Shown: piece by piece, positions 1 to 64,000 of the stretch
Layout of the letters: each line of letters begins with the position of its first letter
Position numbering within the stretch: the stretch's first letter is position 1
Assembly: GCA_030447925.1 (NCBI GenBank)
Contig: JAUJNX010000007.1
Coordinates: 186,001 to 250,000, forward strand
Length of the DNA stretch: 64,000 nt
Source of the DNA: Egibacteraceae bacterium
GTDB taxonomy: Bacteria > Actinomycetota > Nitriliruptoria > Euzebyales > Egibacteraceae
Reading direction: 5' to 3'
The notes under the pieces: generated by a model
What the model saw: only the letters and a program-made list of their open reading frames with translations
What the model was told of the DNA's origin: nothing
The model's database searches: none
Translations under genes and position numbers: made by a program

Positions 1-373
1 CGTCGTTGAAGTCCCCGACGACCAGCCCGTCGACGAAGGCGCCGCCCAGGGTCCGCGCCCCGTCCCAGAACCCGCGGCCGTCCTCCGGCTCCGCGGCGGG
101 CGGGGCGGCCGGCGCCGGTTCGCCGCCCGGGGCCGGTTCGCCGTCGCCCGCGGCGCCGTCGCGGGCGGCCACGTCCTCCCCGCCGGCGGGCGCCGGGCCG
201 CAGCCGGGACCACCGGTGACGCGGCACAGCGCCGTCGTCGCCCCCGTCGTGATCGCGGCGCCGATGCCCGACGCCGCCACCGCGGCCACGACCAGCGCGA
301 TGACGAGGAGGAGCCCCACGTACTCCGCGGCGGTCTGGCCCTCCTCGGGGCGCAGGCGCCGGCAGCTTCGCAT
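1..373 (-). CDS. Flp-type prepilin-leader protein, C-terminus beyond window edge
   Basis: The start is ATG at 373 and the gene runs off the left edge, so about 124 codons are visible. The first 12 residues are basic or charged and end in Gly, followed by QTAAEY and about 20 hydrophobic residues. This is the class III (Flp/type IVb) prepilin signature, with Glu at mature position 5 and Tyr at 6. After the membrane helix come two cysteines about eight residues apart, then a Pro/Gly/Ala/Glu linker with repeated GEPAP, then a new globular start (GFWDGARTLGG). The same order (leader, helix, Cys pair, linker, large domain) occurs in the Rhs protein at 46410-50444, whereas the true pilin at 41850 stops soon after the helix. 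I infer a membrane-anchored or pilus-exported multidomain protein; the effector part is not visible. Confidence 0.75.
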   Translation of the reverse strand, partial: MRSCRRLRPEEGQTAAEYVGLLLVIALVVAAVAASGIGAAITTGATTALCRVTGGPGCGPAPAGGEDVAARDGAAGDGEPAPGGEPAPAAPPAAEPEDGRGFWDGARTLGGAFVDGLVVGDFND

Positions 374-471
374 CACGACCGCAGTGTGGAGGGGACGACC
401 GGACGGCCACCAGGGTCTCCGGACCCCATCCGCGGTCCCCGCGGGTCCCGGCCGCCCGCGCGGCGGGAGGT

Positions 472-816
472 TCAGGGCTCGGCGCGCACGGCCCGGACCA
501 CGAGGAACAGCACCAGGCCGGTGACCGCCAGCCGCACCAGCGCGCTGGCGTCGGCGCCGGCCACCAGGGTGTAGAGCTGGAACAGCAGGAGGAGCCCGAG
601 CAGCACGAGGGCGGCCACGGCGGCCGCGCGGCTCCCGCCGCGGATCGCCACGCCCAGCGCGACCAGCACCGCGCCCGCGACGACGGTGACGATGCCGCCG
701 GTCCGCACCCCCGGGTCCCCGCCCGCCAGCGCCAGCACCAGCCCGAGCACCGCGTTGACCCCGCCGAGCACGATCAGCGCCAGTCCCGCCGACCGGTCCT
801 CCCGCCTGTCCGACAT
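472..816 (-). CDS. small four-helix membrane protein
   Basis: This 114-residue protein starts at ATG 816 (an adjacent in-frame ATG at 819 is the alternative). A short charged N-terminus (MSDRREDRS) is followed by four hydrophobic segments at about residues 10-30, 40-58, 65-88 and 92-108, and it ends RAVRAEP. It has no catalytic motif and I do not recognise a named family; short actinobacterial integral membrane proteins of this kind are common. The start lies just downstream, in its own direction, of a GC-only tandem repeat, and no clear Shine-Dalgarno sequence is visible. Function unknown. Confidence 0.6.
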   Translation of the reverse strand: MSDRREDRSAGLALIVLGGVNAVLGLVLALAGGDPGVRTGGIVTVVAGAVLVALGVAIRGGSRAAAVAALVLLGLLLLFQLYTLVAGADASALVRLAVTGLVLFLVVRAVRAEP

Positions 817-840
817 CATGCGCCCCCCCGCCGGCCCCGG

Positions 841-878
841 CCGCCCGCCGCCCGCCGCCCGCCGCCCGCCGCCCGCCG
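841..878. repeat. 7-bp tandem repeat (ccgcccg), five copies
   Basis: Five perfect copies of ccgcccg occupy 841-875, with a partial sixth. The tract lies between the small membrane protein gene on the minus strand and the plus-strand genes that follow, in the leader region of the former. It is a candidate length-variable tract affecting expression, or simply low-complexity GC sequence. Confidence 0.6.
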
Positions 879-1006
879 CGGTGCTGGAGCACGCCGGAGC
901 GTACGCCAACCGCGCCCGCGGGGCGGCCGGATGAGGTGGCCGGGGGCCCGCGGGTACGGCGGGTGCCCGATGCGGGCCCGGTGGCCTCAGGTGGATCGTC
1001 GTGGCC

Positions 1007-1189
1007 ATGGATCCGATGACGCACCTCCTCCTCCACCGCCAGCGCGAGCACGAGGCGGCCGTCGCCGCCGAGCGCCACCGCCTCCTGCGCGCCGTTCGCC
1101 GCCGCCGGGGCGACGACCGCCTGCCCGACCCCCAGCCCACCGTGACCCCCGCTCCCCGGCGGCGCGTCGCGGGCGCACAATCGACGTGA
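1007..1189 (+). CDS. short basic protein upstream of the LAL regulator
   Basis: This is a 60-codon frame from ATG 1007 (an internal ATG at 1016 is equally possible). It encodes a His/Arg-rich peptide beginning MDPMTHLLLHRQREHEAA and rich in Arg in the middle. It resembles the many tiny basic actinobacterial proteins of unknown role that begin with a short helix and end in an Arg cluster. Its stop overlaps the ATG of the following regulator (TGATG), which would fit translational coupling. The evidence is only composition and overlap, so it may be spurious. Confidence 0.4.
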   Translation: MDPMTHLLLHRQREHEAAVAAERHRLLRAVRRRRGDDRLPDPQPTVTPAPRRRVAGAQST

Positions 1190-4154
1190 TGGCACGGACC
1201 CTCGGCGACCCCGCGTTCGTCGGCCGGCGGGCGGAGCTCGCCCGGCTGGCCGGTGCGCTGGACCGCGCGAAGGGCGGCGACGCGGGCGCGGTGCTCCTGG
1301 GCGGCGAGGCCGGGGTCGGCAAGACCCGGCTCGTCGGGGAGTTCGTGCGCGCCGCGGCCGCCGCCGGCGCCCAGGTCCTGCGCGGCGGCTGCATCGAGCT
1401 CGGCGAGGCGTCGCTGCCCTACGCCCCGGTCGTCGAGGCGCTGCGGGGGCTGGCCCGGCGCACCCCGCGTGCCCGCCTCGACGCGCTGCTGGGCTCCGGC
1501 CGCGGCCAGCTCGCGCGGCTCCTGCCCGAGCTCGGCCCGGCCGACCCCTCGCCGGCCGGCGGGGACCCGCTGGACGGCGCTCAGCTCGCCCTGTTCGAGC
1601 GCCTGCTGTCCCTGCTGGTCCGCCTCGGCGAGGACGCGCCGCTGGTGCTGGTGCTGGAGGACCTGCACTGGAGCGACCGCTCCAGCCGCGACCTGCTCGC
1701 CTTCCTCGTGCACTCGCTGGCCGACGCGCGCGTGCTCGTGGTGGCGACCTTCCGCACCGACGAGCTGCGCCGCACCCACCCGCTGCGTCCCTTCCTGGCG
1801 CAGCTGGAGCGCGACGACCGCGTCGAGCGGCTCGACCTCACCCCCTTCGACCGCGTCGAGCTGGCGGAGTTCCTCGTCGCGCTGCTCGGCGAGCCGCCGC
1901 CCGCCGACCTCGCCGACGAGGTCTTCGAGCGCTCGCAGTGCAACGCCTTCTTCGCCGAGTAGCTGGCGGCGTCCGCGGCCGCCGGGGCGGGCCGACCGGG
2001 CGAGCTGCCCGTGACCCTGCGCGACGCCCTGCTCGCCCGCGTCGACGCGCTGCCCGCGCCCGCGCGGGCCGTCCTGCGCCCGGCGGCGGCCGCGGGGGAG
2101 GAGGTCGACCACGAGCTGCTCGCCGCGGTCGCGGGCATGGACGCGCCCGACCTGCTCGCCGCCCTGCGCACCGCCGTCGCCGAGCAGGTCCTGGTCGCCC
2201 AGCCCGACCGGCTCACCTACCGCTTCCGCCACGCCCTGCTGCAGGAGGCCGTCCACGGCGACCTGCTCCCCGGCGAGCGCGTCGACCTGCACCGGCGCCT
2301 GGCCCAGGTCTTGGAGGAGCGCCCGGAGCTGGCCGGGTCGCGGGCGGGCGCCGCCGCCGCCCTGGCCTGGCACTGGCGGCGCGCCCACGACCTGCCGCGG
2401 GCGCTGGCCGCCGCCGTGACCGCGGGCCAGGACGCCGCAACGGCCTACGCCTTCGCGGACGCCCACGTCCAGTACGAGGCGGCGCTGGAGCTGTGGGACG
2501 CCGTGCCCGAGGCGCAGCGGCCGCCCGGCACCGACCGGGTCGAGCTGCTGAAGCGCGCCGCCACCGCAGCGGCGCGCTCGGGCGAGCACGCCCGGGCGGT
2601 GGCGCTGGCCCGGCGGGCGCTGGACCAGCTCGACGAGGTCGCGGAGCCGGTGCGGGCGAGCCTGCTGTGGATGTGGCTGGCGCGGTCGCTGTCGGCGCTG
2701 GGCGACGAGGCCGCCGCGCACGCCACCGCCGAGGCGGTGCGCCTGGTCCCCGACGACCCGTCGCCCGCCCGCGCCCGGGTGCTGGGGTACCAGAGCGCCC
2801 GGCTCATGCTCCTCTCGCGCTACGCCGAGTCCGAGCCCGTGGGGGCCGAGGCGGTCGCCGTCGCCCGCGCGGTCGGCGCCCACGCCGACGAGGCCGGGGC
2901 GCTGGTGACCCTGGGGCTGTGCGCGGCGTTCCTCGGCCGCCAGGCCGAGGGCGAGGCGCTGCTCGCGCGCGCCGCGCGATCGCGCTCGCGGCCGGGGCGG
3001 TCCCGGAGCTGGAGCGCGTGGCGGCCAACCTGCCCGAGGTCCTGCAGCTGGACGGCCGCTGGGAGGAGGCGGCGCGGGCGGCGCTCGAAGGCGTCGCCCT
3101 CGTCGCCGAGCACGGCTACGGCAAGGGCGCCTTCATCCGCGGCAACGCCGTCCAGGTGCTGCTGAAGCTGGGGCGCTGGGACGAGGCCGAGGGCCTGCTG
3201 CGCGAGGCGCTGGCGATCCACGGCCGCGACAACCAGGGGCTGCACGTCCTGCACATGCGCGCCGTGCTGCACCTGTGGCGGGGGCGGCTGGACGAGGCCG
3301 CCGCGACCCTGGACCGCGCCCTGCGCATCGGGCGCACCAGCGCCTTCGGGCCGCAGTACGTGGCCGACCTGCACGCGACCCTCGCGGCGCTGCGGCTGGG
3401 CCAGGGGCGCCTGGACGAGGCCGACGCCGCGGTGCGCGCCGCGCTGGCGTCCACCGCGACCGCGGGCGGCCGGCCCTTCCACGGCGCCCCGGCGGTCTGG
3501 ACCGGCGTGGCGATCGAGGTCGAGCGCGCGCGCACCGACCCCGACGGCGCCGCGCGCGCGCGGACGCGCTGCTCGCGGGCGTCGAGGACCTGGTGGCGCG
3601 CGCCGGCCTGGCGCCCGCCCCGGAGTTCGCGGCGCTGCTGGGGACCGCGCGGGTCGAGCGCACGCGCCTGCCGGACCGCGACCCGGCCGCGGCGCCGCGG
3701 CCTGGGAGGGCGCCGTCGCCGCCTGGGACGGCCTGGGCGACCCGCACCGCGCCGGTGCCGCGCGGGTCCGGCTGGCGGCCGCGCTGCTCGCCGACCGCGG
3801 CGGGGACCACCGCCCGCGCGCGCCGCCGCGCTGCGGACCGCCGCGGAGGTCGCGCAGCGGCTGGGCGCCGCCCCGCTGGCCGAGGAGGCGGCGCGGGCGG
3901 CGCGGCGCGGCGGGGTCGACCTGGACGGCGGGGGCGCCCCCGCGCACCCGCACGGCCTGACCGCCCGGGAGGTCGAGGTGCTGCGGCTGGTCGCCGCCGG
4001 CCGGTCCAACCGCGAGATCGGCAGCGCGCTGTGGATCAGCGCGAAGACGGCGAGCGTCCACGTGTCGAACATCCTGGGCAAGCTGGACGTGCGCAGCCGC
4101 GGCGAGGCCGCGGCGGTCGCGCACCGCGAGGGGCTGCTCCACGACGGCTATTGA
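1189..4154 (+). pseudogene. LAL-type LuxR regulator with AAA ATPase, disrupted
   Basis: This is a large ATP-binding LuxR-family regulator. The first frame (from ATG 1189) contains VGRRAEL, Walker A GEAGVGKTRL and Walker B-like LVLVLEDLHWSD. The middle holds TPR-like helical repeats, and the C-terminus has a LuxR helix-turn-helix (LTAREVEVLRLVAAGRSN to SVHVSNILGKL). The reading frame is broken: a TAG at 1960-1962 sits where Glu is expected (FFAE-stop-LAA, reading on in the same frame), and the frame then shifts near 2975, 3560, 3695 and 3815. All pieces together give a normal ~990-residue LAL protein. Because neighbouring genes carry similar one-base losses, sequencing error is likely for the shifts; the TAG is a substitution and could be real. 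It lies just upstream of glpF and may control the glycerol cluster. Confidence 0.8.
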
Positions 4155-4220
4155 CCGCGCCCGCACCGCCCCCGTACCGTCGGCCGACAGGGGTCATCCG
4201 CGGGAGCGAGGGGGCGGTTC

Positions 4221-4955
4221 GTGGAGGAGTATCTGGCCGAATTCGCGGGAACAGCGCTGCTGATCCTGCTTGGAGACGGTGTCGTCGCGGGTGTACTGCT
4301 CCGCGAGTCCAAGGCCGAGAACTCGGGCTGGATCGTGATCACCTTCGGCTGGGGCCTCGCGGTCGCCATCGCCGTGTACTCGGTCGCCCACATCAGCGGG
4401 GCGCACATCAACCCGGCTGTGACGCTCGGGCTCGCCGCGGTCGGCGAGTTCGACTGGGCGCTGGTCCCCGGCTACTGGCTGGCGCAGCTCCTGGGCGCCT
4501 TCGCGGGCGCCGCGTTCGTCTACCTGCACTACCTGCCGCACTGGCGGGTGACAGAGGACCCGGGGCTCAAGCTCGCGGTCTTCTCGACCGCGCCGGCCAT
4601 CCGCACCCCCGTCGCCAACCTCATCAGCGAGATCATCGGGACGATCGTCCTGGTCTACGGCGTCCTGGCCATCGGCGGGTACTTCGCCGCGGACACCGAA
4701 GGGCTGGGCGCGTTCGGCACCGGCATCAGCCCGCTGCTCGTCGGCCTCCTGGTCGTCGCGATCGGCCTGTCGCTCGGCGGGCCGACCGGCTACGCGATCA
4801 ACCCCGCCCGCGACCTGGGCCCGAGGCTGGCGCACGCGGTCCTGCCGATCCCCGGCAAGGGCGGTTCGGACTGGAGCTACGCGTGGATCCCCGTCGTCGG
4901 CCCGCTGATCGGCGGGGTGCTCGGCGCCTGGCTCTACACGGCCTACCCGTTCTAG
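4221..4955 (+). CDS. glpF: glycerol facilitator (MIP/aquaglyceroporin)
   Basis: This 244-residue channel of the major intrinsic protein family lets glycerol and probably dihydroxyacetone cross the membrane. Both half-helix signatures are present: GAHINPAVT at about residues 56-64, and GYAINPARDLGPRL in the second half, where the Asp after NPAR is typical of glycerol-conducting members. Six hydrophobic segments fit the family. The start is GTG 4221, the first codon after a GC-rich leader. It is the first intact gene of the glycerol/DHA cluster and is followed after 9 bases by dhaK, which indicates one transcription unit. Confidence 0.93.
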   Translation: MEEYLAEFAGTALLILLGDGVVAGVLLRESKAENSGWIVITFGWGLAVAIAVYSVAHISGAHINPAVTLGLAAVGEFDWALVPGYWLAQLLGAFAGAAFVYLHYLPHWRVTEDPGLKLAVFSTAPAIRTPVANLISEIIGTIVLVYGVLAIGGYFAADTEGLGAFGTGISPLLVGLLVVAIGLSLGGPTGYAINPARDLGPRLAHAVLPIPGKGGSDWSYAWIPVVGPLIGGVLGAWLYTAYPF

Positions 4956-4964
4956 GAGCCCACG

Positions 4965-5966
<1,002 letters not shown>

Positions 5967-6002
5967 CGTGGCGGAGGCCGAAGGCCGATCGTCCTTGAAC
6001 GG

Positions 6003-6028
6003 AAGCCGCCCGGCGTCTGAGGTGCACC
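6003..6028 (-). repeat. 26-bp dispersed repeat, copy 1 (inverted relative to copies 2 and 3)
   Basis: The reverse strand begins ggtgcacctcagacgccg and matches 8199-8224 exactly over 26 bases; a third copy at 30578-30602 has one mismatch. On the plus strand this copy supplies the apparent Shine-Dalgarno of dhaL (GAGGTG, with ATG at 6030). Copies 1 and 2 form a perfect inverted pair around dhaL-glpK. Confidence 0.8.
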
Positions 6029-6029
6029 G

Positions 6030-6672
6030 ATGAGCGTGGCGGTGGTGGATGCGGCCGCGACCGCGGCCGCGGTCCGGGCGTTCGCGGCGGGCCGCCGCGA
6101 CCAGCGCCAGGCGCTCACCCGCCTGGACGCCGCGATCGGCGACGGCGACCACGGCGACAACCTCAACCGGGGCCTCAAGGCCGCCCTGGACGCGCTGCCC
6201 GACCCGGAGGGGTCCACGCCCGGGGCGGTCCTCAAGGCCGTCGCGCAGGCGCTGATCACCAAGGTCGGGGGGCCGCCGGGCCCTGTACGGCACGGCGTTC
6301 CTGCGCGCCGCCACCGCGCTGGGCGACACCGCGGAGCTGGGACCCGACGACGTCGTGACCGCGCTGGCCGCCGCCCTTGGCGGGCTGCAGCAGCGCGGCA
6401 AGGCCGAGGTCGGGGACAAGACCATGATCGACGCCTGGGCGCCGGCGGTGGCGGCGGCCCGGGCGGCGGCCGAGGGAGGCGGGGACGTGACCGCGGTCCT
6501 CGCGGCCGCGGAGGGGGCCGCACGCGAGGGTGCGGCGTCGACGGTCCCGCTGGTGGCGCGCAAGGGCCGCGCGAGCTACCTGGGGGAGCGCAGCGCGGGG
6601 CACGCCGACCCGGGTGCGACGTCGAGCCACCTGCTGTTCAAGGCGCTGACCGACTGCACGATCCGAGACTGA
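6030..6672 (+). CDS. dhaL: dihydroxyacetone kinase ADP-binding subunit DhaL (frameshifted in this sequence)
   Basis: DhaL carries the ADP that passes phosphate from DhaM to DhaK-bound dihydroxyacetone. The Mg-binding aspartates are in IGDGDHGDN near residue 35, and the C-terminal frame contains [12 protein letters not shown] and ends [13 protein letters not shown]. The two halves lie in different frames. At 6270-6290 the expected GGASGPLYG-type motif can be restored by adding one G to a six-G run and one C to a three-C run, giving 214 residues, a normal DhaL length. Two homopolymer losses within 20 bases suggest sequencing error rather than decay. Start ATG 6030; the SD lies inside the dispersed repeat. 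Confidence 0.88.
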
Positions 6673-6683
6673 GGAGCCGAGAC

Positions 6684-8197
<1,514 letters not shown>

Positions 8198-8198
8198 G

Positions 8199-8224
8199 GG
8201 TGCACCTCAGACGCCGGGCGGCTT
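8199..8224 (+). repeat. 26-bp dispersed repeat, copy 2
   Basis: This is an exact inverted match of 6003-6028. The first bases (ctaggggtgcacctca from 8194) are also shared with the copy at 30573-30602. It lies between glpK and dhaM. Confidence 0.8.
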
Positions 8225-8258
8225 GCGCATGCGGAGTCCGCGGACGCGCTCCGATGGC

Positions 8259-10710
8259 GTGATCGGCCTCGTCCTCGTCTCCCACAGCGCGCGGCTCGCG
8301 GAAGGCGTCGCCGAGCTGGCGGCCCAGATGGCCCCCGACGTCCCCATCGGGGTCGCCGGGGGTCCGACGACGGGGGCATCGGGACGTCGATGGAGAAGGT
8401 GTCGGCCGCGCTGGAGGCGGCCGGCACCGCCGGGGCGGTGATCCTCACCGACCTCGGCAGCGCGACCATGACGGCCGAGCTCGCCCTGGAGTTCCTCGAC
8501 GACGCCGCGCGGGCGCGCACCGCCCTGGTGGACGCGCCGCTGGTGGAGGGGGCGCTGGCCGCCGCGACCACCGCGCAGGGCGGGGCGGACCTCGACGCGG
8601 TCCGCGCCGCCGCGGAGGCGGCCGGCGCGGTCGCGGGACCCCACACGCGCGACGACGCGCCGGCGGGCGGGGACGGCGGGGACGGGTCCGGCGAGGCGCG
8701 CGAGGTGGTGCTGCGCAACCCGCTGGGGCTGCACGCCCGCCCGGCGTCGGCGGTCGTGCGGGCGCTGGCCGGGCTCGACGCGTCGGTGCGGGTGGAGCGC
8801 GCCGACACCGGCGCCGGGGCCGACGCGCGCAGCCTGCTCGGCCTGGTGGGCCTGGCCGCGCGCGGCGGGGTCGCCCTGCGCCTGTCCGGGGAGGGCCCCG
8901 ACGCCGCGCGGGCGCTGGACGAGCTGGAACGGCTGGTCGCCGACGGGTTCGGGGAGACCGACGAGGAGCCGGGCACCGCGGCGGCGGACGCGCCCGCGCC
9001 CGTCCCCGGGGACGGCGTCCTGACCGGCCTGGCGGGGGCGCCGGGGCTGGCCGTCGGGCCGCTCGCGCGGCTGGCAGCGGCGGAGGTCGACGTGCCAGAC
9101 CGCGCCGCCGGGACCCCGGAGGAGGAGCGGGCGCTGCTGGACGCCGCCCGCGCGCGGGTCGACGCCGCCCTGGCCCGCGAGGGCGGCGGCGTGTTCGCCG
9201 CCCAGCGCGACCTGCTCGCCGACCCGGAGCTGGACCGCGCCGTCGCCGCCGGCCTGGACGGCGGCGCGAACGCTCCGCGCGCGTGGGCCGACGCGGTCGC
9301 CGCGCAGCGCGACGCGCTGGCGGCCCTGGACGACCCCGTCTTCGCCGCCCGCGCCGCCGACGTCGCCGACGTCGGGCGCCGCGTCCTGGCCGCGCTGGCC
9401 GGCACCGAGGTCCCCCCGGCCGCCGTCCCCCGCGGGGCGGTCGCCGCCGCCGACGACGTCGTGCCGTCCCAGGTCCCCGCCCTGGCCGCGGTGGGCGCCG
9501 CCGCCCTGGTGCTGTCCGCGGGCGGGCCGGGCTCCCACGCCGCGGTCCTGGCCCGCGGCCTCGGGCCCCGCTGGTCGTCGGCGTCGGTCCCGCCCTCGCG
9601 CAGGTGCCCGACGGCACCACCGTCCTGGTGGACGGCGCCGCCGGCACCGTGGCCGTCGACCCGCCGGAGGAGGCCGCCGCCGACGCCCACCGCCGCGCGG
9701 CGCGGGCCCGTGCCGACGCCGATGCGGCCCGCGGCGCCGCCCGGGCGCCGGTCACGACCCGCGACGGCGCGCCGGTGCGCGGGGGCGCCAACGCCGCCTC
9801 CGCCGCCGAGGCGGCCCGCGCGGTCGCGGAGGGCGCCGACGAGCTCGGCCTGGTGCGCACCGAGCTGCTGTTCCTCGACCGCCCGACCCTGCCCGACGAG
9901 GACGAGCAGGCGGCGGCCCTCACCGCGCTGCTGGAGGCCGCCGAGGGCCGCCCCGTGGTCGTGCGCACCCTGGACGTCGGCGGCGACAAGGCCGCCCCCG
10001 CCCTCGACCTGGACCCGGTGCGCAACGGCTTCCTGGGGGAGCGCGGGCTGCGCTGGTCGCTCAACCACCCCGACGTGTTCGCCGCCCAGCTGCGCGCGGT
10101 CCTGCGCGCGGCGCGCGGCCACCGCGTCCGGCTGATGTTCCCCATGGTCACCACCCGCGACGAGGTCGAGCGCGCCCGCGAGGCCCTGGACGCCGCCCGC
10201 CGCGACCTCGACGCCGCCGGGACCGCGCGCGGCGACGTCGAGCAGGTCGGGATCATGGTCGAGGTGCCCGCCGCCGCGGCCGCCGCCGACCTGCTGGCCC
10301 CCGCCGTGGACTTCTTCAGCATCGGCAGCAACGACCTGCTGTCCTACCTGATGGCCGCCGACCGCACGCTGTCGTCGGTGGCGCCGCTGCGCGACCCCCG
10401 CCACCCCGCGTTCCTGCGCCTGGTCGGCGGGATCTGCGCCGCCGCCGACGCGGCGGGCATCTGGGTGGGCGTCTGCGGGGACATCGCGGGGGACCCGGAG
10501 CTCGCGGTGCTGCTGGCCGGGCTGGGGGTCACCGAGCTCAGCGGGGCGCCGCCCGCGGTCCCGGCCGTGAAGGCTGCGCTGCGGGCGGTGACGCTGGAGG
10601 AGGCGCAGGCCCTGGCACGGACGGCCGCGCGTGGGCCCGGGACCTACCCTGGAGGTGCGCCGCGAGCGCCCGGCGGCGCTCAGCCGCCGGGGCAGCAGGG
10701 CACGCCGTGA
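8259..10710 (+). CDS. dhaM: DhaM-HPr-enzyme I multiphosphoryl transfer protein (two apparent frameshifts)
   Basis: This is a three-domain phosphoryl donor for DhaKL. Residues 1-135 are an EIIA-Man-like DhaM domain (GLVLVSHSARLAEG, where His is the phospho-acceptor). Residues about 148-235 are HPr (NPLGLHARPAS, His near 159). The remainder is enzyme I, with phospho-His in GGPGSHAAVLAR, the PEP-binding segment LGLVRTELLFL, FPMVTTRDEVERA and FSIGSNDLL. The frame breaks near 8370 and 9565; each is repaired by one C in a C run, giving 817 residues. I chose GTG 8259 because homology begins there; an ATG at 8223 or 8229 is possible. Carrying its own HPr and EI makes the kinase independent of a general PTS. 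It overlaps glpD by GTGA. Confidence 0.9.
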
Positions 10711-12452
10711 CGACGCGCGCAGGAGGTCGGGACGTGGACGAGGACGCGACGCAGCTGGGACCCGAGCAGCGCCGGCAGGCGCTGGCGCGCATGGCCGCGG
10801 AGACCTTCGACGTGGTCGTCATCGGCGGTGGCGTGACCGGCTCGGGGGCGGCGCTGGACGCCGCCTCGCGCGGCCTGTCCGTCGCCCTGGTCGAGGCGCG
10901 CGACTGGGCGGCGGGCACGTCCAGCCGGTCCAGCAAGCTGATCCACGGCGGGCTGCGCTACCTCGAGCAGCTCGACTTCGGCCTGGTGCGCGAGGCCCTG
11001 CGCGAGCGCGGCCTGCTGCTGAACACGCTGTGCCCCCACCTGGTCAAGCCGGTGTCGTTCATCTACCCGCTGACCCACCGGGTCTGGGAGCGCTTCTACG
11101 TCGGCGCGGGCATCTTCCTGTACGACCGCATGGGCGGGTCGCGCGCCCTCACCGGCCACCGCCACCTCACCAAGCGCCAGGTGCTGGAGCTGTTCCCCGC
11201 GCTGCGCGCCGACGTGCTGGTCGGCGGCATCCAGTACTGGGACGGCCAGGTCGACGACGCCCGCCACACCCTGGCGGTCGCCCGCACCGCCGCCCGCCAC
11301 GGCGCCGTGCTGGCCAGCAGCGCCCGCGTCACGGGCCTGCTGCGCGAGGCCGGGCGCGTCGTCGGCGTGCAGGTCCGCGACCTGGAGGGCGGCAGCGACC
11401 TGGAGATCCGCGCCCAGCAGGTCGTCAACTGCACCGGGGTCTGGACCGACGAGATCCAGGACAAGGCCGGCCGCGGCCGCATCCACGTGCGCGCGTCCAA
11501 GGGCGTCCACCTGGTCGTCCCACGCGACCGGATCCAGGCCGACAGCGGGATGATCCTGCGCACCGAGAAGAGCGTCCTGTTTCTCATCCCGTGGGGCCGC
11601 CACTGGATCATCGGGACGACCGACACGGACTGGAACCTGCACAAGGCGCACCCGGCCGCCAACGCCGCCGACATCGACTACCTGCTCGAGCACGTCAACG
11701 CGGTGCTGAACTCCCCGCTGACCAAGGACGACGTCGAGGGCATCTACGCGGGCCTGCGCCCGCTGCTGCGCGGCGAGAGCGGCGACGACACCAGCCAGCT
11801 GACGCGCGAGCACGCGGTGTCCTCCCCGGCACCGGGCCTCATCAGCGTCGCCGGCGGCAAGTACACGACCTACCGGGTCATGGCCAAGGACGCGATCGAC
11901 GCCGCCGTGCGCGGCCTGGCGACCTCGGCGCCCGCCTCGGTCACCGACCGCACGCCGCTGATCGGCGCCGACGGCTACGCGGCGGCGTGGAACGCGCGCC
12001 GGCGGACCGCGGAGCACTGGGGCCTGCACGTCGCCCGGATCGAGCACCTGCTCAACCGCCACGGCACGATGCTGGACCAGGTGCTGGCTCCCGCGAAGGG
12101 GCGCCCCGACCTGCTCGAGCCGCTGGAGGGGTCCGACACCTACCTCCGCGCGGAGGTCCTCTACGCCGCCAGCCACGAGGGCGCCCTGCACCTGGAGGAC
12201 GTCCTCACCCGCCGGACGCGCACGTCGATCGAGACCTTCGACCGCGGCGTGGCCGCGGCGGAGCCGGCGGCCCGCCTGATGGCGGAGGTCCTGGGCTGGG
12301 ACGACGACACCGTCGCCCGCGAGGTCCAGCACTACCGGGCCCGGGTCGAGGCCGAGCGCGCGTCCCAGGAGCAGGCCGACGACGCGACCGCCGACGCCGC
12401 CCGCTACGGCGCCCCCGACGTGCGCATGGGCGCCGTGGAGACCCCCGCCTGA
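10707..12452 (+). CDS. glpD: FAD-dependent glycerol-3-phosphate dehydrogenase
   Basis: This 581-residue enzyme oxidises glycerol 3-phosphate to dihydroxyacetone phosphate and passes electrons to the membrane quinone pool. The Rossmann FAD motif VVIGGGVTGSGAALDAA lies near residue 32. Other family features are SSRSSKLIHGGLRYLEQ, the substrate-region TTDTDWN, SVAGGKYTTYRVMAKD and a C-terminal helical cap domain (about residues 420-560) as in GlpD/GlpO. The start GTG 10707 overlaps the stop of dhaM, so it is coupled to the PTS-like donor. It completes both routes (glycerol and DHA) to dihydroxyacetone phosphate. Confidence 0.93.
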   Translation: MTTRAGGRDVDEDATQLGPEQRRQALARMAAETFDVVVIGGGVTGSGAALDAASRGLSVALVEARDWAAGTSSRSSKLIHGGLRYLEQLDFGLVREALRERGLLLNTLCPHLVKPVSFIYPLTHRVWERFYVGAGIFLYDRMGGSRALTGHRHLTKRQVLELFPALRADVLVGGIQYWDGQVDDARHTLAVARTAARHGAVLASSARVTGLLREAGRVVGVQVRDLEGGSDLEIRAQQVVNCTGVWTDEIQDKAGRGRIHVRASKGVHLVVPRDRIQADSGMILRTEKSVLFLIPWGRHWIIGTTDTDWNLHKAHPAANAADIDYLLEHVNAVLNSPLTKDDVEGIYAGLRPLLRGESGDDTSQLTREHAVSSPAPGLISVAGGKYTTYRVMAKDAIDAAVRGLATSAPASVTDRTPLIGADGYAAAWNARRRTAEHWGLHVARIEHLLNRHGTMLDQVLAPAKGRPDLLEPLEGSDTYLRAEVLYAASHEGALHLEDVLTRRTRTSIETFDRGVAAAEPAARLMAEVLGWDDDTVAREVQHYRARVEAERASQEQADDATADAARYGAPDVRMGAVETPA

Positions 12453-12470
12453 CCCGGCCAGCGCCCGCGG

Positions 12471-13136
12471 TCAGCCCCCCTCGGGGAGGGGGGCGAGGTG
12501 GGCGCCCAGGGCGTAGGCGGGCGCACCCGGGGTCTCGGCCGCCGCGTAGCGGGCCACGAGGTCCCGGAGCTCGGTCTCCAGGGCCCGGGCGTCGCCCTCG
12601 GCCAGGCGCACCGGGCGCCACTCGAAGACCAGCGGGGGCGTCGCGCCGGCGCGCGGGACCCAGGGAACCCCGGGGGCCGAGCCGGGGTCGGCCGTGACCC
12701 GGCCGGTGGCGGTCCGGTGGATGCGCACGCCGCCGCCGGGGGTGCGCGCGCGCAGCTCGTCGACGATCGCCGCCTCCAGCGCGGCCGTCCAGCGCCGCTG
12801 CCAGGTGCGCTCGTAGCGCAGCAGGTCCGCGCTGGTGTCGACCGCGTCGGCGGGCACGAAGAACTCGTCGGCCACCGTGCGGTAGTGCTTCACCGCGCGG
12901 CCCTTGCGCGGCTCCACCCGCGTGACCTCCAGCAGGCCGACGCGCAGGAACCGGCGCACGCGCGTCAGCACCCTGTCCACGGGCACGCCCAGCTCCGCGG
13001 CGGCCGCAGCGGCGGAGGACTCGCGGCCCAGGAACGGCCCCAGGTACGGCAGCTGGTCGAGGTCGAACAGCAGCGCGACCTGGGCGGGGTCGTCGGCGAC
13101 GGCCGTCGACCTACCGTGATCCGGGGGTTCCGCCAC
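12471..13136 (-). CDS. winged-helix (ArsR-like) transcriptional regulator
   Basis: This 221-residue protein starts at GTG 13136 with AGGAG about 10 bases upstream. Residues about 20-90 form a winged helix: FDLDQLPYLGPFLG, AAELGVPVDRVLTRVRRFLRVGLLEV as the recognition region, then a basic wing VEPRKGRAVKHYR. Next comes an AVDTSADLLRYERTWQRRW helix and a C-terminal alpha/beta part, probably for dimerisation or sensing. The layout resembles actinobacterial ArsR-type regulators with an extended C-terminus. It is convergent with glpD and divergent from the membrane protein at 13204, the likeliest target. The effector is unknown; no metal-binding Cys motif is seen. Confidence 0.7.
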   Translation of the reverse strand: MAEPPDHGRSTAVADDPAQVALLFDLDQLPYLGPFLGRESSAAAAAAELGVPVDRVLTRVRRFLRVGLLEVTRVEPRKGRAVKHYRTVADEFFVPADAVDTSADLLRYERTWQRRWTAALEAAIVDELRARTPGGGVRIHRTATGRVTADPGSAPGVPWVPRAGATPPLVFEWRPVRLAEGDARALETELRDLVARYAAAETPGAPAYALGAHLAPLPEGG

Positions 13137-13203
13137 CAGTAGCGCTCCTGGGAAGGTGCCGTGGGCCGGCAGGGTGCCAGGCTCGCAGACCAGGAGGACG
13201 GCG

Positions 13204-13974
13204 GTGCGGGACGACGGGTGGAGCAGGACGGCGCGCTGGGCGGCGGGCGTCCACGCGCTGGCGCTGGTGGCGGGCGTGGCGCTCGTCGCCGCCCTGAACG
13301 CGGGTGCGTTCGGCACCGCGCCCGACGTGGAGTGGCCCTGCCTGTGCCGGCAGGGCGACGCGCTGGACGACGTCGCGGCCCTGCGGGCCTTCGACCTGTC
13401 GATCCGCACGCCGCGCACGGTCGCGTCCGCGGCGCTGGGTGTCGCCTTCGCCGCGCTCGTCCCCCTGGGGTCGGCGATCGGCGGCGTGCTGGGCCGGCGC
13501 CGGGCGGGGGACCGCACCGTCGCCCTGGCCTTCGGGGTCGCGGGCCTGCTCGGCCTGACCGGGCAGCTGGTCACGCTCGGCGCCATCGAGGCCGCCGCCA
13601 GCCCGTTCCCGCCCGGCGAGGCCGTCCAGGCGGCGCGCGTCGGCACGATCCTGCTGGGCGGCGTGGCGTCGTGGCTGGGGTACGCCGCACTGCTGGCCGC
13701 GGCGGGCGGCGCGGGGCTGGCTGCGGGCCTGGCCGCGGCGGCCGGCTGGCGCGGGTGGGCGCGCTGCAGCGTCGCCCTGGCCGTCGTGTACGTGCTGGCC
13801 GTGGTCGTGCAGGTCGCCCCGGTGCCGTCGGTCCTGTCCGACGCGGTCCTGGCCCTGAGCGCCGTCGTCCCCGCGGTCTCGGCGCTCTGGCTGGTCGCGC
13901 GGCTGCGCGAGCCCGTGGCCGCCCCCGAGCCGCAGGCCGCCTCACCCAGCCCGGGTCAGTTCGCCTCGTCGTAG
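13204..13974 (+). CDS. multi-pass membrane protein of unknown function
   Basis: The protein has 256 residues from GTG 13204, chosen because AGGAGG lies seven bases upstream; an in-frame ATG at 13156 lacks such a site. There are about six hydrophobic segments. The first extracytoplasmic loop holds WPCLCRQGDALDD, a Cys-X-Cys pair flanked by acidic residues. The C-terminal tail is short and Pro/Ser/Ala-rich and overlaps, tail to tail, the repeat-protein gene on the other strand by 19 bases. I do not recognise a family. The divergent winged-helix gene (start 13136) could regulate it. Confidence 0.65.
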   Translation: MRDDGWSRTARWAAGVHALALVAGVALVAALNAGAFGTAPDVEWPCLCRQGDALDDVAALRAFDLSIRTPRTVASAALGVAFAALVPLGSAIGGVLGRRRAGDRTVALAFGVAGLLGLTGQLVTLGAIEAAASPFPPGEAVQAARVGTILLGGVASWLGYAALLAAAGGAGLAAGLAAAAGWRGWARCSVALAVVYVLAVVVQVAPVPSVLSDAVLALSAVVPAVSALWLVARLREPVAAPEPQAASPSPGQFASS

Positions 13975-14219
13975 CCCTCGGCGAAGCCCTTGCCGGACTC
14001 GGGCGGCTCCAGGTCGGGGTCGCCGTCGTGGCCCGGGGCGAACTGCTTGCCCGACCCGGCGGGGATCACGTCGGGCGGGTCAGCCTCCGGCGTGACGGCC
14101 ACGTCGTCGGCGAACTGCTTGCCCGAGCCCGGGCCCTTGACGCTGTCGACCTCGTCCGCGTCGGCGACGTCGTCGCCGAACTGCTTGCCGGAACCCTCCG
14201 GGATCCGCTCGTCACTCAT
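13956..14219 (-). CDS. small acidic protein built of four SGKxF repeats
   Basis: This 87-residue, strongly acidic protein starts at ATG 14219, preceded by GAGGGGGCAACACG. The body is four tandem units: GSGKQFGDD, GSGKQFADD, GSGKQFAPG and ESGKGFAEG, separated by 10-20 residue Asp/Glu/Pro/Val spacers. It has no signal peptide, membrane helix or cysteine, and the sequence is likely disordered between motifs. I do not know a described family with this motif. The regular spacing and conserved Ser-Gly-Lys-x-Phe suggest each unit binds one copy of a partner (nucleic acid, protein or ion), but that is inference. It is monocistronic, between a membrane protein (convergent) and metF (divergent). Confidence 0.75.
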   Translation of the reverse strand: MSDERIPEGSGKQFGDDVADADEVDSVKGPGSGKQFADDVAVTPEADPPDVIPAGSGKQFAPGHDGDPDLEPPESGKGFAEGYDEAN

Positions 14220-14292
14220 CGTGTTGCCCCCTCGCCGCGCCGCACCCGTCACCGCAGGTGTACCCGCCCGGCGCCGGCGCTAGCGTCGGGGT

Positions 14293-15162
14293 GTGACCAG
14301 TCCCGTCCCCGCGCTGCTCGCCGCCGGCACGCCGACGTTCTCCTACGAGTTCCTGCCCCCGCGGACCGACGAGGACGAGGCGGTCCTGTGGCGCGCGATC
14401 CGCGACGTGGAGCCGCTGCGCCCGGCGTTCGTGGACATCACCTACGGCGCGGGGGGATCGCGCCGGGACCGCACGCTGCGGACCGTCGAGCGCGTGGTCG
14501 TCGAGACCGATCTCACCGTCGTCGCCCACCTCACCTGCGTGGGCGCGACCGAGGCCGAGCTGCGCGCGATCGTCCGCCGCCTCGGCGACGCCGGCGTGCG
14601 GGCGATCCTCGCCCTGCGTGGGGACCCCGAGGGCGGGCCGGACGCCGAGTGGCGCCCGACCCCGGGCGGGCTGGACCGCGCCGAGGACCTCGTCCGCCTG
14701 GTGAAGGAGGAGGGCGACTTCGCCGTGGGGGTCGCGGCCTACCCGCAGCGCCACCGCGAGTCCGCCGACGACGACGCCGGGATCAAGTTCTTCGCGGCCA
14801 AGTGCGCGGCGGGCGCGGACTTCGCCATCACCCAGTTCTTCTACGACGCCTGCGACTACGCCCGCTTCGTGGCGGCGGCTCGCGCGGCCGGCTGCGACGT
14901 CCCGGTGCTGCCGGGGATCATGCCGGTGACCAGCGCCCGCCAGATCGAGCGCTTCCCGCAGCTGTCGGGCCACCCCTTCCCCGGCGAGCTCGCGGCCCGC
15001 ATCCGCGCCGCCGCGGACCCCGCCGCCGTGCGCGAGATCGGCGTCGAGGTCGCCAGCGGCCTCGCGCGGGCGCTGCTCGACGCCGGCGCCCCCGGCATCC
15101 ACCTGTACACGCTGAACCGCTCCACGGCGGCGCGGGAGATCCACCTGCGGCTGACTTCGTGA
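14293..15162 (+). CDS. metF: 5,10-methylenetetrahydrofolate reductase
   Basis: This 289-residue FAD enzyme reduces methylene-THF to methyl-THF for methionine synthesis. Family features are FSYEFLPPRTDEDEA at the N-terminus (Glu as catalytic acid), VDITYGAGGS, HLTCVGAT, ILALRGDPEGG, GVAAYPQRHRES and ADFAITQFFYD, all in the expected order along the TIM barrel. GTG 14293 lies next to another GTG at 14291 in a different frame. Length is normal and no frameshift is seen. It precedes serA by about 50 bases, so the two may be expressed together as one-carbon/serine metabolism genes. Confidence 0.95.
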   Translation: MTSPVPALLAAGTPTFSYEFLPPRTDEDEAVLWRAIRDVEPLRPAFVDITYGAGGSRRDRTLRTVERVVVETDLTVVAHLTCVGATEAELRAIVRRLGDAGVRAILALRGDPEGGPDAEWRPTPGGLDRAEDLVRLVKEEGDFAVGVAAYPQRHRESADDDAGIKFFAAKCAAGADFAITQFFYDACDYARFVAAARAAGCDVPVLPGIMPVTSARQIERFPQLSGHPFPGELAARIRAAADPAAVREIGVEVASGLARALLDAGAPGIHLYTLNRSTAAREIHLRLTS

Positions 15163-15214
15163 TCTGCCCCCCGCCCGCCTAGAGTGACCCCGACCTTGGA
15201 GGGTGGACGCAGAC

Positions 15215-16792
15215 ATGCGCGTGCTGGTGGCCGATCAGCTGTCCGACGCGGGGGTGGCAGCACTCGCCGCGCACTTCGACGTGGACGTCAGGACGGGGCT
15301 CGGCAAGCCCGCCCTGGTGGAGGCGATCCCCGACTACGACGCGGTGGTGGTGCGCTCGGCGACGCGCATCGACGCCGACGTCATCGCCGCCGGGCGGCGC
15401 CTGCGGGTGATCGCGCGCGCCGGCATCGGCCTGGACAACGTCGACGTCCGCGCCGCGACCGCCCGCGGGGTGCTGGTCTGCAACGCCCCGCAGTCCAACG
15501 TCATCAGCGCCGCGGAGCACACCGTCGCCCTGCTGCTGGCGCTGGCGCGCACGATCCCGCGGGCCGACCGCAGCCTGCGCGAGGGCCGCTGGGACCGCAG
15601 CGCCTTCCAGGGCGTGGAGCTGCAGGGCAAGCGCCTGGGCGTGCTGGGCCTCGGCCGCGTGGGCACGCTGGTGACCCAGCGGTTCCAGGCCTTCGGGATG
15701 CGCGTGACCGCCTACGACCCGTACGTGTCGGAGGAGCGCGCGACCCAGCTCGGCGTCGACCTGGTCGCCACCGTCGGCGAGCTCTGCGCCGTCGCCGACG
15801 TCCTGACCGTCCACCTGCCCAAGACCCCCGAGACCGAGGGCATCGTCGGCGAGGCCGAGCTGCGCGCCCTGCCCCCCAACGCCCTGGTGGTCAACACCGC
15901 CCGCGGCGGGCTGATCGACGAGGCGGCGCTGGAGCGCGCGCTGCAGGACGGCACCGTCGCCGGCGCGGCGCTGGACGTCTTCTCGACCGAGCCGATGACC
16001 GACTCGCCGCTGTTCGCCCTCGACAACGTGGTGGTCACCCCCCACCTCGGCGCGTCCACGACCGAGGCGCAGGACAAGGCGGGCACCATGGTCGCCGAGG
16101 CCGTCGTCGCCGCGCTGCAGGGCGACTTCGTCCCCTCCGCGGTCAACCTGCAGGTCGGCGCGGGGGTGCCGGAGACGGTCAAGCCGTTCCTGCCGCTGGC
16201 GGAGAAGCTCGGCCGGCTGTTCACGGCGCTGCACGCCGGCGCGACCTCCGAGCTCACCGTCGAGTACGTGGGCCGGATCGCGGGGGACGACACCGCCGCC
16301 CTGACCCTCGCCGCGCTCAAGGGGCTCCTGCGCGACGTCAGCAGCGAGCCGGTCACCTTCGTCAACGCGCCGCTGTTGGCCGAGGAGCGCGGGCTGAAGG
16401 TGTCCACGCTCACCTCGCAGTCCACGCGCGACTACGTGTCGCTCGTGCGCCTGTCCGCCGGCGACGTGGCCGTCGCGGGGACGCTGGTCGGCCCCGCGGA
16501 CCGCGAGCGCCTCGTCGACGTGTGGGGCTTCGACGTCGACATGGAGCCCGCGGACCACATGCTGTTCTTCCGCTACGCCGACCGGCCCGGGATCGTCGGG
16601 CGCATCGGGGGGGCGCTGGGCGAGGCCGGGGTCAACATCGCCGCCATGCAGGTCGGCCGCCGGGAGGCGGGTGGCGACGCGCTCATGGCGCTGGCGGTCG
16701 ACTCGCGCGTGGACGCGGCCGTGGTGGACGACATCGCGGCACGGATCGGCGCGACCGACGCGCGCGCCCTGGACCTGACGGACGGCCTGTGA
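15215..16792 (+). CDS. serA: D-3-phosphoglycerate dehydrogenase (type I, with ASB and ACT domains)
   Basis: This enzyme catalyses the first step of serine synthesis. I prefer ATG 15215, about 11 bases after GGAGG; GTG 15203 would overlap that site. There are 525 residues: a catalytic/NAD domain with LGVLGLGRVGTLV, NTARGGLIDEAAL (catalytic Arg), an acidic FSTEP loop and TPHLGAST (catalytic His); an intervening allosteric substrate-binding domain at about 315-445; and a C-terminal ACT domain (HMLFFRYADRPGIVGRIG) that normally binds serine for feedback. This is the long actinobacterial form. Its stop overlaps the next dehydrogenase gene by GTGA. Confidence 0.95.
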   Translation: MRVLVADQLSDAGVAALAAHFDVDVRTGLGKPALVEAIPDYDAVVVRSATRIDADVIAAGRRLRVIARAGIGLDNVDVRAATARGVLVCNAPQSNVISAAEHTVALLLALARTIPRADRSLREGRWDRSAFQGVELQGKRLGVLGLGRVGTLVTQRFQAFGMRVTAYDPYVSEERATQLGVDLVATVGELCAVADVLTVHLPKTPETEGIVGEAELRALPPNALVVNTARGGLIDEAALERALQDGTVAGAALDVFSTEPMTDSPLFALDNVVVTPHLGASTTEAQDKAGTMVAEAVVAALQGDFVPSAVNLQVGAGVPETVKPFLPLAEKLGRLFTALHAGATSELTVEYVGRIAGDDTAALTLAALKGLLRDVSSEPVTFVNAPLLAEERGLKVSTLTSQSTRDYVSLVRLSAGDVAVAGTLVGPADRERLVDVWGFDVDMEPADHMLFFRYADRPGIVGRIGGALGEAGVNIAAMQVGRREAGGDALMALAVDSRVDAAVVDDIAARIGATDARALDLTDGL

Positions 16793-17733
16793 GCGACACC
16801 GCCGAACTCCGCGTCGTCGTCGAGCCCCAGGGCGTCCGCGACTGGATCCGCAAGGTGGTCGAGGACGCGGGCGCGGTCGTCGTGGACGATCCCGCCGCCG
16901 CCACGGCGCTGATCTGGACCGACCCGGGCGGGGCCGACGGGGGTCTCGACCGGCTCAAGACGCTGGTGGGGGCCAACCCCCAGCTGCGCTGGGTCCAGCT
17001 GCCCTGGGCGGGGGTGGAGCCGTACGCGCAGGCGGGGGTGTTCGACCACGACCGGGTGTGGACCGCGGGTAAGGGCGTGTACGCCCAGCCCGTGGCCGAG
17101 CACGCCCTGGCGCTGTCCCTGGCCGGCCTGCGCAACCTCAAGCGCTTCAGCATGGCGCAGTCGTGGGGCGAGCAGTCGGGCATCAGCCTGCACCGCGGGC
17201 GGGTCACGATCTTCGGCGGCGGCGGGATCACCCAGGAGCTGGTGCCGCTGCTGCGGCCCATGGGCTGCGCGATCACCGTCGTGCGGCGCCACGCCCGCCC
17301 GATGGAGGGCGTGGAGACGGTGCTGGACTTCACCGCCCGCTACGAGGCGCTGAAGGGCGCCGACGTCGTCGTCCTGGCGCTGGCCCTGACCCCGGAGACG
17401 CGCGGGCTGATCGGCGAGATCGAGCTGGAGCTCATGGAGCCCCACGCGTGGCTGGTCAACGTCGCCCGCGGCGAGCACGTGGTCACCGAGGACCTGGTCA
17501 TCGCGCTGCGCGAGGACGCGATCGGTGGCGCCGCCCTGGACGTCACCGACCCCGAGCCGCTGCCCGAGGGCCACCCATTGTGGGAGCTGCCGAACTGCAT
17601 CATCACCCCCCACACCGCCAACACCGAGGACATGGCCGTCCCGCTGCTGTCGGCGCGGATCGCGGAGAACGTCCGCCGCTTCGCCGCGGGGGCCCCGCTC
17701 ATCGGCGTCGTGGACCCCGACCTCGGCTACTGA
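16789..17733 (+). CDS. D-2-hydroxyacid dehydrogenase, NAD(P)-dependent
   Basis: This 314-residue enzyme starts at GTG 16789, overlapping the serA stop. It is a short-form hydroxyacid dehydrogenase: an NAD-binding FGGGGITQELV loop, LTPETRGLIG, NVARGEHVVTEDL (catalytic Arg), a DPEPLPEGHPLW acidic loop, and ITPHTANT (catalytic His). The Rossmann motif is GGGGxxxx rather than the usual GxGxxG, with Gln-Glu following. No regulatory domains are present. Substrate cannot be assigned; coupling to serA suggests a 2-keto or 2-hydroxy acid linked to serine/hydroxypyruvate metabolism, which is inference. Confidence 0.87.
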   Translation: MSDTAELRVVVEPQGVRDWIRKVVEDAGAVVVDDPAAATALIWTDPGGADGGLDRLKTLVGANPQLRWVQLPWAGVEPYAQAGVFDHDRVWTAGKGVYAQPVAEHALALSLAGLRNLKRFSMAQSWGEQSGISLHRGRVTIFGGGGITQELVPLLRPMGCAITVVRRHARPMEGVETVLDFTARYEALKGADVVVLALALTPETRGLIGEIELELMEPHAWLVNVARGEHVVTEDLVIALREDAIGGAALDVTDPEPLPEGHPLWELPNCIITPHTANTEDMAVPLLSARIAENVRRFAAGAPLIGVVDPDLGY

Positions 17734-17791
17734 TCCGGTCCTGCCCGTCCGGGCCTTGCCCCGGGTCCGGCGGCGCGGTACCACACCCGGG

Positions 17792-18532
17792 ATGAGCGAG
17801 CAGACGGGACCGCGCACCACGGCGCCGCCGCCGGGGTGGTACCCCGACCCGGCGGGCGGGGGCGGCACGCGCTGGTGGGACGGCACGGCCTGGACCGATC
17901 AGGTGGGCCAGCCGGCCCCCGGGGGCCAGCCGGGCTACGGCCAGCCGGGCTACGGGGCCACGGTGCCTCCGGGCTACGCGGTGCCGTCCGAGGCGCCGGC
18001 GGCGTGGCCGGGCGGACCGCCGCTGGCCGGGGTGGGCGCGCGCTTCCTGGCGCTCCTGCTCGACTGGCTGATCATGACCGGCGTCGCGCTCGTCGTCGCC
18101 CTCGTCACCGGCCTGGTCATCGCCCTGCTGCTCGGCACGCTGGGCGAGTCGGTGGGCGGCACGATCGCGACCATCGTGGGGATCGCGGTCTACCTCGGCC
18201 TGATCGTCGCCGCGTTCGCCTACGAGATCCTGCTGGAGGCCGGCCCCTACGGCCAGACCATCGGCAAGGCGGTGGCCGGCGTCCGCGTCGTGCGCGCCGA
18301 CACCGGCGGCCGCCTGTCGGTCGGGCAGGCCGCCGGCCGCGTCCTCGCCCGGTCGTTCCTCTCGGGGTCGATCTTCGCGCTGGGCTACCTGTGGGCCCTC
18401 TTCGACGACCGCCGCCGCACCTGGCACGACCTGCTCGCCGACACCGTGGTCATCACCGCCGACCCGTCCACCCGCCCGTCGGCCCGCGAGCTCCTCCGCA
18501 CCGCCCGCGCCCCCCGCCCGCCCACCGCCTGA
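17792..18532 (+). CDS. DUF2510-RDD family membrane protein
   Basis: The protein has 246 residues from ATG 17792. Residues 1-45 carry a DUF2510 motif (PPPGWYPDP, then RWWDGTAWTDQ), followed by a Gly/Pro/Gln/Tyr-rich linker with repeated QPGYG. The C-terminal half is an RDD domain: GARFLALLLDWLIM with the conserved Arg-Asp pair, then hydrophobic helices, GPYGQTIGKAVAGVRVV and RRRTWHDLLADTVVI. DUF2510 proteins are common in actinobacteria. RDD proteins sit in the membrane, and some have been linked to transport of osmolytes or ions. The substrate is not known here. Confidence 0.87.
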   Translation: MSEQTGPRTTAPPPGWYPDPAGGGGTRWWDGTAWTDQVGQPAPGGQPGYGQPGYGATVPPGYAVPSEAPAAWPGGPPLAGVGARFLALLLDWLIMTGVALVVALVTGLVIALLLGTLGESVGGTIATIVGIAVYLGLIVAAFAYEILLEAGPYGQTIGKAVAGVRVVRADTGGRLSVGQAAGRVLARSFLSGSIFALGYLWALFDDRRRTWHDLLADTVVITADPSTRPSARELLRTARAPRPPTA

Positions 18533-18558
18533 CCCGCACGCACCCGGGGCCCCGTGAC

Positions 18559-18864
18559 TCACCAGTGCGGTGGGAAGGTGTACGCGTCCAGCGAGGGGAA
18601 GGTCGACAGTGCGCACCGATCGACGGGGAAGTTCAACCCCCGCAGCATGACGACCTCGCGTGGCTGCACCCGCGCCCTCGCCACCCAGACGTGCTCGTGC
18701 TGGACGCGTTCGAAGGGCACGGTGTCGCCGTCGATGGAGAGCAGCAGGTGCTCCGAGGGGGGCGCTCCGGACACCACCTCGGGACGGGCACGCGGCGTTC
18801 GCCGCAGCACGCGCCAGAGGAAGCGTGCCAGCGGCGCCTCGGCCTGGGCGGTCACATCTCCCAT
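18559..18864 (-). CDS. hypothetical protein
   Basis: This 101-codon frame from ATG 18864 has no known motif. The product is basic in the first third (RFLWRVLRRTPRARP), then has beta-like stretches (HLLLSIDGDTVPFERV, HVWVARARVQP) and ends aromatic-rich (LDAYTFPPHW). No good Shine-Dalgarno is seen, although the base composition is mildly coding-like. It is convergent with the RDD gene and lies 150 bases left of the insertion element. It may be a real small gene or a remnant; no function can be given. Confidence 0.45.
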   Translation of the reverse strand: MGDVTAQAEAPLARFLWRVLRRTPRARPEVVSGAPPSEHLLLSIDGDTVPFERVQHEHVWVARARVQPREVVMLRGLNFPVDRCALSTFPSLDAYTFPPHW

Positions 18865-19010
18865 CCGCCCACAACGGTGTCGCGGTTCATCTCCCCTGGG
18901 ATCACGGGGCCCTGGGTAGCGGATGGCTCGGTCTGACCTGTCGCCCGTCTACCTAGCCCGCGTGGAGTTGCCTCAGACAGCCGACGGCACCGCCGGCCCG
19001 GCGGCGCTAG

Positions 19011-20046
19011 ATGTAGTTCCTCGGGAGATTGCAGACGAGGTGAGAGCCTCCCGCCTGGTTCTTCTCACGGTTCCGGGCAAGGAGGCTCTCGTGGCGCATC
19101 GTAGTCACCCGCGTGCGGTGTTGACCGTGGCTGCCCGCAGGTTGTTGGTGGACAGGGTCCGCCGGCAGGGCTGGGCACCTGCGGTAGCGGCCGAGGCGCT
19201 GGGCTGTTCGCGGGCGACGGCATACAAGTGGCTGGCCCGCTACGACGCCGAGGGCGACGCCGGGTTGGCCGACCGCTCGTGCCGGCCGCACCACAGCCCC
19301 GGGCGGCTGTCGCCACAGCGGGAGCAGGCGATCCTTGACCGGCGCGCCGCGACGCTGGAAGGGCCCCACCGGATCGGCTGGGCGTTGGGCGAAGCCCGCT
19401 CCACGGTGCACCGGGTACTACGCCGTCACGGCATGCCGCGGCTGGCCGACATCGACCGGCCCACCCGCACGGTAGTGCGCTACCAGCGCGACAGCCCCGG
19501 CGAGCTGGTCCACGTCGACGTCAAAAAGCAAGGGCGTATCCCTGATGGCGGCGGCTGGCAGGCGCTGGGCCGCCAGGTCGGCCGCCGCAACCGCAGCGGC
19601 GTCGGATTTGACTACCTGCACAGCGCGGTGGACGACCACAGCCGCGTCGCCTACATCGAGGCGCACCCCGACGAGCGCAAAGACACCGCCGCCGGGTTCT
19701 TCGCCCGGGCGATCGCCTGGTTCGCCGCCCATGGCATCACCGTCCAGCAGGTCATGACCGACAACGCCATGGCCTACCGCTCGGCGGCCGTCGCCGGCGT
19801 CCTGACCGCCCACGACGTCCAGCACCTGCGCACCCGCGCCTACCGCCCCCAGACCAACGGCAAGGTCGAGCGGCTCAACCTCACCCTCAAGCACGAATGG
19901 GCCTACGCCACCGCCTACACCAGCAACCAGGACCGCCTCGACGACCTGGACCGCTGGCTGCACCACTACAACTGGCACCGACCCCACATGGCCCACCAAG
20001 GAGGCACACCCATGTCAGCCGTCAACAACCTCCCGGCGAAGCACAC
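19011..20046 (+). mobile_element. IS481-type insertion sequence
   Basis: Imperfect terminal inverted repeats are visible: 19012-19037 begins TGTAGTTCCTCGGGAG and the reverse of 20020-20045 begins TGTGCTTCGCCGGGAG, 19 of 26 identical. Ends of the TGT...ACA form fit the IS481 family. CTAG flanks both sides (19007-19010 and 20047-20050) and may be a 4-bp target duplication; because CTAG is palindromic it could instead be part of the repeats. The element carries one transposase gene and appears complete. It inserted between genes without an obvious interrupted ORF. Confidence 0.82.
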
Positions 20047-20050
20047 CTAG
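19091..20050 (+). CDS. IS481 family DDE transposase
   Basis: This 319-residue transposase starts at GTG 19091, seven bases after AGGAGG. The N-terminus has a winged/HTH region (VAAEALGCSRATAYKWLARY). The rve integrase core holds all three acidic residues: ELVHVDVKK (first Asp), VMTDNAMAY (second Asp) and YRPQTNGKVERLN (Glu). DDHSRVAYIE and HHYNWHRPHMAH are also typical of IS481/IS3-like enzymes. The reading frame is intact, so the element may be active. The coding sequence runs through the right terminal repeat and its TAG stop lies in the flanking CTAG, outside the element proper. Confidence 0.92.
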   Translation: MAHRSHPRAVLTVAARRLLVDRVRRQGWAPAVAAEALGCSRATAYKWLARYDAEGDAGLADRSCRPHHSPGRLSPQREQAILDRRAATLEGPHRIGWALGEARSTVHRVLRRHGMPRLADIDRPTRTVVRYQRDSPGELVHVDVKKQGRIPDGGGWQALGRQVGRRNRSGVGFDYLHSAVDDHSRVAYIEAHPDERKDTAAGFFARAIAWFAAHGITVQQVMTDNAMAYRSAAVAGVLTAHDVQHLRTRAYRPQTNGKVERLNLTLKHEWAYATAYTSNQDRLDDLDRWLHHYNWHRPHMAHQGGTPMSAVNNLPAKHT

Positions 20051-20058
20051 GCCGGAGG

Positions 20059-20721
20059 TCACCCGGCGGTCTCGGACTCGGACTCGGATCGGCGGGCCTG
20101 GAACTGGCGCACGCTGGCCAGGTCGGGCATGCGGTCGCGGTCGCGCTTCAGCTCGGAGAAGTTCTCGTAGCGGGTCAGCCAGGCGACGTGGCGGAACAGC
20201 TCGACGGCGTCCTCGTCGGTGGGGACCTCGTAGATGACGGGGCCGAAGATGGCGGGCCCCTCGCCGCCGTCCAGCACGATGGTCGGGACGCCGAAGCTGC
20301 GGGTGCGGGTCACGAGGTCGCGGTGCTCGGTCTCCACCGCCGTCCACAGGCTGTCGTCGGCCGCGGCCTTGTCGGCCAGGGCCGGGTCCAGGCCCGCGGC
20401 GGCCAGTGCCGCCTGGACGACCTGGGGGTCCTCCAGCGCCTCGCCGCGCTCGTGGTACGCCGCGCCGATCGCGGCGTAGAAGCGGTCGACGCCGGGCGAC
20501 CCCTCCTCCTGGCGGACCAGCACGGTGGTCCGCAGGGCCAGCTCGGCGCGCGCGTGGCCCTTCACCTGGGCCTCGTCGGTGCCGGCGTTCTGGATCTCCA
20601 GCGAGAAGACGGCCCAGTCGACCTGGATCTCGCCGAGCTCCTGCAGGCGCCGGACCCACCGGGAGGTCTGGTAGCACCAGGGGCACAGCGGGTCGAAGTG
20701 GAAGCGGACGCGCTCGGTCAC
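20059..20721 (-). CDS. DsbA-like thiol oxidoreductase / mycothiol-dependent nitroreductase-type protein
   Basis: The protein has 220 residues from ATG 20721. A thioredoxin-fold start FHFDPLCPWCYQTSRWVRRL carries a CPWC active site. The C-terminal half has VPTIVLDGGEGPAIFGPVI with the cis-Pro loop, and ENFSELKRDRD. CPWC plus 'FGPV...ELKR' matches the cytoplasmic actinobacterial DsbA-like group that includes mycobacterial Rv2466c, a mycothiol-dependent reductase of nitro compounds. There is no signal peptide, so a cytoplasmic role is likely rather than disulfide formation outside the cell. It sits directly right of the insertion sequence. Confidence 0.82.
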   Translation of the reverse strand: MTERVRFHFDPLCPWCYQTSRWVRRLQELGEIQVDWAVFSLEIQNAGTDEAQVKGHARAELALRTTVLVRQEEGSPGVDRFYAAIGAAYHERGEALEDPQVVQAALAAAGLDPALADKAAADDSLWTAVETEHRDLVTRTRSFGVPTIVLDGGEGPAIFGPVIYEVPTDEDAVELFRHVAWLTRYENFSELKRDRDRMPDLASVRQFQARRSESESETAG

Positions 20722-20791
20722 GACAGGTCCTTCGGGTGGCAGGTGGGAGCTCCTGGGCGTCCCAACCCTGCCGGGCGGGGCGGCATTCCGG

Positions 20792-22654
20792 TCAGCCGGG
20801 GATTCGGTGGCGGATGTGGCCGACGGCGCGGACCAGGCTGGCGCCCACGGGGACCGCGAGGAAGGCGCCCAGGATCCCGCCGAGGATCCCGCCGGCGGCC
20901 AGGAAGCCCAGGATCGCCAGCGGGTGGAGCTGGGTCGCGCGGCCGAGCACCACCGGGGCGAGGAGGTCGCCCTCGATCTGCTGGACGGCGAAGACGAGGA
21001 TCGCGGTGAACAGGGCGTCGGACGGCCCGCCGGTCGCCAGCGCCACGACCACGGCGATGATGCCCGCGACGGTGGCGCCGATGATGGGGAACAGCCCGCC
21101 GATGAAGGTGATGACGGCCAGGGGGATGACCAGCGGCACGCCGATGACCGCCAGCCCGATGCCGATGAGCACGCCGTCGACCAGGCCGACGATGAGCTGT
21201 CCGCGGATGTAGCCGCCGACCGTCTCCCAGGACTCCTTGCCGATCTGCACCGCGTCGCCGCGCCAGCGCTCCGGGAACAGGTCGCGCAGGAAGTTGCCGA
21301 TCGACTCGCCGTCCTTCAGGTAGAAGAACAGGGCCACGATGCCGAACAGCAGGCCGGCGAAGCCCTCGACCAGGGCCCCCGCCGCGCTCAGCACCTGGGG
21401 CGCCAGCTGCGCCGCCCCGGCGATCTGCTCCTGGGCCTGCTGCAGCAGGTCGTCGACCTGGACCGGCTGGAACCCGAACGGGCCGTCGGCGAGGAACCGC
21501 TGCACCTCGGCGAACCCGGTCTCGAGCTGCTCGACGATCCCGCCCTCGCTGGTCAGCTCCTGCATGACGCTGGGGATGAGCACCGCGACCAGGGCGCTGA
21601 AGACCGCGACGAAGCCGAGCAGCACCAGCAGCGTGGCCAGGGCGTTCGGCATGTAGCGCTTGAGCCAGCGCGTGGGGCCGACCAGCAGCGCGGCCGGGAA
21701 CAGCGCGAGGATCAGCGGGAAGACCACGACGCCGAGGAACTGCAGGACGTACAGCACGCCCAGCGTGACGATGGCCAGGCCCACGAACGACCAGGCGTAG
21801 ATGCCCGCGACGACCGTGGAGCGCTGCAGCAGCGGGCCCTCCGGCGGCAGGGTCGGCGACTCGCCCGGGTTGCGCGCCTCCATCTGGGTGGCGGTCTCCG
21901 CCGTGGCGCCGCGCTCCTCGTCCGGGGCGACCTGGATCGCGGCGGACCCGCCGTCCCGGCCCCCGCCCGGGCGCCATGACCGCGGCACCGCCAGCCGCGG
22001 CCTCCGGCCGCCACCTCCCGACCCCGCCCGAGGTGCGTCGACGCCCTCCGCCCGGCGCCCGCCCGCGGCCTGTCCCTGCGGCTCCCCCGCGCCCTCGTCG
22101 GCGAGCCCGCCCTCAGGCCCGGTCACGGCACCCGTCCGGCCCCCGCCCGTCGCCTCCGCGTCCGGCCCACCCGCGCCGCCGGCCCCAGCCTGCTGCCCAC
22201 CCGCGCCGCCGGCCCCGGCCTGCTGCCCACCCGCGCCGCCGGCCCCGGCCTGCTGCCCGCCCGCGCCGCCGGCCCCGGCCTGCTGCCCGCCCGCGCCGCC
22301 GGCCCCGGCCTGCTGCCCGCCCGCGCCGCCGGCCCCGGCCTGCTGGCCGCCGGCGGTCTCGGCCTCCGCCTGCAGCCCGCCCGCGGCCGCAGCCCCGGCA
22401 CTGGCCGCGCCCACCGCCCCGTGCTCGGCCTGCGGCCCGCCGGGGGTCTCGGCCTCGGCCTCGACGCGCGACGCGGCCGCGATCTCGGCCTCGGCGCGGG
22501 GTCCGGCTGCGGCTGCGGCCCGGGACCCGTGTGCGGCGTCGCTCGTGGGGGCCGTGGGGGGTGCCGTCGACGGGTCGGGCCGGGGCTCGGTCGCGGGCCG
22601 GCGGGTGCGCTGGCGCGCGAACCAGCCCCCCGCGCGCCGGAACACGTCACTCAC
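20792..22654 (-). CDS. AI-2E family transporter with a long repetitive N-terminal extension
   Basis: The protein has 620 residues from GTG 22654, with CAGGAGC just upstream. The C-terminal ~330 residues form a standard AI-2E/PerM-type permease: an N-terminal helix pair, a middle soluble loop with FGFQPVQVDDLLQQ, then helices including FYLKDGESIGNFLRDLFP, GGYIRGQLIVGLVDG and GGLFPIIGATVAG. The first ~290 residues are low-complexity Ala/Gly/Glu/Gln, including six identical GGQQAGAGGA-type units encoded by a 30-bp tandem repeat. The extension is absent from ordinary family members and is probably a disordered cytoplasmic tail. Substrate unknown; members have been linked to small-molecule or Na/H transport. 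Confidence 0.88.
   Translation of the reverse strand: MSDVFRRAGGWFARQRTRRPATEPRPDPSTAPPTAPTSDAAHGSRAAAAAGPRAEAEIAAASRVEAEAETPGGPQAEHGAVGAASAGAAAAGGLQAEAETAGGQQAGAGGAGGQQAGAGGAGGQQAGAGGAGGQQAGAGGAGGQQAGAGGAGGQQAGAGGAGGPDAEATGGGRTGAVTGPEGGLADEGAGEPQGQAAGGRRAEGVDAPRAGSGGGGRRPRLAVPRSWRPGGGRDGGSAAIQVAPDEERGATAETATQMEARNPGESPTLPPEGPLLQRSTVVAGIYAWSFVGLAIVTLGVLYVLQFLGVVVFPLILALFPAALLVGPTRWLKRYMPNALATLLVLLGFVAVFSALVAVLIPSVMQELTSEGGIVEQLETGFAEVQRFLADGPFGFQPVQVDDLLQQAQEQIAGAAQLAPQVLSAAGALVEGFAGLLFGIVALFFYLKDGESIGNFLRDLFPERWRGDAVQIGKESWETVGGYIRGQLIVGLVDGVLIGIGLAVIGVPLVIPLAVITFIGGLFPIIGATVAGIIAVVVALATGGPSDALFTAILVFAVQQIEGDLLAPVVLGRATQLHPLAILGFLAAGGILGGILGAFLAVPVGASLVRAVGHIRHRIPG
22171..22350. repeat. 30-bp in-frame tandem repeat, six copies
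   Basis: Six head-to-tail 30-base units (ccgcgccgccggccccggcc core) at 22171, 22201, 22231, 22261, 22291 and 22321 differ by only one or two bases. They encode the Gly/Gln/Ala decapeptide repeats of the AI-2E protein. Near-identity implies recent expansion, so copy number may vary between strains. Confidence 0.92.
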
Positions 22655-22723
22655 GTCCGCTCCTGGGTTGTGACACCGCACCGGGCGTACCCGCCGGGGC
22701 GGGAGGGAATCACGCGCCGCCCC

Positions 22724-24076
22724 CTACCAGGTGGCCCGGGAGGACAGGTGCGCGGTCAGCGCCGCACCCATCAGGGCGACGTCGGCGGCGGCGGCCTGCT
22801 CGCGGAGGGAGTGCATCGACAGCACCGGCTGACCCACGTCGACGGTCGCGATCCCCAGCCGGGACGCCGTGATCGGCCCGATGGTGGACCCGCACGGCAG
22901 GTCCGCGCGGGTGACGAAGTGCTGGAGCGGGACGCCCGCCTCCGCGCAGCGCGCGGCGAACCATGCCCCGGTCGCCGCGTCGGTGGCGTAGCGCTGCGGC
23001 GCGTTGACCTTCAGCACCGGCCCGCCGCCCAGGGCGGGCTGGTGGGCCGGTTCGTGGCGCTCGGGGTGGTTGGGGTGCAGGGCGTGGGCGACGTCGGCGG
23101 AGACCAGCACCGACCGCGCGCGGGCGGTCCACCACGCCTGCCCGCCGTCGCCGTCGCCGTCGGCGGCCGCCACCAGGCGGGCCAGGACGTCGGCCAGGAA
23201 GGTGCCGGCCGCGCCCTCCGCCGAGGCGCTGCCCACCTCCTCGTGGTCGTTGGCGACCAGGACCTGCGTCGCCTCGCCGGGCTCGGCCGCCAGCAGCGCG
23301 GCCAGGCCCGCCGCGCAGGAGGCCAGGTTGTCCAGGCGCGGGGCGAACAGCCAGTCCCCGCCGGCCCCGCCGCGCGCCGGCGCCTGGGTGTCGGCCAGGA
23401 CGAGGTCGTGGCCGAGCAGGTCGCCCGGGTCGGCGCCGACGTGGTCGGCCAGCGCCGCGAGCAGCCCCGGCTCGCCCTGCAGGTCGGGCCCCCAGGCGGG
23501 GACCAGGTGCTGCTGGGGGTTGAGGCGCAGCCCGTCGTTGACCTCGCGCTGGAGGTGGATCGCCAGCGACGGGATGCGCAGCGGCGCGCCGGGCAGGTGC
23601 ACCAGGCGCGTGGCGCCGTCGCGCAGCACGACCCGCCCGGCCAGGGTGAGGTCGCGGTCCAGCCAGGTGTAGTGCAGCGCGCCCCCGTACGGCTCGACGC
23701 CCAGGAGGCGGTAGCCGGCGCGGCGGACGTCGGGCCGCGGCCGCACCGCGTAGGTCGGGGAGTCGGTGTGCGCGCCGACGATGCGGAAACCCGCGTCGGC
23801 GGGCGACCGCGACCCGGCGCGGAACGCGGCGAGGCTGCCCTCGCGGACCACGTGGCACAGGTCCCCGGGTGCGGGCGACCACGCCGCCCGCTCGTCGAGG
23901 CGGACCGACCCGGCGGCCTCCAGCCGCCGGCCCATCTCGGCGACCGCGTGGTACGGGGTCGGCGACGCCGCGACCAGGGCCAGCAGGTCGTCCGCGGGAT
24001 CGGGGGCGCCGTCCCGGCCGGCGCCCGCCGGGGCGGGCAGGCCCTGCCCCGGCGCGTCCGGATCGGCGATGGTCAT
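22724..24076 (-). CDS. apeB: M18 family aminopeptidase
   Basis: This 450-residue metallo-aminopeptidase removes N-terminal, usually acidic, residues in the cytoplasm. Metal ligands and catalytic residues of family M18 are visible: VGAHTDSPT, APRLDNLAS, NDHEEVGSAS, SADVAHALHPNHPE and, at the C-terminus, SMHSLREQ. The start ATG 24076 overlaps the stop of kgd (ATGA), so the two are coupled, although they have no obvious metabolic link. The frame is intact and length is normal. Confidence 0.9.
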   Translation of the reverse strand: MTIADPDAPGQGLPAPAGAGRDGAPDPADDLLALVAASPTPYHAVAEMGRRLEAAGSVRLDERAAWSPAPGDLCHVVREGSLAAFRAGSRSPADAGFRIVGAHTDSPTYAVRPRPDVRRAGYRLLGVEPYGGALHYTWLDRDLTLAGRVVLRDGATRLVHLPGAPLRIPSLAIHLQREVNDGLRLNPQQHLVPAWGPDLQGEPGLLAALADHVGADPGDLLGHDLVLADTQAPARGGAGGDWLFAPRLDNLASCAAGLAALLAAEPGEATQVLVANDHEEVGSASAEGAAGTFLADVLARLVAAADGDGDGGQAWWTARARSVLVSADVAHALHPNHPERHEPAHQPALGGGPVLKVNAPQRYATDAATGAWFAARCAEAGVPLQHFVTRADLPCGSTIGPITASRLGIATVDVGQPVLSMHSLREQAAAADVALMGAALTAHLSSRATW

Positions 24077-27000
24077 GCGTCGGCTGCGCTGCTGCGCGCC
24101 ACCTGCTCGCGGTCGGGCTCGGCGCGCTCCAGGCCCTCCAGCGCCCGCGCGAGCAGGTCGGCCTGCTCCTGCTCGTGCACGGTCGCGCTGCCGGTCGCGG
24201 GGCTCGCGGACTCGACCCGGGAGACGTGGCGCAGCCGGCGGGTCTCGCGCAGGTCGCGGTGCAGCATGCGGTGCACGAAGGGCCACGGGCCCATGTTCTC
24301 GGGCTCGTCCTGGACCCAGAACACCTCCTGGGCGTTGGGGAAGCCGTCCAGCGCCTCGCGGATCTGCTGCGCGGGGAACGGGTAGAGCTGCTCGACCCGG
24401 ACGACGGCGGCGGGTGCGTCCGCCTGGTCGCGCTGGCGGATCAGGTCGAAGGCGACCCTGCCGGAGCACAGCAGCACGCGGCGCACGTCCTCGGCGCGGC
24501 GCGGCTTGTCCTCGGGCAGGACCTCCTGGAACGACCCGCTGGTGAACGCCGAGGCCGGCGACGTCGCCTGCTTGGCGCGCAGCAGGCCCTTGGGGGTGAT
24601 GACGATCAGGGGCTTGCGCACCTCGCGGCGCGGCTGGCGCCGCAGGACGTGGAAGTACTGCGCGGCGGTGGTGGGCTGGACGACCTGGATGTTGTCCTCG
24701 GCGGCCAGGGTGAGGAAGCGCTCGATGCGCGCCGAGCTGTGCTCGGGGCCCTGGCCCTCGTAGCCGTGGGGGAGCAGCAGGATCAGCCCGGAGGTCTGGC
24801 GCCACTTGTCCTCCGCGGCGGTGATGAACTGGTCGATCACCACCTGCGCGCCGTTGACGAAGTCGCCGAACTGGCCCTCCCAGGCGACCAGTGACTCCTT
24901 GCGCTCCACCGAGTAGCCGTACTCGAAGCCCATCGCCGCGAACTCCGACAGCGGCGAGTCGTAGGTGTTGAACGACGCCTGGCCGGGGTCCAGGTGCTGG
25001 AGCGGGACGAACTCGTCGCCGGTGCCGTAGTCGATCAGGACGCTGTGGCGCTGGGAGAACGTCCCGCGGCGGCTGTCCTGGCCGGCCAGGCGCACCGGGG
25101 TGCCCTCGAGCACCAGCGACCCCAGCGCGAACGCCTCGCCGGTCGCCCAGTCGACCTCGTCGCGGGCGAGCTGGTCGCGCTTCTTCTCCAGCTGGCGGGC
25201 CAGCTTCGGGTGGATCGTGAAGCCCTCCGGCGCCGAGGTGATCGCCGTGAGGATGCGGTCCAGCGTGCCCCGGTCGACGCCCGTCTCCACCCGCGGCAGC
25301 ACCCCGACCAGCTCCCGCCGGGGCGGGACCGCCGTGGGCTTGGGCGGGGAGGACTCGCGCGTCTCCTTCAGCGCCTGCTCCAGGCGCCCGCGGAAGTCCT
25401 CCAGCGCGCGCTCGGCCTCGTCGACGGTGAGGTCGCCGCGGGTCACCAGCTCCTCGGTGTAGAGCTTGCGGACGCTGCGGTGGCCGTCGATGGCCTGGTA
25501 CATCTGCGGCTGGGTGTAGCTGGGGTCGTCGCCCTCGTTGTGGCCCCAGCGGCGGTAGCAGACCATGTCGACGACGACGTCGGTGTGGAACGTCTCGCGG
25601 TAGTCCAGCGCCAGGCGCATGACCCGGACGCAGGCCTCGGGGTCGTCGCCGTTCACGTGCAGGACGGGGGCGGCGACCATCTTGGCCACGTCGGTGGCGT
25701 AGCGCGACGACCGCGCCTCGACGGGGGCGGTGGTGAAGCCGACCTGGTTGTTGATGACCAGGTGCACCGTCCCGCCGGTGCGGTAGCCGCGCAGCTGGGA
25801 CATCGCCAGCGTCTCGGCGACGACCCCCTGGCCGGCGAAGGCCGCGTCGCCGTGGACCAGGACCGGCAGGACGGGCCACTCCGACCCGTCGCCGCCGAGC
25901 CGGTCCAGCTTCGCCCGGGCCATGCCCTCCACGACCGGGTCGACGGCCTCGAGGTGGCTGGGGTTGGAGCTCAGCACGACGTGGATGTCGTTGCCGCGCG
26001 GGGACCGGTGGGTGCCGCTGGAGCCCAGGTGGTACTTGACGTCACCCGACCCCTGCACGGTGTTCGGGTCGACGTCGCCCTCGAACTCCCCGAAGATCTT
26101 CGAGTAGCTCTTGCCGATGATGTTGGCCAGGACGTTGAGCCGGCCGCGGTGGGACATGCCGATGACCGCGTCGGACAGGCCGCGGTCGGCGGCGGACGAC
26201 AGCAACTCGTCCAGCATCGGGATCGCGGACTCGGCGCCCTCGAGCGAGAAGCGCTTGTGCCCGATGTACTTGGTGTGGAGGAACTTCTCGAAGGCCTCCG
26301 CGGCGTTGAGCTGGCTCAGGATGTGGCGCTGCTCGTCGACGTCGAGCTCGGTGCGCACGCCCTCGACCCGCGCCTGGATCCACTTCTTGCGCTCGGGCTC
26401 GGAGATGTACATGTACTCGATGCCCACGGTGCGGCAGTAGGCGTCGCGCAGCACGCCCAGGATCTCGCCCAGCGGCATGCGCCGGTGGTTCTCCCCGCCC
26501 AGGCCGCCGGTGACGAACTCGCGGTCCAGGTCCCAGATGGTCAGCCCGTAGGTGGCGGGGTCCAGCTCCGGGTGGATGCGGGTGAACCCGTCCTTGAGGG
26601 GTCGAGGTTGGCGATCAGGTGCCCGCGCACGCGGTAGGCGTTGATCAGCCGGCCGACCGCGACCTGCTTCTCGGGGCTGATCGCGCCGGTGCCCGCCGGG
26701 CTGGTCGCCCCGGTCGTCCGGCATCCACTTCACCGGGGAGTAGGGGATGTGCAGCGACGTGAAGATCTCGTCGTAGAAGTCGTGCTGGCCGGTCAGCAGC
26801 TCGTGCACGGCCTTGAGGAACAGGCCGCTCTCCGCGCCCTGGATGACGCGGTGGTCGTAGGTCGAGGTGATGGTGATGACCTTGCCGACGCCCAGGGCGG
26901 CGAGGGTCGCGGGGTCGGCGCCCTGGTACTCGGCGGGGTAGTCGATCGCGCCGACGCCGACGATCACCGACTGGCCCGGCATCAGCCGCGGGACGCTCCC

Positions 27001-27801
27001 GACCGTCCCGACGGTGCCGGGGTTGGTGAGCGTGGCGGTCGTGCCCGCGAACAGCTCCGGGTCCAGCTTGTTGCTCTTGACCGCGCGGATGACCTGCTCG
27101 TACGCGCGGTAGAAGCCGGCGAAGTCCAGGGTGTCGGCGCCCTTGATGTTGGGCACCAGCAGCGTGCGCCCGCCGTCCTTGCGCTCGACGTCGACCGCGA
27201 GGCCGAGGTTCAGGTGCTCGGGGCGGACCGCGTAGCGCTTGCCGCCGGACTCCGCGTAGCTGGTCGTCATCACCGGCAGGCGGCCCATCGCCTTGACGAT
27301 CGCCCAGCCGATGAGGTGGGTGAAGCTGAGCTTGCCCCCGCGCGTGCGCCGGAGCTGGTTGTTGACGATGCGGCGGTTGACCTCGAGCAGCTTGGCGGGC
27401 ACGACGCGGATCGAGGTGGCGGTGGGGACCTCGAGCGACGCCTGCATGTTCTCGGCGATGAGGGCCGCGGCGCCGCGCGGAGCTGCTTCGCGCCCTCCGG
27501 CACGGCGGGGGCCGGCTGCGCCCCGCGGTCGCGGGCGGCGCGGCGCGGAGGCCGCGGTCCCGGAGGGCGCCGAGCCGGCGGTCGCGGTCGCGGTCCCCGA
27601 GCCCGCCGGTGCGGCGGGCGCGGCCTGCGAGCGGGGCGCCGGCGCCTGCGCGCCGTCGGAGCCCATCGGCCGGTAGTCGGAGAAGAACTCGCGCCAGCTC
27701 TCGGCGACCGACCCGGGGTCGTCGAGGTACTGCTGGTAGAGCTCGTCCACGACCCAGGCGTTGCTGCCGAAGTCGGGCGCCGAGGTGTGCTGTTCCGCCA
27801 T
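24073..27801 (-). CDS. kgd: multifunctional 2-oxoglutarate decarboxylase/dehydrogenase E1-E2 (Kgd/OdhA)
   Basis: This 1242-residue TCA-cycle enzyme is of actinobacterial type. Residues 1-45 are the conserved N-terminal segment (DELYQQYLDDPGSVAESWREFF), followed by a Pro/Ala linker. Residues about 105-330 are an E2-like succinyltransferase domain (TYDHRVIQGAESG, the His-x-x-x-Asp site). The remainder is a thiamine-diphosphate E1: MSHRGRLNVLANI, GDAAFAGQG with NNQVGF (cofactor site), RWGHNEGDDPS. There are two pairs of compensating frameshifts, in the linker (near 27480-27550) and between E2 and E1 (26605-26700, where one C is missing before LKDG). Both leave garbled stretches, probably sequencing error. 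ATG 27801 starts the known N-terminus. Confidence 0.93.
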   Translation of the reverse strand: MAEQHTSAPDFGSNAWVVDELYQQYLDDPGSVAESWREFFSDYRPMGSDGAQAPAPRSQAAPAAPAGSGTATATAGSAPSGTAASAPRRPRPRGAAGPRRAGGREAAPRGAAALIAENMQASLEVPTATSIRVVPAKLLEVNRRIVNNQLRRTRGGKLSFTHLIGWAIVKAMGRLPVMTTSYAESGGKRYAVRPEHLNLGLAVDVERKDGGRTLLVPNIKGADTLDFAGFYRAYEQVIRAVKSNKLDPELFAGTTATLTNPGTVGTVGSVPRLMPGQSVIVGVGAIDYPAEYQGADPATLAALGVGKVITITSTYDHRVIQGAESGLFLKAVHELLTGQHDFYDEIFTSLHIPYSPVKWMPDDRGDQPGGHRRDQPREAGRGRPADQRLPRARAPDRQPRPLKDGFTRIHPELDPATYGLTIWDLDREFVTGGLGGENHRRMPLGEILGVLRDAYCRTVGIEYMYISEPERKKWIQARVEGVRTELDVDEQRHILSQLNAAEAFEKFLHTKYIGHKRFSLEGAESAIPMLDELLSSAADRGLSDAVIGMSHRGRLNVLANIIGKSYSKIFGEFEGDVDPNTVQGSGDVKYHLGSSGTHRSPRGNDIHVVLSSNPSHLEAVDPVVEGMARAKLDRLGGDGSEWPVLPVLVHGDAAFAGQGVVAETLAMSQLRGYRTGGTVHLVINNQVGFTTAPVEARSSRYATDVAKMVAAPVLHVNGDDPEACVRVMRLALDYRETFHTDVVVDMVCYRRWGHNEGDDPSYTQPQMYQAIDGHRSVRKLYTEELVTRGDLTVDEAERALEDFRGRLEQALKETRESSPPKPTAVPPRRELVGVLPRVETGVDRGTLDRILTAITSAPEGFTIHPKLARQLEKKRDQLARDEVDWATGEAFALGSLVLEGTPVRLAGQDSRRGTFSQRHSVLIDYGTGDEFVPLQHLDPGQASFNTYDSPLSEFAAMGFEYGYSVERKESLVAWEGQFGDFVNGAQVVIDQFITAAEDKWRQTSGLILLLPHGYEGQGPEHSSARIERFLTLAAEDNIQVVQPTTAAQYFHVLRRQPRREVRKPLIVITPKGLLRAKQATSPASAFTSGSFQEVLPEDKPRRAEDVRRVLLCSGRVAFDLIRQRDQADAPAAVVRVEQLYPFPAQQIREALDGFPNAQEVFWVQDEPENMGPWPFVHRMLHRDLRETRRLRHVSRVESASPATGSATVHEQEQADLLARALEGLERAEPDREQVARSSAADA

Positions 27802-27931
27802 GGTGGACTCACCGCGATTCGCTGCGAGGGGAGACGTCGAGGTCGGGGCGGCTCCCAGAGGGATACCCGTCCGTACGGCAGCCGATGCTACCGTCTCGTC
27901 CCGATCCCCCGCCCGGCGGTAGCCTGCCCCG

Positions 27932-28687
27932 ATGCGCGGCGAGCAGCAGGACGTGCGGTTCCCCGGCGGTGCCGGAGCCGAGCTGGCGGGGGTCCTGCAC
28001 CTGCCGCTCGGCGGGCCGCCGCGCGGGGGTCTCCTCGTCGCCCACTGCTTCACCTGCGGCAAGGACCTGCTGACCTCCACGCGCCTGGCCAGGGGGCTGT
28101 CGGCGGCGGGCTGGGCGGTGCTGCGCTTCGACTTCACCGGGCTGGGGGAGTCGGGGGGCGACTTCTCCGACACCACGATCTCGACCTCGCTGCGCGACCT
28201 GGACGCGGCGCTGGACGCCCTCGTCGGTCGGGTCGAGGGGCCTCTCGGGGTGGTCGGGCACAGCTACGGCGGGGCGGCCGCGGTGCTCGCCGCGGAGCGC
28301 CGGGCCGACGTGGGCAGCGTCGCGGTGCTCGGTGCCCCCAGCTCCCCCGCGCACCTGACCCGGCTGCTGTCGTCGGAGGGCGGGCGCCACCACGTGACCG
28401 TGGGGGAGCGCCGCTTCGCGCTGGACCCCGACTTCGTCGCCGACCTCCACCGCCACGACCTGGACCGCTGCCTCGCGACGCTGCGCCGGCCGCTGCTGGT
28501 CCTGCACGGGCTGGACGACGACGTCGTCCCCGTCGAGGAGGGCGAGACCCTGTTCGCCGCCGCGGCCCAGCCCAAGGCCTTCCTCCCCCTGCTCGGCGCC
28601 GACCACCTGCTCACCGACCGCGCCACCGCCACCGCCGCCATCGCGATCCTGGTCAACTGGTTCGACCACACCCTGGCCCGCCCGTGA
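27932..28687 (+). CDS. alpha/beta hydrolase
   Basis: The protein has 251 residues from ATG 27932. The nucleophile elbow is GHSYGG; a catalytic Asp (HGLDDDVVPVEE) and His (GADHLLTDR) follow in order. The stretch AHCFTCGKDLLTSTRLARGL and RFDFTGLGESGGDFSDT is characteristic of the hydrolase half of the bifunctional hydrolase/OsmC proteins; here the OsmC peroxiredoxin-like domain is absent. The gene is divergent from kgd and begins a run of three overlapping genes. Substrate unknown. Confidence 0.85.
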   Translation: MRGEQQDVRFPGGAGAELAGVLHLPLGGPPRGGLLVAHCFTCGKDLLTSTRLARGLSAAGWAVLRFDFTGLGESGGDFSDTTISTSLRDLDAALDALVGRVEGPLGVVGHSYGGAAAVLAAERRADVGSVAVLGAPSSPAHLTRLLSSEGGRHHVTVGERRFALDPDFVADLHRHDLDRCLATLRRPLLVLHGLDDDVVPVEEGETLFAAAAQPKAFLPLLGADHLLTDRATATAAIAILVNWFDHTLARP

Positions 28688-29271
28688 ACTTCTTCGACCC
28701 CCCGCCGCCCCCACCCCGCGAACCCCCGCGCCGACCCACCCTGCCGCCCTGGTTCGGCCCCCCGGCGAACGTCCTGCCCGGGGCGGCGACGTTCGCGTTG
28801 CTCCTGGTCAACACCGGCGAGGTCGCCGTGGCCGTGATCGGAGGACTGGCCACGCCCGCGGGCGTGGGGTTCACCGTCCACGTGCGGCGCCGCCGACCGC
28901 GGGGCCGTCGGCCGTCGAGCCCGTTCTCCGAACGCGACGTCTGGGACGAGGGCGGCCGGCAGGCCGAGGTGCTGCGCTTCGGCGTGGCGCTCGCCGACGG
29001 TCGCCGCGCGACCCTGAGCCGCTTCCCCGGTCGCGGCGATGGCGTCGACCAGCCCACCGGGCCGTTGCTGACGACCCGCCGCGGGGGCGGCAACGACGCG
29101 ACTTGGACCAGCGAGCTGTGGCTGTGGCCCCTGCCCCCGCCCAGGCCGCTCGCCTTCGTCTGCGCGTGGCCGTCCGAGGGCATCCCCGAGACCAGGGCCG
29201 AGATCGACGCCACGCCGATCGTGGCCGCGGCGGACCGCGCCGTCGTCCTCTGGCCCGAGGACGGGGCGTGA
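28684..29271 (+). CDS. conserved actinobacterial protein of unknown function
   Basis: The protein has 195 residues from GTG 28684, overlapping the hydrolase stop by GTGA. It opens with a Pro-rich stretch, then PPWFGPPANVLPG, a hydrophobic beta-rich core, and a C-terminal TSELWLWPLPPPRPLAFVCAWP. The same arrangement (Pro-rich start, 'PPW.GPP.NVLPG', 'LWLWPLPPPGPL') recurs in uncharacterised proteins across actinobacteria. No membrane helix or catalytic motif is clear. It is probably co-expressed with its two neighbours. Confidence 0.8.
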   Translation: MNFFDPPPPPPREPPRRPTLPPWFGPPANVLPGAATFALLLVNTGEVAVAVIGGLATPAGVGFTVHVRRRRPRGRRPSSPFSERDVWDEGGRQAEVLRFGVALADGRRATLSRFPGRGDGVDQPTGPLLTTRRGGGNDATWTSELWLWPLPPPRPLAFVCAWPSEGIPETRAEIDATPIVAAADRAVVLWPEDGA

Positions 29272-29447
29272 CCCCCGCCGACCTCGACGCCGCCCTCGCC
29301 GCGGACCCGCCCGCCCGCGCGGCGTGGGAGCGGCTGGCGCCGTCGCACCAGCGCGAGTACCGCGCGTGGATCGAGGAGGCGAAGCGGGCGGACACGCGCC
29401 GGCGCCGCATCGAGCGGACGCTGGCCATGGTGCGCGCGAGCGGGTGA
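29268..29447 (+). CDS. short YdeI/OmpD-associated-like protein
   Basis: This 59-residue protein starts at GTG 29268 (GTGA overlap). It contains LAADPPARAAWERLAPSHQRE and YRAWIEEAKRADTRRRRIE. This short helical segment is the C-terminal 'YdeI/OmpD-associated' module, often found alone or fused to a DUF1905 domain. Its biochemical role is not established. It is the last of three overlapping genes. Confidence 0.75.
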   Translation: MTPADLDAALAADPPARAAWERLAPSHQREYRAWIEEAKRADTRRRRIERTLAMVRASG

Positions 29448-29471
29448 GCGGCGGCACCGCTGACGGGCCGC

Positions 29472-30338
29472 TCAAGCGGCGCGAAGGCGCTCGTCGAGGG
29501 TCCGGACGTCCAGGCGGTCGCGCCACGGTGCCAGTCGGGTGAGCACGCCGCGCAGGACGCGACGGCCCATCGGATAACCCGCGGCGTCGGCCAGGTCGAG
29601 CGCGGTGACCGCGCGGCTGCACGCGGCGTCCACATCCCCGCGCTGCGCCGAGACGAGGGCGAGGTCCGCCGTGATCGCGCTCCGGCGCCGCGCGTCACAA
29701 CTGGACGCCAGAGCCGCGGCCAGGGAGCGTTCCGCCTCATCGAGCAGGCCGAGTGCAGCCAGCCCGCTGCCCTCAGCGGCGCGGAGGTAGGTGCTGTTCC
29801 AGGAGCGGAAGCGCCCATGACCGCTGAAGTAGCCGCCGGTCGCTTCCGCTTCGCCGTGCCGTGGGCCGGTCCATGCGCGCTCCGTGGCGGCGCGGAAGGC
29901 CCGCTCGTCACCGGCGTCGGCTGCCTCCTTGGCGTGCCGAGAGGCGAGCCACGACCTGGCCTGCGCCGGCAACGCGCGCGGCGCCAGGGTTTCGGCCTGT
30001 CGCGCGAGCAGCAGGGAACCCTGGCTGGACCCCAGTCGGCCGAGCGGATAGCGGGAGGCCAGGACACTTCGCGACGCCAGGACGTTGGCCCGCAGGGAGG
30101 GGTCCCCGGACTCGCGCGCGGCCTGCCACGCCAGCGCCAGGAACGATGCCGCCGTGCCCCTCCGGTCGAGCAGCAACGCCAGCCAGCCGGTCATCGCCGC
30201 GGTGTCGCCCAGCAGGGCCAGGAGTCGGATCCGCAAGGACGGCGACAGCGACCCGCCGAGCACGCCGTCGAAGGCCAGCAGCGCATCGTTCTCACCGATC
30301 TGCTCTCGCGGTCGACCGAGTGCTGGACCGGCCGCCAC
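29472..30338 (-). pseudogene. C-terminal TPR-like part of an XRE/LAL-type regulator, N-terminus missing
   Basis: The open frame (288 codons from GTG 30338) encodes Ala/Leu/Arg-rich helical hairpins (LLALLGDTAAMTGWLALLL, ALAWQAARESGDPSLRANVLASRS, AAEGSGLAALGLLDEAERSLAAAL). These resemble the C-terminal repeats of actinobacterial helix-turn-helix regulators. An in-frame TGA lies just upstream of the GTG, and no DNA-binding domain is found in any frame above it. I read this as an N-terminally truncated remnant, though expression as a stand-alone TPR protein cannot be excluded. Base composition is slightly lower in GC than in neighbours. Confidence 0.5.
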
Positions 30339-30572
30339 GCGAGTTGATCGCGCTCAGACGTCTGGTCCCCGATCGTCCCGCAAACGCCGATCAGAGCGGA
30401 CCTCCGTGTCGACGGTCGCGGCCCGTCGCCGGACAGATGGAGCCTTCCCCGCATGGACGGCGTCCCCCGCGAGCGCCGTGCCCCTGCGCTCCGGCGAGCC
30501 CCGCGGCGACGACGCCCTGGCCGACCTCGTCGAGGCCGCCATCACCCGCTGACAGGGGCCGAGCGACACGGC
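30339..30572. other. gene-poor stretch, possible remnant
   Basis: No convincing gene is seen. A plus-strand frame ending at 30552 closes with a plausible protein tail (GDDALADLVEAAITR) but lacks a credible start or body, so it may be the end of a lost gene. The stretch ends at dispersed-repeat copy 3. Confidence 0.4.
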
Positions 30573-30602
30573 CTAGGGGTGCACCTCAAACGCCGGGCGG
30601 CT
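30573..30602 (+). repeat. dispersed repeat, copy 3
   Basis: Thirty bases beginning ctaggggtgcacctca match 8194-8223 with one difference (A for G). It lies between the regulator remnant and hisS. The shared part includes the CTAG that carries the glpK stop in copy 2, although no gene ends here. Confidence 0.78.
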
Positions 30603-30622
30603 CACGAACAAGGAGACACGCT

Positions 30623-31876
30623 CTAGTCCTGGGCGGTGAGCGGGCGCAGGGCGGGGGTGGGCTCGGCGGGGTCGTAGTCCCAGAGCAGGTCGTGGCCCTG
30701 GGCGGCCAGGCGGGGGAGCTGCTTGCCGGGGCGCCCGGTGCGGACGGCCCGGGTGACGGTGTAGCCGTCGGCGCGCAGGTCGCGCGACGCGCGCAGGAGC
30801 GGGCCCAGCGCGACGCCGGCGTCGTGCAGCACCACGACGCGCCGGCCGGGGGGCTGCTCGTCGGGGGGCAGCAGGTCGCAGAGCCGCTCGAAGCCGATCG
30901 ACACGCCGCAGGCGGGGACGTCGGCGCCGCCGGACTTGGCCACCAGCCGGTCGTAGCGCCCCCCGCCGGCGATCGACCCGCTCGACCCGGCGTGGGTGAC
31001 CTCGAAGATCGGCCCGGTGTAGTAGCCCATGCCGCGGACCAGGGTCGCGTCGAAGGCGACGTCGACGCCCTCCAGGTGCTGGTCGGTGACCGCGGCCATG
31101 ATCGCGTCGAGGCCCGCGGCGACGTCGTCGTCCAGCGCCCCCCCCAGCGACCCGGCCAGCGTCGCGACGTCGGCCTCCGCGGACAGGATGTCGAGCAGCC
31201 GCGCCGCCGCCAGCGGGTGCCCCAGCGGGGCGAGCTGGTCGGCGACGCCGGCGGGCCCGACCTTGTCGAGCTTGTCCAGGACGACGAGCACCTGGCGGGT
31301 CAGGTCAGCGGGGAAGCCGCTGCCGGCCACCAGCGCCTCCAGCACCCGGCGGTCGTTGACCCGGACGGTGAAGCCCGACAGGCCGGTGGCGCGCAGCGCG
31401 TCGCAGGTGGCCGACAGCAGCTCGACCTCCGCGCCGAGCGAGGCCTCGCCGAGCAGGTCGATGTCGCACTGCAGGAACTGGCGGTACCGGCCCTTCTGGG
31501 GGCGCTCGGCGCGCCAGACCGGGCCGATCTGCAACGACCGGAACGGGTCCGGCAGCGCGGCGCTGTTGGTCGCGTAGTAGCGCGTGAGCGGGACGGTGAG
31601 GTCGTAGCGCAGCCCGAGGTCGGTGAGGGCGCGCAGGTCGGCGACCTCGGACAGGTCCCGCAGGTCGCGCCGCAGGACGCGGAAGATCAGGCCCTCGTTC
31701 GCGCCGCCCTCGCCGGAGGTCAGCCGCTCCAGCACCTCCAGCGCCGGCGTCTCGATCGGCTCGTAGCCGTAGCCCCGGTAGACCGCCTCCAGGGCCGCGC
31801 GCACGTGCTCGCGGTGGCGCACCTGCCCCGGCAGGAAGTCGCGCATCCCACGGACGGGCACGGGTCGGGCAGCCAA
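30623..31876 (-). CDS. hisS: histidyl-tRNA synthetase
   Basis: The protein has 417 residues. I accept TTG 31876 because AGGAG lies nine bases upstream; ATG ten codons later is the alternative. Class II motifs are present: PVRGMRDFLP, motif 2 RAERPQKGRYRQFLQ, the HisA signature LVRGMGYYTGPIFEV, and motif 3 within GGGRYDRLV...GVSIGFERL. The C-terminal anticodon-binding domain (VVVLHDAGVALGP, RAVRTGRPGKQL) is intact. It is essential for charging tRNA-His. It is the last housekeeping gene before the Tad region. Confidence 0.95.
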   Translation of the reverse strand: MAARPVPVRGMRDFLPGQVRHREHVRAALEAVYRGYGYEPIETPALEVLERLTSGEGGANEGLIFRVLRRDLRDLSEVADLRALTDLGLRYDLTVPLTRYYATNSAALPDPFRSLQIGPVWRAERPQKGRYRQFLQCDIDLLGEASLGAEVELLSATCDALRATGLSGFTVRVNDRRVLEALVAGSGFPADLTRQVLVVLDKLDKVGPAGVADQLAPLGHPLAAARLLDILSAEADVATLAGSLGGALDDDVAAGLDAIMAAVTDQHLEGVDVAFDATLVRGMGYYTGPIFEVTHAGSSGSIAGGGRYDRLVAKSGGADVPACGVSIGFERLCDLLPPDEQPPGRRVVVLHDAGVALGPLLRASRDLRADGYTVTRAVRTGRPGKQLPRLAAQGHDLLWDYDPAEPTPALRPLTAQD

Positions 31877-31945
31877 CGGGGTCTCCTGGGGTCGCCGGGG
31901 GAGGAACGCCGGAAGTCTAGGAGCGCCCTGGGCGGGACCCCGAGG

Positions 31946-32995
31946 TCACTCGGTGAGGTAGACGTCGAACGTGGCGAAGCTGGCCGCGGTGCCCCCGAAC
32001 TGCTGGGCGTTGCTGAGCGTGCCCGCGTTGCCGCCGCACTCCCGGCCGGTGACGTGGGAGAAGTGCACGGCGTCGTTGGACGGCAGCGGCTGGCACAGCC
32101 CGATCCCGCGGCCGGCCGGGCTGTTCACGATCGCGGCCACGTCCTGGTAGTTCGCGACGTCCATGGCCAGGCCGAACCCGTGCATCGACCGCCCTGGCGG
32201 GGCGCACGGCCCCGACACGCGCTGGCACAGCTGTGCCTGGTACGCGGGCGTCCGGAAGCCGGAGCTGAGGTTCAGCGGCGTGCTGCCCAGCGCCTGCTCC
32301 AGCCGCAGGATCGAGGCCTGCATGGGGACCTGCATGCCGCTGACGGACACCCCCGGCTCGTTGCCCGTGCCGCAGTAGCGGCGCAGGGCGGACCCTTGGG
32401 GGACGTTGGGGATGCCGGCCGCCGCCGCCGCGGCGGCCAGTTGGGCCTCCGTCATGCAGGCCCCACCCCCGGACCGGGTACCGCCGCCACCCGACCCGCC
32501 GCCGCCCCCCGACCCGCCCGCGCCCGCGCCCGCGGGCCCGCCGCCGAACGTGAACGTCGAGGCGACGACCGCGCGCGCCTCCGCGGCACCACCCTGTCCC
32601 GCCGTCTCCTCCAGGCCGGCCGCCCCGTCCAGCAGCTCCTCGTCGCTCACCACCCGCACCCAGACCTCGACCTGCTCGGTGTCCAGCTCGAAGTCGATGT
32701 CCGCGAGGCGGCCGCCGTTGCGCCGGGCGTAGTCCCGGGCCGCGCCCTCCGCCTGCTCCAGCGAGATGGCGGACGGCTCGTTGAAGCCCGTGCGGATCAG
32801 GATCTCCTGCAGCTGCTCCTGCAGGTCGTAGCCCGCGGCCAGGGCCGCGGCGTCGGCCGCCGTGGTCGCCGATGCCTGGACGACCGTCGCCCGGCCCACC
32901 TGGAAGATCACGAACCCGGCGAACAGCAGGACGACCACCAGCTGCAGGAGAGCCGGCAGGATCTGGCCCTGTTCCCCTTCCCCGTGGGCGCGCAT
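31946..32995 (-). CDS. TadG-like pilin domain fused to M15 (VanY-like) peptidase
   Basis: The protein has 349 residues from ATG 32995. Residues 1-55 are TadG/TadE-like: a short charged start, EQGQILPALLQ, one hydrophobic helix, and ATTAADAAALAAG, typical of Tad pseudopilin/assembly proteins. A helical region to about 160 and a Gly/Ser linker follow. Residues about 180-349 are an M15B D,D-carboxypeptidase-like domain: SSGFRTPAYQAQLC, SMHGFGLAMDVAN (Zn ligands His and Asp), and VHFSH (catalytic or Zn His). The enzyme would be tethered outside the membrane and act on peptidoglycan, possibly opening the wall for the pilus. It is divergent from the Tad operon. Confidence 0.87.
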   Translation of the reverse strand: MRAHGEGEQGQILPALLQLVVVLLFAGFVIFQVGRATVVQASATTAADAAALAAGYDLQEQLQEILIRTGFNEPSAISLEQAEGAARDYARRNGGRLADIDFELDTEQVEVWVRVVSDEELLDGAAGLEETAGQGGAAEARAVVASTFTFGGGPAGAGAGGSGGGGGSGGGGTRSGGGACMTEAQLAAAAAAAGIPNVPQGSALRRYCGTGNEPGVSVSGMQVPMQASILRLEQALGSTPLNLSSGFRTPAYQAQLCQRVSGPCAPPGRSMHGFGLAMDVANYQDVAAIVNSPAGRGIGLCQPLPSNDAVHFSHVTGRECGGNAGTLSNAQQFGGTAASFATFDVYLTE

Positions 32996-33165
32996 ACGCC
33001 GCAGTATCGACGGTCCGGCCGTCCGTGCACCAGTTGTCCACAGGGCCCGGCGACCGCTTGCGACGACGTTGTCCGGGGAGGCACCATGCCTCCCGGTCCG
33101 GGGAGTCCGCCCACGCCCGAACGGGGGAGGCGGAGGACCACAGCGCCTGGGGGTCGTTCGCCGTC

Positions 33166-34029
33166 GTGACGCGCATCATCGCCGTGGGGTACGCCGAGGA
33201 GGTGTGCATCCCCCGCCAGCCGCGCATGCACGCGTTCCCGCACGCGCTGGAGCGCGACGACCTGGAGCGGCTGGCGGACCTCGCAGCGGGCGATCTCGCC
33301 AACGACCGCGCCGTGGTCGCCATCTACCCGTCCTGGCTGCCGGAGAGCACGCTGCGGCGACTGCAGACGGTGCGGTCGCTCCTCGGCTCGCCCCGCTTCG
33401 CGCTGCACGCGTCCCACGCGCCGCCGGTCGCCGGGTCGGTGCTGTGCGCGCTGGCCGCCGCGGCGGCCGCGGAGCTCCGCGACGCGGGGCTCCTCTACGC
33501 CGGCCTGCCCGTGCTCGAGCGCCAGATCGCAGCCGTCGCCCAGCTCCCGTCGGTGACCCGGCTCCGCCACCCGACCCCGTCGCTGCTGCAGCACGTCACG
33601 TCCTGGTGGCCGCGGAGCAGCTTCGCGGTCAGCTTCTGGCCGCGGCCGCAGGTGGCGGCGTTCCGCCGCGGGCAGGCCGCGGTCGCCCTCCCCCGCGCGG
33701 AGGCCTGGGAGGGGCTCACGCTGGACACGGTCGCGGTCGCCCCGGTCCCGCCGAGCGGGGCGCCGGGCTCGTGGTTCGAGGAGACGGTCATCCCCGCGCT
33801 GGGCGCCTCCTACCTCCTGCCCCTGGACGTCCCCCCGCTGTCGGCGACGTACTGGTCGACGCCGGGGGTCGTGGAGGCGGCCGCCTACCCGTCGGACACG
33901 GCGCGGGTCGTCCGGCTGCTCTCGGGCGCCGTGCCGGCGCCCTGCCCGTTCTGCGGGGAGCGGGTGGCCTCGCAGCCCTGCCCGTTCTGCCACGCGGAGT
34001 CCCCGCCGCAGCTCGCGGGCGCGCGATGA
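33166..34029 (+). CDS. Tad-locus protein with C-terminal zinc ribbon
   Basis: The protein has 287 residues from GTG 33166; no better start is in frame nearby. The N-terminal body mixes alpha/beta segments with no recognised motif (AVGYAEEVCIPRQ, LASPRFALHASHAPP-like stretches, SWWPRSSFAVSFWP). The C-terminus has two CPFC pairs separated by ten residues (CPFCGERVASQPCPFC), a zinc ribbon. The stop overlaps the ATG of cpaB (GATGA), placing it first in the Tad operon. It may be a cytoplasmic accessory or regulatory protein of the pilus; that is inference from position. Confidence 0.7.
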   Translation: MTRIIAVGYAEEVCIPRQPRMHAFPHALERDDLERLADLAAGDLANDRAVVAIYPSWLPESTLRRLQTVRSLLGSPRFALHASHAPPVAGSVLCALAAAAAAELRDAGLLYAGLPVLERQIAAVAQLPSVTRLRHPTPSLLQHVTSWWPRSSFAVSFWPRPQVAAFRRGQAAVALPRAEAWEGLTLDTVAVAPVPPSGAPGSWFEETVIPALGASYLLPLDVPPLSATYWSTPGVVEAAAYPSDTARVVRLLSGAVPAPCPFCGERVASQPCPFCHAESPPQLAGAR

Positions 34030-34763
34030 ACCCCCGCCAGCGCCGCGGCCTGCTCCTCATCGTCCTGTCGGCGCTGGGGGCGAGCGCGGTGTTCGTGGCC
34101 GTCGTCAACTACGTGGGCGAGGTGAACCGGCGTGTCGGCCCGATGGTGCCGGTCGTGCGCCTCACCGCGGAGGCGCCGGCGTGGCAGGAGGTCACCGCGG
34201 ACATGGTCCAGGAGGTCGAGGTCCCCCAGCGGTGGGGACCGCCCAACGCCCTGCGCACCGCGGCGGACCTCCAGGGCAACGTGCCGACCGTCCCCCTGCC
34301 CGCGGGGACCGTCCTGCAGCAGGGGATGCTGGTGCCCGCCCCCGTGCTGCGCGACGGCGAGCGCGAGATCGCCATCCTGGTGGACGCCGAGACCGGGGTG
34401 GCCGGCAAGATCGGCAGCGGCAGCGTCGTCGACATCTACGCGACCTTCGACGCGGAGGTGGAGGGGCAGCCGGAGGCGGAGGTCGTCGTCCAGGACGCCG
34501 AGATCATCGAGGTCGGGACCCCCACGACGCTGCCTGACGAGAACGCCGACGGCGGGTTCGGGGAGGGCGAGTTCGTCCCCGTCACCTTCGCGCTGTCGGT
34601 GCAGGAGAGCCTCACGATCGCCTACGTCGAGAGCTTCGCCGCCAACGTCCGCCTCGCGCTGCGCGCCCCGACCGACGACCGGCCGCTGGGCGACGGCGAG
34701 CGGGTGTACCGCCGTCCGGGACCGCCGGCCCCCGCGGGCCCCGCGGCGGCCGCGGGGGGCTGA
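34026..34763 (+). CDS. cpaB: Flp pilus assembly protein CpaB/RcpC
   Basis: The protein has 245 residues from ATG 34026. One N-terminal membrane helix is followed by a SAF-type domain (QEVTADMVQEVEVPQRW, VPLPAGTVLQQGMLV) and an RcpC/CpaB C-terminal beta domain (REIAILVDAETGVAGKIGSGSVVDIYATF, VPVTFALSVQESLTIAYVES). CpaB is a periplasmic/cell-surface assembly component of Tad pili. A Pro/Ala-rich tail ends the protein. The next gene starts one base after its stop. Confidence 0.88.
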   Translation: MNPRQRRGLLLIVLSALGASAVFVAVVNYVGEVNRRVGPMVPVVRLTAEAPAWQEVTADMVQEVEVPQRWGPPNALRTAADLQGNVPTVPLPAGTVLQQGMLVPAPVLRDGEREIAILVDAETGVAGKIGSGSVVDIYATFDAEVEGQPEAEVVVQDAEIIEVGTPTTLPDENADGGFGEGEFVPVTFALSVQESLTIAYVESFAANVRLALRAPTDDRPLGDGERVYRRPGPPAPAGPAAAAGG

Positions 34764-34764
34764 C

Positions 34765-36366
34765 GTGGCCTACCGGGTGCTGCTCGGCGTCGCCGACCCC
34801 GGGGTCATCGACGACTTCCGCGCCCTGGCCCCCGAGACGGGTGAGATCGAGGTGGCCGGTGTGCTGCCCACGGCGGGCGAGGTCGTGGCGGCCCTGACGG
34901 CCGGGGCGGGCGAGGTCGACGTGGTCGTCCTGCACGAGGACCTCGGCCCGCTGCCGGTGCTGGACCTCGCCCGCAACCTCGGCGGGCGGGCCCCCGACAT
35001 CGGCCTGGTGCTCCTGGCCCGCGAGCACAGCCCCTCGCTGACCATGGCGGCCCTGCGCGCCGGCTTCCGCGGGATCGTCACCCTGCCGCTGTCCCTGGAG
35101 GACCTGCAGACCACCGTCACCGACGCGGGAGCCTGGGCGCAGAACCTGCGCGCCAAGTTCGAGCGCGGTGGCGACGACGCGATCAGCACCGCCGAGGGGC
35201 GGATGCTGGTCGTCGCGGGGGCCAAGGGCGGCGTCGGCACGACGACGGTGGCCGTCCACCTCGCCCTGGAGGTCGTCCGCTCCAGCCCCGACCGGTCGGT
35301 GTGCCTGGTCGACTTCGACCTGCAGAAGGGCGACGTCCGCAGCTACCTCGACCTCTCCCACCGCCGCAGCGTGGCGGACCTGGTCGACGTCGCCCACGAC
35401 CTCTCCGGCCGCCAGATCGACGACAGCCTGTCGATCCACGGCGGCCGGCTGCGGGTGCTGCTCCCCCCGGCGGAGGGCGAGTTCGCCGACGCCGTCGCCG
35501 GGGAGGCCGCGCGCCGGATCCTCGGCGGGGTCCGCGCGCGCTTCGACGTGGTGATCGTCGACGTCGGCGCGGTCGTGTCCGAGGGCGCCGCGGTGGCCAC
35601 CGAGATGGCCGACCAGGTGGTCATGGTGGTCACCCCCGACGTCCCCAGCCTGCGCGCCGCCAACCGGCTGCTCGGGCTGTGGGAGCGGCTGCAGATCCGC
35701 AAGGAGGGCGTGGGCGTCCTGGTCAACCGCGCCAGCCGGCGCAGCGAGATCCAGCCGGACCTGGTCGCCCGGGTGGTGTCGGCGACCCCCCTGAAGAGCT
35801 CGCTGCCCGCGGACTTCAAGTCCCTCGAGGCGGCCGGCAACACCGGCGTGCCGGAGCGGCTGGCCGACGGCAAGCTCCGGCGGGCGATCGAGCAGCTCGC
35901 CCGCGAGCTGCAGGTGGTGCCCAGCGCCGCCCGGCGCACCCGCCGTGGCCTGGCGGGCGACGACGGCCAGGTCGCCGCGGAGACCGCGGGGATGGTGTTC
36001 ACCATTGGCATCGTGCTGCTGGCCCTGTGGCAGCTGCTGCTGGCCGGCTACACCGTCGTGCTGGCCAACCACGCCGCACGCGAGGCCGCCCGCGAGCTGG
36101 CCGTCGCCGAGGTGGGCGACGACGGCCTGCCCGGCCGCCTGGAGGCGATCGCGCGGGCGGACCTGCCGCGCGGCTGGGACGTGCCCGGCGGGGTGGACGT
36201 CGAGGTCGGGCACGACCGCGTCGCCGTGACCCTGTCGGTGCCGGCGTTCCTCCCGTCGGTGACGTCGTCCCTGCGCCTGACCGGGGAGGCGGGGACCCTC
36301 CGCGAGCGGGCGCCCACGCGCCCGTCGGCGTCGCCCACGCCCTCGCCGTCCCCACCGGTGACCTGA
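34765..36366 (+). CDS. tadZ: TadZ/CpaE ATPase fused to a TadE-like pseudopilin
   Basis: The protein has 533 residues from GTG 34765. Residues 1-125 form a receiver-like domain (VLHEDLGPLPVLDLARN). Residues about 148-390 are a MinD/ParA-type ATPase with deviant Walker A (GAKGGVGTTTVAVHLA) and CLVDFDLQKGDV; TadZ normally positions the Tad machine at the cytoplasmic membrane face. In the same open frame, with no stop, the chain continues into GDDGQVAAETAGMVF, a long hydrophobic helix, and NHAAREAARELAV, which is a TadE pseudopilin. A prepilin-peptidase-type Gly-Gln site precedes the helix at about residue 401, so cleavage could release the two halves. Alternatively an internal GTG near 35911 starts a separate gene. 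Confidence 0.83.
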   Translation: MAYRVLLGVADPGVIDDFRALAPETGEIEVAGVLPTAGEVVAALTAGAGEVDVVVLHEDLGPLPVLDLARNLGGRAPDIGLVLLAREHSPSLTMAALRAGFRGIVTLPLSLEDLQTTVTDAGAWAQNLRAKFERGGDDAISTAEGRMLVVAGAKGGVGTTTVAVHLALEVVRSSPDRSVCLVDFDLQKGDVRSYLDLSHRRSVADLVDVAHDLSGRQIDDSLSIHGGRLRVLLPPAEGEFADAVAGEAARRILGGVRARFDVVIVDVGAVVSEGAAVATEMADQVVMVVTPDVPSLRAANRLLGLWERLQIRKEGVGVLVNRASRRSEIQPDLVARVVSATPLKSSLPADFKSLEAAGNTGVPERLADGKLRRAIEQLARELQVVPSAARRTRRGLAGDDGQVAAETAGMVFTIGIVLLALWQLLLAGYTVVLANHAAREAARELAVAEVGDDGLPGRLEAIARADLPRGWDVPGGVDVEVGHDRVAVTLSVPAFLPSVTSSLRLTGEAGTLRERAPTRPSASPTPSPSPPVT

Positions 36367-36749
36367 TGCGCCGCCGCCTGCGAGGGGAGCACGGGCAGAG
36401 CACCGTCGAGTTCGCCGCGATGCTGCCCTACCTGCTGCTCGCCGCCGCGCTCGCGTGGCAGCTGCTGCTCACCGCTGCGGTCGCCAACGCGCTGGAGAAC
36501 GCCGCCCGCACCGGCAGCCGCGCGCAGAGCGTGGACCTCGACGGCGAGCAGCGCGCGCTGGAGGCGCTGCCGCGCTGGCTGCGCGACCACGCCACCGCCG
36601 AGGTCGGCCCCGCACCCGGCTGCGACGACGACGGCGCGGACGGGGAGGGCGGCCGGGTGGCCGTCTGCGCCACCGTCCCGGTGCTGTGGCCGGGCCTGGC
36701 GGTCACGGGGGCGCAGCTGCGCCGCGACGCCGAGTTCCCGACCGGCTGA
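36366..36749 (+). CDS. tadE: TadE family pseudopilin
   Basis: The protein has 127 residues from ATG 36366, overlapping the preceding stop (TGATG). The N-terminus has a basic leader, GEHGQSTVEFA and a hydrophobic helix, then NALENAARTGSRA. This is TadE: processed by prepilin peptidase and needed for Flp pilus assembly, probably as a minor component. The C-terminal part has one Cys pair (CDDDG...VCATV). Length is typical. Confidence 0.85.
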   Translation: MRRRLRGEHGQSTVEFAAMLPYLLLAAALAWQLLLTAAVANALENAARTGSRAQSVDLDGEQRALEALPRWLRDHATAEVGPAPGCDDDGADGEGGRVAVCATVPVLWPGLAVTGAQLRRDAEFPTG

Positions 36750-36763
36750 GGGAGGCGGACCAC

Positions 36764-38095
36764 ATGGCCCTGCGCGACCGGCTCAGCGACCACCGCGCCG
36801 CCCGCCGGGGCGACCCGGGGGAGGACGGCCAGGTCGCCCGCTACCGCCGGACGCTGCTGGAGGAGGTCGACCTCGACGAGCTCAGCGCCCTCAGCGAGCA
36901 GCAGCGGCGGGCGCGCCTGGAGCGCATCGTCGGGCACCTGCTCAGCCGCGAGGGCCCGCTGCTGTCGACCCTCGAGCGCAGCACCCTGATCCGCCGGATC
37001 GTGGACGAGGCCCTGGGGCTGGGCGTCCTGGAGCCGCTGCTGGACGACGAGTCGGTGACCGAGATCATGGTCAACGGGCCCGCGGACATCTGGGTCGAGC
37101 GCGCCGGGCGCCTGGAGCGGGTCGACACCCGCTTCGAGAGCGAGGCCCAGCTCTACCAGACCATCGACCGGATCGTCGCGCAGGTGAACCGCCGGGTCGA
37201 CGAGGCCTCGCCCATGGTCGACGCGCGCCTGCCCACCGGCGAGCGCGTCAACATCATCGTCCCGCCGCTCGCCCTGTCGGGTCCCACCCTCACGATCCGC
37301 CGCTTCCCGCGCGCCTACTCGATGGACGAGCTGGTCGACCTCGGCAGCCTGGACGAGACCGCGCGCCAGCTGCTGGGCTCGTGCGTGCGCGCCCGCTGCA
37401 ACGTGATCGTGTCCGGCGGGACGGGCAGCGGGAAGACGACGTTCCTCAACGCCCTGTCGGGCTTCCTGCCGCAGGGCGAGCGGATCATCACCATCGAGGA
37501 CGCCGCGGAGCTGCAGCTCCAGCAGCCCCACGTCGTCTCCCTGGAAGCCCGGCCGCCCAACGTCGAGGGCAAGGGCCGCGTCACCATCCGCGACCTGGTG
37601 CGCAACAGCCTGCGCATGCGCCCGGACCGCATCATCGTCGGCGAGGTTCGCGGCGGTGAGACCCTCGACATGCTCCAGGCCATGAACACCGGCCACGAGG
37701 GCTCGCTGGCCACCGTCCACGCGAACTCGCCGGAGGACGCGATCGTCCGGCTCGAGACGCTGGCGTCGATGAGTGAGGTGGAGATCAGCTTCGAGGCCCT
37801 GCGCGACCAGGTGAACAGCGCGGTCGACGTGCTCGTGCACCTGAGCCGCTACCCCGACGGGTCGCGGCGGCTGGAGGAGCTGGCCGTCGTGGCGTCCCAG
37901 CGGCGGGAGCCGTTCCGCCTCGCGCCCGTCGTGGTGTTCGAGCCGGAGGGGCTGGGCCCGGACCGCGAGGTGAGCGGCACCTACCGCTACCTGCCGCTCC
38001 CGCCGGCGCTCGAGCAGCGGCTCCGGCGCCGCGGCGAGGTCGTGCCCCCCGCGTTCCGGACGCGGCCGGTGCAGGCGCTGGGGACCGGGGCGTGA
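36764..38095 (+). CDS. tadA: Tad secretion ATPase TadA/CpaF
   Basis: The protein has 443 residues from ATG 36764, eight bases after GGGAGG. It is a type II/IV secretion-superfamily hexameric ATPase. Walker A is [15 protein letters not shown], Walker B is [15 protein letters not shown], and the His box is [15 protein letters not shown]. The N-terminal segment includes [21 protein letters not shown], typical of CpaF. It powers assembly (and possibly retraction) of the Flp pilus at the inner membrane face. TadB and TadC genes follow with overlaps. Confidence 0.95.
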
Positions 38096-39021
38096 CCCCG
38101 CTCGCCGCGATCGCCCTGGGGATGCTGGGGACCGCCGCGGTCCTGCTCGCCGGGCTGTACCAGTTCCACCAGGGATGGGCGCAGCGCAACGAGGCCGCTC
38201 GCCGCAGCCGCCTGGAGGCCGGGGAGGCGGCGGACCGCCGGCTGCGCGCCGCGCTCGACGCGCGGCTGCGCACCACACCCGCCGGGCGCGCGCTGGACCG
38301 GCGGCTGGCGGCCGCGGGGGTGGACAGCGGGCCCGCCGCGTTCCTCGGGGGCACGGTCCTCGTGGTGCTGACCGCGTACCTGGCCGGCGCCCTGCTGTTC
38401 GGCGGGTGGCCCGGCCTCCTGATCGGGGTCCTGGCGGCGCTCGCCCCGCTGCGCTGGCTCGACGCGCGCCGCGCGCGGCGGACCGCGGAGTTCGTCGCCC
38501 AGCTCCCGGAGGCCGCCCGGGTCATGTCCAACGCCTCGTCGGCGGGCCTGTCGCTGCCCCGGGCCATCGAGATGGCGGCCGCCGAGGTGGGCGAGCCGAC
38601 GGGCGATGTCCTCCAGCGCGTGATCGACGAGCTCCGGCTGGGCCAGTCCGTCGAGCTCGCGCTGGAGAACCTCGCGCGCCGCGCGCCCAGCCGGGAGGTC
38701 GCCGTGCTCGTCGCCACCCTGGTGATCCAGCAGCGCGCGGGCGGGGACACCGTGCGGGCGCTGCGCGACATGGCCGAGACGCTGGAGTCGCGCAAGGACC
38801 TCCGCCGCGAGGTGCGCACCGTCATGGCCGGTTCCCTGGCGACCGGCTGGATCGTCGCCGCGCTGGGGCTGGTGTTCCTGCTGCTGGTGAACCTCCTCAG
38901 CCCCGGCGTCCTGCGCGAGATGGCCGCCGACCCCTTCGGCCAGCTCGCCCTGCTGGTCGGCGGGGGCCTCTACGCGCTCGGCTTCGTGCTCGTCCGGCGG
39001 GTCACGAGGGTCGAGACGTGA
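38092..39021 (+). CDS. tadB: Tad membrane platform protein TadB
   Basis: The protein has 309 residues from GTG 38092 (overlap with tadA stop). A T2SSF-type platform domain is visible: LPEAARVMSNASSAGLSLPRA, ALENLARRAPSREVAVLVATL and QRAGGDTVRALRDMAETL, with hydrophobic helices at the N-terminus, near residues 95-120, and two at the C-terminus. TadB and TadC form the inner-membrane base on which TadA acts. The stop overlaps tadC. Confidence 0.92.
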   Translation: MTPLAAIALGMLGTAAVLLAGLYQFHQGWAQRNEAARRSRLEAGEAADRRLRAALDARLRTTPAGRALDRRLAAAGVDSGPAAFLGGTVLVVLTAYLAGALLFGGWPGLLIGVLAALAPLRWLDARRARRTAEFVAQLPEAARVMSNASSAGLSLPRAIEMAAAEVGEPTGDVLQRVIDELRLGQSVELALENLARRAPSREVAVLVATLVIQQRAGGDTVRALRDMAETLESRKDLRREVRTVMAGSLATGWIVAALGLVFLLLVNLLSPGVLREMAADPFGQLALLVGGGLYALGFVLVRRVTRVET

Positions 39022-39911
39022 ACCCGGCCCTGCCCGCGTTCGCGCTGGTCCTCTGCCTCGCCGGCGCGTTCGCCGGGGTGGCGCTCGTCCGCACCCTGCC
39101 GCCCGGCACCCGCCGGCTGCTCGACGTGGACCCCGACGACGCCGCGCCGGGGCGCCGGGTGCTCGCGGTCGTGCGCGAGCGCATCGGCGCGCGCTTCGCC
39201 CCGGTCGTCCTCGGCATCACCGGACCCCGCCGCGCCGCGCTCATCCAGCACCGGCTCGACGCCGCGGGCCGGCCCGGCGGGCTGACGCTGGAGGGCTGGG
39301 CGGGGGTCAAGGCGTCGGCGACCGCCCTGTCCGCGCTGGCCGGGCTCGCCGTCACCCTCCTGACCGGCAACCCCATCTGGGTCCTCGCCCTCGCGGCCGT
39401 GGGCTGGCTGCAGGTCGACCTCTCCCTCGCCCGCGAGGCGCGCCGCCGCCAGGCCCGCATCGACCGCGACCTGCCGGACTTCCTCGACGTGCTGACGGTG
39501 ACGGTGGGCGCCGGCCTCGGCTTCCGCACGGCGCTGGACCGCGTGGCCGAGGCGCTCGGCGGCCCGCTGGGGGAGGAGTTCCGCATCGCGCTGCGCCAGA
39601 TGGGCTACGGCGAGGGCCGCCGCGGCGCGCTCGAGGGCGTCCGCGACCGCAACGACTCCGAGGCGCTGCGGGAGTTCATCACCGCGCTCCTCCAGGCCGA
39701 GGAGCTCGGCGCCCCGCTGGGCGCGACGCTCAGCGACATCGCCCGCGACATGCGCAAGGCGTTCCAGCAGCGCGCCCGCCGCGACGCCGCCCGCGCGGCG
39801 CCGCGGGTGAGCCTGATCGTCTCGACCGTCGTGGTCCCGGGGGTCATCGTCTTCGTGCTGTCCGCGCTGATCATCGGCACCGACTTCGACCTGGGGGTCT
39901 TCGGTGGCTGA
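39018..39911 (+). CDS. tadC: Tad membrane platform protein TadC
   Basis: The protein has 297 residues from GTG 39018. It is a second T2SSF-type protein with DLPDFLDVLTVTVGAGLGFRTALDRV, ALLQAEELGAPLGATLSDIA and RKAFQQRARRDAARAAPRVS, plus a C-terminal helix. It partners TadB. It overlaps the sensor kinase gene by eight bases, so the regulatory pair is transcribed with the pilus machine. Confidence 0.92.
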   Translation: MNPALPAFALVLCLAGAFAGVALVRTLPPGTRRLLDVDPDDAAPGRRVLAVVRERIGARFAPVVLGITGPRRAALIQHRLDAAGRPGGLTLEGWAGVKASATALSALAGLAVTLLTGNPIWVLALAAVGWLQVDLSLAREARRRQARIDRDLPDFLDVLTVTVGAGLGFRTALDRVAEALGGPLGEEFRIALRQMGYGEGRRGALEGVRDRNDSEALREFITALLQAEELGAPLGATLSDIARDMRKAFQQRARRDAARAAPRVSLIVSTVVVPGVIVFVLSALIIGTDFDLGVFGG

Positions 39912-41094
39912 GCCGGCGCCGCACCGGGTCCTGGCGGACCTGGGCCGCCTGGTCCTGGACTTCCGGCTCATCGCCCTGTTCCTGTCCATCCTCTGGCTGC
40001 CCTCCGGCGGCAGCATCGACGCCTGGGGCCTCGTCACGGTCCTGGTCGCCCTGGCGGCGAGCTTCGTCCCGCTGATCGCCTGGAACCGGATCGCCCCGTT
40101 CCTCATGCGCCACCCCGGCGTGCTCGCGGTCGACCTGTGCCTGACCCTGGTGATCCTGCTGTTCACCGGGACCGAGGGGCCCTTCCTCTCCTACACCCTG
40201 GGGACCGCCTTCCTCGCCGGGCTCCTCTACGGCTGGGTCGGTGCGGGCCTGTTCTCCGGGCTCCTCGTCGGCGGGTACCTGGGGGTCCTCTACCTGCGCG
40301 CACCCGTCGCCGGGATCGCCGACTCCTTCGAGACCTGGGTGGGGGTCCCGTCGCGGTACGTCCTGTTCGCGGTCGGGGCCGCCGCCGTCCGTGACCTGGT
40401 CATCCGCCAGCGGCGCGCCGAGGCGGAGCTGCACCAGGCCGTGCGTGCCGCGGCGGGCGACGCCGAGCGCGCCCGGCTCGCGCGCGAGATGCACGACACG
40501 CTGGGCAAGAGCCTGCACGGCATCGCCCTGGCCGCCGCCGCCCTGGCCCGCTGGGTCCGGGCCGACCCCGCCCGCGCGGAGCGCCAGGCGCAGTCCCTGG
40601 CGGTCTCCGCCGCCACCGCGGCGGCGGAGGCGCGGGAGCTGATCGGCGACCTGCGCAGCGACCGGCTCGAGCAGCCGCTGCACGAGGCCCTCCGCGGCTT
40701 CATCGCCGAGTGGTCCGCGCAGACGGGGATCCCCGTGGAGGCCGACCTCGACCCCGGGGTCGTCATGGAGGTCGAGGCCCGCTACGAGCTGTTCTGCGTG
40801 GTCAAGGAGGCGCTGCGCAACGTCGAGCGGCACGCGCAGGCCGGCCGCGTCCGGGTCCGGCTCCAGCGGGACGACGGGGACATCGTCCTCGCCGTCGCCG
40901 ACGACGGCCGCGGGCTGCCCGGTCCGGTCGACCTCGAGGCGCTGGGCGCGGGCGGCCACTACGGGCTGCTGGGCATCCGCGAGCGCGCGGCGCGGCTGGG
41001 CGGTGCCCTCGAGGTCGTGCCCGGCGTGCCCCGCGGCGTGGAGCTGCGCGTGGTGGTCGCCGGCGCCCGCAGGCCGGCGGAGGTGCGGTCGTGA
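39904..41094 (+). CDS. NarL-type sensor histidine kinase
   Basis: The protein has 396 residues from GTG 39904. About five to six membrane helices (residues 15-150) form the sensor. The HisKA_3 dimerisation region is RLAREMHDTLGKSLHGIALA, with the phospho-acceptor His near 197. The ATPase domain contains KEALRNVERHAQAG (N box), VADDGRGLPG (G1) and GHYGLLGIRERAARLGG (G2). Its partner is the response regulator directly downstream (GTGA overlap). Inclusion in the Tad operon suggests it controls pilus production from a membrane or envelope signal. Confidence 0.9.
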   Translation: MAEPAPHRVLADLGRLVLDFRLIALFLSILWLPSGGSIDAWGLVTVLVALAASFVPLIAWNRIAPFLMRHPGVLAVDLCLTLVILLFTGTEGPFLSYTLGTAFLAGLLYGWVGAGLFSGLLVGGYLGVLYLRAPVAGIADSFETWVGVPSRYVLFAVGAAAVRDLVIRQRRAEAELHQAVRAAAGDAERARLAREMHDTLGKSLHGIALAAAALARWVRADPARAERQAQSLAVSAATAAAEARELIGDLRSDRLEQPLHEALRGFIAEWSAQTGIPVEADLDPGVVMEVEARYELFCVVKEALRNVERHAQAGRVRVRLQRDDGDIVLAVADDGRGLPGPVDLEALGAGGHYGLLGIRERAARLGGALEVVPGVPRGVELRVVVAGARRPAEVRS

Positions 41095-41744
41095 CGACGG
41101 TCCTCATCGCCGACGACAACCCCGTCATCCGGGGCGGGCTGGTGAGCCTGCTCGAGGTCGAGGGCGACCTGGAGGTCGTCGGCCAGGCATCGACCGGCAC
41201 CGAGGCCGTGCGCCTCGCCCACGCGACCCACCCGGACGTGGTGCTGCTCGACGTGCGCATGCCCGGGATGGACGGGCTCGCCGCCGCCCGCGAGATCCGC
41301 AAGGTCGCGCCGATCCTGATGCTCACCTACTCCGAGGACCCCGACGTCGTCACCCAGGCGATCCGCGCGGGCGCGTCCGGCTACCTGGTGCACGGCCGCT
41401 TCACCACCGACGAGCTGGTCGGGGCGGTCCGCGAGGTGGCCTCGGGGGGCAGCACCCTCTCCCCGGCGGTGACGGCGACGGTCCTTGACGCCCTGCGCGT
41501 CGCCCCGGCCTCGGCGCCCACCCCGCCGGTGGCCTACCAGGCCGGCCTGACCGACCGCGAGCGCCAGATCATGACCCTGCTGGTGCAGGGCCGGTCCAAC
41601 ACCGACATCGCGGAGGCGCTGTTCCTGTCGGCCAAGACCATCAAGAACCACATCAACCGCCTCTACGCCAAGCTCGGCGTGACCAACCGCGCCGAGGCGA
41701 TGGCGGTGTGGCTCGGCACCGCGGCCCCGCCGGGCCACCTGTAG
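41091..41744 (+). CDS. NarL/LuxR-type response regulator
   Basis: The protein has 217 residues from GTG 41091. The receiver domain has the acidic pair (IADDNPVIRGG) and phospho-accepting Asp in VLLDVRMPGMDG. The position after GASGYLV, normally Lys, is His (GYLVHGRFTTDEL), which is unusual and could alter phosphorylation switching. The C-terminal HTH is LTDRERQIMTLLVQGRSN to AKTIKNHINRLYAKLGV. It is likely to control the Tad/Flp genes: the flp pilin gene starts 105 bases downstream behind its own leader. Confidence 0.88.
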   Translation: MTTVLIADDNPVIRGGLVSLLEVEGDLEVVGQASTGTEAVRLAHATHPDVVLLDVRMPGMDGLAAAREIRKVAPILMLTYSEDPDVVTQAIRAGASGYLVHGRFTTDELVGAVREVASGGSTLSPAVTATVLDALRVAPASAPTPPVAYQAGLTDRERQIMTLLVQGRSNTDIAEALFLSAKTIKNHINRLYAKLGVTNRAEAMAVWLGTAAPPGHL

Positions 41745-41849
41745 GGCCCCCCAGCCCCCGGATCAGGGCCCCCGAGCCCTTCGCCCCCGCCAGCGGCGGA
41801 CCTACGTTGCTCCCAGATCACCAACGCGACCGAGATCGGGAGGAACGAG

Positions 41850-42077
41850 ATGCTCTACCTGCTGGCCCTCACCACCCTGCTGACCCGCACCACCGACCGC
41901 ATCCGCACCCGCCTCGCCGACGACCACGGCCAGACCGCCGCCGAGTACATGGGCATCATCGTGGTCGTGGCCATCATCCTCGCTGCCATCACTGCATCGG
42001 GCATCGGGGAGCAGATCAGTGGTTACGTCGGGAACGCGATCGACGACGTCTTCAACAACGCCGGCGGAGAGGGCTGA
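41850..42077 (+). CDS. flp: Flp family type IVb pilin
   Basis: The protein has 75 residues from ATG 41850, with GGGAGG seven bases upstream. A 27-residue leader ending ADDHG is followed by QTAAEYMGIIVVVAIILAA. Cleavage after Gly27 leaves a 48-residue pilin with Glu5 and Tyr6, the Flp hallmark. This is the likely major subunit of the pilus assembled by the Tad proteins upstream. The very strong ribosome site and separate 105-base leader fit high expression. The two larger Flp-leader proteins (left edge and 46410-50444) share this motif. Confidence 0.93.
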   Translation: MLYLLALTTLLTRTTDRIRTRLADDHGQTAAEYMGIIVVVAIILAAITASGIGEQISGYVGNAIDDVFNNAGGEG

Positions 42078-42097
42078 TCCTTCTTTCCAACGCTTGC

Positions 42098-42112
42098 CCC
42101 GCGGTTCGCGGG
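42098..42112 (+). terminator. short GC hairpin after flp
   Basis: Inverted repeat cccgcg-gtt-cgcggg begins 20 bases after the flp stop. No U-tract follows, so termination is only suggested by position between convergent genes. Confidence 0.35.
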
Positions 42113-42122
42113 CGGCGGTCGG

Positions 42123-43391
42123 TCATACCGTGCGCCCGACGGGCGCGGGCCCTCCCCCGGGGACGCAAGGCGGCTGGAGGAGCGCTACGCCCTCCCCGTA
42201 GCGCTGACGGTAGCGTTCCTCCGCTTGCCGCAGCTCCTCTCGGAGGACGTCGACTTGCTCGGAGCGCAACGCGAGTAGGTCGTCCTGCCGTTGCAGATTG
42301 AAGGCCATGATGCGATCGGTCAGGTCAGAGACAGCTTGTCGCTCATCGCGGTTCTCATCTCGGTATTCCTGTAGCCACAGCTGAGCATCGACAGCCTGGC
42401 TCCGCACGCAGTTACCTGTCCTGGCCGTGTTACCCTGGATGCACACGATTGCGCTGAACAGCTCGCCTTGGCGTGCGATCAGTTCCTGGAAGTAGCTACG
42501 GAGTTGGTCGCCCGTGCTGGCGGTGGTGTAGGTGCCGCCGCTGGCTTCGGCGATCTGGCGCAGTGCAGCTTCTTCGGTGGTGTTGGCGATGTCGAAGCCG
42601 ACGACGTCGACGCGGATGGCGACGCCGGACTCCGCCAGGCGGCGGGCGGCGGCGACGGGGTCGCCGTCGCAGGTCTCCAGGCCGTCGGTGATGAGGATGA
42701 CGCGGTTGGCCTGTCCCTCGCGGCCGGCGAACTCCTGCCCGGCGCGGTCCAGTGCGCCCGCGATGGGGGTCCAGCCGGCGGGCTGGAGCTGGGCGAGGGT
42801 GGGGGTGACGTTGTCGGCGTTGAGCTGGCCCAGTGGCGCGAAGGTATCGATGCCGGCGCACGACTCGGGCCGTCCGGCGTCGGTGTTGTCGCCGCGGTGG
42901 CCGAACACGGTCAGCCCGACGGCGAAGCTGGCGGGGGTTGCGGTGACGTAGCGTTCCAGCGCGTCGCGGGCGGCCTCGATCTTGGTCCTGCCGGTGCCGT
43001 CGTCGCCGGCCATGGAGCCCGAGGAGTCCAGCACCAGCAGCGTGTTCTGCTGGGTGGTGACCGGGGTGCCGGGCAGGCCGGCGACCTCGGGGCAGCCCTC
43101 CAGGGCGCAGTCGTCGATCAGCGGGTCATAGCCCAGCTCGGTCTCCAGGAAGTCGGGGATGACGTTGCCGTCGCTGTCCTGGGAGAACCGCGCCGGCAGC
43201 GCCGGTGTCGGGCTGGGCACCGGCCGCGGCGACCGCGACGGCGACGGGGCGGGAGTCGGCGCCTCGGATTCGATCACCTCGGACGCAGGCGGCGACGGCG
43301 CGGCCGTGTCCTGGTCCCCGTCGCCGGTGCAGCCCACCACCACCAGCACCAGCACCACGCCCACCGCGCCTCGCCGCACCCCAACCCCCAC
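42123..43391 (-). CDS. VWA-domain lipoprotein (VWA-1)
   Basis: The protein has 422 residues from GTG 43391. A signal peptide ends in a lipobox (VVVGC, Cys near 21), then comes a Thr/Pro/Ser linker. A short Ca-binding-like motif QDSDGNVIPDFLETELG follows, with two Cys further on. The von Willebrand A domain has a complete MIDAS start (LVLDSSGSM), a DTFAPLG loop and RVILITDGLETC. The C-terminal helical domain has a Cys pair and long coiled-coil-like Gln/Glu/Arg helices; its DNA (42123-42540) is clearly lower in GC. It is a surface-anchored adhesin- or chaperone-like protein next to the pilin. A paralogue lies at 50541-51719. Confidence 0.83.
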   Translation of the reverse strand: MGVGVRRGAVGVVLVLVVVGCTGDGDQDTAAPSPPASEVIESEAPTPAPSPSRSPRPVPSPTPALPARFSQDSDGNVIPDFLETELGYDPLIDDCALEGCPEVAGLPGTPVTTQQNTLLVLDSSGSMAGDDGTGRTKIEAARDALERYVTATPASFAVGLTVFGHRGDNTDAGRPESCAGIDTFAPLGQLNADNVTPTLAQLQPAGWTPIAGALDRAGQEFAGREGQANRVILITDGLETCDGDPVAAARRLAESGVAIRVDVVGFDIANTTEEAALRQIAEASGGTYTTASTGDQLRSYFQELIARQGELFSAIVCIQGNTARTGNCVRSQAVDAQLWLQEYRDENRDERQAVSDLTDRIMAFNLQRQDDLLALRSEQVDVLREELRQAEERYRQRYGEGVALLQPPCVPGGGPAPVGRTV

Positions 43392-43706
43392 ACTCGCCCC
43401 GGACGACCACGATCGTAACGGATGCCACGGCCTCGTTCGTACCGCTTGCTAGCCTCTGATGACTTACAGTCCCCGCGCCGACCACCGGCCTCCACGCACG
43501 CGCCGACAGCCAGCGCGAAGGGGCAGGTGGTCGTCGAGAGTCGCATGCCGGCGACTGCGAGATCGATCCCTCGTACCCGCTCCATCCGCCACATGTCCCG
43601 TCGCTCGGGTGACTCCTGCTTAACGTCGGCCGAAGGACGGTTGTTGATCGACGGGCCAGTGTCTCCATGCAGAGCGGTCTGGGAGCTTGGACGGGAGGAG
43701 GTGCGG
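43392..43706. other. divergent intergenic region with lower GC
   Basis: This 315-base stretch separates the divergent VWA-1 and PH-like membrane protein genes. No believable ORF is present. It contains the expected promoter regions for both; the right end has a strong GGAGGAGG ribosome site (43694-43701) for the plus-strand gene. Confidence 0.5.
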
Positions 43707-44773
43707 ATGAACGGCGCGGTGTGGTCCACGCGGGCCGGGCGGGAGCGCGGGCGTTGCCCGTGCTGACCGCCGCCACCGGGGGGCTCCTGCTCGTCCTGGC
43801 GGCCGTGGGGCAGGTGCGGCCGGGGGACGAGGGCGAGCTGAGTGCGATGGCGGGGGCCATGCTCCTGCTTGCCCTGATCCTCGCCTGGCTCACGTGGCGG
43901 GCCCGCGCTTCCATCGGGCCCGACGCGCAGCTGCACGTCACGGTGGTCCGCCGGCGTGGCGTTGACCTCGGGCGCCTGCGGGAGGTGCGCATGGCGCCGG
44001 ACCGACTGGGGCCGCAGGTCCAGCAGGTGCAGTTCCGCCTGGTCGACGCCGACGGGTCCAGCGTGGAGCTGAGCTCGCGGGGGGTGTGGCAGGACGGGAC
44101 GCAGCTGTGGCGCAGGATCCGCGAGGCGGTGCTGTCCTCGAAGGTGCCGCTGTCCGAGGCCGCGCGCGACGGCCTGACGCTCCTGGCCGCCGACCCCCTG
44201 GGGCCGCCACCGGCAGCACCGCCCGATGAGGCGGAGCCGCTGCCCGCGTCGCCGTTGCGTGTGCGGCTGCGACCCTCCGCGCGGCTGTTCGGGGTGGGGT
44301 CGTGGGGTGGGGTCGTCGCGCTGCTCGTCCTGTCCAACCTGTTGCGGCGGTTCGGGGTCGGGGGCTCGGACGCCGTCGTGCCGCTGCTCATCGGGGCTGC
44401 CTTCACCTTCGGTCTGCCGTACCGGCTCCTCGGCCGCCACGCGACGCTCACCCCGGACGGGGTCCTCCACGTCGACGGCCTCCTCGGCCGCCGGGTCGTC
44501 GCTCTCACCACCGTGCGGGCCGTGCGGCTGGAGCCCGACGCACCGGCCCTGTCGGCGGGACCGCCGGTCGGGACGCGTTGGCAGGAGGTCCGCTTGGTCC
44601 TCAGCGACGACGCGGGCCGCAGCGCCGCGCTTGACCTGGCCAACCATCTCGGCCCGGCGCGGGTCCTGTTCCCGCGCATCCTCACCGCCGCCCAGCGCGC
44701 GGGCGCGCGCCTGGAGGGTCACGCCGGTGCCGAGCTGCGCTTCCTCGCGGGCGCACCGGAGCGCGCCCGCTGA
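43707..44773 (+). CDS. duplicated two-helix/PH-like membrane protein (one apparent frameshift)
   Basis: ATG 43707 follows GGAGGAGGTGCGG, but after 19 codons the frame ends; adding one base near 43750 joins it to a long frame for about 355 residues. The protein is two similar halves. Each has a hydrophobic helix pair, then a beta-rich PH-like unit: VRRRGVDLGRLREVRMAP with LWRRIREAVLSSKV in the first, and GRRVVALTTVRAVRLEP with FPRILTAAQRAG in the second. The same pattern recurs in the single-unit proteins at 45374-45919 and 45916-46413, which follow the Rhs gene. I infer a family of candidate immunity proteins. If the frameshift is an illusion, a GTG at 43721 could start the long frame. Confidence 0.62.
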
Positions 44774-44817
44774 GCCACCCCGGCCAGAACGGGCTCAAGG
44801 TCCAGCCCCCCGCGCCG

Positions 44818-45066
44818 TCAGGGGGTGGCGGTGTGCAGGAGGGGATGGCGAGGTCGGCGAAGGGTGGGGAGAACTCGCCGAGGGGACGCCCGCCTCGACG
44901 AGTTGGACCAAGGCCGCCAGCCCGCCAGGGCGAGCCTCGGGGGCAGGCCGGCGAGGGCGTTCAGGCGGTCCGCGGATCTCGCTGGCGCGGGGGCCGGCCG
45001 TGGCTGGGTCACGTCGATGACTGCCACCGCGGCGCCCAAGGTCACGGGGCGGTCCCCGCTGGACAC
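44818..45066 (-). pseudogene. decayed copy of the PASTA-pseudokinase C-terminus
   Basis: Minus-strand translation in two frames reproduces the end of the protein at 51813-53829: RPVTLGAAVAVI matches RPVTVQDLVAVI, SADRLNALAGL matches FRDRLNGLGAL, and VQLVEAGVP matches LRIVEAGVP, followed by a PLLHT versus PVLRT ending. The frame is broken near 44910 and no upstream kinase part is present. It is a truncated fragment left by a duplication. It sits near VWA-1 as the full copy sits near VWA-2. Confidence 0.72.
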
Positions 45067-45373
45067 CGTCCCGGGCCCTCTGGGCTGAACCTTCCGCGAG
45101 GACCATCACGCGCCCGGCTGTTCAAGAGGCGGTGGATGAATGCCGGGAAGCCTGCTGCACGTGCGCTGTCCCGTTCCGTCGCCGGCAAAGCGGGCGTTCG
45201 ATGAGGTCGCGGTTCTGGGACCCTGGCACCCGCGGGCAGAGGCTGAGGCGACGTTCTTCATGGCGGCGGGTCACGATCGCCGACCACGAACGACAACTCC
45301 GCGCGCGCCACCGCGCTGATGGTGGCTCCGGAGGTTCGGGCAGCGTTCAAACGCGATCCCGTCGTGAATCTTG
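45067..45373. other. stretch without recognisable gene
   Basis: Both strands contain only short frames with stops. Sequence is less GC-rich than the surroundings, in keeping with the variable tip/immunity region to its right. No repeat or RNA structure was recognised. Confidence 0.45.
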
Positions 45374-45919
45374 TCAGGCGCCCCACTCCGCTGCTCCGCT
45401 GCGGCCCGACATGAACGCCAGCTCCCGCCGGACGGTGTCGCTGAGCTTGACCTCGGCTGCGTCCGCCGCATCAAGCAGGAGACCGAAGAGCGTTGCAGGT
45501 CGGCTCCAGTGACCTGAGAGGGGAAGACGGACCGTCTGGCGGCTGTCGTGCAGGACGATGGACGGGGCCGTGACCCCCCCGATGGCGGGTACCCGGGAAC
45601 CGGTTGGGCTCGCGTAGAACGGCTGGTCAGGGTCGAGTCGGACCTGCGAGAGCTTCGTGAGGTCCAAACGGGTGGCACCTACGAGACGGTCCATGATGAG
45701 GATGCCGTCCGATTCGATCCGGAGACGGAGCCTGAGACTCCGGATCATCCACAGCAGGTTGAGCAGGAGTGCGGCCGCCAGTAGGACTTCAACCGCGGTC
45801 TCGTACGGCTCGGGGATGAGGTTGCCGATGACGAAGGCGTAGGGGAGAACGAGGTAGGTGCACCGAACAATGGTCAGCAGCACGACATACCCCGTGAGCT
45901 GGCGTCCCGAGTAGGTCAT
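45374..45919 (-). CDS. two-helix/PH-like membrane protein, candidate immunity protein 2
   Basis: The protein has 181 residues from ATG 45919, overlapping the previous stop by ATGA. Two hydrophobic helices lie at about residues 10-30 and 40-58, followed by a soluble beta-rich part with LRIESDGILIMDRLV, TRLDLTKLSQVRLDP and a C-terminal helix LFGLLLDAADAAEVKLSD. The pattern parallels its upstream neighbour and both halves of the protein at 43707. It is the third gene of the Rhs operon. GC content is lower than elsewhere. Role as immunity protein is inferred from order, coupling and composition. Confidence 0.72.
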   Translation of the reverse strand: MTYSGRQLTGYVVLLTIVRCTYLVLPYAFVIGNLIPEPYETAVEVLLAAALLLNLLWMIRSLRLRLRIESDGILIMDRLVGATRLDLTKLSQVRLDPDQPFYASPTGSRVPAIGGVTAPSIVLHDSRQTVRLPLSGHWSRPATLFGLLLDAADAAEVKLSDTVRRELAFMSGRSGAAEWGA

Positions 45920-46413
45920 TTCTCGCTCAGGCGGGCCAGGACGGTCTGGGTGACTCCCGACACGATCACGTCCGATCGCTGCACGCCTTCTTGCACGTAC
46001 CGCCACAACTCCGCCCTCGGAACCCACGACCACTGCTCATGCAGGTCGACCGACGCGCCACTGTCGTCCACGAGCGTCAAGTGGTACGAGGCTGTCTGCG
46101 CCCGGTACCCCTCCGGCAGGATGCGTACGTCGGAAAGCCGGTTGAGGTTCACGCGGTCCTCGCCGAGGACCCGCACAACAAGGTCGCCGTTCTCGAGCAC
46201 GAACGCGCGCACGCGCCTGATGATGAACAGCACGACGGAAGCGACGACAAGGAGGATGATTCCACCCCATACGAACTCGTCCTCGTCGCCCGGTGCCGCG
46301 AAGCCCGTCCGGCCAACCACCAAGCTCAGGACACCTATCAGGGCGGGCAACGCTGGCCAGATGAGTGCGGACGGCCCCAGCTTCGCCTCCAGCACCGGAT
46401 GGTCGTTGTTCAC
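45916..46413 (-). CDS. two-helix/PH-like membrane protein, candidate immunity protein 1
   Basis: The protein has 165 residues from GTG 46413, which overlaps the Rhs stop codon (GTGA), so translation is coupled to the Rhs gene. Helices LIWPALPALIGVLSLVV and GIILLVVASVVLFIIR are followed by FVLENGDLVVRVLGEDRVNLNRLSDVRILPEG, LTLVDDSGASVDLHEQW and a final helix LWRYVQEGVQRSDV. Rhs toxins are normally followed immediately by their immunity gene; a membrane protein would fit a membrane-acting toxin tip. It is less GC-rich than flanks. Family unnamed as far as I know. Confidence 0.74.
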   Translation of the reverse strand: MNNDHPVLEAKLGPSALIWPALPALIGVLSLVVGRTGFAAPGDEDEFVWGGIILLVVASVVLFIIRRVRAFVLENGDLVVRVLGEDRVNLNRLSDVRILPEGYRAQTASYHLTLVDDSGASVDLHEQWSWVPRAELWRYVQEGVQRSDVIVSGVTQTVLARLSEK

Positions 46414-49400
46414 TTGATGGTGCCCGAAGTCACGGGATTCGTCTCGTCGAACAGCGCGTTCGTGAGTGCACCGGCAATGGTCCCACGGGTGACTCCGATA
46501 TAACTCTCGACCCCGACGACGGCCCGCTCTGACATTCCTGGTGCGACCTCCCGTCCACCGATCACCATCGGTGCCCTCACCGCGTTCCCTACCCATGTGC
46601 CGAATGCGCCCAGTGCGCCGGCCGTGACGATCTTCGTGAGCCCTTCCCCAGGGTTCCACGGCTCTCGGTCGATACCCCACTCGACCACCTGGCCGACGGC
46701 GTTGCTGGCCGCGGCGATCCCGGCACCCTGTGCCACTGTGACCGCTCCGGCTCCGAACACACCGAAGCTACCGATCGCCGCTCCCACCAACGCCCCCTCG
46801 GTCACCGCACCCGCGAACCCACCCCATGTCGGTTCTTCGCCCGTCATCGCCTGACTGCCGAGGTACGCGATGGCGTTGATCCCCGCGCCCAACGCGGCTC
46901 CGCCAAGGATGGTGGCGCACCAGGGGCAGGCGCCGGTGGGGTCGGTGTGGGTGGTGGGGTTGTTGAAGGCGTAGGCGTAGGTGCTGGTGTAGGGGAGGGT
47001 GGTGGGGTGGGCGGCGGGGTCGACCTGGTGGAACTGGCCCAGGGACGGGTTGTAGCGGCGCAGGCGCAGGTCGTACTGGCCGGTGGTGGGGTCCTGGTGC
47101 TCGCCGGTGAAGCGCAGGGAGGGGTCGGGGGTGCCGGGTGCCAGTTCCTCGGCGGCGCGGGTCTCGCCGAAGGGGGTGTAGGCGAAGCTGCGGGCCAGGT
47201 CGCCGCCGGGGCCGGAGACCGCCAGCGTGCTGCGCAGCGCGTCGGTGTGAAGGTAGCCGGTGGCCCCGCCCTGACGGGTGGCGACCGTGCCCAGGCCGAG
47301 GTCCAGGACGTGTGACCGGCGCGTGCCGTCCGGGCGGTCCTCGGTGGCCAGGCGGGGGAGGGGCGCGTTGGGGTCCCACTGGTAGCTGGTGACCCCGTCC
47401 GCGAACTCCGCCGACGTCAGCGTGCCTCGGCCGTCGTAGGCGTAGTCGACGGTGGCGCCGGCGGTCGTCACGCTGGTGAGCCGGCGCGACAGGTCGTAGG
47501 TGTAGGTGCGGGCGCCATCGGTGAGCAGGTTGCCGGCCTCGTCGTAGCGGTACTCCGCCGTGCCCCCGGGACCCGCGGTGGCGAGCAACCGGTCGTCCAG
47601 GTCGTACCGGTAGGTGGTCGTGCCGTCCGGTCCCTGCTCGCGCAAGCGGCGGCCCGCCTCGTCGTAGGCCCACGCGTGCCGCTCCGTGCCGCCGCCCGCG
47701 GCGGTGCGGACCGCCTGGGTCAGCCGGTCGAGCTCGTCGTACCGGTAGCGGGTCGTCTCGCCCCCGCGGCGCTCGACGAGGGGCTTGCCGACCGGGTCGC
47801 GCTCGTACGCCACCTCCGCGACGGGCCCGACCGGGCCGCCCGTGGCGATCCTGGTGACCCGCCCGGCCGCGTCGTGGTCGGTCCGGGTGACGGTGCCGTT
47901 GCCCTGCACGGCCTCCTGCAGCAGGCCCGCGGGGTCGTAGCGGTAGGCGGCGCTGACCGGACCGCTGGTCAGCTCGGCGAGGCGGCCGTCCGCGTCGTAG
48001 GCGTACCGCGTGGTGCCGGCGCCGGGGACGGTGCGCTCGACCAGCCTGCTCGAGCGGTCGTAGGCGTAGGTGAAGGTGGGGCGGTCGCGGGCGACCTCGA
48101 CCAGCCGGTCCAGGTCGTCCCAGCTGTAGGTCTCGGTGCCCAGCGCGTCGGTCATCGCCGTCACGCGGCCGGCCGCGTCGTAGGCCAGGCCGACGTCGGG
48201 GGTGGCGTCGGCGAAGTCGATGCGGGTCGTGCGCCCGCGCTCGTCGTGGTCCAGCTCGATCCGGGCCGGCCTGCCGTCCACCGTCCGCGGGTCGACGACG
48301 GCGGCCAGGGCGCCGTTCCGGTCCCACTCGTAGGACCACCGCCGGCCCTCCGGGGTGACCACCTCCGCCAGCCGGTTGGCGCCGTCGTAGCCGTAGCGGG
48401 TGACCGCGCCGTTGGCCGCGGTGCGCGCCACCAGGTTGCCCGCGGGGTCGTAGGCGTAGCGGGTTCTGGTCCCGTCGGGCGCCACCACGGCGGTGAGCCG
48501 GCCCATCACGTCGTGCTCGTAGCGGGTGCCCCGCCCGGCCGCGTCGACCTGCTCTACCAGGCGGCCCGGCGCGTCGTAGCGCGACCGCGTCGCCGCGCCG
48601 AGCGGGTCGACGACCTCGGTCACCCTGCCCGCCGGGTCGTGGGCGAACCGGGTGGTGAACGCGTCGCGCGCGGCGCCCGGGGCCGTGCCCCTGGGGTCGA
48701 CGACCGCGACGAGGTTGCCCGCGTCGTCGTACCGGCGCTGCGTGGTCGCGCCGCCGGGCGTCGTCGCCGAGACCAGGCGACCGGCGGCGTCGTAGCCGAG
48801 GCGGGTCGTGCGCCCCTCGGCATCGGTGACGGCGGTCGGCCGCCCCGGCGGCCCGTCGTAGGCGAGGCGGGTGGTGCTGTCCTCCGGCGCGTCGACCCGC
48901 AGCAGGTTGCCCGCGGCGTCGTAGGTCATGGTCACCCGCCGGCCGAGGGCGTCGACGTGCTCGATCGGCCGGTCCAGCGCGTCGTAGCGGAACCGGTCGG
49001 TGGGCTCCTGCCCGCCGGGCGGCGTCACCGCCAGCAGGTTGCCGCGGGCGTCGTGGTCCAGGCGCGTCACGCCACCGTTCGCGTCGGTCACCGACACGAC
49101 CTGGAGCTGCTCGTCGTAGCCGTACGTGACGGTGCTGCCGTGGGGGTCGATGCGGCGGACCAGCGCGCCCTCGCGGTACACGTCGGTCCACGCCGATCCG
49201 CGGGCGTCGAACATCGTGGCGGTCAGGGTGCCGCGCACCTCGTCGGTGACGAAGCGGGTGCGGCCCCCCAGCCCGTCGACCTGCTCCACGACGCGGCCGC
49301 GCCGGTCGTAGCGGTTGGCGACCACGACCTCGCCCTCGGCATCGCGCAGCTCCGCCAGCCGGCCGGCGCGGTCGTAGCGGTAGGCGACCTCGTCCCCCGC

Positions 49401-50444
49401 GGGACCGGTGACCTTGGCGAGCAGGCCGTCGCGGTAGGCGTAGCGGACGGCCCGGCCGTCGGGGACGCGGACCTCGACCAGGCGGTCGCCGTCGTAGGTG
49501 AAGACGGCCTCGCGGCCCGTGGGGTCGGTGACGCCCGCCAGGCGCCCGCCGTCGTAGCGCAGCGCGAGCGCCGTGCCCGTGGGCTCGGTCACGCGCAGGA
49601 GTCGGCCCCCGCGGTCGAAGGCGAGCACGGCGCCGCCGCGGCGGCGCAGCTCGTACCCGCCGTCGGCGGCCCGCAGCTCCGACCGGACCCCCGCGTCGGC
49701 CCGGAACGCCTCGCCGTCGCGGACCCAGCCGTACCGCCGGCCGCCCTCGGTCACCAGGACCGCCCGGTCGCCGTCGACCTCCAGGCGCATGGCGTAGGCG
49801 TGGGTCCAGCCCCGGCCCAGCGGGCCCTCGTGCTCGTCGTCGGAGCTGTAGGAGCGGGCGAGCGCGAAGGCGGGGCTGAGGCCCGGCAGGGCCAGGTCCG
49901 TAGCCGAGGACACGAACGCCCCGGTGTAGGAGTTGACCGGGTCGCTCTGCTCGCCGGTGGGGTCGACCCCGTCGGCGTCGGGTCCCGTGCCCGGGCCGGT
50001 CGACCGGTCGTCGGGGGCGCCGGGGCCGGGCGGGTCGACCGTGCCCTCGACGAGGTCCTCGTCCACCGACCCGTCCGCGTCGCGGCCCTCGCTGGCCGGT
50101 CCGCCGCCGGCCGGTCCGCCGCCGCCCTCGCCGCCTTCGCCCCCTCCGCCGCCCGGACCGCCGGGTCCCTGAGGGTCCCCGCCGTCCCCGCCGTCCCCGC
50201 CCGGTCCCCGGGGGTCGGCACCGGTGCCGTCCGCGCCGGGCCCTCCCGCCACGTCGGCGGGGCAGTCCGTCCCGCCCCCCGCCCGGCAGTACGCCGAGCG
50301 CAGGCCCGCGGTCAGGGTCGCGCCCACCTGGGACGACGACGCCACCACCGCGGTGACGATCACCACGACGACCACCAGGACGCCGAGGTACTCGGCGCTG
50401 GTCTGACCGGCCTCCCGGCGCACCGCGCGGTGCAGTCTGGACAT
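46410..50444 (-). CDS. Rhs/YD-repeat protein with Flp-type prepilin leader and variable C-terminal tip
   Basis: The protein has 1344 residues from ATG 50444. Residues 1-13 (ending REAG) precede QTSAEYLGVLVVVVVIV, a class III prepilin leader and helix. Then come Cys residues (YCRAGGGTDC), a Gly/Pro/Asp-rich linker to about residue 165, a DUF6531-like start (DPVNSYTGAF), and over 30 YD repeats (RYDxxGRL type) to about 1165. The Rhs-associated core ends YNPSLGQFHQVDP...DPTGACPW. The last ~173 residues are hydrophobic, Gly/Ala-rich with repeated helical segments, and the DNA there drops in GC. YD repeats form a cocoon around the toxin tip; here export would depend on a pilin-type signal, unlike known T6SS, TcC or Sec-linked Rhs proteins. 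Confidence 0.9.
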   Translation of the reverse strand: MSRLHRAVRREAGQTSAEYLGVLVVVVVIVTAVVASSSQVGATLTAGLRSAYCRAGGGTDCPADVAGGPGADGTGADPRGPGGDGGDGGDPQGPGGPGGGGGEGGEGGGGPAGGGPASEGRDADGSVDEDLVEGTVDPPGPGAPDDRSTGPGTGPDADGVDPTGEQSDPVNSYTGAFVSSATDLALPGLSPAFALARSYSSDDEHEGPLGRGWTHAYAMRLEVDGDRAVLVTEGGRRYGWVRDGEAFRADAGVRSELRAADGGYELRRRGGAVLAFDRGGRLLRVTEPTGTALALRYDGGRLAGVTDPTGREAVFTYDGDRLVEVRVPDGRAVRYAYRDGLLAKVTGPAGDEVAYRYDRAGRLAELRDAEGEVVVANRYDRRGRVVEQVDGLGGRTRFVTDEVRGTLTATMFDARGSAWTDVYREGALVRRIDPHGSTVTYGYDEQLQVVSVTDANGGVTRLDHDARGNLLAVTPPGGQEPTDRFRYDALDRPIEHVDALGRRVTMTYDAAGNLLRVDAPEDSTTRLAYDGPPGRPTAVTDAEGRTTRLGYDAAGRLVSATTPGGATTQRRYDDAGNLVAVVDPRGTAPGAARDAFTTRFAHDPAGRVTEVVDPLGAATRSRYDAPGRLVEQVDAAGRGTRYEHDVMGRLTAVVAPDGTRTRYAYDPAGNLVARTAANGAVTRYGYDGANRLAEVVTPEGRRWSYEWDRNGALAAVVDPRTVDGRPARIELDHDERGRTTRIDFADATPDVGLAYDAAGRVTAMTDALGTETYSWDDLDRLVEVARDRPTFTYAYDRSSRLVERTVPGAGTTRYAYDADGRLAELTSGPVSAAYRYDPAGLLQEAVQGNGTVTRTDHDAAGRVTRIATGGPVGPVAEVAYERDPVGKPLVERRGGETTRYRYDELDRLTQAVRTAAGGGTERHAWAYDEAGRRLREQGPDGTTTYRYDLDDRLLATAGPGGTAEYRYDEAGNLLTDGARTYTYDLSRRLTSVTTAGATVDYAYDGRGTLTSAEFADGVTSYQWDPNAPLPRLATEDRPDGTRRSHVLDLGLGTVATRQGGATGYLHTDALRSTLAVSGPGGDLARSFAYTPFGETRAAEELAPGTPDPSLRFTGEHQDPTTGQYDLRLRRYNPSLGQFHQVDPAAHPTTLPYTSTYAYAFNNPTTHTDPTGACPWCATILGGAALGAGINAIAYLGSQAMTGEEPTWGGFAGAVTEGALVGAAIGSFGVFGAGAVTVAQGAGIAAASNAVGQVVEWGIDREPWNPGEGLTKIVTAGALGAFGTWVGNAVRAPMVIGGREVAPGMSERAVVGVESYIGVTRGTIAGALTNALFDETNPVTSGTIK

Positions 50445-50540
50445 GTGGTCAGTCTCTGGTTCCCGCGGGATGCGTACCAGGGTCCAGAGACCCACGCGGG
50501 GTGACCCGCTGGGCCCCCGCTCGTCCGGACGGCCGGTCCC

Positions 50541-51719
50541 TCAGACCCGCATCGCGGTGCAGCGCCAGGGGCCGAGCGCGCCGCGCCGGGCCACTGTCCG
50601 CGCGCCGGGGGCGGCGCTCGACCGGCGCTCGCCCGTCCCGGGCAGGCCGGGGAGCACGGAGCGCGCCTGCGCGCTCCCGGCCGCGTGGTCGGCGATGGCC
50701 TGGTCGAGCGCGTCGAGCGCGGCGACCCTGCTCGGGTCGCCCTCGGACCGCGCCCGCTCCTGCTGGACGCGGTCCCGGGCGGCGCGGGCCAGCTGCTCGT
50801 CGCAGTCGGCCGCCTCCCCGGCCTGCTCCGCCCGGCACAGCGACGCCTCGAGGAGGAGGCGCTGCTCGGCCAGGATGCGGTCCAGGGTCCAGGCCAGCAG
50901 CTCCTCGCCGCCGCCGACGCGCGCGTAGGCGCCCCCGGTGGACCTGGCGGCGGCGCGGAGGACGTCCTCCTCGGGCCCGCCGGGCGCCACGCCGACGCCG
51001 ACCACGTCCTCGGTCGTGCCCGCGGCCGCCAGCGCCGCGGCCGCGGCGCCCACGTCCCCGCCGCAGACGTCGCCGCCGCCCGCGAGGACCAGGACGTGGG
51101 CGGCGGCGCCGGTGTCCGGGGCGGCCGCGTGGAGGTCCCCCGCCGCGGTGAGCGCGGCGGCGAGCGCCGCTCCGGTGCCCGCGGCGACCTGTCCGAGGGC
51201 GGCCTCGGCCGAGTCCGGCGAGAACGCTCCGAGGTCGGCGCGGACCTCCGGCGCGGCGCAGCTCGCCCCGCCCGCGACCGCTTGGCCGGCGACGACCAGC
51301 CCGAGCCGGCGGTCGGGTGACGCAAGGGCCGCGTACTGGGTCAGGGCGAGGCGCGGCGGGTCGGTCTGGCCCGGCCCCGCCGGCCCGCCCGCCGCCGACG
51401 CGTCGAGCACGACCACGGTGTCCAGCGGCGCGTCGCCCGGCACGCGCACGGTGCCCTCGACGGCGCTGGGGCAGGGGACGGGGGCGCAGTCGTCGGCGAG
51501 GGGGTCCCGGCCCAGCTCCTGCTCGACGAAGTCGGGCACCTCGTTGCCGTCGCTGTCCTGGAGCCAGCGGGTCTCCAGGCCCTGGCCGGTCACGGCGGCG
51601 GTGGTCGCGACCGCGCCGACCGGCTCCTCCGGGGCGGCGCGGCCCGTGCAGCCCGCCGCGAGGAGCAGCGCGGCCAACCCGCCCGCGACCCAGCGCGGCG
51701 CACGCCCCGAGCCGACCAC
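50541..51719 (-). CDS. VWA-like lipoprotein with degenerate MIDAS (VWA-2)
   Basis: The protein has 392 residues from GTG 51719, with AGGAGGTGAAGG upstream. The signal peptide ends LLLAAGC (lipobox). It shares with VWA-1 the motif QDSDGNEVPDFVEQELG, a following Cys pair and the overall VWA order, but the MIDAS DxSxS is replaced (VVLDASAAGG), so metal-dependent ligand binding is probably lost. The C-terminal helical region keeps the paired Cys seen in VWA-1. It lies between the Rhs gene and the PASTA pseudokinase, all on the minus strand, and may be co-transcribed with the kinase. A divergent paralogue, intact. Confidence 0.8.
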   Translation of the reverse strand: MVGSGRAPRWVAGGLAALLLAAGCTGRAAPEEPVGAVATTAAVTGQGLETRWLQDSDGNEVPDFVEQELGRDPLADDCAPVPCPSAVEGTVRVPGDAPLDTVVVLDASAAGGPAGPGQTDPPRLALTQYAALASPDRRLGLVVAGQAVAGGASCAAPEVRADLGAFSPDSAEAALGQVAAGTGAALAAALTAAGDLHAAAPDTGAAAHVLVLAGGGDVCGGDVGAAAAALAAAGTTEDVVGVGVAPGGPEEDVLRAAARSTGGAYARVGGGEELLAWTLDRILAEQRLLLEASLCRAEQAGEAADCDEQLARAARDRVQQERARSEGDPSRVAALDALDQAIADHAAGSAQARSVLPGLPGTGERRSSAAPGARTVARRGALGPWRCTAMRV

Positions 51720-51812
51720 CCTTCACCTCCTGGAGGCGTCCATGACACCACAACCGGCGCAAGCGCGGCGTCTCGCCGGGCCGTCGGGGTCGCCCCGTCG
51801 GTGGGTGGGGCG

Positions 51813-53829
51813 TCAGGTGGTGGTGCGCAGGACGGGGATGGCGGCGTCGGCGAACGGGGGGGAGAACTCGCCGAGCGGGACGCCCGCCTCGACGATCCGC
51901 AGCAGCTCGGCGATCTCGGCGGCACGGGCGTCGCCCTGCAGGGCGCCCAGCCCGTTGAGGCGGTCGCGGAAGATGATCGCGCGGGGGCCCGCGCCCACGG
52001 GGTCGGCGGCGATCACGGCGACGAGGTCCTGCACGGTCACGGGGCGGTTGGCGGGCGACACGACCAGGGTGGCGGGCTGGTCGCGGCGGTTGGGCTCGCC
52101 GGGCGGGGGGCGCGACGCCAGCACGATGCCCTCGGGGACCAGCGGTTCGCGGCGGCGCTCGACGGCCTCGATGCGGAAGCCCGCCTCCTCGATCGCGCGG
52201 ACCGCCTCCGGTTCGGGCAGGCCGGGGACGGAGGGGGCGGTCCGCAGCCGCGCGGAGGCCGCGAGCGCGTCCGCCCGGCCGGTCCGCTCCTCGCTCCGGC
52301 CCGCCGAGCGGATGCGCTCCCGCGCCGCCTCGGCGAGGTCGACCACCGGCGACGGCGCCGCGGTCGGCGACGGCGCCTCCGCCATCGTCGCCTCGCCCCC
52401 GTCCCGGCCGATCAGGGCGACCAGGACGACCAGCGCGACGATCGCGACCGCTGTGCCCCCGAGGGCGGCGGCGCGCGGCCGGAGCGGTCCCGTACCCGGC
52501 GAGGAGCGGGTGCCCCCCCGCCCGCGCCGCGGCCCGCGCCGACGCCGTGCGGAGTCGCGAGGCGCGCCGGCCGCCTGCCGAGGGGCCGGTCCCCCCGCGC
52601 GCCCAGCCGGACCCGCCTCCTGCCGGGGCGCCCGCCTGCCCACCCCCACGGGCCCCGTCCGCCTCCCGGACGGGTCCGCGGGCGGCCCGGCGGCGAGGTC
52701 GGCCCCGCGGACCAGCCGTCGTCGCGGGCTCGATGTCGCCTCGGCGGCGGCCCCATCCGGGTCGGCGCGCCGCGGCGGGTCGTCGGTAGGCGGGGGCTTG
52801 CCGCCCGCCATCGCCGCCGCGGGGCCCGGCGCCCGCGCTGCGTCCGCGGGTCCTGCGCGGGCGGCCGCCGCGCGGGCCCCGTCCTCACCCGCCGACGCGG
52901 CGGGGGCAGGGTCGCTGCCGGTGGCCCGCGGGCCCGGCGCGTTGGGTGCGGCGATCGTGCCGGTCCCGCTGAGGGCGGCGCTGCGCCCCGGGGTCGGCGT
53001 CGGTGACCCCGGCCGGGAGGCCGGGGACGGGAACCGGCCGCCGCGCTCCTCCGCCACGGCCAGCAGGGCGGCACGCACCGCGAGCGCCGTGGGGTGGCGG
53101 TCGTCGGGGCGCTTGGCCAGCAGGCGCAGGACGGCGCGGTCCAGGGCGAGGGGGATGCCCGGGCGCGCGGCGCTCGGGGCGGGCGGTGACGCCTCGGCGT
53201 GCTGGGCCAGGACCGCGCGGGGCGCGCCGGTGAACGGCGGGCGGCCCGTCAGCATCGCGTGCAGGCAGCAGCCCAGGGCGTACAGGTCGGCGGGGACGCC
53301 GCCCTCCTCGCCCAGCACCTGCTCGGGCGCGGTACTGCGCCGACGCGACCCCGGACACGGCGTCGAGCCCCAGGTCGGTCACGATGACCCCGCCGCCGTC
53401 GCGCAGGAGGATGTTGCCGGGCCGCAGGCCGCCGTGGACCACGCCGGCGGCGTGCGCGGCGGCCAGCGCCGCGCAGAGCTCGGCGGTGAGGGCGGCGGCC
53501 GTGCGGGGGTCCAGCGGCCCGTCGTCGCGCAGGACCTGGCGCAGGTTGCGCCCGCGGACCAGCGCCGACACCAGCCAGGGCGGGCGCGCGGCGACGTCGA
53601 GGTCGAGGACGGCGGCCAGACCGGGGTGGTCGACGGCGGCGGCGGCGCGGACGGCGCGGTCGAGGTGCTCGCGCAGGCCCGGCTGGTCGGCCAGCCGTCC
53701 GTGCACGACCTTGACGGCCACGTCGCGCCCCAGCCGCAGGTCCACGGCCCGGTGGACCTCGCCGAGCAGGCCCGCGCCCAGGGACTCCCGCACCTCGTAC
53801 CGGTCGCCCAGCACGCCCGCACCGGCCAC
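51813..53829 (-). CDS. PASTA-domain serine/threonine kinase-like protein, catalytic Asp absent (one apparent frameshift)
   Basis: The start is GTG 53829, five bases after GGGGGAG; about 672 residues if a break near 53329 (QYRA to PEQVLGEEGG) is repaired. The kinase N-lobe has SLGAGLLGEV and the ATP-binding Lys in VAVKVV. The catalytic loop is HGGLRPGN instead of HRDLKPxN, so the catalytic base is missing, while DLG replaces DFG: a likely pseudokinase. A Pro/Ala-rich cytoplasmic linker leads to one helix (ALGGTAVAIVALVVLVALI) and an extracellular PASTA unit (VPGLPEPEAVRAIEEAGF), which in PknB-type proteins binds peptidoglycan or muropeptides. An extra C-terminal region (RPVTVQDLVAVI) is duplicated as a fragment at 44818-45066. 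Confidence 0.82.
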
Positions 53830-53926
53830 CGCTCCCCCATCGACGGCATAGGCGCAAGGGTACGTGGACGGACGACCGTGAGGAGCAATAACCCCCGCCG
53901 TACGCTCCGCGCGAGGGGAGGGCGCG

Positions 53927-54271
53927 GTGGAGCGGGGTCGGTTGCTGGTCGAGGGGCGGGACGTCGGCCCCGTCGAGGTCGCGCGGTCCTTCCGCGACCG
54001 CAGCCGGGGCCTGCTGGGGCGTGACGGGGTCGAGGGCGCGCTGCTGATCCGCCCCGGCTCCAGCATCCACACCTTCGGCATGCGCTTCGACCTCGACGTC
54101 GCCCACCTCGACGGGGACCTGCGGGTGCTGCGCACCGCCACGACGCCGCGCAACCGGCTGGGTCCGCTCGTCCGGCGCACCCGCGCGGTGCTCGAGGCGG
54201 AGGCGGGCGCCTTCGCCCGTTGGGGCCTGCGGGCGGGCGACCGCGTCGAGGTGGCGCCCGCGGAGGGCTAG
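53927..54271 (+). CDS. DUF192 family protein
   Basis: The protein has 114 residues from GTG 53927, after a leader rich in T/A (gcaataa). The family signature is VARSFRDRSRGLLGRDGVEGALLI, SIHTFGMRFDLDV, and RWGLRAGDRVEV at the end. DUF192 proteins are small beta-barrels, often secreted, of unknown role. There is no signal peptide here, so it may be cytoplasmic. It is divergent from the pseudokinase and overlaps tail-to-tail with the acyltransferase gene by two bases. Confidence 0.87.
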   Translation: MERGRLLVEGRDVGPVEVARSFRDRSRGLLGRDGVEGALLIRPGSSIHTFGMRFDLDVAHLDGDLRVLRTATTPRNRLGPLVRRTRAVLEAEAGAFARWGLRAGDRVEVAPAEG

Positions 54272-55612
54272 CGGGCGCCGACGGCCGCGCCGGGCGGGGA
54301 CTCCGCGCGGGGGCGCGCAGGCCGTCGACGGCCGCGACGGTGAGAGTGAGGGCGGCGGCGGCGGCGGGCGCGGCCAGGGCGGCGGGGCCCGTCGCGACCA
54401 CGCCGCCGACGACCAGCACGGCGATCGCCCCGGCCGCGCCGGCGACGACCAGCGCGGCGGCGGGGGTCGCCCAGGGGGTGCGGGGCCAGGGACGGGGCCG
54501 GTGACGGCGGTCTGCTCCAGGCGGGCCAGGAGCCGCGCCACGGGGACGAGGGCGACCGTCAGTACGCCCCACCACAGCGGGCGCGTCCACCACCACCGCG
54601 CCGTGCCGGGCGGCACCGACGGGAACGCCCCGAGCCCGGCGAGCAGGCCGACCAGCAGGCTGAGCACCGTCAGGTGCCACAGGAACAGCGTCATCGCGAA
54701 CAGGTTCACCGCGACGACGGCGCGCCACGGACCCGGCCGCTCCAACCAGCGGGTCACGGGCCGGCGCGCGGAGGTCACCAGCGCCACCTGCAGGCACCCC
54801 AGCGCGAACAGGGCCAGGGTCGGCGGCGCCTGGTTGGAGGACGCCGCCGCCGCGCCGACCATCCCGACCGGGTAGCCCAGCGGCCCCACGAGGACCGCCA
54901 GCGCCCCAGCCCCCGCGAGCCCGAGCGCCAGGCGCGCGGCCGGGCGGTCCAGCAGTCCGCCGTCCCACCAGACGCCCAGCTGCGCCGCCGCGGTCCACAC
55001 CAGCAGGTAGTTGAGGCCGCCCGCCGCGACCCCGGCCCGGCCCAGCGCGTCGACGCCGCCCACGAGCAGCGCGAGGACGACCACCACCGCGGGCCCGGCG
55101 CGCTCGTGCAGCGCGAGCAGCAGGGGGGTGAGCGCGATGACCACGAGGTAGACGCCCAGGAACCACAGGGGGACGAGCGCGTTCTGCGAGCCGATGCGGG
55201 CCGTCTCGACGGGGAACAGCCCCAGCGCGACCATGGCGGGACCCGCCACGACCCAGAGCCAGACCACCGGCAGGGTCGGGCGCAGCAGGCGCGCGGCGCG
55301 GCCCCGCACCCAGTCGGTGTAGGCGACCCCGTCGCGCACGGCCCCGCGCCAGGAGCGCGCGTTGACGACCCCGCCGACCAGGAAGAACACCGGCATGACC
55401 TGCAGGATCCAGGTGAGCCAGGCCAGGCCCGGCTGGACGTCCAGCGCGCTGGTGGAGCGCAGCACCCCGTCCTCCACCCAGACCGCGGCCAGCAGCCAGT
55501 GGCCCAGCACGACGACGGTGATGGACACCCCGCGGAGGGCGTCGAGGTAGCGGTCGCGGTCCGCCGGCGTCGCGTCCGCCAGCGCGCGGGGGGACCGCGC
55601 CGTCCCGCTCAC
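54268..55612 (-). CDS. acyltransferase 3 family membrane protein (two apparent frameshifts)
   Basis: The start is GTG 55612, with GAGGGGAC upstream. Ten or more hydrophobic helices follow an acyltransferase-3 N-terminus: RDRYLDALRGVSITVVVLGHW, with the conserved Arg and His, then FFLVGGVVNARSW and ALVPLWFLGVYLVV. These enzymes O-acylate surface polysaccharides or peptidoglycan. The frame is lost near 54490 and 54315; one added base at each gives 448 residues ending ESPPGAAVGAR. Both lie in GC-rich runs, as elsewhere in this sequence. It is divergent from the small-peptide gene region. Confidence 0.82.
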
Positions 55613-55680
55613 CGCCCCGTCCCCTCCGAGCTCCTCCGGCCTCCGGGTGAGCGTAGACCCGCCGTGCCCTTGCGGGAACC

Positions 55681-55692
55681 TACCGCTCGGTA
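55681..55692. promoter_or_regulatory. candidate operator palindrome in an AT-rich promoter region
   Basis: TACCG-CT-CGGTA is a perfect five-base inverted repeat, followed by the unusually AT-rich gtagtaaagtaacaatc. It lies between the divergent acyltransferase (start 55612) and the small peptide gene (start 55835). The form resembles TetR-family operators, but no TetR gene is in the window. Confidence 0.4.
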
Positions 55693-55834
55693 GTAAAGTA
55701 ACAATCAGGACAGAACGGGCGGTAGTTCCAATGTCACCGAGCGTGCGAACGTCTTTCGGGGTCCGCCAGTCCCCGCCGCCACGTCCTGCCCTCCCATCCC
55801 GTCACCCCACCCCAGCACACGTGAAGGAATGACC

Positions 55835-55912
55835 ATGCGCACGATCAAGTCCACGCTGTCCCTGCTCGAGTCCCTCGTCGCCTCCGCCTGGACCAGCAAG
55901 TCCCACTGGTAG
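55835..55912 (+). CDS. 25-residue peptide, possible leader or signalling peptide
   Basis: This short frame starts at ATG 55835 (an ATG two codons earlier, at 55829, is also possible) after GTGAAGGA. The peptide is MRTIKSTLSLLE followed by SLVASAWTSKSHW: amphipathic, six Ser, two Trp, no Cys, C-terminal aromatic. It lies in a stretch with a distinct AT-rich promoter-like region upstream and a strong hairpin six bases beyond its stop, then a sensor kinase gene. Possible roles are a regulatory leader peptide (attenuation), a secreted signal sensed by the kinase, or a precursor peptide. None is proven; no modification enzyme is adjacent. Confidence 0.5.
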   Translation: MRTIKSTLSLLESLVASAWTSKSHW

Positions 55913-55917
55913 CGACC

Positions 55918-55943
55918 TCGCCGCCCCCGCGAGGGGGCGGCGA
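55918..55943 (+). terminator. strong GC hairpin after the small peptide
   Basis: A perfect 11-bp stem (tcgccgccccc with its complement) and a four-base loop gcga start six bases after the peptide stop codon. No U-tract follows. It could end the peptide transcript or attenuate read-through into the kinase gene at 56041. Confidence 0.6.
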
Positions 55944-56040
55944 CCCGCTGCCCGTCCTCTCCCCGCCATCCGATCCAGCCGACAACCCTCCAGGACGGGT
56001 GCGGGCGCGCGAGACTGCTCGCCGGCGCGGGGAGGCGGTC

Positions 56041-57792
56041 ATGGTGCAGAGCGGGTCGCGGGGGAGGCCACAGCGGCCGCCGGTCGCCTTCCGGGTCTAC
56101 ACCGCCCTGCTCGCCGCCGGCGTCGCCGTCCTGCTGCCCCAGGGGCTCGCCGTCGCCGCCGACCGGCCGCTGACCACCCTCGGGTGGATCCTGCTCACCT
56201 CGGTGGCCAGCACCCTCACCGTCCAGGTCCTGCCGCGCCAGCAGGTGGAGGCGTCGGTGCGGGCGCCGGTCAGCGTCGCGGCCGCCGTGGTGCTCCCCCC
56301 GCCCCTCACGCTTGTGGTCAACGTCGCGGCGCTGGTGAGCGCCCGCGAGCTGCGCTCACGGCCCGACGGCTGGAAGGTGCTGTTCAACCACGCCCAGCAC
56401 GGGCTGGCGGCGTGGCTCGCCGCGCTCGCGGCGCAGGAGCAGCCGTTCGGGATCCTGGCGGGCACGCTCGTCGCGCTGGTCGTCTTCGAGGCGGTCAACG
56501 ACGTCGCGGTCGCGCTGTCGGTCACCCTCCGGGGGCGGCTGCAGCTGCGGGACGCGACCCAGCGGACGGCGGCGCCGTTCCCGCGGTTCGCCACCAGCTT
56601 CGGCTTCGTCGCGCTGCTGTCCCTGCTCATCGTCGTGCTGTACGACCAGGTCAACCCCTGGGCGGTGGCCCTGCTCGGGCTGCCGCTGTGGCTGGGGTTC
56701 TCCGCGCTCGCGTCGGCCAAGGAGGCCAGCGACCGCGCCGACGAGCTGGCCGCCAGGGTCCGCGAGCTCGAGGCGCTCAACGCCCTGGGGACCGCGCTGC
56801 TGGCCAGCCGCGACGCGCGCGAGGTCGCGGGGGTGGCCACCGCGGCCCTGCGGTCCATCTGCGCCGGGCACCCCGGCGGCGACCGCGCCGCCGTGCTGAC
56901 CGGGGGCCGCCCGCCCGCCGACCTGGACGCGCGGCCGGTGTCGGGCACCGACGCGATCGTCGTCCTGCCCCACGGGCTGGACGACCGCCGCGCCGCCGAG
57001 GTCGGCACCGTCTGCGCCGCCGTGGGCCTCGCGCTGACCCGCCTGGCCGCCGAGCGCCACCTCGGCGAGGCCCAGCGCGCGCAGGTCGCGCTGGCCGGCA
57101 AGATCCTGGAGGAGGGCACCATCGAGCGCAGCCGCATCGCGCTCAACGTCCACGACGACGTGCTGCCCTACCTCGCCGCCGCCCAGATCCAGGCCGACAA
57201 CGTCCTGACCGCGGCGGCCCGGGGCGACATGGCGGTGCTGCTGACCCTGGCCGCCAAGGTCCGCGACGGCATCGAGGACGGGATCCGGACGCTGCGCGGG
57301 GTCCTGGACGACCTCCAGCGCCAGACCCTGGAGCCCGGGAACCTCGTCCCCTGGCTCGGCCACGTCGCGGAGCGCACCCGCTTCGAGCACGGCATCTCCA
57401 TGGAGCTCGACACCTCGGCCTACCGGGGCGGGCTGCCGCACGCGACCGAGATCCTGCTGGCCGAGACCGTGGCCGGATGCCTCGCCAACGTGGTCAAGCA
57501 CGCCGGCGCCACCCGCGCGGCGGTGCGCGTCGCCACCGAGCCCGGCGGCGTCGGCCTGGAGGTCGCCGACGACGGCCGCGGCTTCGACCCGGCGCAGGTC
57601 GGCGACGGTCACCACGGGCTGGCGCTCATGCGCCAGCGGGTCGCGCTGGTCAGCGGGCACTTCGTGGTCGACTCCGCGCCGGGTCGCGGCACCGTCGTGC
57701 GCCTGGGCGTCCCCGTCGAGCCCGCCCCCGCCGACCGCCGGCTCCCCGCCCCGCCGCCCCGGCCCGTCATCGGCACGGGCAGCGCCCGCTGA
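56041..57792 (+). CDS. sensor histidine kinase
   Basis: The protein has 583 residues; ATG 56041 follows GGGGAGGCGGTC, preferred over an upstream GTG at 55999. About six N-terminal helices (to residue 235) include LPPPLTLVVNVAALVSARELR, resembling MASE/GAF-linked membrane sensors; then a coiled segment (ADELAARVRELEAL) and a GAF-like region. The histidine box is RSRIALNVHDDVLPYLAAAQI, with His near 371, and the ATPase has VADDGRGFDP and GHHGLALMRQRVALVSG. No response regulator is adjacent. The small peptide and hairpin upstream may be part of its control. Confidence 0.85.
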   Translation: MVQSGSRGRPQRPPVAFRVYTALLAAGVAVLLPQGLAVAADRPLTTLGWILLTSVASTLTVQVLPRQQVEASVRAPVSVAAAVVLPPPLTLVVNVAALVSARELRSRPDGWKVLFNHAQHGLAAWLAALAAQEQPFGILAGTLVALVVFEAVNDVAVALSVTLRGRLQLRDATQRTAAPFPRFATSFGFVALLSLLIVVLYDQVNPWAVALLGLPLWLGFSALASAKEASDRADELAARVRELEALNALGTALLASRDAREVAGVATAALRSICAGHPGGDRAAVLTGGRPPADLDARPVSGTDAIVVLPHGLDDRRAAEVGTVCAAVGLALTRLAAERHLGEAQRAQVALAGKILEEGTIERSRIALNVHDDVLPYLAAAQIQADNVLTAAARGDMAVLLTLAAKVRDGIEDGIRTLRGVLDDLQRQTLEPGNLVPWLGHVAERTRFEHGISMELDTSAYRGGLPHATEILLAETVAGCLANVVKHAGATRAAVRVATEPGGVGLEVADDGRGFDPAQVGDGHHGLALMRQRVALVSGHFVVDSAPGRGTVVRLGVPVEPAPADRRLPAPPPRPVIGTGSAR

Positions 57793-57807
57793 CCCCCGGC
57801 GGCGGCG

Positions 57808-58197
57808 TCAGGGGCGGCGGTGGGAGAGGGCCCAGAGGATCAGCGGGATCTGCAGCGGCACCCGCAGCCAGGCGACCACCGGGTCCCCGGCGGGGCCCGA
57901 CGTGGCGGGGTAGCCGCCGTCCAGCGCCATCTGCACGTTGCCCGGCCAGACGGCCACGAGCACCGCGGCCACCGCCAGCGCCCCGGCGCGGCGGGTGCGC
58001 GGCACCGCCAGCAGGACCCCGGCGGCCAGCTCCGCGACCCCGCTGCCCAGCACCCAGGGCCGCGGGTCCCCGAGCAGGGCCGGGATCAGCGGCGCGTAGA
58101 CCCTCGGCGCCACGAGGTGCAGCACCCCGCCCCCGACCATCATCGCGGCCTGCGCGAGCCGCGACGCCGTCCGCCAGCGCGCGCCCCGGGCGCTCAC
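57808..58197 (-). CDS. DoxX-like membrane protein
   Basis: The protein has 129 residues from GTG 58197, overlapping the stop of the amidohydrolase (GTGA). Four hydrophobic helices carry the DoxX-type pattern: GGGVLHLVAP at helix 1, GSGVAELAAGVLLAVPRTR at helix 2, then ALAVAAVLVAVWPGNVQMAL and LRVPLQIPLILWAL. This small subfamily (P..N.....G) is common in actinobacteria; its function is unknown, and DoxX relatives have been linked to thiol or redox processes. It is convergent with the sensor kinase. Confidence 0.77.
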   Translation of the reverse strand: MSARGARWRTASRLAQAAMMVGGGVLHLVAPRVYAPLIPALLGDPRPWVLGSGVAELAAGVLLAVPRTRRAGALAVAAVLVAVWPGNVQMALDGGYPATSGPAGDPVVAWLRVPLQIPLILWALSHRRP

Positions 58198-59510
58198 GAG
58201 AGCAGCTCGTCGATGTCCAGGACCCCCCCGGCCGCCTCGAACGCCTGGCGGGTGGCAGCGCGCAGGTCGGCGTCGGCGAGGACGTCGGCGGCGGTCAGCG
58301 CCAGCCCGATCGCGCCCTCGACGCACGCGCGGTCCGCGGCCTCGCCCACGGCGTGGGCCGCGAACTCCGGGTTGTGGATGGACACCCCGATCGGGGCGAC
58401 CTGGATGGTCGGGTGGATGGCCGGCACGCGTACGCTGACGTTGCCGAGGTCGGTCGACCCCGTGAAGCCCTCCGGGATGATCCCGCCGGGGAGGACCGTG
58501 CGCCCCAGGCCCGCCATGTGCTGGGCGTAGCGCCCCGCCAGCGGCGCGCTGTTGCGCACCGGCAGGTAGACGGGGGTCGGGTCCCAGGTCAGCGCCGCCT
58601 CGGTCGCGGTGGCCAGCGCGGCGGCCTCGAAGATCTCGCGGGCGCGGCCGGAGAGCTCCCGCAGGGTGGCCGGGTCGGCCGACCGCAGGTAGAACGACGC
58701 GGCGGCCCGGTCGGGGACGATGTTGGGCTTCTGCCCGCCGTCGGTGATGATCCCGTGCACCCGGTCCGTCGGCAGCATGTGCTGGCGGAGCTGGGCGACC
58801 CCGTTGTACGCCGTGACCACCGCGTCCAGCGCGTTGCGGCCGAGGAACGGGAACGCGGCGGCGTGCGCGGTGATGCCGCGGTAGGCGACGTCGACGGTGC
58901 GGACGCCGATCCAGGGGTGCTCGGCGACCTCGAAGCCCGCGGGGTGGAGCATGACGACGGCGTCCACGCCGTCGAAGGCGCCCGCCCTGGCCATCAGCTC
59001 CTTGCCGCCCCCGCCCTCCTCCGCCGGGCAGCCGTACAGCAGCACCGTGCCGCCGAGGTCGTCGGCCAGCCCTGCCAGCCCCAGGAACGCGCCTGCGGCG
59101 GTGGCGGCGATGATGTTGTGCCCGCAGGCGTGGCCGAGGCCCGGCAGCGCGTCGTACTCGGCGAGCACCGCCACGCGCGGCCCGTCACCGGTGCCGGCCT
59201 CCGCCCGCAGGGCGGTGTCCAGGCCGAAGGCGCCGACCTCGGCCGCCAGCCCCTTGTCGGCCAGCAGCCGGGCGAGGCGCCGCACCGACCGGTGCTCGGC
59301 GTAGCCCAGCTCCGGCTCGGCGTGCAGGTCGTGGGAGAGCGCGACGAGGTCGTCCCCGGCGCGCCGGACCGCCGCCTCGACCTGGCCAGCGACGTCGTCG
59401 GCGACACCCGCGAACGGTGACGGGGGCGGTGGCCCGGCCGCTGCGCGCTCACGGGCGACGCGCTCCGCGAGCCGTTCGAGCAGACCGGGGTACGGAGGGG
59501 TCAGGGCCAT
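58194..59510 (-). CDS. M20 family amidohydrolase
   Basis: The protein has 438 residues from ATG 59510. M20D-type metal-binding elements are seen: DLHAEPELGYAEHRSV, VLAEYDALPGLGHACGHNI, CPAEEGGGGK and MLHPAG, followed by a dimerisation domain (VDVAYRGITAHAAAFP) and a C-terminal metal His (FAAHAVGEAAD). These enzymes hydrolyse N-acyl amino acids or aminobenzoyl-glutamate-like amides. The exact substrate is unclear. A basic, Pro-rich N-terminal 35 residues precede the domain. It is transcribed ahead of the DoxX-like gene. Confidence 0.87.
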   Translation of the reverse strand: MALTPPYPGLLERLAERVARERAAAGPPPPSPFAGVADDVAGQVEAAVRRAGDDLVALSHDLHAEPELGYAEHRSVRRLARLLADKGLAAEVGAFGLDTALRAEAGTGDGPRVAVLAEYDALPGLGHACGHNIIAATAAGAFLGLAGLADDLGGTVLLYGCPAEEGGGGKELMARAGAFDGVDAVVMLHPAGFEVAEHPWIGVRTVDVAYRGITAHAAAFPFLGRNALDAVVTAYNGVAQLRQHMLPTDRVHGIITDGGQKPNIVPDRAAASFYLRSADPATLRELSGRAREIFEAAALATATEAALTWDPTPVYLPVRNSAPLAGRYAQHMAGLGRTVLPGGIIPEGFTGSTDLGNVSVRVPAIHPTIQVAPIGVSIHNPEFAAHAVGEAADRACVEGAIGLALTAADVLADADLRAATRQAFEAAGGVLDIDELLS

Positions 59511-59535
59511 CCCCGCAGGCTAGCCGAGGGGTGTG

Positions 59536-61149
59536 TCAGGCCGCGCTGAAGCGCAGGGCCGTCCCCACCACCGCCGACAGCGCGAGCAGGCCCACCAGCG
59601 GGGCGGTCGCGCGGTCGGCTCGGCTGGGGCCGAGGCGCGCGAGCGCCAGGTGGTGGCCAGCCGCCACCGCGGCCAGATGGGGGGCCAGCAGCAGCGCGAC
59701 CTGGACGACCGCCGCGAGGGTCGCGGGCAGGACGTCGTACGCCGCGACGACCGGCGTGACCGCCAGCGCGTCGATGCCCCCGCGCGCCAGGGTGCCGAGC
59801 TGCGAGGCGACCGCCTGTCCCTCGATCACCAGCACCGAGAAGTAGTGGGTGGCGGCGTAGGCGGTGACGAGCGCGAGCAGCGGCGGGGCGACCAGCGCCA
59901 GGCGCGCCCCCCCGGCCACCACCGCGGTGGCCAGCGCGCAGCAGGCCAGGACGGCGAGGAGGACCGCGTCCGCCCGCCCCGGGCCGAGCGGGGCGGTCCG
60001 CTCCCACCAGCCGGTGTCGGTGAGGAAGTCGCCGAGGGCCGCGCCCACCAGCACGCCGACGACCGCCGCGGCGCCCGGCGGGGCCGGGGCGACCAGGCCG
60101 GCGCGCCACGGCGCCACCAGCCGGACGCGGCCGTCGCCGTCGCGCACCACGGGGGAGCAGCGGGCGACCACGTCGCCCAGCACCTCGAAGGGGTCGGCGG
60201 CGGCGTACCAGGCGCTGCCGTGCAGCGCCGCGCCGGCGAGCAGCGCCAGGCCCAGGCCCGCGAGCGCCACCAGCAGCGCCGTGAGGTCGTCGGGGAAGCG
60301 CGACTCGAGGACGACGATCACCAGCAGGCCGGGGACGGCGGGCCACCAGCCCCAGGACGGGGGCACCGGCCGGACGGCCTGCTCGCGGGGGTCGCCGGTG
60401 AGGCGGGCCAGCGCGAGGGTCGCCGTGCGCAGCGGGCTGATCGACCGCCAGACGCCGGGTGCGATCAGCGACAGCGGCACGAGCCCCGCCCAGGCGGCGA
60501 CGAGCACCAGCCGCGGCGCGGGGTTGGTTCCCGCCGCCGCGGGCCCGGCCGCCGCCAGCGCGACGACGCCGACCGCCCCCAGCACGCCCACCGCCCGCAG
60601 CGCCCCCCTGACCGGCCCCGAGCCCACGGCCCGCCCCACCCCCCCCGGCCCCCTCCCCCCGCCGCGCCCCCCCGCGGCGGCCCCGCCCCGCCCCCCCGGG
60701 GGGGGGGGGCCCCGGCCCCCGGGGGCCCCCCCCCCCGCGCCGGGGGCCGCCCCCCCCCCCCCGGGCGGGTGTCACCGCGCCGGCTCGCGCCGTCCCGGAC
60801 AGCGCTGCGCCCGCGCCGGCTGTCGCACCTCCGGCCGCGGCCTGCGCGGCCGCGACGTCTGGAGGCGGTGCGGCCCCGGCTGCCGCGCCCGGCGTGACGG
60901 GGATGGTGGGCGGGACGGGCCGGGATGTGGCGGCCCCGGCGGCCGCGGGCGATCGGGCGGGGGCTGCGGGGGCAGGTGGGCGGGCGCCGGTACGGGTCCG
61001 GGGGCGGGCGCGGGGCGGGTGCGGGTGCGGGTGCGGCGGGACAGGGCGGACGACAGGCCCAGGACCGCACCGGCCACCAGGGCCAGCACGATCGGCAGGG
61101 GCAGGAGGGCCGCGGGGTCGCCCAGCCCGTGGGCCAGGACGACGGTCAC
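59536..61149 (-). CDS. large multi-pass membrane protein, interrupted by poor-quality sequence
   Basis: The beginning (MTVVLAHGLGDPAALLPLPIVLALV from ATG 61149) and the main body (residues read from about 60640 down: RGALRAVGVLGAVGVVALAA, GVWRSISPLRTATLAL, ending VGTALRFSAA) are in the same frame but separated by about 370 bases. That interval contains a stop, shifted frames (an Ala-rich linker in another frame) and a G/C homopolymer patch. The order, an N-terminal helix after AHGLGDPxxLPLP, a linker, then ten or so helices with a 'SPLRT' loop, matches an uncharacterised actinobacterial membrane protein family. It is probably one intact gene in reality. Function unknown. Confidence 0.62.
60640..60775. 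other. G/C homopolymer patch, probable sequence artefact
   Basis: The patch contains runs of 10-14 G or C (for example twelve G near 60700 and fourteen C near 60750) with almost no A or T. It falls inside a membrane-protein gene where homology predicts an ordinary linker. No biological feature is assigned. Confidence 0.7.
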
Positions 61150-61210
61150 CGCGGCGCGATCGTCGCCGTCACCCCGGTCAGGCTAGCGGCGGCCGCCCCG
61201 CCCCCGCCCG

Positions 61211-61864
61211 TCAGCCGACGTACGGCGAGATCATCCCGACCGCGAACGCGCCCCACCAGCACACCTGCGAGATCCCGCCGGCGATCAGCACCTGCACCAT
61301 CAGGCCCATCGGCGGCCGGGCGTGGGGGTCGGCCGGCCGCCACTGGTTGGCAAGGCCGGTCAGCCGCATCGCGTTGACCCCGCCGAGCCCGCAGCCCAGC
61401 ACCAGCAGCATCTTCAGCAGGACGATCGGCTTGCCCAGGGGCGGCGCGAGGAACGCCCCGCTCAGCAGCAGTCCCCCGAAGCCCGCCCAGATCGGCAGGT
61501 GGGTGTCCTGGGCCATGTTCATGACGTCGCGGAACGACTTGCGCCCGAGGATGTACTGGATGCCGGTGTGGTCGAGCACCAGCACCGCGCCCAGCCCCAG
61601 GATCATCGAGGCCAGGTGCAGCGCCAGCATCCCGACGCGGACCGGCTCGGGCGGGGCGAGCAGGCTGCCGACCAGCACGCTGTCGCCCCACAGCAGCGTG
61701 ACGACCGCCGCGGTGATGAGCAGCCGGCGCGTGGACGGCGGCGCCTTGGGGACGACCGCTTCCGTGACCGCGCGGACGCGCCGGCGGACCGCGGGTTCCA
61801 GCCCGGCCGCCGTCGCCCCGCTGCCCCGCCGGGCCCCCGGGGGCAGGCCCCGGTGGGTCCGCAC
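61211..61864 (-). CDS. membrane protein of unknown function
   Basis: The protein has 217 residues if GTG 61864 is used; the start is uncertain since no ribosome site is clear and homology-like sequence begins near RRLLITAAVVTLLWGD. Four to five helices are visible: LLITAAVVTLLWGDSVLVGSLL, LHLASMILGLGAVLVLDH, IWAGFGGLLLSGAFLA, VLLKMLLVLGCGLGGVNAM and QVLIAGGISQVCWWGAFAVG. A DHTGIQYILGRKSF loop and a conserved-looking His suggest a possible metal or heme environment, similar to small four-helix cytochrome-like proteins, but this is speculative. Confidence 0.6.
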   Translation of the reverse strand: MRTHRGLPPGARRGSGATAAGLEPAVRRRVRAVTEAVVPKAPPSTRRLLITAAVVTLLWGDSVLVGSLLAPPEPVRVGMLALHLASMILGLGAVLVLDHTGIQYILGRKSFRDVMNMAQDTHLPIWAGFGGLLLSGAFLAPPLGKPIVLLKMLLVLGCGLGGVNAMRLTGLANQWRPADPHARPPMGLMVQVLIAGGISQVCWWGAFAVGMISPYVG

Positions 61865-62139
61865 CCCCGCCGGGCCCCCGCGGCGCCGGGCCGGAGCGGG
61901 CGCGGCGGCGTGGCGCGCCGCCCGCCGCGGGGGCAGGTCGCCGCCGCGGCGGAGCTGCTGCGTCTGGTCGACCCGCTGGTTCAAGGGCTGTCCGCTCCGG
62001 CACCGTGTCCAGGCCCGTCCGGGTGGACGGGTCAGCGGCGACCGTAGTCCCGCCGCACAGGACCCGACAACCTGCTGGCCCACAACCATCCCCACGCGCT
62101 AGCCCGAAGGGCCACGGGTGCGGAGGGGGTCCCCGGCGC

Positions 62140-63492
62140 TCAGGTCCCGCCGCGCGGCGGGCCTGGCGGCCCGCCCGCCCAGGGGTCGTAGTCGACTTCC
62201 AGCGGCTCCTGGGCGGGCCGCTCGGCCTCCGGCACGTTGCGCAGGTTGAGCCGGATGCGGGTCCACGTCGAGCTGCGCCCGCGCATCGAGTCGACGAGCA
62301 CGTCGGCGGGCTGCAGGTGCCCCACGACGTCGGCGTGGCGCTGCTTCCAGCGTTCCAGGCCGGCCAGGGCCTCGGCCTGGGTGGCCGCGCGGGCGACCTC
62401 GATGAGCGGGAAGGTCGTCCGCCGCCGCCCCGTCGGCCCGTAGGACTGGCCCGGTGCCGGCGGCGGGACGATGCCCGCGCGCGGCGCGGCGGCCGTCCGG
62501 CGCTTGGACGGCTGGACGCGGGGGGCCTCGCCGGCCTGCTTGTCGTAGTGCGGCGGCCACGGTGCGTCGGCGAAGCCCGCCGACTCGTGCTGGGCGGCCA
62601 GCTCCAGCAGCGCGTCGAGCGAACCCGCGGCCTCGTCGATCCCGGCCGAGGGGTCCCCGCCCGCAGCGACCCGGTCGGGGACGGTGCGCAGGGTGAACGC
62701 GTCGGGCTCGACGGCGGGCACCTCCTCCCAGCGCAGCGGGGTCGACACGCGCGCGTCGGGGGTGGGGCGGACCGAGTACGCCGACGCCACGGTGCGGTCC
62801 TTGGCGTTCTGGTTGTAGTCGAGGAAGACGCCGTGGCGCTCCTCCTTCCACCACCGGCTGGTCGCGATGCCGGGCTCGCGGCGCTCGACCTCGCGGGCCA
62901 GGGCCACCGCCGCGCGGCGGACGTCGGCGAAGCCCCAGCGGGGCTCGATGCGGCAGTAGATGTGGAACCCGCGCGACCCGGAGGTCTTGGGCCAGCCGAC
63001 CAGGCCGAAGTCGTCGAGCACCTCGCGGGTGGCCAGCGCGACCTCGCGGATCTGGGACCAGCCGACGCCCGGCACCGGGTCGAGGTCGACGCGCAGCTCG
63101 TCGGGGTGGTCGAGGTCGTCGGCCCGGACCGGGTGCGGGTTCAGGTCGATGCAGCCGAGGTTGACGATCCAGGCCAGCTGCGCGGCGTCGCGCACCACGA
63201 CCTCGTGGGCGCTGCGCCCCGACGGGAACTTCAGCTCGACGGTCTCGATCCAGTCGGGGCGCTTCTCGGGCGCCCGCTTCTGGAAGAAGAACTCGCCCTC
63301 CGCGCCGTTGACGAAGCGCTTCAGGGCCATGGGCCGCCCGTCGACGCCACGCAGCGCGCCCTGCGCCACCGCCAGGTAGTAGCGGACCAGCTCCAGCTTC
63401 GTCACCCCGGCCTGGGGGAAGTAGACCTTGTCCGGGTTGGAGATCGTGACCTCCCGGCCCGCGACCTCCAGGACCTCCTTGCGCGGCGGCAT
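62140..63492 (-). CDS. LigD-type polymerase-domain protein (AEP superfamily)
   Basis: The protein has 450 residues from ATG 63492. It is a stand-alone LigD polymerase/primase domain: ISNPDKVYFPQAGVTK, ELRVDLDPVPG (catalytic Asp-x-Asp), KTSGSRGFHIYCRI (nucleotide binding) and VFLDYNQNAKDRTVASAYSVR (third Asp), ending with TPLRWEEV. In LigD this domain fills gaps during non-homologous end joining. No ligase or nuclease domain is attached; instead there is a 150-residue C-terminal extension (PTGRRRTTFPLIEV, RSSTWTRIRLNLRN). No Ku or ligase gene is in the window. Actinobacterial relatives exist as separate genes. Confidence 0.9.
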   Translation of the reverse strand: MPPRKEVLEVAGREVTISNPDKVYFPQAGVTKLELVRYYLAVAQGALRGVDGRPMALKRFVNGAEGEFFFQKRAPEKRPDWIETVELKFPSGRSAHEVVVRDAAQLAWIVNLGCIDLNPHPVRADDLDHPDELRVDLDPVPGVGWSQIREVALATREVLDDFGLVGWPKTSGSRGFHIYCRIEPRWGFADVRRAAVALAREVERREPGIATSRWWKEERHGVFLDYNQNAKDRTVASAYSVRPTPDARVSTPLRWEEVPAVEPDAFTLRTVPDRVAAGGDPSAGIDEAAGSLDALLELAAQHESAGFADAPWPPHYDKQAGEAPRVQPSKRRTAAAPRAGIVPPPAPGQSYGPTGRRRTTFPLIEVARAATQAEALAGLERWKQRHADVVGHLQPADVLVDSMRGRSSTWTRIRLNLRNVPEAERPAQEPLEVDYDPWAGGPPGPPRGGT

Positions 63493-63581
63493 GCGGGGAC
63501 GATACGCGAGGTCCCGCGCCCGGCCCTGCCTCCCGCGGGGCGGGGCCGCCCGGATCCCTCGCCCGGGCGGCCGTGCCGCGG

Positions 63582-64000
63582 TCAGCGGATCACGTAGCCC
63601 GCCGTGCGGGGCCGGCTGACGTTGCCGGCGGTGTCGACCGCGATCCAGCGGACCACGGTGGTCCGGTCCAGGCGCAGCACCGGGGTCGTGGAGCGCAGCA
63701 CCCCCGCCTCCACCGTCGGCGAGGCTGCCGTCGGGCGGGACCCGTCGGTGGTGTAGTGGATCGTTGCGGGTTCGGAGGTGTCGAAGACCACCGTCACCGG
63801 GTCGGTGTAGACGCCGCTGCGCGGTGCGACGGTCGCCCGCGGGGCCACGTCGTCGGCCTGCCAGTCGGCCGCCACCTCGAGCATGCCGAGGAAGCCGCTG
63901 GCGAACTCCATGGCCTGGTCGAAGCCCTCGGTCTCGAAGTCCGGCCAGAACCAGCCTGGCGACTCCCAGTCCTCGCCGTCCCAGATGTCGGACCCGACCT
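63582..64000 (-). CDS. C-terminal part of a secreted protein, possibly a zinc carboxypeptidase, truncated at window edge
   Basis: The frame enters from the right edge and ends at 63582 (about 139 codons). It reads WDGEDWESPGWFWPDFETEG, then FDQAMEFASGFLGMLEVAADW, then a chitobiase C-terminal-like beta domain: APRSGVYTDPVTVVFDT, ATIHYTTDGSRPT and VRWIAVDTAGNVS. The domain is common at the end of secreted hydrolases. The segment before it, a Phe-Glu-x-Glu-Gly loop followed by a helix, resembles the end of M14 carboxypeptidase domains, but the catalytic part lies outside the window. Confidence 0.65.
   Translation of the reverse strand, partial: VGSDIWDGEDWESPGWFWPDFETEGFDQAMEFASGFLGMLEVAADWQADDVAPRATVAPRSGVYTDPVTVVFDTSEPATIHYTTDGSRPTAASPTVEAGVLRSTTPVLRLDRTTVVRWIAVDTAGNVSRPRTAGYVIR

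Follow-up and report, generated by a model that had tools for sequence, protein, structure and literature searches.

The window analysed here is a 64,000-nt stretch of an Egibacteraceae genome (contig C5, 186001-250000), and its left edge cuts through a gene on the minus strand. The sequence beyond the edge was read from L009 (contig C5, 172001-190000), where position 1 of the window is position 14001. The genes around the edge are the following.

Window 1..373, minus strand: N-terminal 124 codons of a Flp-leader toxin gene, with leader, helix, Cys pair, linker and the start of the pre-toxin region
L009 13990-12887, minus strand: P0001, with the pre-toxin region and, by Pfam, PT-HINT (residues 118-240) and Ntox24 (residues 290-356)
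L009 12890-12423, minus strand: P0002, candidate immunity gene (155 aa) whose start shares 4 nt with the toxin stop

The prepilin leader at the window edge

The edge fragment starts with an ATG at window position 373 of the minus strand and its reading frame is open through the left edge. The protein begins with MRSCRRLRPEEGQTAAEYVGLLLVIALVVAAVAASGIGAAITTGATTALCRVTGGPGCGP, later followed by GEPAPGGEPAPAAPP and GFWDGARTLGG. Behind its class III (Flp) prepilin leader, G|QTAAEY, come a hydrophobic helix and the Cys pair CRVTGGPGC; a Gly/Pro/Glu linker then leads to a pre-toxin region starting with GFWDGARTLGGAFVDGLVVGDF. Flp/Tad prepilin leaders are recognized by a Gly at the cleavage site, Glu at +5, an aromatic residue at +6 and a hydrophobic helix. 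GQTAAEY shows this pattern, and a leader HMM trained without any sequence from this genome matched the edge frame with an E-value of 4.6e-14 among 932 six-frame ORFs. The other matches were the Rhs protein (5.8e-15), a true Flp pilin (2.9e-15), the L009 copy of the edge gene and, weakly, a TadE-like frame (4.3e-4). A motif search allowing two mismatches found three leader copies in the 64 kb against 0.14 expected, and this excess together with the HMM excludes a chance motif. The leader, helix, Cys pair and start of a new region at GFWDGARTLGG, which the sequence-only reading had picked out, were thus confirmed in the sequence, the leader also by the HMM.

A structural Flp pilin is a short protein of about 50-80 aa without further domains. 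The edge protein departs from this pattern in that a HINT and a toxin domain follow the helix and a Cys pair is present, which is absent from the true pilins found in this analysis. A PADLOC search for a defence gene gave no match.

The continuation of the gene: HINT, Ntox24 and a frame break

Extending the contig leftward identified the edge fragment as the start of a polymorphic toxin composed of a Flp-type prepilin leader, Cys pair, linker, pre-toxin region, PT-HINT (PF07591) and Ntox24 (PF15529), so the multidomain effector with a toxin domain that had been predicted from the fragment was indeed found. In P0001, PT-HINT scored 50.5 bits (cut-off 27.7, E 3.4e-13) and Ntox24, which gives the protein a C-terminal toxin of a known family, 38.9 bits (cut-off 24, E 1.1e-9). 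The HINT part ends in VLTHNQ with a terminal HN, and a Cys directly precedes the SF block; we take these to be the motifs of a PT-HINT releasing protease. Ntox24 is a predicted metal-independent RNase (Zhang et al., 2012, PMC3482391, in the available text). Neither toxin piece has a Pfam match to a PAAR/VgrG or WXG/LXG N-terminal domain, and a T6SS- or T7SS-type toxin was ruled out on this ground.

The leader frame stops 250 codons from its start, about 380 nt past the window edge, and the pre-toxin/HINT/Ntox24 continuation sits in a second frame offset by -1, with the break placed between L009 13972 and about 14010, at the window edge. L112, an intact 465-aa ORF from a genome of the same order, matches the edge fragment over its residues 8-117 and P0001 over its residues 128-357; the C-termini behind HINT differ between P0001 and L112. 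Since both pieces match this one ORF in order, the break can be narrowed to some 40 nt at the edge of the window. The sequence-only reading had named a gene that ends shortly beyond the edge as its refutation. Taken literally, the leader frame does stop there, but the homologous continuation lies in the other frame and forms one ORF with the leader part in the relative. The 250-aa length of the leader frame would suit a long pilin or a TadE/TadG-like minor pilin with the HINT-toxin ORF as an unrelated neighbour; however, the homology to a single intact ORF spans both pieces in order, and no family matches the out-of-frame tail behind the leader. We regard this explanation as very improbable, and a long pilin only is contradicted by L112.

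In the same contig stretch, DhaL and glycerol kinase are each divided over two frames, within the Dak2 and the FGGY_N domain respectively, and a nearby LysR gene has its substrate domain in frame at its start only. Because these metabolic genes are split likewise, sequencing error is the likely cause of the toxin frame break, which we therefore read as a likely assembly indel, a real mutation being the possible alternative. Genes that are split or contain in-frame stops lie at window 1184-4154 and 6030-8197 and at L009 10678-11563 (AAA/LuxR regulator, DhaL, glycerol kinase, LysR).

If the edge copy were a decayed pseudogene, its leader and toxin pieces would no longer form one protein, as their different frames might suggest. 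Against this, the breaks in DhaL, glycerol kinase and apparently LysR point to assembly indels, the toxin frame is free of stops, the toxin end has kept its overlap with the immunity gene and the relatives are intact, so decay appears improbable. Programmed frameshifting that joins leader to toxin and limits toxin output would agree with two overlapping open frames and a -1-type offset at the junction, but the arrangement is not conserved, the relatives being single ORFs, and the metabolic genes show similar breaks. We give this explanation very little weight.

P0002, a candidate immunity gene

The GTG start of P0002 shares four bases with the toxin stop. An overlapping downstream gene, which had been predicted as an immunity gene, is thus present directly behind the toxin. 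Searches of Pfam and NCBIfam gave no significant match for P0002, and its assignment to a named immunity family was dropped for this reason. In three of the five loci examined, a homologue of P0002 immediately follows an Ntox24 toxin. In Streptomyces sp. NRRL WC-3618 a homologue (36% over 140 aa) follows an Ntox24 homologue, whose N-terminus of more than 2,300 residues has no Flp leader match. A plasmid search gave matches in seven records, four of which were examined for an upstream toxin. The S. chartreusis plasmid has an Ntox24 toxin immediately upstream of the P0002 homologue, and the toxin before the homologue on the Nostoc edaphicum plasmid is annotated 'polymorphic toxin type 24'; the homologue on the Chelatococcus plasmid has no Ntox24 toxin, and none is annotated beside that of S. 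clavuligerus. A toxin-immunity cassette under differing N-termini is a hallmark of polymorphic toxins. The overlap and the position of homologues behind Ntox24 in three of five loci make P0002 very probably the cognate immunity gene of the Ntox24 toxin.

The Rhs protein, a structural pilin and a Tad operon in the same window

A third leader copy, in a 75-aa pilin, and a Tad operon lie in the same window as the two effector genes; the sequence-only reading mentioned neither. The features are listed below.

Window about 34027-34762, plus strand: CpaB/RcpC-like frame, by reading, with no family match
Window within 34027..36366, behind the CpaB/RcpC-like frame, plus strand: CpaE/TadZ-like AAA_31 ATPase with, by reading, a TadE-like tail
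Window 35301..36749, plus strand: ORF frame with a TadE domain (PF07811, residues 365-407, near 36390)
Window 36455..38095, plus strand: TadA-type ATPase frame (T2SSE PF00437, E 9.5e-71)
Window 38092..39021, plus strand: TadB-type membrane protein (T2SSF PF00482)
Window 38175..39911, plus strand: frame holding a TadC-type protein (DUF5936 PF19359 and T2SSF)
Window 39904..41744, plus strand: a histidine kinase and a response regulator of the LuxR type, with the Tad operon on one side and the pilin gene on the other
Window 41850..42077, plus strand: true Flp-type pilin, 75 aa, with leader GQTAAEYMGI, no Cys pair and a weak DUF4244 match
Window 46410..50495, minus strand: second leader-bearing effector, the Rhs protein, with leader GQTSAEYLGV, Cys pair YCRAGGGTDC, DUF6531, RHS repeats and RHS core

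The edge protein had been said to repeat the architecture of the Rhs protein 46 kb away. Leader and Cys pair are indeed common to both, but the Rhs linker is Gly/Asp-rich and not of the GEPAP type, and 46 kb is the distance to the end of the Rhs gene, the two starts lying about 50 kb apart. The C-terminal module of the Rhs protein has no assigned family. Near the end of its gene, 43667-44773 (plus), 45374-46033 (minus) and 45916-46680 (minus) encode apparently membrane-anchored proteins with similar soluble parts, of which the last two have no Pfam match; all three are possible immunity genes for the Rhs C-terminus. A lipoprotein-like protein with a vWA domain (42123-43391, minus) adjoins the pilin gene, and its homologues occur in L090, L091, L111, L114 and L116, all of which also have leader proteins. 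The 50541-51719 (minus) protein beside the Rhs gene resembles the vWA protein and has a similar DSDGNxxPDFxExELGxDPLxDDC stretch.

The histidine kinase and LuxR-type protein may possibly have a regulatory role. The genome encodes one prepilin peptidase over the cut-off, on contig C15. The edge toxin gene is 41.7 kb from the pilin gene and therefore stands outside the Tad operon itself.

Flp-type leaders in front of toxin and hydrolase domains in other genomes

A search model built from 14 leaders was applied at a threshold of 1e-3. At this threshold, and with pilins included, 154 of 396 genomes of the phylum had a match; in the class, 19 of 60 genomes did. The stretches around the stronger long ORFs gave a sample of 44 leader proteins of at least 180 aa, the edge protein included, and 30 of the 43 foreign ones were scanned for domains. 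RHS, HINT, nuclease, protease or Abhydrolase_8 domains were found in 16 of these 30. PT-HINT occurred in three, with a WHH nuclease, with RNAse_A_bac and with a C-terminus lacking a family; the nucleases further comprised Tox-REase-5 (two proteins) and a DNA/RNA non-specific endonuclease (one), the proteases were of the calpain type (two) and the thermolysin type M4 (one), and Abhydrolase_8 and RHS modules were present in four and three proteins, respectively. The supposed family of pilin-leader effectors is therefore borne out by leader proteins with toxin or hydrolase domains in other genomes. Three of the 30 had TSP3 repeats alone and 11 had no Pfam domain, so the long leader proteins cannot all be taken for toxins.

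Proteins sharing the pre-toxin/HINT part differ in their C-termini, which are Ntox24, RNAse_A_bac and, in one case, weakly EndoU-like (E 0.019, below the cut-off); the WHH nuclease stands behind a less similar leader-HINT part. Relatives thus combine the same N-terminus with exchanged toxin domains, as polymorphic toxins do.

Of the 44 long leader proteins, 16 with a length of about 350-530 aa, often with a Cys-containing motif at the end, are homologous and form one group.

Members of the group: L090, L096, L100, L103, L105, L109, L110, L111
Members, continued: L114, L116, L118, L120, L121, L122, L125, L127

The six members that were scanned (L090 minus strand, L096 minus strand 10111-11487, L100, L103, L109 and L120) had no Pfam match. 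Part of the group adjoins a pilin gene. Rather than toxins, these proteins may have a structural role, possibly as a conserved Tad companion or a pilus-tip protein.

A plasmid search with a Tox-REase-5 leader protein gave no match. With P0001 it gave 132 records, none reaching 80% query coverage, and among the 15 matches listed 13 were annotated as HINT or RHS and two had no annotation. A genome scan for relatives, with an ORF in 75 of 77 loci, returned mostly long RHS-type HINT proteins with no visible Flp leader. When 14 of the 75 ORFs were inspected by eye, a G-x4-E-Y leader was seen in five (L131, L137, L141, L145, L192) and a degenerate leader in two (L151, L152). The last two, HINT toxins of Actinomadura, have a pilin-like helix and a Cys pair, the conserved Glu of the Flp motif being replaced by Ser or Asn.

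The Cys pair in the long leader proteins

The Cys pair was defined as C-x(3-18)-C in a 47-aa window just behind the pilin helix. It is present in 40 of the 44 long leader proteins and in one of the 16 short ones, the latter reading as TadE-like, while 2.5% of other 47-aa windows in the same long proteins hold such a pair. The long proteins are partly related, so the 44 are not independent events; the pair is common to most payload families found among the scanned long leader proteins. Of the seven further HINT toxins, four have it (L141, L151, L152, L192) and the other three (L131, L137, L145) lack it, and the rule is therefore weaker outside the 40-of-44 sample. It offers a simple signature for finding more members.

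Association with Tad genes

TadC (PF19359) was over the cut-off in eight of the 60 class genomes, and leader proteins with open frames of at least 300 also occurred in eight. TadC was present in seven of the eight genomes with long leader proteins versus one of the 52 without (hypergeometric P 1.6e-7, a value that ignores kinship), and in the eighth long-leader genome (G023) TadB and TadC were found by tblastn. A pilin gene lies within 10 kb of 14 of 33 long leader genes, and 19 are beyond 10 kb of a listed pilin; this count rests on 71 listed leader matches, mostly the stronger ones, and excludes two of 35 long genes whose genomes have no listed pilin. Part of the association may arise because Flp-type leaders are found mainly where Tad is present.

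The main rival to Tad export takes the Flp-like leader for a mere membrane anchor or Sec-type signal, with surface display, or release after HINT cleavage, and no part for Tad. Ordinary Sec-dependent export is listed as common for HINT toxins (PMC3482391, in the available text), for more than half of the long leader genes no listed pilin gene lies within 10 kb, and the two Actinomadura toxins with similar helices lack the conserved Glu. However, a plain anchor needs no G-x4-E motif, which is present in all 44 long as well as all 16 short leader proteins, and it leaves the co-occurrence with Tad and the proximity to pilin genes unaccounted for. We consider it unlikely, though the least unlikely of the alternatives. 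From the genomic association, we infer export through Tad as the best reading for the leader toxins.

Proposed mechanism

Taken as a whole, the edge protein is best explained, with a probability that we put at roughly 0.7, as an antibacterial polymorphic toxin whose trafficking module is a Flp-pilin-type N-terminus. The leader, HINT, Ntox24, immunity pairing, wider leader class and Tad association are apparent from sequence; we infer that a peptidase cleaves the protein and that Tad exports it, as well as its delivery, catalysis and target. The hydrophobic leader would enter the membrane in a prepilin-like N-in/C-out orientation, and the prepilin peptidase of the genome would cut G|QTAAEY after the Gly. 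The Tad machine encoded in the same window (TadA/B/C) might then treat the mature protein as an oversized pilin, so that the toxin would be exported or mounted on the pilus; the Cys-pair hairpin behind the pilin helix could tell effectors from structural pilins. HINT would cleave after its terminal Asn in or at a neighbouring cell and free Ntox24, the predicted RNase payload that needs no metal, while the producer would be protected by the immunity protein from the overlapping gene P0002.

A wider proposal is more tentative, and we hold it at somewhat less than even odds: actinobacterial Tad systems may be toxin-delivery machines in which a module of about 55 residues, a pilin helix plus a Cys hairpin, distinct from structural pilins, routes unrelated toxins, proteases and RHS cages through the prepilin peptidase and on or through the Tad pilus. 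Polymorphic toxins are classed by their route out of the cell. If the proposal is true, a recurrent Flp-pilin N-terminus before RHS cages, nucleases, proteases and hydrolases, found in Tad-bearing genomes, would add a further trafficking and secretion route to them, and actinobacterial pili would gain a weapon function.

Comparison with known systems

The edge toxin shares with the polymorphic toxin systems of PMC3482391 an N-terminal trafficking part, a HINT releasing protease, an exchangeable C-terminal toxin and an adjacent immunity gene. It differs in its Flp/Tad-type trafficking module, the words 'pilin', 'Flp' and 'TadE' being absent from the available text of that paper. The immunity partners of Ntox24 listed there are Imm50 and Imm53, whereas P0002 has no significant match to a Pfam family.

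In the open-access literature, which leaves most subscription papers outside the search, no description of a Flp-leader toxin class was found apart from PMC12605009 (J Biol Chem, 2025), where Flp pilins are named among the elements attached to ARC (CD38-fold) toxin domains. In its available text this is one passing phrase about one toxin fold, with no account of a leader class, of a Cys pair, of a link to Tad or of the range of payloads. PilB of Streptococcus sanguinis (PMC8179133, available text) likewise joins a pilin module to an added functional module, but it serves adhesion, is not a toxin with an immunity gene and belongs to another type IV pilus subclass.

The Kil/Tad pilus of Myxococcus is a Tad-type machine needed for contact-dependent killing, and large minor pilins with extra C-terminal domains stand at its tip (PMC8460266, PMC12075869). 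The available text of these papers names no recognised toxin domain at the Kil tips, whereas the actinobacterial Flp leaders covalently carry recognisable ones. The leader toxins bear on the question raised for Myxococcus, namely which toxin the contact-killing Tad-type system uses (PMC12075869, PMC8460266).

Follow-up and report, generated by a model that had tools for sequence, protein, structure and literature searches.

The closest described idea to the arrangement considered here is that of the 'adaptable tips' of Kil/Tad pili. In the accounts of the Kil system of Myxococcus, a Tad pilus is required for contact-dependent killing, its minor-pilin tips are exchangeable, and a similar customising of Tad pili elsewhere is proposed (PMC12075869, PMC8460266). 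The toxicity of these tips is proposed to be either associated with them or inherent (PMC12075869), and Kil-associated tips are reported to be restricted to Myxococcota (PMC12075869; PMC8460266). The text of PMC12075869 does not mention Rhs, and in the 2012 survey of polymorphic-toxin trafficking (PMC3482391) the word 'pilin' does not occur in the first 300,000 of 354,187 characters. In the open literature, mostly at the level of titles and abstracts, we found no report that brings together Rhs, a Tad pilus and polymorphic toxins, and nothing closer than Kil. This agrees with the original prediction for the locus analyzed here, whose author knew of no described system with such a leader.

The locus lies in a stretch of 64,000 nucleotides, referred to below as the window, from a draft genome (27 contigs) of a member of the Nitriliruptoria (Actinomycetota). 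One open reading frame in the window, for which we found the same limits, strand and start as had been predicted, encodes a protein that begins like a prepilin and continues as an Rhs protein. This protein, referred to as leader-Rhs, is composed of the following parts:
46410..50444, minus strand: leader-Rhs, whole coding sequence, 1344 aa, ATG at 50444, stop at 46410-46412
50406..50444, minus strand: class III leader, residues 1-13, with a putative cut after G13
50262..50405, minus strand: helix resembling that of pilins, with E at +5, and Cys pair C53 and C61 (the N-module)
49950..50261, minus strand: linker rich in Gly and Asp
49731..49943, minus strand: DUF6531 (E 2e-20)
47181..49595, minus strand: YD/RHS repeats, limits approximate (RHS repeats E 2e-119)
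46932..47180, minus strand: Rhs-associated core (TIGR03696, residues 1089-1171, E 3e-18), ending in DPTGA
46413..46928, minus strand: C-tip, 172 aa, hydrophobic and Gly-rich, beginning CPWC, with no family match

The N-terminus reads MSRLHRAVRREAG^QTSAEYLGVLVVVVVIVTAVVA (RREAG^QTSAEY and a hydrophobic helix, with ^ marking the predicted cut) and thus has the prepilin-type succession of a short basic leader up to G-1, E+5 and a hydrophobic helix. At 1344 aa, leader-Rhs is not the small subunit that an Flp major pilin would be, and a separate Flp of 75 aa is encoded in the locus. The remainder is that of an Rhs protein, with YD repeats and an Rhs-associated core. The core with its DPTGACPW end had been predicted correctly, while the predicted number of YD repeats, more than 30, was too high if only those that are individually significant (about 21) are counted. 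When compared by sequence with the solved Rhs proteins of type VI secretion systems (T6SS), the best match of leader-Rhs was to 7q97 (E 3e-56). An N-terminal PAAR or VgrG domain was not among its Pfam and NCBIfam matches, nor was an LXG or WXG domain among its Pfam matches. The C-tip matched no toxin family, and indeed no family at all, in Pfam and NCBIfam. AF2 modelled the Rhs ectodomain poorly (pLDDT 56), and the position of the C-tip cannot be read from the result. A CxxC motif (CPWC or CPFC) directly follows the Rhs core in 4 of 5 C-tips of this group, in the present protein from residue 1173 (46914-46928, minus strand). The same genome also holds a second Rhs-repeat stretch (L010, G000:C20, 5280-7080) with interrupted frames and a transposase-like gene nearby, which is probably an Rhs remnant without a leader.

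Leader-Rhs is encoded next to a Tad locus, as had been predicted. From their sequences, we take the products of this locus to be CpaB/SAF-like, CpaE-like and TadE-like proteins, TadA, TadB, TadC, a histidine kinase, a response regulator and Flp. The genes used in the analysis, together with two lipoprotein genes, are:
36764..38095, plus strand: TadA ATPase, backed by search
38092..39911, plus strand: TadB and TadC, recognised from sequence
41850..42077, plus strand: Flp major pilin, 75 aa, N-terminus DDHG^QTAAEYMGIIVVVAII, N-module profile match E 2e-10
42123..43391, minus strand: VWA-domain lipoprotein beside flp (E 5e-11), DxSxS motif present
50541..51719, minus strand: lipoprotein directly upstream of leader-Rhs, paralogous to the VWA lipoprotein but having lost its MIDAS motif

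The two lipoproteins are 34% identical (E 3e-31). The search for prepilin peptidase domains in the genome gave a single one, which contig C15 encodes (PF01478, E 3e-16). Another TadA of this subtype (68% identity) lies in a Tad-like locus of its own in this genome (G000:C26:168682-169956), and no large leader protein was found near it in the stretch examined. Elsewhere in the window, the gene at 31946-32995 (minus strand) encodes a TadE/G-like N-terminus (PF13400, E 1e-6) joined to a D-Ala-D-Ala carboxypeptidase domain like that of VanY (E 6e-4, below cutoff), and its product is possibly a Tad-linked cell-wall enzyme.

Searches among relatives, first with DUF6531 and subsequently with a profile built on this region, yielded five close Rhs homologues in the class (G034, G039, G004, G059 and G061). 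The genes of G059 and G061 are truncated by contig ends, and the three with an intact 5' end begin with RAEAG^AISAEQVAIIVVVAALV (G034), RREAG^VSTAEYVGAISLVALV (G039) and RDERG^SLSMEYVGVVVVVMVLV (G004). The Rhs gene adjoins a Tad locus in all five genomes in which this was scored (the present one, G034, G039, G004 and G059). A wider scan of 84,980 species genomes, performed with two short peptide patterns and therefore not exhaustive, added Rhs homologues from other phyla and other actinobacteria (Kribbella, Chloroflexota, Deltaproteobacteria and others), and among the 36 of these that entered the count, none (0/36) had an N-terminal class III leader when scored by regular expression. G-1 together with E+5 is thus present in 4/4 of the intact proteins, the present one included, versus 0/36 elsewhere (Fisher p 1e-5). 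The likeness of the leader to that of the neighboring Flp, which had been pointed out in the original prediction, is therefore beyond chance. Many of the distant Rhs homologues have N-termini that, judged by eye, are Sec-signal-like. The same is true of the G065 Rhs protein, where no Tad genes were found on its 12-kb contig. Close homologues with the same YD core thus keep the leader, which is absent only from more distant Rhs proteins that, where checked, are not linked to Tad. Based on the named contigs (Euzebyales bacterium MGR_bin271 and Nitriliruptoraceae bacterium CSSed162cmA_288), the leader-Rhs group is placed in the Nitriliruptoria.

If the C-tip is a toxin, an immunity gene would be expected downstream, and the following genes are candidates:
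45916..46413, minus strand: candidate immunity gene 1, two TM helices and a tentatively assigned PH-like domain, GTGA overlap with the Rhs stop
45374..45919, minus strand: candidate immunity gene 2, a paralogue of gene 1, ATGA overlap with gene 1
43667..44773, plus strand: fused two-unit paralogue of both candidate immunity genes (E 2e-19 and 2e-11)

The Rhs gene and both candidates are thus joined by 4-nt overlaps. The Rhs cores are 37-62% identical between homologues, while the C-tips align well only within two pairs, the present protein with G061 (30%) and G034 with G059 (55%), the G061 C-tip being weakly similar to those of G034 and G059 over its first part. The downstream gene families split along the same lines. 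The genes at 45916, 45374 and 43667 form one family (E 1e-5 to 1e-19) that is common to G061 (E 4e-6), G034 and G059 have a different membrane protein in common (E 5e-20), and the membrane proteins of G039 contain a bPH_6 domain (E 6e-11 and 7e-10). In an AF2 model of one candidate immunity protein (pLDDT 72), a small beta domain comes after two long helices, and PH domains are among its fold matches in the PDB, none of which reached E<=0.001. The PH-like assignment is thus firm only for G039 and should be regarded as weak for the genes in the window. The co-variation of C-tips and downstream genes, together with the overlaps, is the pattern of a toxin-immunity cassette. As the candidate immunity proteins are membrane-bound and the C-tip is hydrophobic, the target of the C-tip may be the membrane.

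Leader-Rhs does not stand alone but belongs to a modular family, a point on which the original prediction needs correction. In ten aligned N-termini, G-1 and E+5 are invariant and a Cys pair is found about 40 and about 48 residues past the predicted cut. A profile built from the aligned N-modules was searched in 397 Actinomycetota genomes and matched further large leader proteins with E down to 1e-22. Of 39 large actinobacterial N-module proteins, every one has E or D at +5, 38 keep G-1 (with the rows of G034 and L178 read by eye, and L177, which has A, as the exception), and 38 contain two or more Cys. Within the class, 11 genomes have a TadA of the subtype found here (66-71% identity). In four of those that lack Rhs (G006, G026, G028 and G058), another large leader protein is encoded in or beside the Tad locus, and none was found at the Tad locus of G002 on the 9.5-kb contig examined. 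At six Streptomyces-like Tad loci (20-33 kb each), the stretches examined held no Rhs or HINT leader protein, and G164, of the same group, has its leader proteins elsewhere.

The clearest case is the leader protein of G028, encoded downstream of the Tad locus, where the leader and linker are followed by PT-HINT (E 3e-12) and RNAse_A_bac (PF18431, E 1e-27), the RNase A domain of bacterial CdiA-CT. The next gene, which overlaps this one as GTGA, encodes a CdiI_2 immunity protein (PF18593, E 2e-10). Judging by their families, the two are a polymorphic toxin, headed by a prepilin-type leader, and its immunity protein. The G026 leader protein also has PT-HINT, with a tip of no recognised family. 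The one of G164 contains Tox-REase-5 (E 7e-19) and has an Imm52-like neighbor (E 0.002, below the curated cutoff), and a plasmid search with this Tox-REase-5 protein gave no match. A second leader protein of the present genome (L168, G000:C5, about 185-186.4 kb) begins in the window:
1..373, minus strand: start of the second leader protein, EEG^QTAAEYVGLLLVIALVV (QTAAEY and Cys pair), found with the N-module profile

Its remainder, before the window start, holds PT-HINT (E 3e-13) and Ntox24 (E 1e-9), and a small gene with no Pfam match follows. The frame of this gene is broken in the assembly and continues in another frame, either by decay or by sequencing error, and its pieces were searched separately. 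Several known toxin families thus occur behind the N-module, and for one of them an immunity partner was recognised. The toxin/immunity architecture of these sister proteins is well supported, while that of leader-Rhs itself is plausible. Other cargo behind the N-module consists of enzymes according to Pfam: Peptidase_C2 calpain (G039 and G095), GDSL lipase (G393), Abhydrolase_8 (G028, G039 and G164) and the putative metallopeptidase DUF6782 (G039). As the calpain, GDSL lipase and alpha/beta hydrolase are plausible surface enzymes, they might be displayed instead of injected. For some of the cargo, such use of the carrier to display surface proteins or enzymes is an alternative to be taken seriously. 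Two further kinds of cargo were noticed. A beta-rich domain of about 400 aa, with no Pfam match where tested, recurs in more than 10 leader proteins (L107, L108/L109, L119, L114, L132/L133 and several of L169-L194). Another cargo carries a YLQYW.YYP...DDWES-like motif (L186, L189, L201 and L205), with no Pfam match for L186 and L201.

These results should be weighed against other readings of leader-Rhs. One of them accepts the leader and its assembly by Tad as real but takes the protein to be an adhesin or surface receptor at the pilus tip, with an Rhs shell that binds or is structural and a C-tip that serves as a membrane or plug segment. The C-tip without a toxin match would suit this reading, as would the beta-rich domains and enzymes on other N-module proteins and the VWA lipoproteins in the locus, which would fit an adhesive tip, and modular adhesive pilus tips are described (PMC12075869). 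However, conserved cores with sharply divergent C-tips and downstream genes that change alongside them are the pattern of polymorphic toxins and their immunity proteins. The 4-nt coupling of the Rhs gene to the downstream genes, and recognised toxins on sister proteins, one of them with a recognised immunity protein, point in the same direction. We thus consider an adhesive tip unlikely, yet worth keeping in mind.

The leader might also be a plain transmembrane anchor of a surface protein, with a pilin-derived likeness and a route that no longer involves the Tad machine. This should be considered together with the distribution of large leader proteins, which at E<=1e-6 were found in 16 of the 397 genomes. 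Many of their genes are distant from tad genes, as such an anchor would allow. One leader-protein genome, G363, gave no TadA match in a fragmented assembly, which also suits a plain anchor. The original prediction expected leader proteins to occur together with Tad genes, and TadA (E<=1e-95) was indeed found in 15/16 leader-protein genomes. However, TadA is widespread in the phylum (216/397), and co-occurrence with any TadA (p 7e-4, uncorrected for kinship and thus optimistic) is by itself modest evidence, so that we put the weight on synteny, motif and TadA subtype. The TadA subtype of the window is found in 12/16 leader-protein genomes versus 26/397 overall (p 6e-13) and, when the genomes used to build the profile are omitted, in 4/8 versus 18/389 (p 2e-4), both p values again being optimistic in that kinship is uncorrected. 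G-1 and E or D at +5, the residues on which processing and assembly of prepilins depend, are kept in 38/39 and 39/39 proteins, respectively, which would be unexpected for a plain anchor. The subtype association and the Tad locus that adjoins 5/5 Rhs homologues also speak against it. Such an anchor is therefore improbable. Finally, an ordinary Rhs protein with an N-terminus that only resembles a prepilin, or a misassembly of this draft of 27 contigs that joined two genes, has nothing else in its favor and was rejected as extremely improbable, as the join is repeated in four genomes and the N-module heads many other cargo proteins (E down to 1e-22).

We therefore favor, with some reservation, the reading that leader-Rhs joins a carrier resembling a Tad minor pilin to a polymorphic-toxin cage that is displayed or delivered. 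The hydrophobic helix would place the protein in the membrane with its N-terminus in and its C-terminus out. The prepilin peptidase would cut after G13, leaving Q1...E5, and TadA/B/C would assemble the protein with the Flp pilus. The tip is the simplest position in the pilus, as an ectodomain of 1300 aa would not pack along the shaft. This ectodomain consists, according to the sequence matches, of DUF6531 and a YD shell that closes with the Rhs-core motif. In known Rhs proteins, this motif self-cleaves and retains the C-tip inside. Upon contact with a neighboring cell, the C-tip would be released into it, possibly to act on the membrane, and the translationally coupled downstream membrane genes would, judging by gene architecture, protect the producer and its kin. 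Surface display is as possible as delivery, and the C-tip could be toxic or inert. The predicted Tad-dependent surface or delivered polymorphic toxin thus gains support in part: the leader is conserved and tied to Tad, and sister proteins have toxin domains with adjacent immunity genes, while leader cleavage, Tad dependence, delivery and toxicity of leader-Rhs itself are inferred.

A broader proposal should be regarded as tentative, albeit one with real prospects. Actinobacterial Tad pilus machinery may constitute a toxin delivery machine, in which interchangeable cargo (Rhs cages, HINT-released nucleases, proteases and lipases) is attached to the pilus, probably at the tip, by the dedicated module of class III leader and Cys pair, while pilus movement carries this cargo to or into neighbors and cognate immunity genes accompany it. 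There is a fair chance that the leader-Rhs family represents a class of its own in the trafficking of polymorphic toxins. These toxins and Tad pili, which we did not find joined in the open literature, would then come together. This would provide monoderm actinobacteria with a pilus-linked toxin route and would assign a role to large leader proteins near Tad loci, with G-1, E or D at +5 and the Cys pair as a sequence handle for finding more. The question of whether Tad pili carry effectors, which the accounts of Kil leave open, would become directly testable.

Compared with known systems, leader-Rhs shares a homologous YD shell and Rhs core with the T6SS Rhs toxins (PDB 7q97, 8h8a and Tse5; E 3e-56 to 1e-46), as well as a variable C-tip and a downstream candidate immunity gene, but in place of an N-terminus of the PAAR/VgrG type it has a class III leader, and its gene is syntenic with Tad genes. 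WapA-like wall-associated YD-repeat toxins are found in monoderms, have a variable C-terminus and take the Sec route. Leader-Rhs is likewise a YD-repeat protein with a variable C-terminus in a monoderm, but with a prepilin-type leader beside tad genes. Minor pilins of the TadG/TadE type resemble it in their class III-type N-terminus, larger ectodomain and location in Tad loci, and TadG is said to have a modular C-terminal domain. The N-module differs from theirs, however, in its Flp resemblance and nearly invariant Cys pair, and in that the cargo belongs to toxin or enzyme families. Kil and the adaptable Tad tips also involve a Tad-type pilus and minor pilins that are processed by prepilin peptidase and expose large variable C-terminal domains. 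As described in the literature, the Kil tips are heterotrimers tied to a needleless T3SS*, whereas the leader proteins are single actinobacterial polypeptides in which the leader is joined to Rhs, HINT, RNase A, Ntox24 or Tox-REase-5.
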